Below are positions 1 to 23,177 of a DNA stretch of 23,177 bases, one piece after another (position 1 is the stretch's first letter; every line of letters begins with the position of its first letter). Below the pieces are notes generated by a model. The model ran no database searches and had not been told where the DNA came from. It was given only the letters and a program-made list of their open reading frames with translations. The position numbers and the translations under genes were made by a program. Origin of the DNA: a virus. The DNA lies in the IMG/VR virus record IMGVR_UViG_3300048928_000612, positions 1 to 23,177 of that record, one strand, 5' to 3'.

Positions 1-47
1 AAATAAACCCCAGAACATCTAATGGCTAGATGCTCTGGGGTTTATTT
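1..47. terminator. Strong bidirectional terminator hairpin at window edge
   Basis: A 14-bp perfect stem (1-14 with 34-47) continues after one mismatch (15/33) into 6 more pairs (16-21 with 27-32) around a 5-nt loop. The GC core CCCCAGA/TCTGGGG is flanked by A- and T-rich arms, so an RNA from either strand ends its stem in a U-rich run. It lies beyond the last lysis gene and probably insulates the locus from whatever lies to the left. The left flank is cut by the window edge. Confidence 0.85.
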
Positions 48-162
48 TACACTATAATTTAGTTGTTATGATCTTTGACAATCTATTAGTACAATAGTCA
101 ACTGATCTTGCTTGCTCTAATTCGTGTCAAAAATAAATGTTATCGTTGGTCGTAGGCATATA

Positions 163-215
163 AAAAAGGTCACTTATATAACATAGTTTTTCAATATTAT
201 ATAAGTGACCTTTTT
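163..215. terminator. Bidirectional rho-independent terminator after the lysis operon
   Basis: A perfect 19-bp inverted repeat (163-181 with 197-215) encloses a 15-nt loop. Its arms start in A runs and end in T runs, with core GGTCAC/GTGACC. On the minus strand the stem is followed by a U6 run, as expected for the terminator of the long minus-strand tail-lysis operon. The plus strand also has a U5 tail. The stretch between this and the hairpin at 1-47 holds no gene I can support. Confidence 0.88.
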
Positions 216-220
216 ACATG

Positions 221-253
221 CACCAATTTATAGATTTCATCTATAAATTGGTG
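221..253 (-). repeat. Perfect 15-bp hairpin just after the last lysis gene
   Basis: Positions 221-235 are the exact reverse complement of 239-253, with a 3-nt loop. The hairpin starts 13 nt after the stop codon of the last gene. It is AT-rich and has no U run directly behind it on the minus strand, so it is not a classical terminator by itself. It may act as a 3' mRNA-stabilising stem or cooperate with the terminator at 163-215. Confidence 0.7.
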
Positions 254-266
254 ATGTCGTTTCTTC

Positions 267-887
267 TTAAAAAGTATATCGTAATCCAATCTTAGCTTTT
301 TTGTTATCAAAATCATATCCACCCGTAATCCCAATATATTTACCATCATTGGTTATTTTACGGTTTAGATCATAAGTTACCTCACTCAAACCAGTAGGAG
401 TTATACCTGTAAAACGAGGATATACATTAATACCTCGAATTATTTTTTTATACGCAAACACATTATACTGGTTTAAAGTTACATCAGTCCTCGCTGGTAG
501 TCTAGAAATTTCTTTTAAGTCAACTTTATTATCTGGCTGCTGCGGATCGGTTACAACGGAAAAATCAGCATCACTCTTTTCTACTTCCTTTTCGACTGCG
601 TTTATTATATCTACTGGTGTGGTTTTAATAATTGTATCAGGAGATTTATCCTTCAATAATGCGATTTGTTGGGCCGCTTCATTCAACTGGCTTTGCTTCA
701 TTGACACATAGGCATTATGAGCTGCCAGGCTTATTCCCTGAACCGTCTCTGCCTGCTGCTGACTTTCCCCTGTAAAAATCTGCACTGGGTGTAAATACAG
801 GTAAGTGAAATATCCTATAACACACACAATTAGGAAAATAATGAGCGAGAGGATGATTTTTCCTCTCGCTGTAAGTATATTATTCAT
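267..887 (-). CDS. Candidate spanin-like envelope protein: inner-membrane anchor and OM-style C-terminus
   Basis: This 206-residue protein is last in the lysis cassette. Its ribosome binding site AGAAGG lies 7 nt before the ATG. A short basic N-terminus is followed by one hydrophobic segment (about residues 11-33), predicting an inner-membrane anchor with the rest outside the cytoplasm. Residues 41-105 are Gln/Ala/Lys-rich and probably helical. The last ~24 residues alternate polar and non-polar and end in GLRYTF, like the C-terminal beta-signal of outer-membrane proteins. Its place after holin and amidase is where phages of diderm hosts encode spanins, which disrupt or fuse the outer membrane at lysis. 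It differs from two-gene Rz/Rz1 pairs (no lipobox partner seen) and from T1-type u-spanins, which have the opposite orientation. I do not recognise a named family. The function is inferred from position and topology; it could instead be a lysogenic-conversion envelope protein. Confidence 0.55.
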   Translation of the reverse strand: MNNILTARGKIILSLIIFLIVCVIGYFTYLYLHPVQIFTGESQQQAETVQGISLAAHNAYVSMKQSQLNEAAQQIALLKDKSPDTIIKTTPVDIINAVEKEVEKSDADFSVVTDPQQPDNKVDLKEISRLPARTDVTLNQYNVFAYKKIIRGINVYPRFTGITPTGLSEVTYDLNRKITNDGKYIGITGGYDFDNKKAKIGLRYTF

Positions 888-934
888 TTTATACCTTCTT
901 TCTTTGCTTTTAAGGTATAACTACTGTTATAGCT

Positions 935-1453
935 CTAAATGTAATCAGTAATCCCCCTCGCAATAGCTTTTGCAAAAATATCTTTAGCACCTTCACTGGC
1001 CAGCAATGTCTCATCATCAATATTACTAATAAATGCTGTTTCAACTAATACAGCAGGGCAATTCGTACCACGCAACACTGCGAAATTTGCAGTTTTTATT
1101 CCACGATCTACGGTTCCTAATGAGTTAACAATTTGTTTCTGAATACATCTAGCTAGCTCTTCACCTTCACTGCCTAGCTGGTAACAAAAAGTTTCTGTCC
1201 CTTTTGCTTCTCGATTTTCCGCAGCATTGCAGTGTATTGATATAAATAACTCAGCACCAAAATTATTTGATGCATCAGTAATCTCATATAGTTCGTTTTC
1301 TTGAATTTCCAGAACTTCATGGCCGACCACTCTGATGTAATTTGCTACCTTCCCCATCAGGCTTCTCGCTACATCTGCCTCCTGTAGGCCACTGGCACCA
1401 ACTGCGCCTGAATCTACTCCTGGATAGTGTCCACCGTTAATTACTATTTTCAT
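935..1453 (-). CDS. N-acetylmuramoyl-L-alanine amidase (Amidase_3), endolysin
   Basis: This 172-residue single-domain enzyme cleaves the bond between MurNAc and L-alanine in peptidoglycan. The Amidase_3 signature is complete. His9 sits in the N-terminal INGGH motif, Glu25 follows GLQEAD, His74 lies in the SIHCNA motif and the catalytic Glu138 lies in VETAFISN. Together these are the zinc ligands and catalytic Glu expected for the CwlD/CwlV type. There is no signal peptide and no separate wall-binding domain, so it should depend on the upstream holin to leave the cytoplasm. It lies 21 nt after the holin gene and 47 nt before the candidate spanin. A GCGAGGGAAG ribosome binding site precedes the ATG. 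The length is normal for a minimal Amidase_3 endolysin. Confidence 0.93.
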   Translation of the reverse strand: MKIVINGGHYPGVDSGAVGASGLQEADVARSLMGKVANYIRVVGHEVLEIQENELYEITDASNNFGAELFISIHCNAAENREAKGTETFCYQLGSEGEELARCIQKQIVNSLGTVDRGIKTANFAVLRGTNCPAVLVETAFISNIDDETLLASEGAKDIFAKAIARGITDYI

Positions 1454-1474
1454 ACTATTTCTTCCCTCGCCTAA

Positions 1475-2011
1475 TTATTTTTGCTTATATCTATCCAGCA
1501 GTACAGTTACACGACTCCGCAAAAAATCAAGCAGGCCATTGGCCTGCTCAACTCCTGCATCCCTTAAATTTTCTAACACACTAATGGCTTCCGTTGCCGC
1601 AAGATAACCCCAAACCACTTTCAGAATCAAAGGTGACTCACCGCTGACAAATAAAACTTTATCCACATTCACAGCCATAAAAGTCAAAACAATATACACG
1701 ATAATTTTACCAGAAAACCTGTGCTTCATTGCATCAGAATTTATGTATCCGACTTTAATTGCACCAGGTATATTGATAATACAAGCCAATAAATCTGCCT
1801 CTTTACTGCAGTCATTTAGATAGTTATAACTAAGTGCAATCCAGCGCGTAATTAAATCTACAAATACCAGCATAAGAAAAGCAATCAGTACACTCCCATG
1901 TACGCTTGTAACACTACTTACTACTAAGGCTACTACCATCTTAAACAACCAAGCATCAGCTAGACTTTGCCCAGCCTTCACAATTGCCTTTAATAAATTT
2001 TCTAAATCCAT
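1475..2011 (-). CDS. Phage holin, Phage_holin_4 (TcdE/Cph1-like) family
   Basis: This 178-residue membrane protein should open the inner membrane so that the amidase encoded next can reach the wall. I see hydrophobic segments at about residues 24-37, 40-60, 102-122 and 127-142. The family's typical C-terminal signature is present as EAISVLENLRDAGV (residues 141-154). Compared with the common ~140-residue members it has a longer cytoplasmic tail ending in a basic helix. I chose the ATG at 2011 because AGAGGTGAG lies just before it; an upstream in-frame codon at 2026 would put that site inside the gene. It opens the lysis cassette holin-amidase-candidate spanin. Confidence 0.85.
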   Translation of the reverse strand: MDLENLLKAIVKAGQSLADAWLFKMVVALVVSSVTSVHGSVLIAFLMLVFVDLITRWIALSYNYLNDCSKEADLLACIINIPGAIKVGYINSDAMKHRFSGKIIVYIVLTFMAVNVDKVLFVSGESPLILKVVWGYLAATEAISVLENLRDAGVEQANGLLDFLRSRVTVLLDRYKQK

Positions 2012-2086
2012 TTTCTCACCTCTCACTGACGATAATTAGCATAGCTCATGGCTTATTCATCCATCTAATTATAGAATCTATCACTC

Positions 2087-4903
2087 TTACATAATAAACG
2101 CAGATTTTTTCTTGTACTGCTTTCCTACAAAATCAAAAGTGCAGCTACCTGTTCCACCTAGTTCATCTTCAACTTCTACTACTAGGCTATTTTGCTGCTC
2201 TACCAATATATCTTTTCGATTCATCACATATCGTATATTTGCAGGAGCTGACATCAATTGGCTCCAATCTTCCTTAATGATGCCGTTAAGTAAAATACGA
2301 TACCTAATGGTATCATTATCTGCATCACCTATAGAAGCTGTTAACAACCTCCCGACTAACGTGCCTAAAATAGTTGGATTTTCATTCGTCTGTGTAATGT
2401 AAGTTTCATATGTGGTGTATTTATCCCCATCATAAGCTTCTATCTTAACTGCGTTGGTTCCCACAGTTTCCGCAGTATATGGTATAGGGATATTTAACGA
2501 TATTGGAGTTTGGATGAAATTTGTCCAGGGAACTACCACATTTCCATTGACTGTTACTCTATATTGCACTGTATCCTCTTCAAAATCAGTTATAGAACCA
2601 GATATTATTGATGTTTCTTTATGTACTGTTGAAGGAGTTAAGGATATATCTTGAATAACTGGGGGAAGATTGTCAGACAGGTTAGTTATAAACTTGGATA
2701 TCCCAGCAATAAGTGGATAATTTATTATGTTGACAAATGTGCTTCCAGATCCGTAATATGCTATTGCAGTTACAGATATCCTTATCTTAGTTATCTTCTC
2801 TCCAACTGGCGGGTAATAAGTACCTGTTAGAGTCCCAGAACGTATTGCATTGTAAACAACTGATTTTTCCGCTGTTTTATTTGTTGTTATCAATACTGAG
2901 CATCCAGCTCCTGGGCCTCCATCCAAATTACCAAAAGTTTGTGACCAAGGAAGTGAGCATATGCTTTGGCCGTCAGGAACATCATATGAAGCATAACGAG
3001 TTATACCGCTGTTTAATGCTCCAATATTGGTGGAAATTGTTGTACTACTATTAGCTATGGTATTGTCAACCATTCCGGATTGTTCTATTCCAATGTAAAT
3101 CTTAAAATCTAACTGTGTTGCTTTAAAAATTCCGCTAAGGCTGGTGTAATCGAGAGATTTTACAGTTGTTATTGACATGCCTGCCGTTGATATATCAGAA
3201 GGGGATACAGCCCCCCAAGAGATTCCATCGTATGAATGCCACGTTTCTCTGCCATTAAAACTGAACAATATCCTGCACCCATCCCCTATAACATCAAAAT
3301 TAATTATATTTTGATATTTAAGCAAATCAATGCTAGTTTCGTCAGTGGTAGTTATAAGGCAACTAGATTTAGTAAATATGCCATCTGTCAGCTTACCATT
3401 TATCAGTGCTCTCCTAAATATGTCGCTTCCCTCAATTTCATACCCGCCGTCATAATTATTAAAAGTTCTTTCTGCTACAGTTCTCTTGAATTTTTCTTTA
3501 ATTATTTTCAAAGGTATGTAATCAACGGAACCATCAGAGTACAGAAATTCCAATTTGCAAAAATTATCTCCAGTTACTAAAGTGTCCAATGATACAAAAA
3601 AAGATATCATATCAAGCACAGCTTCATCACTTGGAGGAACAGTTACAATCCCGTTGACTCTAAATTGCCATCTTCCAAGTTTACCAATAGATCCTGATGA
3701 AGATACAGTAATTAATTGATTCTTATATTGGTGGGTTGGTGTAACAAGTACATCAAAATTACCTCCAGCATTTGAATCTACTTGGAAAGTTCGAGCATCA
3801 AAACCATTAATATTTTTAGACCTATCACCAAATGAGTTCATCTTTGTTACTACAACAGGTTTTGAAATCTTCCGCTTGTCAAGAATGATTGCATTTTGCT
3901 TTGAGCCGCTATATATTTTATTTATTAGCGCACCATTTATACCTTGACTTAATTTTGCCACTTGCTTAGCTGGTGCCATTTTAGTAACAATTTTAGACCT
4001 ACTCATTAAACAACTTTTAGTTACTGCTAGCTTACTTAAATTAATTATTTTGGGTGAAATCATACCCAATTTACTAATCTGAATATGGTCCCCTGCTGAA
4101 TTTTGTATAAGATTAATACCTACACGTGAGATGATTTGTCTATCGCCATAAATATAACTAGTATCGCTTAAATACCCATTCTTGGTATTTCTACGATTTC
4201 CAGTATTAATATTGCTTAAATCAATACCTGTAAAATTACCTAGCTGGATTGTGTATGCTTCAGTGTTTGGAGTAAATTCCATTGTGTGCAAGCAATTTCC
4301 CTTTGTAACAATAAATTCGCACACATAGGCAATTCCCAGCCATGCCACATTCAAGTATATACCATACCACGTGTACCAATCTTTATTGTAGTAAATGGCT
4401 AATGTTGAAGTAAAAGTGAGAATCAATACACCATTTTTAAATACATAAAATGTGTTTCCGTGTCTACTTAATTCCCAATCGACCCAAGTATTTAAACATG
4501 ATGCTATCGTCCCTAGCGATAAGGCATTGGCAATATCCCAATTGGAGCCATTGCTGCTCATATATAGATACCTATTCGCTCCAGAATTATAACCAAACAT
4601 TATACCTGAATAACCACTAGCTGTATTACCATTTGACACTATCAATGATGCCCCTGAAGCTGTAGCAGCCGTTAAATTTTCGCTCCAAGCAATGGAGAAA
4701 TCACCCTTACCAAAGTTAAAACTATCATCATTAACAAAAGCTACTGTATTTCCGGTGGTAACGTATAAAGAATTTTCACCTATAAACCTTTGCTTATCAG
4801 ATGATATTGTTGGAGAGCCATATAATCCTACTGCTCCTATGTCATCATATGGATTCGTGTTGAAATGTTTAAGTATTTGTGGTCTAGGTGTGATTAGTGG
4901 CAT
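2087..4903 (-). CDS. Large tail fibre / receptor-binding protein with LamG-like head and Ig-like repeats
   Basis: This 938-residue structural protein is the last tail gene before lysis. Residues ~25-210 look like a concanavalin/LamG sandwich: an inserted-sequence display start (FIGENSLYV), FSIAWSENL, then a WVDWELSRHGNTFYVFKNGVL strand pair and a FIVTKGNCLHT ending. Such domains bind sugars. Residues ~225-360 are low-complexity Asn/Lys/Ile-rich. Residues ~540-560 hold the fibre motif SFNGRETWHSYDGISWG, common in clostridial phage fibres. Two tandem Ig-like repeats follow (about 746-837 and 838-930), each with a DxDT(V/I)xYR...NG...W core. The probable job is host recognition on the cell surface. 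The start has a strong GGAGGTGATAAT ribosome binding site. No catalytic motif was recognised, so enzymatic activity is not claimed. Confidence 0.75.
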   Translation of the reverse strand: MPLITPRPQILKHFNTNPYDDIGAVGLYGSPTISSDKQRFIGENSLYVTTGNTVAFVNDDSFNFGKGDFSIAWSENLTAATASGASLIVSNGNTASGYSGIMFGYNSGANRYLYMSSNGSNWDIANALSLGTIASCLNTWVDWELSRHGNTFYVFKNGVLILTFTSTLAIYYNKDWYTWYGIYLNVAWLGIAYVCEFIVTKGNCLHTMEFTPNTEAYTIQLGNFTGIDLSNINTGNRRNTKNGYLSDTSYIYGDRQIISRVGINLIQNSAGDHIQISKLGMISPKIINLSKLAVTKSCLMSRSKIVTKMAPAKQVAKLSQGINGALINKIYSGSKQNAIILDKRKISKPVVVTKMNSFGDRSKNINGFDARTFQVDSNAGGNFDVLVTPTHQYKNQLITVSSSGSIGKLGRWQFRVNGIVTVPPSDEAVLDMISFFVSLDTLVTGDNFCKLEFLYSDGSVDYIPLKIIKEKFKRTVAERTFNNYDGGYEIEGSDIFRRALINGKLTDGIFTKSSCLITTTDETSIDLLKYQNIINFDVIGDGCRILFSFNGRETWHSYDGISWGAVSPSDISTAGMSITTVKSLDYTSLSGIFKATQLDFKIYIGIEQSGMVDNTIANSSTTISTNIGALNSGITRYASYDVPDGQSICSLPWSQTFGNLDGGPGAGCSVLITTNKTAEKSVVYNAIRSGTLTGTYYPPVGEKITKIRISVTAIAYYGSGSTFVNIINYPLIAGISKFITNLSDNLPPVIQDISLTPSTVHKETSIISGSITDFEEDTVQYRVTVNGNVVVPWTNFIQTPISLNIPIPYTAETVGTNAVKIEAYDGDKYTTYETYITQTNENPTILGTLVGRLLTASIGDADNDTIRYRILLNGIIKEDWSQLMSAPANIRYVMNRKDILVEQQNSLVVEVEDELGGTGSCTFDFVGKQYKKKSAFIM

Positions 4904-4933
4904 ATTATCACCTCCGTCCTAATCAATCATCAC

Positions 4934-5785
4934 TTACGATATTTGAAATGCATACATAGTAGTTCCAGTGCATATCCAATAAGCAGGGGTCACTAAATTA
5001 ACTACTTTATATGTGCTTGCTCCATCTGTCAATATATCACCATGACTAGTGCGAGTATTACTAGGATGTAATACGTAAAAGCAATCAAATTTACCCCTAA
5101 TACCTTCAGAAACTGCACCATACATTATCTCACTCATAACTCGCTTATCAGAATTATTATACTCCGCTGATGGTGTAATTTTATATGTTAACAATGCTTC
5201 TGAACTACCCAAATCTGAATATGGTGAATTGGTTGTAACTACATAATTGTGAGCTGCACCACCAATAAGAGTGTTATTATAAAAAGTTTGAGCTAATGTC
5301 AAGCTCCTGCAGTTTATTTCTGTTTCAAATAAAACAGGAGCACCTATATAAACGATATTCCCCGTGTTGCCACCTTGGTGAATAGGCAAGGGTGGATCAG
5401 CAAAAAATGATATTCTATCTTTATTGACATGATAACTAAAAAATATCAATGTATCAGCACTTACACCAGCAGCCGTAAACAAATACACATTTCTCCAAGG
5501 CTCACTTGGTCTATCAAATGTACCAGCTACTCCAGCCGCTCCAGGTGTGTATTTGTTTATAAGCCTAATATCTATGTAACAACCAGTAGTTGTGGACGTA
5601 TTACTAGTATCTTTCATTTGAAAATATAATGTCTTATCTCCAGCTTCACCAGTTGAATAGAATACATCAAAATCATTCGCAGGCTTACTGGCGATATTCT
5701 GCCAACCAGCGGAAAGAAGTAAATCTTTTATCCGTTGGTATATTTGACCTTTTTGTATTGTTTCAGTTCCCATTGTATTAGCCAT
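4934..5785 (-). CDS. Paralogous tail structural protein, copy 5
   Basis: This 283-residue protein clearly resembles its upstream neighbour at 5799-6662. Shared features, in order, are an AGW.N.......D..V(F/Y)...G..GDK N-terminal block, a YTPGA(A/S)GVAGTF.RP block followed by W.(D/N)(V/I)Y, a Y(I/M)G.P strand, and a (Y)G...EG.RGK.D block near the C-terminus. I do not recognise a named Pfam family with certainty. Such proteins are virion-surface or tail-associated components of siphophage-like particles. The start follows an ideal AAGGAGGT site, and the upstream gene ends 13 nt away. The role is inferred only from position among fibre genes. The C-terminal block reads KFDC where the sister copy has KLDG, so it has diverged. 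Confidence 0.65.
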   Translation of the reverse strand: MANTMGTETIQKGQIYQRIKDLLLSAGWQNIASKPANDFDVFYSTGEAGDKTLYFQMKDTSNTSTTTGCYIDIRLINKYTPGAAGVAGTFDRPSEPWRNVYLFTAAGVSADTLIFFSYHVNKDRISFFADPPLPIHQGGNTGNIVYIGAPVLFETEINCRSLTLAQTFYNNTLIGGAAHNYVVTTNSPYSDLGSSEALLTYKITPSAEYNNSDKRVMSEIMYGAVSEGIRGKFDCFYVLHPSNTRTSHGDILTDGASTYKVVNLVTPAYWICTGTTMYAFQIS

Positions 5786-5798
5786 GCTTGTTACCTCC

Positions 5799-6662
5799 TT
5801 ATACTGTTCGTATAGCCAATGCTAATGATGGAAATGAATTTCCGCCATATGAATGACAATTTAATACATAATATTGGCATGTACCTATCGTGATAATATC
5901 ACCAGTTATGACGTTTACCAATGGTAAGGCAACAACTCCATCTAATTTTCCACGTGTTCCTTCTGTTGCACTGCCATAATAAATATCAGAAACTACATAC
6001 TTACCTGCATTATTAGGGTTCTTGGGAGCAAGTGTGCAGATATTTGGTATTATATAACATGTTGATGCAGAGCCCATTCCACTAGGTGTATCCGCAATCA
6101 TAAAGTTACCCGCTGCCGTAGAGCAATTGACAGTAGTGCCAACTAACATGCCTCTATTGCCATTCTCAGTGCAGTATAAAGAATCTGGCAATCCCATATA
6201 AACCAATATTGGTGAATATCCTGTGCCTCCTGGAAATTGAATACTAAAAATCACCTTATTTGCATCAGCATAAATCTTATAATCATATACTGTGTCCATT
6301 GGTAAAGTTCCCGCAGCAGCAACAGGTGCTATGTAGATATCACGCCATACATCCGGTCTTACAAATGTACCAGCTACCCCAGATGCTCCCGGTGTGTAGC
6401 TAGTTGGCAATCTATAAGAGAATTGGCACCAATTACCAGTAGTTACATCATTCGCAGGTGTTGCTACACTTCCTTTTCTTAAATTCAATACTAATTCTTT
6501 ATCACCAGTATTTCCTATAGAGGTGTAAACTTCATAATCTGTTGATGCTAAGGAAGATACATTTGTCCACCCAGCTGCTAATAATGCAGCCGTAATTACT
6601 CCGTAAAAATCTTTCTTGGCACACGTGCCTGGTGTGAATACGTAATCTGTAGGAATTGTCAT
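5799..6662 (-). CDS. Paralogous tail structural protein, copy 4
   Basis: This 287-residue protein is the sister of the gene at 4934-5785. Its N-terminal block (ALLAAGWTNV, then a GNTGDKELVLNLRKG segment), the PGASGVAGTF motif and the C-terminal EGTRGKLDGV block all have direct counterparts there. The EGxxGxLDGV block is also seen in the distant copy at 16300-17274. Ribosome binding site AAGGGGGAAAA precedes the ATG. No signal peptide, membrane segment or catalytic motif is visible. Its location between two fibre genes makes a distal tail decoration or fibre-associated role likely, but this is inference. Confidence 0.65.
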   Translation of the reverse strand: MTIPTDYVFTPGTCAKKDFYGVITAALLAAGWTNVSSLASTDYEVYTSIGNTGDKELVLNLRKGSVATPANDVTTGNWCQFSYRLPTSYTPGASGVAGTFVRPDVWRDIYIAPVAAAGTLPMDTVYDYKIYADANKVIFSIQFPGGTGYSPILVYMGLPDSLYCTENGNRGMLVGTTVNCSTAAGNFMIADTPSGMGSASTCYIIPNICTLAPKNPNNAGKYVVSDIYYGSATEGTRGKLDGVVALPLVNVITGDIITIGTCQYYVLNCHSYGGNSFPSLALAIRTV

Positions 6663-6677
6663 TTTATTTTCCCCCTT

Positions 6678-7532
6678 TTATTTTATACTTAAATGGATAG
6701 TAACATCAGAATCATCACCAATTACATAGGAACGGAAAACAACTCTGTCAGTGATGGTTAAATTCACATTTTCACTAAGAAACACTTTTCCAGCAGTGAT
6801 TAAATATGTTGACCCGCCTATGAATTTCCAATTGGTTAAGCCAGCTTCCAAATCCGCTACAGTTTGATAATAAATTCCAAACTGTAAATCTTCAGTATGC
6901 GCTGAGAACAAGGTTATTTGAATTTGAGATACTATTCCCTTCCACGGGAATATAATATCAACATCTGAGCCAACAAATACGATAGCTCTTTCAATCGGTT
7001 TGTCTACCAGTGAGCCCTTATATGCTAATTCTCCGTCAATTTCCAACAAATCTTTTAATGGCTGTGGAACATCCTCTAACTCATTGAATGATTGTGGAGC
7101 ATCAGCCAAATCTTTAATTTTTTCTAGAGTATCTTGTACGTTGGCAGATTGTAATTTCAGTTTAGTGTCATCTACTCCAACGTCTTTAGCATATACTTTG
7201 CTTGCTCCTATTCGCCACATAGTCCACTCTACTGTGCCATCTATTACTGTATCACCAGGAGAATAAGGACATTCTGGTTCCTTTAATCCGCTTGTCCCAG
7301 CAGCTGTACATTCTAAATATCCCCAAGATGGCATCGTAGTCAGCCTAACTACATCGATCAGTGAATAGGAGGAGCCAGGCTTCCACCCTGCCCAATGTAC
7401 ACCGCTATCAGCGTGAGATTTTTGTAATGCATTCGCATCGATGGCTTCTAACGCATCATTAACATTTGTCTTAGTTACAATAAAGCTTCCTTCAATCAAT
7501 GGTATATTCAAATTATTTGTAACTGTTGCCAA
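6678..7532 (-). CDS. Tail fibre protein with carbohydrate-binding-like module
   Basis: This is a 284-residue protein. The start is set at TTG (7532), because AAGGAGGTG lies 6 nt before it; longer in-frame starts would place this site inside the gene and overlap the tip gene. The N-terminus (NVNDALEAID) resembles segments of phage fibre proteins. Residues ~46-106 (W..G..YS..DVV..., GYLECTAAGTSG, DGTVEW) match the small aromatic-rich modules of phage fibres that resemble chitin/carbohydrate-binding type 5/12 domains. The C-terminal ~100 residues are beta-rich (SQIQITLFSAHTEDL..., NLTITDRVVFRSYVIGD) and may form the distal knob. It follows the tip protein gene by 13 nt, as a fibre attached to the tip would. 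Confidence 0.65.
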   Translation of the reverse strand: MATVTNNLNIPLIEGSFIVTKTNVNDALEAIDANALQKSHADSGVHWAGWKPGSSYSLIDVVRLTTMPSWGYLECTAAGTSGLKEPECPYSPGDTVIDGTVEWTMWRIGASKVYAKDVGVDDTKLKLQSANVQDTLEKIKDLADAPQSFNELEDVPQPLKDLLEIDGELAYKGSLVDKPIERAIVFVGSDVDIIFPWKGIVSQIQITLFSAHTEDLQFGIYYQTVADLEAGLTNWKFIGGSTYLITAGKVFLSENVNLTITDRVVFRSYVIGDDSDVTIHLSIK

Positions 7533-7545
7533 TGGTAACACCTCC

Positions 7546-10500
7546 TTATTTGTAAATATAAACAGTTTCCCCGCCATTATCACCTACAACATATTTTGAA
7601 ATAAAAGTGTAATAAGCCTCCAAGTCCTGTATCTCATAAGTGTTCTGACCAGTTATGACTGCTACCTTACCATTTGGTAATATGTAATCACCATTAAAAG
7701 AAACAACTACACCAGAAGTAACAGAAGTTGATTTAGTTCCAAGAATGAATATATTAAAATTATCATACGTTCGATGGTAAGGGTCAGAACAAGTTCCATC
7801 GGGAATCGAAATAACTCTATCATTTCCCCAGGCAAGCAAGCGTTGTGTTATTTCATCTTCTGAAATGCAGGCGTCAATCATTTGCGGAACTTCCCAATTA
7901 AAGGCCCTACGCTGTGGCTGGTATGATTCAAGACCGTTTAATACCGTTGTGATTTCCACCTTTGTCTGATCAATTATATTTGCACTGTCTCTACATCTTT
8001 GACCCCAGCTATAAGTAAACTCTGTTGTTGTGGTGGTGTATTCAGCAACCTTGTTTCCACCAACATAAATTTTAATTAGGTAATTCGCTCCATCTGGCAG
8101 TATAAAATCTGCTCCGGTATAATATCCTGTATCGTCATCTTGCGAAGTTATCCCATAGGATTGAAATACTTTGTTTCGGTTCGTCCAATATAATGCTAAA
8201 TCGCCAACAACATTGTCAATCTTTTTAACTTTGTCCTTCTTCCAACAAGCTATTTGAACATGACCTGGAGGAGTTGGTCTTTCAGCTCTCCTTACCGTTG
8301 TTAATTTTACAGCTTTGTCGGGATTAAATACCTCCGAATTTTTATCACTGGCAGTGGTTACATTGTACCCCTCAGTTGTATTCAAGCCTTTTTTACAAAC
8401 TGGACCTCCAGTTGTTACATTAGCGTAAGTTGTTCCTTCGAGGAACCATACCACTTCTTTATTGGCATGAGTCTGGGGTACAGTATCATAAACGCCTCTG
8501 ATTAATCCGCCTAATCGCCAATTACCATTTTCAATTCTTGTAATGCTGCTCCAAGCTATTATTTCATCACCAATAACAATTAATTTTCTGCCATTCCTAG
8601 CCGCTGTAATATCTGGTGCTCCGTTAGATAAAGTCGCTGAATCTAACTTATCCAGTCCATATAAATTAACTAATTCTATTCCAACCATATCTACGCTATC
8701 AGTAAATTCTGCATAATCGTAAACCAAAACACCAGCGGGTGTCCAATTCGTCATGCTATTTGTACTAGTCCATCCAATTGGCGCTTTATCCCTCCACACT
8801 GTCCATTTCACAGTATTCACATCGGGCTTTGCTACTAAAGCATATACATATGTATCACCATCTGGAATCAGTTCATAAGGCATTTCCATGTATTTAAAAT
8901 ATTGAGCACCCGTCGGATATTTATCCTCCAGGTGCCAATTCGTAGAGCCTGAGAATCCATAATCCGCTTTTCCTAAGCCGAATAAATCCTCAATAAATTC
9001 AATTGTTATCTTTCCATCAACATAATCTCCGAGGTCTATATCAGTAACACGAATTAGTAAGTTTGATACTCCGTAAGGCTCCCAATTAAGAACTGCAACA
9101 TCACCAGTTCGTAAACTATATAATGTTCTGTCACCCTCTATTGAACCTGTTGCCAACGGATAACCTTGTTGATAGGATTCACGCTTAGCTGCCCATAGCG
9201 CATTTTCCGCTATTGTAAAATATGGATAATCATAGGTTTTCGTAACTTTGTTTCCTTCTGCTAATTCAATGATGGAAGGGTCGTTATCATTTATGGAGCT
9301 TTGCTCATATTGTGCCTTCCTATCCGTGTACGTGACACTGATCTCACTTACTGTTTCCCGCCAATCCAATCGATTAAATGTGATCTTGCTGCAATTTGTG
9401 TTATCCATAACAACAAGCTTTGAAATATCATAATCATCCCTAATGAGCTTATAGGTCAATTTACCCGTTTGTGGATCTTGATACCTAACCATGTTAATAT
9501 GGTCACATATAGCATCGATGACAGTCCGAGCGGCTGCTTTATTGGCTATGGTAACAGTAAGACCTAGTCCCTCTTTTTTAAGCACTTCACCAGCGGCTTT
9601 CAGAGAATCAACGTCAATGGTATCATCTGTTTGGCCAAGGCCCCAGTTATTATTTTTATGGATTTCATATAAAATTTCAGCAGGATTTGCATCTTCACCA
9701 ATTGCACCAAACCCCAATCGATCTGGAATAAATTGCATTTCATACCACGTTTCTGGAATGTTTGGCTGTTTTCCAACGTAAGAAGTTGGTACAACTACCG
9801 AAACATAGGGTCTATACGCTGGAGTTAAACCACGCAGTTCTTCTTGCACACTTGTGGCACTCATTTGACTAATCATCCACGGGTCTGCTATTTGATCTTT
9901 GCCACCAAGGTACACATGAAGCTCTCCTATGAATCCACCATTTTCGTCAACACCGCCAAATAGGTCTTCATCATTTATGCTTGCTACGAATGAACTGGGA
10001 GTATGAGCTTCAATAGCCTCATCCCCTTCCCAACATTTTTCCTGCCCCATCCAAATCGTACGAATTCTCATACCTGGATTTGACCAGCACACTAACTGTT
10101 GATACCCTAAATAATATTTGAAGCCTTTTTGCATGGTGGTCTTTAAATTTCTACCGTTGATAAGCCACATCAGCAACCAATTAAATAAGGCGTTCATAAG
10201 AGGACCGCCTAAATCATCTTTGTAAGTGCCTCCTACTGATTCACCAGTAGCATTCACTGTTACTGGGCCTGCAGAGTTTCCGCCCGTTCCTGTGGTTTTT
10301 GTTATGGCTGGAGTTGCTTGATGTCCTGTTATAGGCGCAGCTATGTAGTTCATAATTAGTGCAAAAACAAGAGGCCACGCTGAAAAATTTGCATGTGCTG
10401 CATATGTTTCTGTATACTTGTCTGCCCTAAAATCACCATAAAATATGGTAAGCGGTGACTTAATCAAAGCTCTGCCAATTACAACAGGAATTGGCGTTCC

Positions 10501-10632
10501 TGTGTTTGTTTCGGTAAGTGATAACTCTTCTGGCTTAGAATCCGATTGGTCATTGCTGCCAGTGTTGCCACCATTTAAAGCCCATAGAGCCAAACTCGAT
10601 ATTGACCAACCTACCCAGGGATTCATTGACAT
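7546..10632 (-). CDS. Tail tip / central fibre protein, gpJ- and GTA-megatron-like
   Basis: This is a 1028-residue protein. The N-terminal GTPIPVVIGRALIKSPLTIFYGDF motif region (residues 45-68) is the usual start of lambda gpJ and GTA TIM-barrel type tip proteins. The middle (about 330-560) carries the phage-tail_3-like HDII/HDIII region, with the motifs DIDLGDYVDGKITIEFIEDLFG and LRTGDVAVLNWEPYGV. Residues ~690-740 have RKLIVIGDEIIAW and RLGGLIRGVYDT, also typical of this family. These proteins close the tail tip and form the host-contacting central spike. Two hydrophobic stretches occur near the N-terminus (about 85-103 and 141-160). The gene starts 15 nt after the hub gene, with AAGGTG as ribosome binding site. 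No NlpC/P60 gene separates hub and tip, unlike lambda and GTAs. Confidence 0.82.
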   Translation of the reverse strand: MSMNPWVGWSISSLALWALNGGNTGSNDQSDSKPEELSLTETNTGTPIPVVIGRALIKSPLTIFYGDFRADKYTETYAAHANFSAWPLVFALIMNYIAAPITGHQATPAITKTTGTGGNSAGPVTVNATGESVGGTYKDDLGGPLMNALFNWLLMWLINGRNLKTTMQKGFKYYLGYQQLVCWSNPGMRIRTIWMGQEKCWEGDEAIEAHTPSSFVASINDEDLFGGVDENGGFIGELHVYLGGKDQIADPWMISQMSATSVQEELRGLTPAYRPYVSVVVPTSYVGKQPNIPETWYEMQFIPDRLGFGAIGEDANPAEILYEIHKNNNWGLGQTDDTIDVDSLKAAGEVLKKEGLGLTVTIANKAAARTVIDAICDHINMVRYQDPQTGKLTYKLIRDDYDISKLVVMDNTNCSKITFNRLDWRETVSEISVTYTDRKAQYEQSSINDNDPSIIELAEGNKVTKTYDYPYFTIAENALWAAKRESYQQGYPLATGSIEGDRTLYSLRTGDVAVLNWEPYGVSNLLIRVTDIDLGDYVDGKITIEFIEDLFGLGKADYGFSGSTNWHLEDKYPTGAQYFKYMEMPYELIPDGDTYVYALVAKPDVNTVKWTVWRDKAPIGWTSTNSMTNWTPAGVLVYDYAEFTDSVDMVGIELVNLYGLDKLDSATLSNGAPDITAARNGRKLIVIGDEIIAWSSITRIENGNWRLGGLIRGVYDTVPQTHANKEVVWFLEGTTYANVTTGGPVCKKGLNTTEGYNVTTASDKNSEVFNPDKAVKLTTVRRAERPTPPGHVQIACWKKDKVKKIDNVVGDLALYWTNRNKVFQSYGITSQDDDTGYYTGADFILPDGANYLIKIYVGGNKVAEYTTTTTEFTYSWGQRCRDSANIIDQTKVEITTVLNGLESYQPQRRAFNWEVPQMIDACISEDEITQRLLAWGNDRVISIPDGTCSDPYHRTYDNFNIFILGTKSTSVTSGVVVSFNGDYILPNGKVAVITGQNTYEIQDLEAYYTFISKYVVGDNGGETVYIYK

Positions 10633-10647
10633 ATCATGTCACCTTCT

Positions 10648-11544
10648 TTACATTGAAATCGTTCCTACAAATCCGTCAGTGTCGCGTTGCACAATTTGGG
10701 AATCAACCCAATACACACCACGCCCCACATTTTTATGTTGTGGATTTGCAGGAGGGACATAGGGACAACCCGTAAAATTTAATGAGTTATTAAATCGTTT
10801 AGCACAAGTTCCGAAAAGGTGGTCACACCCTGGTGAAACAATTGCATCATTTCTAGGCGTTTCAATAAAGGGGTACTTTACTCTTATCCTATTTCCTACG
10901 TGCTCTACTATCATTCTTGAACTCTGCTTAAATCTTAATATTCCGTTTACAAAATATCCGTCAGGATAATTGGCAAATGTTTCGCAATAGATATCTAACC
11001 CAGTTACTCTGTCAATGAAGATAGGTATTTTCCAATCTTCTTCAACAAGTTGGCAATTGTGATCATAAATTACACTATTGCAATAGAATTGCCGCATTCC
11101 ATTTGGAATCTCTTTATTGACCCAACTTTCCAATTTAACAGTCAATACACACTCAGAATCTTCAAAGGAAGCCTGGCCAACTCGCCCTGCAAATATTACA
11201 TCTCGTTTTTCCTTATCCTGCTCATGGAAGCGGTATATGGTAAGAACAACAGGGCCTTCAGGTGGAAATCCCTGAAATAATTTAGCAACCGCATTATCTT
11301 TTGACACTGTAATCGATAAGGCTGACGAGTCACCTTTGCTAGCCGGTTTTATTCCTTCCCTCTGAATATATTCAGCAAAATATGTTTCCGTTCTGGTTAA
11401 CCCATCTTCAATAAGTGTGAGCATTACATCATCATGGTGTGACGTATAAAAGTACTTTCCAATATCGTATGTAAATTTATAACACTCTATTGGCTGACCA
11501 TCCTGCTGAGAAAATTCATAATTTCCTATATTCGTATTAGCCAC
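10648..11544 (-). CDS. Tail hub protein, DUF2163/Phage_BR0599 family, putative Fe-S site
   Basis: This 298-residue protein has a DUF2163-like N-terminal half (FAGRVGQASFEDSECVLTVKLESW) and a BR0599-like C-terminal half with the diagnostic PGCDHLFGTCAKRFNNSLNFTGC region, where the family has C.......C...F.N..NF.G.P..P. Cys155, Cys164, Cys240 and Cys247 are placed like the cysteines that hold an iron-sulphur cluster in hub proteins of the Rhodobacter GTA and lambda gpL. It should form the ring that joins the tail tube to the tip protein encoded next. GTG start: its first base overlaps the stop codon of the upstream gene by 1 nt, and GGAGGTGG lies 7 nt before. Cluster binding is by homology and not shown by the sequence alone. 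Confidence 0.85.
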   Translation of the reverse strand: MANTNIGNYEFSQQDGQPIECYKFTYDIGKYFYTSHHDDVMLTLIEDGLTRTETYFAEYIQREGIKPASKGDSSALSITVSKDNAVAKLFQGFPPEGPVVLTIYRFHEQDKEKRDVIFAGRVGQASFEDSECVLTVKLESWVNKEIPNGMRQFYCNSVIYDHNCQLVEEDWKIPIFIDRVTGLDIYCETFANYPDGYFVNGILRFKQSSRMIVEHVGNRIRVKYPFIETPRNDAIVSPGCDHLFGTCAKRFNNSLNFTGCPYVPPANPQHKNVGRGVYWVDSQIVQRDTDGFVGTISM

Positions 11545-12755
11545 TACTGCACCACCTCCGCTAATGTAAATGAGGTTGTGGCGACGCTTACTGTATCATA
11601 ATCAGTAACCATCGTATCACTATCAAGCCGATATCTACATAAGTAACTGATCATAGAAACACTGTTAACATCAATGGGTCTGGTCAATGGCTTGGCTAAC
11701 ATGATCCTGCCATATTCTCCAGTTGCATCTGTGGAATAGCCTGCAATTTCTATAATCTCAGCCGTTGTATCTTTGTAAAATACAATGGCTTTACTTCTGT
11801 TCTTTATATTGGCAAAATACCTCCAATACATCGAATATTTGGTTATAATATTCATTGCGCCAGCTGGACAATCATAGACTGGTTCTATATCATTTAGCCA
11901 GGTTGGAGCATAGAAGGAATGCAGCCTGCCTTTTTTATTGATAAAGAATCTTTGCATATTATTTATTTCAACACGACTTGTCATAATGTACTCAATTTGA
12001 CGTGTTTCTGTTGGTTCATTACTCTTTAAATCATATCGGAATATGCCAGTCTTATTATCAAGCCGATTGGCGTTTCGGTTAAAATTAGCACTTATATCAC
12101 TGGCCCATGTTGGGGGCTTCATAAACAATTCAAAACCGAGGTAGGTTGCTGGTAAATTGCTTCCATAAAGTTTTGCCTCTGGTTCATAGCGGTCACTCAA
12201 GCCACTGGGAAACAAGGGCGCTTCGGCTTCTTTCATCATTTCGACGGTTATATTTAAAGAGGTCCCACTTCCAATGAAATTACTATAACTTGCTGATTGG
12301 GACAAGCACCCCCAAGCAACAGGCGCAATGACGCCAGCTCCCCCCTTCCAATCTGTTTCAATTTGTTTACCTAATGCAATAATTCCAACAATTGATAATG
12401 CACTGATTGGGAAGTACGTACCTCCGTAGTCATCATTTCGCCATAAAATTGCACCACTGCACCCACGATATTGCCACAAATTATCAACAGGTATTTCAAG
12501 GTTAGCATTTCCTTCATAAAACTGCTCTGTCACTTGATATGCGGCGTGCCACATTGGGATTTGAAAAATCTGTGTTTGTTGGTTATACACTAAAGATCGT
12601 AGATATTGGCTTTGTCGTGTTTCGGTACCAATATAATCATAAGAAATACTTCTTCTGGGTCTTGTTCGTAATGCAGCACGTTGTTCTGAATTATCCCAGG
12701 CAGTGTGTATCTGCGTAAGAAATTCAAGAGTTTCTGATATTTTTTCTTTACTCAC
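11544..12755 (-). CDS. Distal tail protein (DUF2460/BR0599-related)
   Basis: This is a 403-residue protein. The GTG at 12755 is preferred over an in-frame TTG at 12785, because a GGTGGGGGT site lies about 7 nt before the GTG. Residues ~252-290 read RQIEYIMTS, then F.NKKGRLHSFYAPTWLNDI. This matches the (R)QIE......F...(R)GR..SF(W/Y).P.W..D block of distal-tail proteins encoded before DUF2163 hubs in Pseudomonas siphophages and gene transfer agents. The probable role is the ring between the tube and the hub. It is followed directly by the hub gene (1-nt overlap) and preceded by a gene ending 4 nt upstream, so translation is probably coupled. There is no enzymatic motif. Confidence 0.65.
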   Translation of the reverse strand: MSKEKISETLEFLTQIHTAWDNSEQRAALRTRPRRSISYDYIGTETRQSQYLRSLVYNQQTQIFQIPMWHAAYQVTEQFYEGNANLEIPVDNLWQYRGCSGAILWRNDDYGGTYFPISALSIVGIIALGKQIETDWKGGAGVIAPVAWGCLSQSASYSNFIGSGTSLNITVEMMKEAEAPLFPSGLSDRYEPEAKLYGSNLPATYLGFELFMKPPTWASDISANFNRNANRLDNKTGIFRYDLKSNEPTETRQIEYIMTSRVEINNMQRFFINKKGRLHSFYAPTWLNDIEPVYDCPAGAMNIITKYSMYWRYFANIKNRSKAIVFYKDTTAEIIEIAGYSTDATGEYGRIMLAKPLTRPIDVNSVSMISYLCRYRLDSDTMVTDYDTVSVATTSFTLAEVVQ

Positions 12756-12759
12756 GTCA

Positions 12760-13623
12760 TTACCCCCACCACGGCGATAAGTCAAATATTCTATCTCTGT
12801 TGACTACCACACCACTACTACCATACCATTGCCACATTTTCCAAAGCATCCAAGGCTCAAAAGCTGATTTGGAACCATTCATAATGGAAGCAAATATGCA
12901 TATCATCAGGAGATTCCCAACATCAGCCATTTCTGCAACTGCTTCACGATATTCCTTTTCACCTAAAGAGTTCAAATCCATTTTTGAAAATTCAGCAGCA
13001 AAATTACCAGTCGCAGAGAGTGAAGTTGTTTTAGCCAATATAATTGCTTTTATACAACTAGTCACATCCATGTCTACTAAAGTATCATCATGACCAGAAA
13101 TTGTTACCTTATCAACCAACATCTCAAAATTCGCATGCATTTCATCTTTTAGATATTTATCAAACTCACCCCAAAGGTATTCAACCATGTACCCCACTGG
13201 TCTAAGGTGCACTGGGCCATATCCATGTTTATATCGCCAAGCAAGTAAAAAAGAATCATTCTCCCATTTACCAGATATGTGTATTGCAAATTGAGGACTC
13301 TCAAATATATCCCAAGTTATTCCCAAATCGCTAATTGTCTTAGCATTAAAAACAGTGCGATTACCTAAATTATCAGTTACAGTAAAATCATAATTTTTTA
13401 TTTCCCACAAATAAGTCCAACCAGCTTGAAGTCCGTTATATTTTATTGTTGTGTTGTCTCCCCACTTTAAACTCAGGCTTCCCAATTCATCCCATGTCAT
13501 TGTTCCGCCAGTAAAGTATTTGAAGTCCATTCCAACATGTCCAAGATGCATTAATTTTACAGAGAAAAAAGGGAGAGGAGGGTTACGGAATTTCTCACTT
13601 TGCCCTATCCCGTACAAACCCAT
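12760..13623 (-). CDS. Tail-module protein of unknown function
   Basis: This 287-residue protein starts at MGLYGIG, with GGTGGAG 8 nt upstream. An in-frame ATG at 13650 with an AAGGGGGGG site is the alternative and would add 9 residues. The N-terminal ~100 residues are beta-rich (GGTMTWDELGSLSLKWGDNTT, YLWEIKNYDFTVTDNLGNRTVF). The C-terminal half is helical and contains AEFSKMDLNSLGEKEYREAVAEMADV and an Trp-rich end (EPWMLWKMWQWYG). I recognise no family. It lies between the paralogous structural proteins and the distal tail protein, ending 4 nt before the latter, so it is very likely part of the tail. The Trp-rich segment could be a packing or membrane-interface helix. Confidence 0.6.
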   Translation of the reverse strand: MGLYGIGQSEKFRNPPLPFFSVKLMHLGHVGMDFKYFTGGTMTWDELGSLSLKWGDNTTIKYNGLQAGWTYLWEIKNYDFTVTDNLGNRTVFNAKTISDLGITWDIFESPQFAIHISGKWENDSFLLAWRYKHGYGPVHLRPVGYMVEYLWGEFDKYLKDEMHANFEMLVDKVTISGHDDTLVDMDVTSCIKAIILAKTTSLSATGNFAAEFSKMDLNSLGEKEYREAVAEMADVGNLLMICIFASIMNGSKSAFEPWMLWKMWQWYGSSGVVVNRDRIFDLSPWWG

Positions 13624-13665
13624 TTGGATTTCTCCACCCCTAGTAATCATATACCGCGCCCCCCC

Positions 13666-14805
13666 TTACTGCTTAATACTTATTCCATCATATCCGAATA
13701 GACCAATTCTATGAACATGCGGGAAAACTTGATGTAAATTACCACTCAATGGATAGCTTATTTCATATAATTGCCCAGGAGCTACATTTCTCATTGATAT
13801 TGCATACATGCCTGGCACATACCCAACCTGACTAAAATTCTTCAATGCATCGGGGTCACGAAGCACATATAATGCCATCGGAAGGTTTACACTTATGCAA
13901 TTCAGTGTATTAACATTTCTGCCTATATCAGTCATCGTTTGGCTTTGCAAATAGCCGTAATGGGGTACTTTAGGAAACCATGAGGTAGTTAAACAATCAA
14001 GATTAGTTACTCCCATAGCTAACATTTTACCAGTGTAACAAGCCGCTGGACTAGCATCATTTGCACCACCACTCGCCCATAATACGGAATGTGATCTTGA
14101 TGGTGCGGCATCAATGTCACACCTCAAAAATGTGCTTGCATATTTAGACATTCCGAATAAGTGATTACTTTCCGCTTCTATTTGTGACATAGCCCAAGAG
14201 CTTGGGAACATCCTAACACTGTTCCTACTTCCAGAATATAACGTACCGCCAATCCATCCGCCAACCTTATTCGTCATTGCAACTGCTAGATGTTGAAAGT
14301 ACCCTGGCTCCAATTCTAAACTAAATACCAACAACTCTGCTGGGTCACTACTTGAATTACAATACAATCTATAATTTGCGTCTTGTTTTACGGGTATTCC
14401 AACCCCAATTACTTCTTGCGTAGCTGCTAATTTCGTAGCATTTGGCTGATCGTACCAATAACCACTTACTGGATTTGCACTATATTGTGTAGCACAAACA
14501 AGACCGATACCATAACATGATGCTGCGGCAGTTAGGGCGGCTGTGGATGCACCCGTAGTAGGATTTGTAATAGTCATTCCAGTGTGAGTTTCAAAAATCT
14601 CTTTACCATTAGCACTTCTAAAATGTGCAAATATTTCTCCTTTTTGGATTGACAGCCGTTTGCCATCCGTTACGCCTTCACCATCTATTGATAAGTCTGG
14701 TGTGAGATTTTCTAATACTGTCCAACCATGCAAAAGCACAAAATCTCGCATTTTTTCAAGTACATCATCTGGACCTGCTAAATTTTCGTAGATTTGATAA
14801 GCCAT
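13666..14805 (-). CDS. Paralogous tail structural protein, copy 3 (divergent)
   Basis: This 379-residue protein shares the general plan of the other copies, weakly. The N-terminal block M.DFVL.HGWTVLENL...I.GEG.TDGKRLSIQ corresponds to the GW...G..G.K block of copies 4 and 5. A middle strand FSLELEPGYFQHLAVAM and a GGWIGGTLYSGSRNS stretch take the place of the PYP...GS block in copy 1. It differs in having an Ala-rich segment (TTGASTAALTAAASCYGIG) and ending in a His-rich stretch (LHQVFPHVHRIGLFGYDG). Strong GGAGGATT site before the ATG; the upstream gene stops 4 nt earlier. No catalytic motif. Membership in the paralogous family is the least certain of the five. Confidence 0.55.
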   Translation of the reverse strand: MAYQIYENLAGPDDVLEKMRDFVLLHGWTVLENLTPDLSIDGEGVTDGKRLSIQKGEIFAHFRSANGKEIFETHTGMTITNPTTGASTAALTAAASCYGIGLVCATQYSANPVSGYWYDQPNATKLAATQEVIGVGIPVKQDANYRLYCNSSSDPAELLVFSLELEPGYFQHLAVAMTNKVGGWIGGTLYSGSRNSVRMFPSSWAMSQIEAESNHLFGMSKYASTFLRCDIDAAPSRSHSVLWASGGANDASPAACYTGKMLAMGVTNLDCLTTSWFPKVPHYGYLQSQTMTDIGRNVNTLNCISVNLPMALYVLRDPDALKNFSQVGYVPGMYAISMRNVAPGQLYEISYPLSGNLHQVFPHVHRIGLFGYDGISIKQ

Positions 14806-14808
14806 TTT

Positions 14809-16287
14809 TTAATCCTCCAATCTTATAATACAATTCATTGTATTAGATATTTTTTCTATTCTTGTTTGCAAAGCCAATAAAGCCGCACTGTCCATAACTC
14901 TGTGCAAGCCATGGGGTATATGGAATTTGCGAGTTTCCCAAGTATTGGGCAATACAAGATGCAGCTTCCCATTAATGCGCTGTTTTCCATATCTCGCAAC
15001 TCTATTACTAGTCCAGTACATTCTCCACAACTTGCCTAATACGTTATTTGTACTTGTATGAGGATTCTTCTGTACGAATTCAATTGGTTCTAATTGGTAT
15101 GTATTTTTTATGTCACCATCTTGATGATATATGTTAGCGGTGTCACTCAAGTTTGTGTAAGTTGGTCTAATATAGTTATTCATTTTAGACGGTTGCTCTG
15201 GTTCTTTATTTACTACTTGGTAAGGAGGCTCACCACTATAATAATTCTCAGTTACAAGTTCTTTTCTAATGGCATAATTGTAGAAGGATTGCCAGGTTCC
15301 ATCCGGCAGCATAACCTGTGCTTGCGAAACTGCTTGATCGTCTGACCAACTTGCCGAACCATCCCAATAGGTGGAAGCGAATAAGACATTTCCATGCGTT
15401 AATAACCAGTTTCTCGGACTATAATCAAATTTGCACCCAGCTTCCCAAGTGTAGTATTGAGCGTTATAGTATCGATACGGCTCTATCACTGGCATAACAC
15501 CAGAAGTACCACCGATTATGCAAGCTGGGAAAGCATATTCATTAGGCTTATGGTAAGGTTCAAAAAATCCGGCATTAACGACTTCCCAAAATCCACCATT
15601 ATTTATGGTTATAATTATTCTATGTCGGTCTTTTATTATCCAAAATTCAGCCAATCCATCAACAAAACCACCTACGTCTATCCCTATAGCTGGAAATCCT
15701 ACACCAGGGTAAGTTGGGGGAGAGAAATTTGTTGGATTGTATGTTGTATAACGTGGATTGCGTGCCCAATATTTTATATCTTTTGGTCTTACAGGTTGCG
15801 TTGCCCCACCTGCCTGCTCATGCCAATCCAATCCATCTGAATATTGTTTAAATACACCAAAAAATAGCGCTTGGGAATTACTACTAAATATATCAGGAGA
15901 TGCAAACGTGTAAGTAGTAGGTGCTTCACCAGTTGCAGAGTTATAAACACCAACTGACACATAGTTAGTACCAATAGAAACATTTTTAGTATCGATTGGT
16001 AATCCAAGACCTTTTTTGTTATACACAAATTCCCTAGCGAGTATCTCAGGTTGACAAAACCATTTTGGATAGGTGTCATTTACTCTAAATATTTGGGGCA
16101 TAAGACCAAAGTACTGTTTTTCACCATCTTCCCAACCATGCGCTTTTAATATTGTCCCCTTAGGCCAAGGTTCATTCCTCATAAGTTCCCAAGCATCATC
16201 ACCATGAATTGATTCGTCAGTAGTCCAATCTATTACTTGCTGTATTAAATTGTCCAAACTTGTAGCATGACCATTCAAATATGGCAT
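14809..16287 (-). CDS. Paralogous tail structural protein, copy 2
   Basis: This 492-residue protein is the largest of the paralogous set. The core HRIIITINNGGFWEVVNAGFFEP....NEYAFPACIIGGTSG lines up with SRFILIAQLSTQYECCYVGFMKP....RQYPYPLVVAGS of the next gene upstream (16300-17274). Other shared points are a G.EDGEK..YFGL N-terminal block and an LGK.W.MY/LDGVY-type block near the C-terminus. A C-terminal helical tail (residues ~465-492) follows HIPHGLHRVMDS. It is Pro/Tyr/Trp-rich and has no signal peptide. The ATG follows AAGGTGGTGATAAC. The likely role is a structural virion protein; the specific position on the particle is unknown. Confidence 0.6.
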   Translation of the reverse strand: MPYLNGHATSLDNLIQQVIDWTTDESIHGDDAWELMRNEPWPKGTILKAHGWEDGEKQYFGLMPQIFRVNDTYPKWFCQPEILAREFVYNKKGLGLPIDTKNVSIGTNYVSVGVYNSATGEAPTTYTFASPDIFSSNSQALFFGVFKQYSDGLDWHEQAGGATQPVRPKDIKYWARNPRYTTYNPTNFSPPTYPGVGFPAIGIDVGGFVDGLAEFWIIKDRHRIIITINNGGFWEVVNAGFFEPYHKPNEYAFPACIIGGTSGVMPVIEPYRYYNAQYYTWEAGCKFDYSPRNWLLTHGNVLFASTYWDGSASWSDDQAVSQAQVMLPDGTWQSFYNYAIRKELVTENYYSGEPPYQVVNKEPEQPSKMNNYIRPTYTNLSDTANIYHQDGDIKNTYQLEPIEFVQKNPHTSTNNVLGKLWRMYWTSNRVARYGKQRINGKLHLVLPNTWETRKFHIPHGLHRVMDSAALLALQTRIEKISNTMNCIIRLED

Positions 16288-16299
16288 GTTATCACCACC

Positions 16300-17274
16300 T
16301 TAAAACCACTCAATTGTGTAATATTCGTCAGTATCTCTGCGAAATACGTTACTAAAAACTTTATAAGGCTTATTGTCGTGAATGATGGTATCCTTTGAAG
16401 ATAAATCTTCTCGATTGCCCACAAAATAAACTCCATCTAATTGACCTACTATACCCTCAGGGTGAGTTTCATATAACAGACATGGGAACATAATGATATT
16501 TTCGATTGTCAAACTATTATCCAACACCGTTAGCACATTTGTTGGTTCTGTGTTCTGAGGCCATACACACAGTCTTTCAAATTTAGCTGCGGTGTCCGAA
16601 CTTGTTTTGTTCAATGCAGAACGCCAAGCACCATCTGGTCGCCTTAATCGAAAACCTGAGGTATCTTGGTTTGCATTGTCTGTAAGTAGATTTCCAAAGG
16701 CACCAAGACCCGCATAACTGTCAGAACCCGGATTGGTAAACCCACTATGACCAGGCGTTTGGGCTGACCATGGTTTTCCTTGTATATAACTTCCAGCTAC
16801 CACAAGTGGATAAGGATATTGGCGTTCAACTGCTACTGGCTTCATAAAGCCCACATAACAACATTCATATTGAGTTGATAATTGAGCGATGAGTATAAAT
16901 CTGGACGTATTGGCAGATAGCCAACAACTCATTCTGCTACTGTCTGCTAATGGCACTATCGGCAATTTCGTATGTGATATAGAGCCTGGTTGCTCTTCCC
17001 ACTTAAGATTTTCATCATATCCAGCATAACCATTTAACACCACATCCTTTTGACCTACGTCAGCTCCATCCTCAATCTTCATACCAACATAAATTGAATC
17101 CTGTCCATCCCCAACACCTTTTATAATTACTTCTGTATCTATGGCATCAATAGTGGCAGGTCTTAACAGTGTCCATTGATTTCCATTACTAAAATTATTA
17201 GAATCAGTTAAAAAGGTAACAACCGTCTTAACCAATTCCAAAGGGTTACTAACCACGAATTCTAATGCAGCCAT
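16300..17274 (-). CDS. Paralogous tail structural protein, copy 1
   Basis: This 324-residue protein is the first gene downstream of the internal terminator. The N-terminal block has ...NQWTLLRP....... then GVGDGQDSIYVGMKIEDG. The middle core is CCYVGFMKPVAV then YPYPLVVAGS. The C-terminal block EGIVGQLDGVYFV........D.I..DNKPYKVFSNVFRR carries the most recognisable family signature, shared as EGxxGxLDGV with the gene at 5799-6662. Proteins with this plan are virion structural components in tailed phages, but I cannot name the family. An AGGGGTGATAG site precedes the ATG. It may be expressed from a separate promoter (see 17368-17395). Confidence 0.6.
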   Translation of the reverse strand: MAALEFVVSNPLELVKTVVTFLTDSNNFSNGNQWTLLRPATIDAIDTEVIIKGVGDGQDSIYVGMKIEDGADVGQKDVVLNGYAGYDENLKWEEQPGSISHTKLPIVPLADSSRMSCWLSANTSRFILIAQLSTQYECCYVGFMKPVAVERQYPYPLVVAGSYIQGKPWSAQTPGHSGFTNPGSDSYAGLGAFGNLLTDNANQDTSGFRLRRPDGAWRSALNKTSSDTAAKFERLCVWPQNTEPTNVLTVLDNSLTIENIIMFPCLLYETHPEGIVGQLDGVYFVGNREDLSSKDTIIHDNKPYKVFSNVFRRDTDEYYTIEWF

Positions 17275-17367
17275 TCTATCACCCCTTAGTATTAAGTATT
17301 TCTTATATGTACCAACATTTTTCTTAATGACGAAACATGGCCATCTCTTGGCTATGCAAATGATCAG

Positions 17368-17395
17368 CTTATATAGTTTTCATTCTTGTTGTTCA
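17368..17395 (-). promoter_or_regulatory. Possible sigma-70 type promoter for the distal-tail block
   Basis: On the minus strand, TGAACA (17395-17390; 4 of 6 match to TTGACA) is followed after 16 nt by TATAAG (17373-17368; 5 of 6 match to TATAAT). It lies directly downstream of the terminator at 17404-17431 and about 95 nt before the next gene, a logical place to restart transcription. The match is modest and AT-rich DNA gives such hits by chance. Confidence 0.35.
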
Positions 17396-17403
17396 GGCAT
17401 AAC

Positions 17404-17431
17404 AAAACCCTCAGAATTATCCGAGGGTTTT
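17404..17431. terminator. Rho-independent terminator after the tape measure gene
   Basis: A 9-bp inverted repeat (17404-17412 with 17423-17431) has CCCTC/GAGGG as its core, a 10-nt loop and a U-rich run on both strands (stronger on the plus strand). It lies 34 nt after the tape measure stop codon. It would reduce the amount of distal-tail mRNA relative to tube and chaperone mRNA, unless the phage uses antitermination. Confidence 0.75.
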
Positions 17432-17464
17432 TAGTTTATAATTTTTTTCTGTTGTTTGTAAATC

Positions 17465-19561
17465 CTATCCCTTAACATTTAAAATCTGCCGCATAGTTCC
17501 AGCGTTATTTTTCATGAAGTTAACCATTATCCTCTCGCCGGACCTTGTCTTTAGGTAACGCCCTACTTCATTAGGATCCGTCACATTGACAACCTTGAGC
17601 GGTACGGTAACATCACCACTTTGCATACTACTTGCAATGGCAGTAGCACCTTCAAGACTCGCACCTACTAACCCGCCAGTTGCAAAGCGAGGCATTAGAT
17701 TGTTAGGAACAAAGCCTTTGTTTAAGGAATGGAGAAAGTTCGTCCCATACTTTTGCACAGATGATGCTTTAATAACAAATTCTCCATTTGAAAGCCGAGC
17801 AAGGATACTATCACTGGTACCTGTACCTGAGCCTTGAATATGACCGCCTTCAGCAAAAGTACCGTCTTCTTTTAAGGGACCTTGTACAACTGTACCATCA
17901 ACAGTCGGTCGTGAAGTTTGAACCCCAATTCCCAGCATACTCAAAATATTCTTGGTCACTGCCTCTGCATATATCTTCTGGATAGATTGCAGTACAGAAA
18001 CCGCAAGATTGCGGAATGCTTCACCAAGATTTTTGGATTTGATTATACCTTCTGTCAGAAAGTTAGACAGGCCAGCTTCAAAGGTTTTCTTACTGGCTTC
18101 GTGAATTCGTTCTAGAAGTGACGGAGTTTTAGCTAATTCGCGATTGTAGTCAGCTGGTTGCGCTGTTGCTGAAGTATTACCATTAGCATCCCGCTTAAAT
18201 CCAAAATTTTGAGAAATGTTAGTACCATTAGGTAATGTCCCAGAGGCTGATTTTTTTTTTGCAGTCGCGTCTAGTCCCAATCCTGACATTATTTGCTTTA
18301 TCAGTTCTTGCGCATAATTTTGTATCGATTGGATAACGGTAAGAGCTAAGTTTCGGAAGGCTTCACCAAGGTTTCCTTGTGAGCTTTTTACGGAATCATC
18401 AGAGATAGAACCTCCTGTAGCATAACTACCTTTACCATTATAGAAGTCCTGGGGTATAAGACCGTTGTTGACACTATCAAGAAAATTTGTTCCCCATTTT
18501 TGTACTGCATTGGCACGAATCACGTATTCCCCATTAGAAATCCTGATAAATTTACCTTTGTTTCCAAGCCACGCTAATATACTATCGCTTGTACCCGTCC
18601 CCGGTCCAGATACTTGGCCGCTCTCCATGTGACCACCAGTAGCATATCCATTCACATTAGCTTCCAGTGCTCGCTCAATATATTGGACAATATCTTTTTC
18701 CTCAGGATGTCCTGGACTGCAAGTTCTCAAAGCATATATTATGTCTCCTTGACTATAGCCTTGTTTCAACATCTGAGCAACTATCACCTCATCTAGTCCA
18801 TTACCTGGCCATATATAGTTGTCTTCCATTGCATTATTAACTTCATCACAATATTCAGCTACGGCATTTTTGGCAGGTCTCGTTTGCAAATGTGCAACAT
18901 CAACCAAATACCCTAACATCGCATGTTGTGCGGGTTTTCCTGATCCAGGACTACTTAGTACTTCGCCAACACCATCAGAATATTTCACGCTATATGACTG
19001 ATGTTTTTCAGATAAATACTCGGTCCATTCAGGATTCCCCAGCTGATTATACATCCACCCAGGCACTATATCGCCATCCCGAATGTAATTTTTTACAGCA
19101 ATAGAACTAGGATCAAGCCCTTTAAAAAAATTGCCTATACCTGCCGGAGCAAAGGCTACACCCTGTATCTGATAACCTTCCTTTGTAGCCAAGGTGGCAT
19201 TAACGTATTGCACCATTGAACCGCCCAAGGAATGGCCTGTCATGCCGACAAGAGATAAACTATTAGTATTACAATACCGTTTAACCTTGTTATAAAATTG
19301 CATTGCCTTTTTAAATTCGGGTGGCTTTATATCACTCGACCACATATCAAGGTCATGTAAGTAATTTTGCCAATTAGCCGAACCTCGATAGGCAATAACG
19401 ACTTCCTTATTACGTTCATATGCCTCAGCGTAAAAGTCCTCCTCATCGGACATTTTTAAATCCTCTAGTTTTACAAACTTATAATTTTCAGGCGAAATAA
19501 GATTTGCATCACGATATACCGCATTACTTAGTATGGCGTACTCTTCATCACTTACTGCCAC
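17465..19561 (-). CDS. Short tape measure protein with N-terminal class 3 lipase domain
   Basis: This is a 698-residue protein. Residues 1-~230 are a class 3 lipase/esterase domain. The oxyanion-loop motif YRGSANWQNYLHDL is at 58-71, the nucleophile elbow GHSLGG at 109-114 has Ser111, the acid is probably Asp164 in RDGDIVPGW, and His213 lies in AQHAMLGYL. Residues ~235-303 are a helical linker (DEVIVAQMLKQGYSQGDI). The rest has typical tape measure C-terminal elements in duplicate: GTGTSDSIL...SNGE(Y/F)VI.A..VQK(W/Y)GTNFL (321-362 and 579-610) and LGEAFRNLA (398-406 and 512-520). It is placed exactly where tape measures lie, after the G/GT chaperone. GTG start with GAGGGGGTG. A lipase head on a tape measure is unusual, and little non-lipase length remains to act as a ruler. 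The substrate is unknown; membrane lipid is a guess. No long transmembrane segment is obvious. Confidence 0.85.
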   Translation of the reverse strand: MAVSDEEYAILSNAVYRDANLISPENYKFVKLEDLKMSDEEDFYAEAYERNKEVVIAYRGSANWQNYLHDLDMWSSDIKPPEFKKAMQFYNKVKRYCNTNSLSLVGMTGHSLGGSMVQYVNATLATKEGYQIQGVAFAPAGIGNFFKGLDPSSIAVKNYIRDGDIVPGWMYNQLGNPEWTEYLSEKHQSYSVKYSDGVGEVLSSPGSGKPAQHAMLGYLVDVAHLQTRPAKNAVAEYCDEVNNAMEDNYIWPGNGLDEVIVAQMLKQGYSQGDIIYALRTCSPGHPEEKDIVQYIERALEANVNGYATGGHMESGQVSGPGTGTSDSILAWLGNKGKFIRISNGEYVIRANAVQKWGTNFLDSVNNGLIPQDFYNGKGSYATGGSISDDSVKSSQGNLGEAFRNLALTVIQSIQNYAQELIKQIMSGLGLDATAKKKSASGTLPNGTNISQNFGFKRDANGNTSATAQPADYNRELAKTPSLLERIHEASKKTFEAGLSNFLTEGIIKSKNLGEAFRNLAVSVLQSIQKIYAEAVTKNILSMLGIGVQTSRPTVDGTVVQGPLKEDGTFAEGGHIQGSGTGTSDSILARLSNGEFVIKASSVQKYGTNFLHSLNKGFVPNNLMPRFATGGLVGASLEGATAIASSMQSGDVTVPLKVVNVTDPNEVGRYLKTRSGERIMVNFMKNNAGTMRQILNVKG
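17699..18643 (-). repeat. Two-unit internal duplication in the tape measure gene
   Basis: Two protein modules occur twice in the same order reversed around a linker. Module A (GG...GTGTSDSIL...VQK.GTNFL) spans about 18446-18643 and 17699-17857. Module B (NLGEAFRNLA...QSIQ) spans about 18272-18373 and 17927-18031. The order is A-B-B-A. The first A copy has about 9 extra residues (around GNKGKFIRI) that the second lacks. Nucleotide similarity remains visible around the GCTTCACCAAG blocks, suggesting fairly recent duplication or recombination between related tape measure genes. Confidence 0.7.
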
Positions 19562-19567
19562 AACACA

Positions 19568-20202
19568 TCACCCCCTCTGTAGCCGTTTTTCATACTTATC
19601 CACATCTTCCTTGCCACCCCATATCCCTACTCTAACGTCATATAGCTGATTGCATCTTGCTAGATTGTCAATCAGTACTCCTGCTTCATAGAAATCCGTT
19701 ATTTGATCTATGGTGTAGTTTTTGATATCCTCAAAGTTATGTCCGAAACGTATTAAAGAGGCGATGATTTCTTTCCAGCCGAACCCGTTTTTGTTTTTTT
19801 CGCTGCTAGCTGCGCCTTTGTTTGAGCGATAATCGGATTCAACCGTTCCTTGAAAAAACTCCAGTTACCCGTAATGGTACCGAATAACAGCTCTACGCCT
19901 TCTGCACCTGCTATTTCATTGACCCATGTAGTAGGTTTGCCTGTGCCTAGCGCAATAAGCTCTGTTACCGAATCCCAATGTTTCTCACATAAATTGAAAA
20001 TGGCTGTAAAGACTTTCTCATTTAACACTAATTCACTATTCTCTAGGGATAATGTTTGCAAGACCGCTATAATGTCTTCCCCCATTTTACCAACTAACGT
20101 TATTACTTTCGGTAATTGGCCAAAAGTAAAGGGACGAAGATGAATCAATTCTTCGCCCACTTTAATCTCTTGACCAGGAAGTAATCTTTTTAATTCATTC
20201 AT
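19568..20202 (-). CDS. Tail assembly chaperone GT fusion, made by -1 frameshift
   Basis: Reading shifts by -1 at the A7 run (19794-19800) after residue ~136 of the G protein, then continues for 75 codons to the stop at 19568-19570, giving about 211 residues. The extension (FGWKEIIASLIRFGHN, then YTIDQITDFYEAGVLIDNL) reads as a normal T domain and has no start codon with a ribosome binding site of its own, so it would be lost without frameshifting. In lambda-like phages GT binds the tape measure and tail tube subunits to nucleate tail assembly. The tape measure gene starts 7 nt after this stop. The open frame is directly seen; slippage is inferred. Confidence 0.8.
19753..20202 (-). CDS. Tail assembly chaperone G protein (zero-frame product)
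   Basis: This 149-residue protein is placed between the major tail protein and the tape measure, exactly as lambda gpG. The start is set at the ATG at 20202, because GGAGG lies 10 nt before it; an in-frame ATG at 20235 would overlap the tail tube gene and include the binding site. The N-terminal half (GEELIHLRPFTFGQLPKVITLVGKM) has the pattern of phage tail assembly chaperones. The C-terminus is a Lys/Ala-rich tail (QTKAQLAAKKTKTG) that contains the slip site. It is made in excess over GT in related phages and is not part of the finished tail. Confidence 0.8.
   Translation of the reverse strand: MNELKRLLPGQEIKVGEELIHLRPFTFGQLPKVITLVGKMGEDIIAVLQTLSLENSELVLNEKVFTAIFNLCEKHWDSVTELIALGTGKPTTWVNEIAGAEGVELLFGTITGNWSFFKERLNPIIAQTKAQLAAKKTKTGSAGKKSSPL
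19794..19800 (-). promoter_or_regulatory. Slippery A7 run for -1 frameshifting between G and T
   Basis: In mRNA sense the site is GCG AAA AAA ACA in the zero frame: seven consecutive A residues. The P-site Lys tRNA on the second AAA can re-pair perfectly one base back, bringing the T frame into register. Canonical X XXY YYZ is only partly met (G AAA AAA), so transcriptional slippage adding one A is an alternative that gives the same protein. No clear pseudoknot is visible downstream by eye. Confidence 0.7.
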
Positions 20203-20227
20203 ACTGTCCCAGCCTCCACAACATATA

Positions 20228-20992
20228 TTAAGCATTCAATAGTCTGTAATAAGGATCTTTCGGATGGTTCTCACTATCATTTTGAACTTCAATACTTAGT
20301 CCAATACTGCCCCAATCTTCCGTAATGAAACCAAGATCACCATCTGGAGAGATGGATACCTTCCAAAACTCACCTTCATAAGCAGGTCCATGGGTAGGAT
20401 CACCTACAAAATGCAAGTAACCTTCAATTCTACTGACAGTACCTCCGGAAATCTTTGTCATTACACAAGCATCAGCACCAAAAGCAACCTTAATATCACT
20501 ACCATCAGCAATACCGCCACCTACCATAATCTCAATACGTCCTGTTTTGGCATTTAATACATAATCCACATCAGCAACATACACGGTACCTGTAGGTATT
20601 GATTCCACTACTACGGATTTTACGTTTTTATAGCCTAGGTTATAGTACATTCCCTGTGTAACTTTAGCAAAATCTTCAACAAGACCAGCCTTGGCAGCTT
20701 GCGTATATAGACCTTCTTCACCCATTAAGGCCAGTGCCAAGTTTGCTGGACTAAAATAATCTAGTTTTGTTTTCGCAGTTATGGTAATCTTGGTTACTAC
20801 AGATCGAAGCAAACCTTTTGCAGCACTCATAGTAGAGTATTTTTCTTTTTTCTCTGTTGCAGTAGTCAGTATAAAATCAGTAGCATTACCTAGTGGACGC
20901 TCCCCTGTAGGATTTCCCTCTTTATCAAATCTATCAAAATATAGCATCCCAGCACCAATCATCAAATCTTTTGCAGTAGTTGTAATAGCCAT
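20228..20992 (-). CDS. Major tail tube protein
   Basis: This 254-residue protein forms the non-contractile tail tube. The N-terminus (LMIGAGMLYFDRFDKEG then RPLGNATDFILTT, then KEKYSTMSAAKGLLRSVVTKITITAKTKLDYFSPANLALALMG) matches tail tube proteins of lambda-like Pseudomonas and Burkholderia phages. The C-terminal half is beta-rich, with GYLHFVGDPTHGPAYEGEFWKVSISPDGDLGFI, and appears to bear a surface domain. It lies 4 nt after the tail terminator gene and just before the chaperone genes, the standard order. GCGAGGAT ribosome binding site before the ATG. No sheath gene is present, so the tail is flexible. Confidence 0.85.
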   Translation of the reverse strand: MAITTTAKDLMIGAGMLYFDRFDKEGNPTGERPLGNATDFILTTATEKKEKYSTMSAAKGLLRSVVTKITITAKTKLDYFSPANLALALMGEEGLYTQAAKAGLVEDFAKVTQGMYYNLGYKNVKSVVVESIPTGTVYVADVDYVLNAKTGRIEIMVGGGIADGSDIKVAFGADACVMTKISGGTVSRIEGYLHFVGDPTHGPAYEGEFWKVSISPDGDLGFITEDWGSIGLSIEVQNDSENHPKDPYYRLLNA

Positions 20993-20996
20993 TTTT

Positions 20997-21416
20997 TTAT
21001 CCTCGCTTTCGCCATTTAATTTTAATTATCATTCGACTCCCAAAGGTCGGTCTGGATTTTTCTCCATCTGCCACTACGCCATCAATACTAATCTTTGCCT
21101 CCAGCCCTACATCCGTAGATAAAACGCCAGGCCACTCTAATAAAGCATCTACAATGTCTACTTGCGCCATGTATTGTTGTTCGTAATGAGCTTCTGGATC
21201 AACATTCTCTAATTTAACATAGACATCAGCCCAAAGAACGGCTGTGCCCTCTTTACTTCGATGGATAAAGAAAGCACTTTCATCATCCCATCGAATTTCT
21301 ATACAAGGGTAGGTTTTACTGTCACCCTTTGCCCCAGCGTAAATAGCAAAGCCAGAAAGTGCGCTTCTTGTTTTTAAATGATCGGATAGGCTCTTTGCTA
21401 TCGGCCACCATTGCAC
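20997..21416 (-). CDS. Tail terminator / tail completion protein (gpU-like)
   Basis: This is a 139-residue alpha/beta protein. The pattern LSDHLKTRSALSGFAIYAGAKGDSKTYPCIEIRWDDES, a strand VLWADVYVKLE, a helix YMAQVDIVDALLEWPGVLS and a final strand RMIIKIKWRKRG fits the tail terminator fold that caps the tail tube and joins it to a head. The GTG start has GGGGAGGTG 7 nt before it. It is the first conserved morphogenesis gene here. Its presence next to no head gene is notable, because tail-like bacteriocins also keep a terminator. Confidence 0.7.
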   Translation of the reverse strand: MQWWPIAKSLSDHLKTRSALSGFAIYAGAKGDSKTYPCIEIRWDDESAFFIHRSKEGTAVLWADVYVKLENVDPEAHYEQQYMAQVDIVDALLEWPGVLSTDVGLEAKISIDGVVADGEKSRPTFGSRMIIKIKWRKRG

Positions 21417-21417
21417 A

Positions 21418-21522
21418 TCAACACCTCCCCGGTTTATTACGTAAAAACCACTTTGTATTACTAGGCATATCTTCTAAAATCATTTCAGGCATCTTTTTTA
21501 CTATTAATTCTTCAACAGTCAA
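21418..21522 (-). CDS. Short ORF of unknown status (34 codons)
   Basis: TTG-initiated frame, MTVEELIVKKMPEMILEDMPSN then TKWFLRNKPGRC, ending at the ribosome binding site of the tail terminator gene (TGA overlapping). The composition looks protein-like (amphipathic helix, then basic WFLRNKPGR), but two TAA stops lie directly upstream and no convincing ribosome binding site is visible. It may be a real microprotein, a coupled leader, or the decayed end of a lost head-tail connector gene. Confidence 0.3.
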   Translation of the reverse strand: MTVEELIVKKMPEMILEDMPSNTKWFLRNKPGRC

Positions 21523-21576
21523 TTATTATATCTGACCATTATCTATTTCTATTTAGAAAAAATGTCTTGAATAGAA

Positions 21577-21837
21577 CTAGCGCAATGCCAATTTAGCATT
21601 GCTTATATAAGAATTAATTTCGACGGCATCTTTTGTTTTGTCAGTAACTGCATAAAACTCAACCACCGTCTCTCCCCTCTCTGCGGCATTACGAAATCTG
21701 TGTTTTGTCCCTGCAAGCCCTTGCACAAATCCACTAGGCTGCACTAGAGCCACATTTACTCGAACAGCAGGTTCCTTTAAACATGTATCGAAAACCTTGA
21801 TTAGTTGTTCAGAATTATTTCTCATTTCAATATTCAT
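21577..21837 (-). CDS. Small hypothetical protein
   Basis: This is an 86-residue protein. The start is set at MNIEMRNN, because AAGGGA lies 4-5 nt upstream; a longer frame from 21855 would include that site. It overlaps the end of the coiled-coil gene by 11 nt, so the two are probably translated together. The sequence (LIKVFDTCLKEPAVRVNVALVQPSGFVQG) then AERGETVVEFYAVTDKTKDAVEINSYISNAKLALR is alpha/beta, with no recognised motif. It sits upstream of the tail terminator, where some phages encode connector or minor proteins. I do not recognise the family. Confidence 0.55.
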   Translation of the reverse strand: MNIEMRNNSEQLIKVFDTCLKEPAVRVNVALVQPSGFVQGLAGTKHRFRNAAERGETVVEFYAVTDKTKDAVEINSYISNAKLALR

Positions 21838-22288
21838 ACTTTCCCTTCTCATCATGTTCGACTTGATTTGTATTCACTATTAAATGAAGTAAGGCATTCA
21901 TGTAAGCCGATTTTGCCTCATTCAGCGTTGAGATGAGCCTCATCATTTTAAGTTCATCCTGCTTTTTACGGCGTTCTTTTAAGATTTCTGTAGTAAATTC
22001 AATTTCTTGTCGTTTACATTTAGCTTCCAATCGTTCCAACTTTTTCTGTAGAGCTAGGTCAACATTGGCATCTATCTCTAAACGACTAACTAATTCTTTA
22101 TATTTTTCTACTACCATGCTGCTAATCTTTTCAGCTTCTAACAGGCGTGCTCTCAAGTTTTTCGCTTCATTATTCTTCTTTTTTAACTCATCTTTGTAAC
22201 TACTTTCGATTACCTCCAGGGTAATCGAATATTCTTTGCCATCCTTTAAACTTTCAAGGGTCTTTAATAACTGTTCTCTTGTTTTCAT
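21827..22288 (-). CDS. Coiled-coil protein of unknown function
   Basis: This 153-residue protein starts at MKTREQLLKTLESLKDGKEYS, with GGGAGGAA 10 nt before the ATG. An in-frame TTG at 22366 would give 26 more residues and overlap the Cys-rich gene, but lacks a binding site. Residues ~25-125 are almost continuously charged heptad sequence (ELKKKNNEAKNLRARLLEAEK; LQKKLERLEAKCKRQEIEFTTEILKERRKKQ), predicting a long coiled coil, possibly dimeric. The His-containing tail (LLHLIVNTNQVEHDEKGKYEY) is short. It could be a scaffold-like or regulatory protein; no family is recognised. Confidence 0.6.
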   Translation of the reverse strand: MKTREQLLKTLESLKDGKEYSITLEVIESSYKDELKKKNNEAKNLRARLLEAEKISSMVVEKYKELVSRLEIDANVDLALQKKLERLEAKCKRQEIEFTTEILKERRKKQDELKMMRLISTLNEAKSAYMNALLHLIVNTNQVEHDEKGKYEY

Positions 22289-22353
22289 TGTTTCATTTCC
22301 TCCCGGGATACATTTTATTTTAAGCCCACCGGGGGCGGGAACACATAAGAGTA

Positions 22354-22512
22354 TCATTTTCGCCAATTTTCTTTTGGTCTTTCTTTCATTAAATCTTCAA
22401 ATGAACAATAGCTGATGCACTCACCATCTGCATTAATTCTGATGCTATCAGCAGCACAACCATCCTTACTTTTATTTACACAATCATTTTTCTCGCAGGT
22501 TATAATTAACAC
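22354..22512 (-). CDS. Small Cys-rich DUF1540-like protein
   Basis: This 52-residue protein is too short for standard gene callers. The GTG start at 22512 is forced by an in-frame TGA just before it, and GAGGTGG lies about 8 nt upstream. Cys6, Cys11, Cys19, Cys32 and Cys36 follow the pattern C....C.N....C.A..I.I.....C...C of DUF1540 proteins, which are short putative metal-binding proteins common in clostridia and spore formers. An acidic/basic tail (SFEDLMKERPKENWRK) follows. An overlapping ATG frame (10 codons) is not a gene. It lies right after the terminator at 22547-22568. Confidence 0.6.
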   Translation of the reverse strand: MLIITCEKNDCVNKSKDGCAADSIRINADGECISYCSFEDLMKERPKENWRK

Positions 22513-22546
22513 TCATGGCACCACCTCATTTTTTATTTTGATTATG

Positions 22547-22568
22547 AAAAAAGAGCCCTAAGGCTCTT
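22547..22568 (-). terminator. Rho-independent terminator after the late regulator
   Basis: On the minus strand, a 7-bp stem AAGAGCC/GGCTCTT (22568-22562 with 22557-22551) with a 4-nt loop is followed by a U6 run. It lies ~120 nt after the regulator stop and ~35 nt before the Cys-rich gene. No convincing promoter fits between the terminator and the next gene, which suggests read-through or antitermination into the tail operon. The 120 nt upstream hold no clear gene; a 23-codon ATG frame there lacks a ribosome binding site. Confidence 0.8.
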
Positions 22569-22688
22569 GAATTTTCATCTTGTATCAACGATAAAAGACC
22601 ATCCAATATTAAATTGCTTGCTTATTTTTTTCTCTTTTACAATCATATTACATAAAAACCGTAATTTTCTGTTGCAGTAAATTATTTT

Positions 22689-23177
22689 TTATAAACATCC
22701 GCGTTTTATTGCTACTCTTACAGCTAACTCAACTATTTGATTCCACCAGGACATCATCGTTCTTTCGCTCGGGACTTGTTCATACCCATACATTCTATAC
22801 ATCTTATCCGCATAGGTAGCCTGTGTGTAAGATACCCAGCCAGGGCGACCAACAGTAGCAATTCCATCATTTTTAAATCCCTCTGCCCTGCGACGAACTT
22901 CAATAAAGACTCTCTTTTGGGGACTTACTATCTTTTCCACATCCTCAATAGTCATTAGCCAAAGCTCATCATTCTTTAATCGATCTAATTCTATTACTTT
23001 TTTAGCCGTTGAGTCACTCTTACCCGATCCATGTGGCATACCTGTATACTGAGCAACTGAAAGTGCTGAGATATTATTTTGCATTTGTGTATATATTTGA
23101 CAACGCTGATGGTAATATAACATCCATTCTGATGCTATCTGATTTTGTTTTTTTATATCTAGCCACGTTAAATCCAA
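22689..23177 (-). CDS. ArpU/RinA-like phage late transcriptional regulator (may be partial)
   Basis: The 162 codons reach the window edge. The first codon is TTG, so the true start may lie outside. Features of the ArpU/DUF1492 group: the MPHG.GKSD.TAKKVIEL motif (residues 47-64), then IEDVEKIVSPQKRVFIEVRRR, and a C-terminal helix-turn-helix-like segment (ADKMYRMYGYEQVPSERTMMSWWNQIVELAVRVA). These proteins activate late structural genes of Firmicutes prophages and usually lie directly upstream of terminase genes. Here the tail genes follow instead. The C-terminal segment probably contacts DNA like a sigma region 4 domain. Confidence 0.65.
   Translation of the reverse strand: MDLTWLDIKKQNQIASEWMLYYHQRCQIYTQMQNNISALSVAQYTGMPHGSGKSDSTAKKVIELDRLKNDELWLMTIEDVEKIVSPQKRVFIEVRRRAEGFKNDGIATVGRPGWVSYTQATYADKMYRMYGYEQVPSERTMMSWWNQIVELAVRVAIKRGCL

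Follow-up and report, generated by a model that had tools for sequence, protein, structure and literature searches.

The window, that is, the whole stretch of DNA analysed, is a linear IMG/VR record of 23,177 bases, cut at both ends. It carries a gene at positions 17465-19561 on the minus strand that encodes a protein of 698 amino acids, with a GTG start at 19561 and a stop codon ending at 17465. The initial annotation had placed an open reading frame at these coordinates, and one is found there, but on the minus strand; a plus-strand reading was rejected because that strand holds only short spurious ORFs. A single frame without stop codons spans a lipase part (residues ~1-230) and a tape-measure part (residues ~303-698), as had been claimed. 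The gene occupies the slot of a tape measure, between the tail chaperone and the distal tail genes. The position had been described as canonical and proves to be so: directly before the fusion gene are the tail assembly chaperone (19753-20235, minus; phrog_1442, E 2e-22) and a gpT-like frame (19568-19780, minus) that overlaps the chaperone end. The same gpT-like frame lies upstream of the homologous fusion gene in a second contig, L002, a counterpart of ~61 amino acids is found in locus L080, and the chaperone/gpT-like arrangement precedes the tape measure of L003 as in the window. We also asked whether the fusion gene might be cargo that follows a complete tape measure outside our view; this was rejected because the chaperone and gpT-like frames directly precede it in the window, and in L002 the gpT-like frame likewise directly precedes the fusion. 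An internal restart yielding a separate tape-measure part was rejected as well, since Met312 is not conserved in L002. A strong intrinsic terminator (17404-17431, minus; -18.1 kcal/mol, z -6.7) lies 3' of the fusion gene, and its position and sequence are kept in L002, L003, L004, L007 and L011. An Rfam search gave no match.

Residues 1-230 (18872-19561, minus) are assigned to the class 3 lipases by a Pfam match, by fold and by their selective constraint (dN/dS 0.22 against L002), in agreement with the lipase domain proposed at the outset. Pfam Lipase_3 (PF01764) matches residues 87-170 with an E-value of 1.2e-5 and 25.6 bits, which is above the gathering cut-off of 22 bits; L002 (20.9 bits) falls just below it. 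The AlphaFold2 model of residues 1-311 has a mean pLDDT of 63; in blocks of ten residues the values are ~72-96 through residue 60 and again in residues 81-140, so that the first strands and the surroundings of the nucleophile are well ordered. Class 3 lipases are its best structural matches: it aligns to 4tgl (Z 13.1, rmsd 3.2 over 178 residues) and also to Serratia LipA (2qua), so that on a model of moderate quality an alpha/beta hydrolase fold like that of fungal lipases is predicted. A profile of the homologues, compared with PDB sequences, found phospholipase A1 (E 4e-7) and fungal lipases. The catalytic triad had been called complete, and conservation backs two of its members: Ser111, the nucleophile in the GHSLGG motif (codon 19229-19231, minus), is invariant in all homologues, and Asp164, the proposed catalytic acid (codon 19070-19072, minus), is conserved in all six intact ones. 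It is less secure for His213, the proposed catalytic base (codon 18923-18925, minus), which is kept in L002 only and lies in a low-confidence region of the model. The T6SS lipase of Enterobacter cloacae (PDB 9cys) also has a class 3 lipase fold and matches the model with Z 9.5 at 24% identity; unlike the window protein, it is delivered by a T6SS, is accompanied by an immunity protein and has no fusion to a tape measure. No immunity gene was seen in the window.

PHROG tape-measure profiles match residues ~300-695 only, mostly as two stretches, with E-values down to 1e-31. A first copy of the tape-measure C-terminal motif (residues 303-396; 18374-18655, minus) is 49-55% identical to the single motif of the relatives and has a dN/dS of 0.09; it is followed by a first copy of the NLGEAF helix (residues 397-430; 18272-18373, minus), marked by a 57-nt repeat. 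The conserved tape-measure C-terminus (residues 468-698; 17468-18160, minus) includes a second motif copy at residues 568-635 and is homologous to the corresponding part of L003 and L004. The duplication of C-terminal motifs, suspected from the beginning, is borne out: in tape measures with a single motif, residues 303-396 and 568-635 both match one common segment, and the 57-nt direct repeat (18318-18374 against 17976-18032) retains 72% identity. The Gly-rich motif and the NLGEAF helix thus occur once more ahead of the C-terminal 230 residues, which are 53-58% identical to the canonical tape measures of L003 and L004 (1197-1226 amino acids) and are the only part common to them. Canonical tape measures from Pelosinus JBW45, Sporomusa KB1 and IMG/VR relatives resemble the fusion in these 230 residues and in their slot after the chaperone; however, they have normal N-termini without a lipase, and the full proteins of the relatives reach 1171-1682 amino acids. 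The fusion lacks the homologous N-terminal ruler of ~900 residues, has the lipase in its place and carries the additional motif copy. The ruler had been remarked on as short. This is correct in that the ~900 residues are missing, but shortness is not unique to the window, since two of three headless relatives have tape measures of 482 and 532 amino acids. The model of residues 254-698 (pLDDT 36) is uninformative on the C-terminal fold.

A small helical domain between the lipase and the tape measure (residues 257-299; 18665-18793, minus) matches RepB_primase_C, a family named for replication proteins (Pfam E 1.8e-6, and 2.9e-6 in L002). Its sequence evolves unconstrained, and residues 231-302, the linker that includes it, have a dN/dS of about 1 against L002.

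The same fusion is present in L002, an independent metagenome contig, as a protein of 704 amino acids with 76% identity. An assembly chimaera, which the initial annotation had named as a way in which the fusion might prove false, was rejected on the strength of this independent occurrence. L002 is also the one further case that the search for other lipase-tape measure fusions yielded, so that the fusion is known from two sequences; the headless context can be read in the window, the L002 contig being too short. The lipase part had no match among 50,697 phage records, two more scans of viral contigs gave no further lipase-tape measure case, no lipase or tape-measure match in 380 Negativicutes genomes joined both parts, and a literature search found no lipase-tape measure. 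Between the window and L002, dN/dS is 0.22 for the lipase and 0.09 for the C-terminus (residues 561-698), and is near 1 for the linkers 231-302 and 397-470; both the lipase and the tape-measure C-terminus are under purifying selection. The dS of the fusion as a whole is 0.47, whereas six other shared tail genes, only 29-58% identical at the amino acid level, have reached or nearly reached saturation at synonymous positions. The fusion has therefore been exchanged as a unit between diverged tail backgrounds. Within the gene, dS is 0.98 for the lipase against 0.23-0.39 for the C-terminal part, which makes recombination inside the fusion gene likely as well.

The remaining genes of the window form a tail and lysis module. 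Next to the chaperone is the gene of a short form of the major tail tube protein (254 amino acids; 20228-20992, minus; phrog_807, E 4e-50), and beyond it that of a tail terminator-like protein (20997-21416, minus), 47% identical to its L004 homologue in the same position. There follow a truncated gp10-like remnant of 92 amino acids (21577-21855, minus), with a weak match to the gp10 of L116 (25% over 79 amino acids), and a scaffold-like protein of 179 amino acids without a capsid gene (21827-22366, minus). The latter is 30% identical to the scaffold of L004, itself a Pfam Phage_scaffold protein, and 38% identical over 74 amino acids to a remnant in the headless locus L080. A probable regulator gene (22689-23177, minus), cut by the contig end, encodes a protein 37% identical to those of L049 and L046. 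On the other side of the fusion gene lie the distal tail, hub and fibre-attachment genes g8-g14 (7546-17274, minus; phrog_687, 1082, 778 and 1101), 42-68% identical to a Sporomusa KB1 prophage, and a lysis cassette of holin and N-acetylmuramoyl-L-alanine amidase (935-2026, minus; Pfam Amidase_3 E 5e-41, Phage_holin_4_1 E 7e-7). The distal tail, fibre, holin and amidase genes are intact, and all tail and lysis frames are open. The relatives suggest a Negativicutes bacterium as the source.

A number of large genes at positions 2087-7583 are tail- or fibre-like, and two of them (4934-5785 and 5799-6662) match the same relatives (phrog_687/9130 type); a 938-amino-acid protein of this region may be a receptor-binding fibre. 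Beside the amidase, a membrane-anchored protein of 206 amino acids (267-887, minus), possibly a lysis accessory, is 55% identical to one that ends the tail region of the Sporomusa prophage. Headed relatives carry a secreted gene product of ~167 amino acids right after the tape measure (L006 10776-11276 and equivalents); this gene is absent in the window, and in L002 (~2257-2466) it seems reduced to a signal-peptide remnant.

Headed relatives are found in Pelosinus fermentans JBW45 (L003/L006), Sporomusa KB1 (L007/L013), other Negativicutes and IMG/VR records. Nine of them have gp10, capsid, decoration, scaffold and MuF genes before the tail terminator, with portal and terminase also present where the loci reach far enough, and in headed relatives the homologue of the regulator lies upstream of TerS. 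The order in the window is regulator, a gap of 0.3 kb, scaffold-like protein, gp10-like remnant and tail terminator. The interval from regulator to tail terminator, which holds the head genes in headed relatives, is thus ~1.3 kb long in the window and contains remnants only. No terminase, portal or capsid gene lies within the window, a linear sequence open at both ends, in contrast to the headed relatives, and family scans of the window showed no sheath gene. By its genes it has the features of an F-type tailocin, namely a non-contractile tail module, lysis genes and no head genes within the window.

Tail clusters without head genes are also found in chromosomes: there are three (L080, L081 and L082) in two Negativicutes genomes. 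L080 has a tape measure of 482 amino acids and, beside cotJC, a scaffold remnant of 138 amino acids; L081 has a tape measure of 532 amino acids together with holin and amidase; L082 keeps one of about 1087 amino acids, which led us to reject the notion that headlessness is always paired with a short tape measure. L081 and L082 belong to the same genome (G289), and each is preceded by a sigma-70 region 4-like regulator. The tube protein of the window is 47% identical to that of L081 (260 amino acids) and 42% to that of L082 (257 amino acids), whereas headed relatives have a form of 361-390 amino acids; headless L080 departs from this, its tube protein having 373. Among the 380 Negativicutes genomes, G009 and G011 hold the closest lipase homologues, remnants of ~120 amino acids with up to 43% identity, which begin MAVTNE where the window lipase begins MAVSDE. 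On direct comparison, the G009 remnant has cotJC on one side and a penicillin-binding protein gene on the other, and it is this interval that holds a headless tail cluster in G314. This suggests, without proving it, that a lipase-bearing tape measure was once resident in the tail locus of G009. A search of viral contigs for similar elements based on the regulator found nothing, and we found no paper with both 'Negativicutes' and 'tailocin'.

There are few F-type tailocins, and the mode of killing proposed for them is a pore. F-pyocin, monocin and rhizoviticin combine a headless non-contractile tail with lysis genes, an arrangement that the gene content of the window matches; their killing is attributed to pore formation, and no tape-measure lipase was found described for them. 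Rhizoviticin is an F-type tailocin that arose by head-gene loss (PMC10811719). An enzyme at the N-terminus of a siphophage tape measure is known from Thermus phage P23-45, in which the virion RNA polymerase is fused N-terminally to the tape measure (PMC10770324). That fusion resembles the one described here, but differs in having an RNA polymerase and a giant ruler of 5002 amino acids in a headed phage, as opposed to a lipase and a short ruler in an element that is headless as far as the contig shows. Tme of Streptomyces davawensis is a tape-measure-like endonuclease effector (PMC11126660), and Sle1 of S. lividans a tape-measure-like effector associated with membrane and ribosomes (PMC13277306). 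Both are similar to the window protein in bearing an effector domain on a tape-measure-like protein loaded in a headless tail-like machine; however, they belong to contractile systems, have the effector domain at the C-terminus and show only remote tape-measure homology. The mechanism had been put forward as undescribed, and this must be narrowed: an enzyme on a tape measure (P23-45) and tape-measure-like effectors (Tme, Sle1) have been described, and with them the principle, while no version with a lipase was found. What appears new is the combination, in a non-contractile element without a head, of a tape measure with a class 3 lipase at its N-terminus, which was not found in the phage, viral and genome collections searched or in the literature.

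The reading we prefer, although we would give it no better than an even chance, is that the window derives from a headless, F-type tailocin-like element of siphophage descent in Negativicutes, in which a lipase replaces the tape measure N-terminus and would be ejected to attack the target membrane. The initial annotation had the tape measure entering the host envelope during infection or killing; as the window holds no head genes, a killing particle without a head is a better fit than infection, which is unlikely. The fusion would be expressed with the rest of the late tail operon. The conserved 230 residues at its C-terminus would dock in the tail tip, by homology and by analogy with lambda gpH, the C-terminus of which lies in the tail tip (PMC10721106), and the lipase would come to lie at the head-proximal end of the short tail, the end freed by head loss. 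A folded lipase, as an oligomer, would probably fit poorly inside the tail tube, which leaves its location uncertain: it may lie outside the proximal end or be unfolded within the tube. For Sle1, adaptation of a globular domain to the lumen has been proposed (PMC13277306). Holin and amidase would then lyse the producer and release the particles, binding to a target would expel the tape measure into the target envelope, and there the lipase may cleave lipids of the membrane, so that enzymatic damage would come on top of pore formation. Beyond the gene structure, every step of delivery and activity is inferred from sequence.

Four other explanations were weighed against this one. The window may come from a normal headed phage, with head genes that are located beyond the contig or dropped out during assembly; its lipase-tape measure would then help the tail to breach the diderm envelope during infection. 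Such a phage would account for the linear viral contig being open at either end and for the distal tail genes, which have their nearest counterparts in a headed Sporomusa prophage, and the enzyme of P23-45 does work from the tape measure N-terminus in a headed siphophage (PMC10770324). We nevertheless consider it unlikely, given the regulator-to-terminator interval of ~1.3 kb with nothing but remnants in it and the existence of headless clusters in chromosomes, one with a similar scaffold remnant. Quite unlikely, too, is a decaying prophage in which chance recombination substituted a lipase fragment for most of the tape measure and left a functionless product. Missing or truncated head genes, a duplicated C-terminal motif and freely evolving linkers are what decay might leave behind, but a second, diverged contig retains the open fusion, the lipase and C-terminus are constrained (dN/dS 0.22 and 0.09) with the catalytic residues kept, and the tail and lysis frames are all open.

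The lipase might instead act in the producer at lysis, together with holin and amidase on the diderm envelope, its fusion to the tail being incidental or keeping it inactive until release. Both lysis genes are indeed present, and lytic phage lipases directed against outer membranes are known, mycobacteriophage LysB being one. This lipase, however, is encoded outside the lysis cassette, forms one polypeptide with the conserved C-terminus of the tape measure and is transferred together with it, and we regard a role in lysis as about as unlikely as decay. Least credible is a purely structural role, in which the lipase fold would stand in for the head by plugging or capping the proximal end that a headless tail leaves open, and catalysis would be irrelevant. 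The N-terminus is expected to be proximal by analogy with lambda gpH (PMC10721106), and headlessness and an N-terminal globular domain coincide in the window, yet conservation of the triad Ser and Asp and of the GHSLGG motif makes this very improbable.

A broader and more speculative form of the preferred headless-tailocin reading, which we put forward as a tentative possibility, is that in resident non-contractile tailocins of Negativicutes, which are diderm Firmicutes, the tape measure serves as a swappable effector carrier, the head-freed N-terminus with its membrane-degrading lipase being ejected last into the target and killing enzymatically beside pore formation. If a lipase does sit on the ruler of a headless tail, the tape measure would be an N-terminal effector carrier in non-contractile particles, and the idea of tape-measure effectors would extend to these from contractile systems. 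It also raises the idea that, once the head is lost, a place becomes available to an effector domain, and it draws attention to the little-studied headless tail clusters of diderm Firmicutes.

Related lipases occur near other tail-like genes. Genome G082 (L028/L038; L038 6414-14120) encodes a related lipase of 250 amino acids, whose gene follows that of a GPD/VgrG-like spike and has a DUF4280 protein encoded in its vicinity; this lipase is a candidate effector of a contractile system. In a prophage-like region of genome G007 (L025/L040; L040 7673-9013), a tail fibre gene and a small one come just before the gene of a 447-amino-acid lipase of the same type. Judged by these neighbours, this type of lipase keeps company with tail-like machines.
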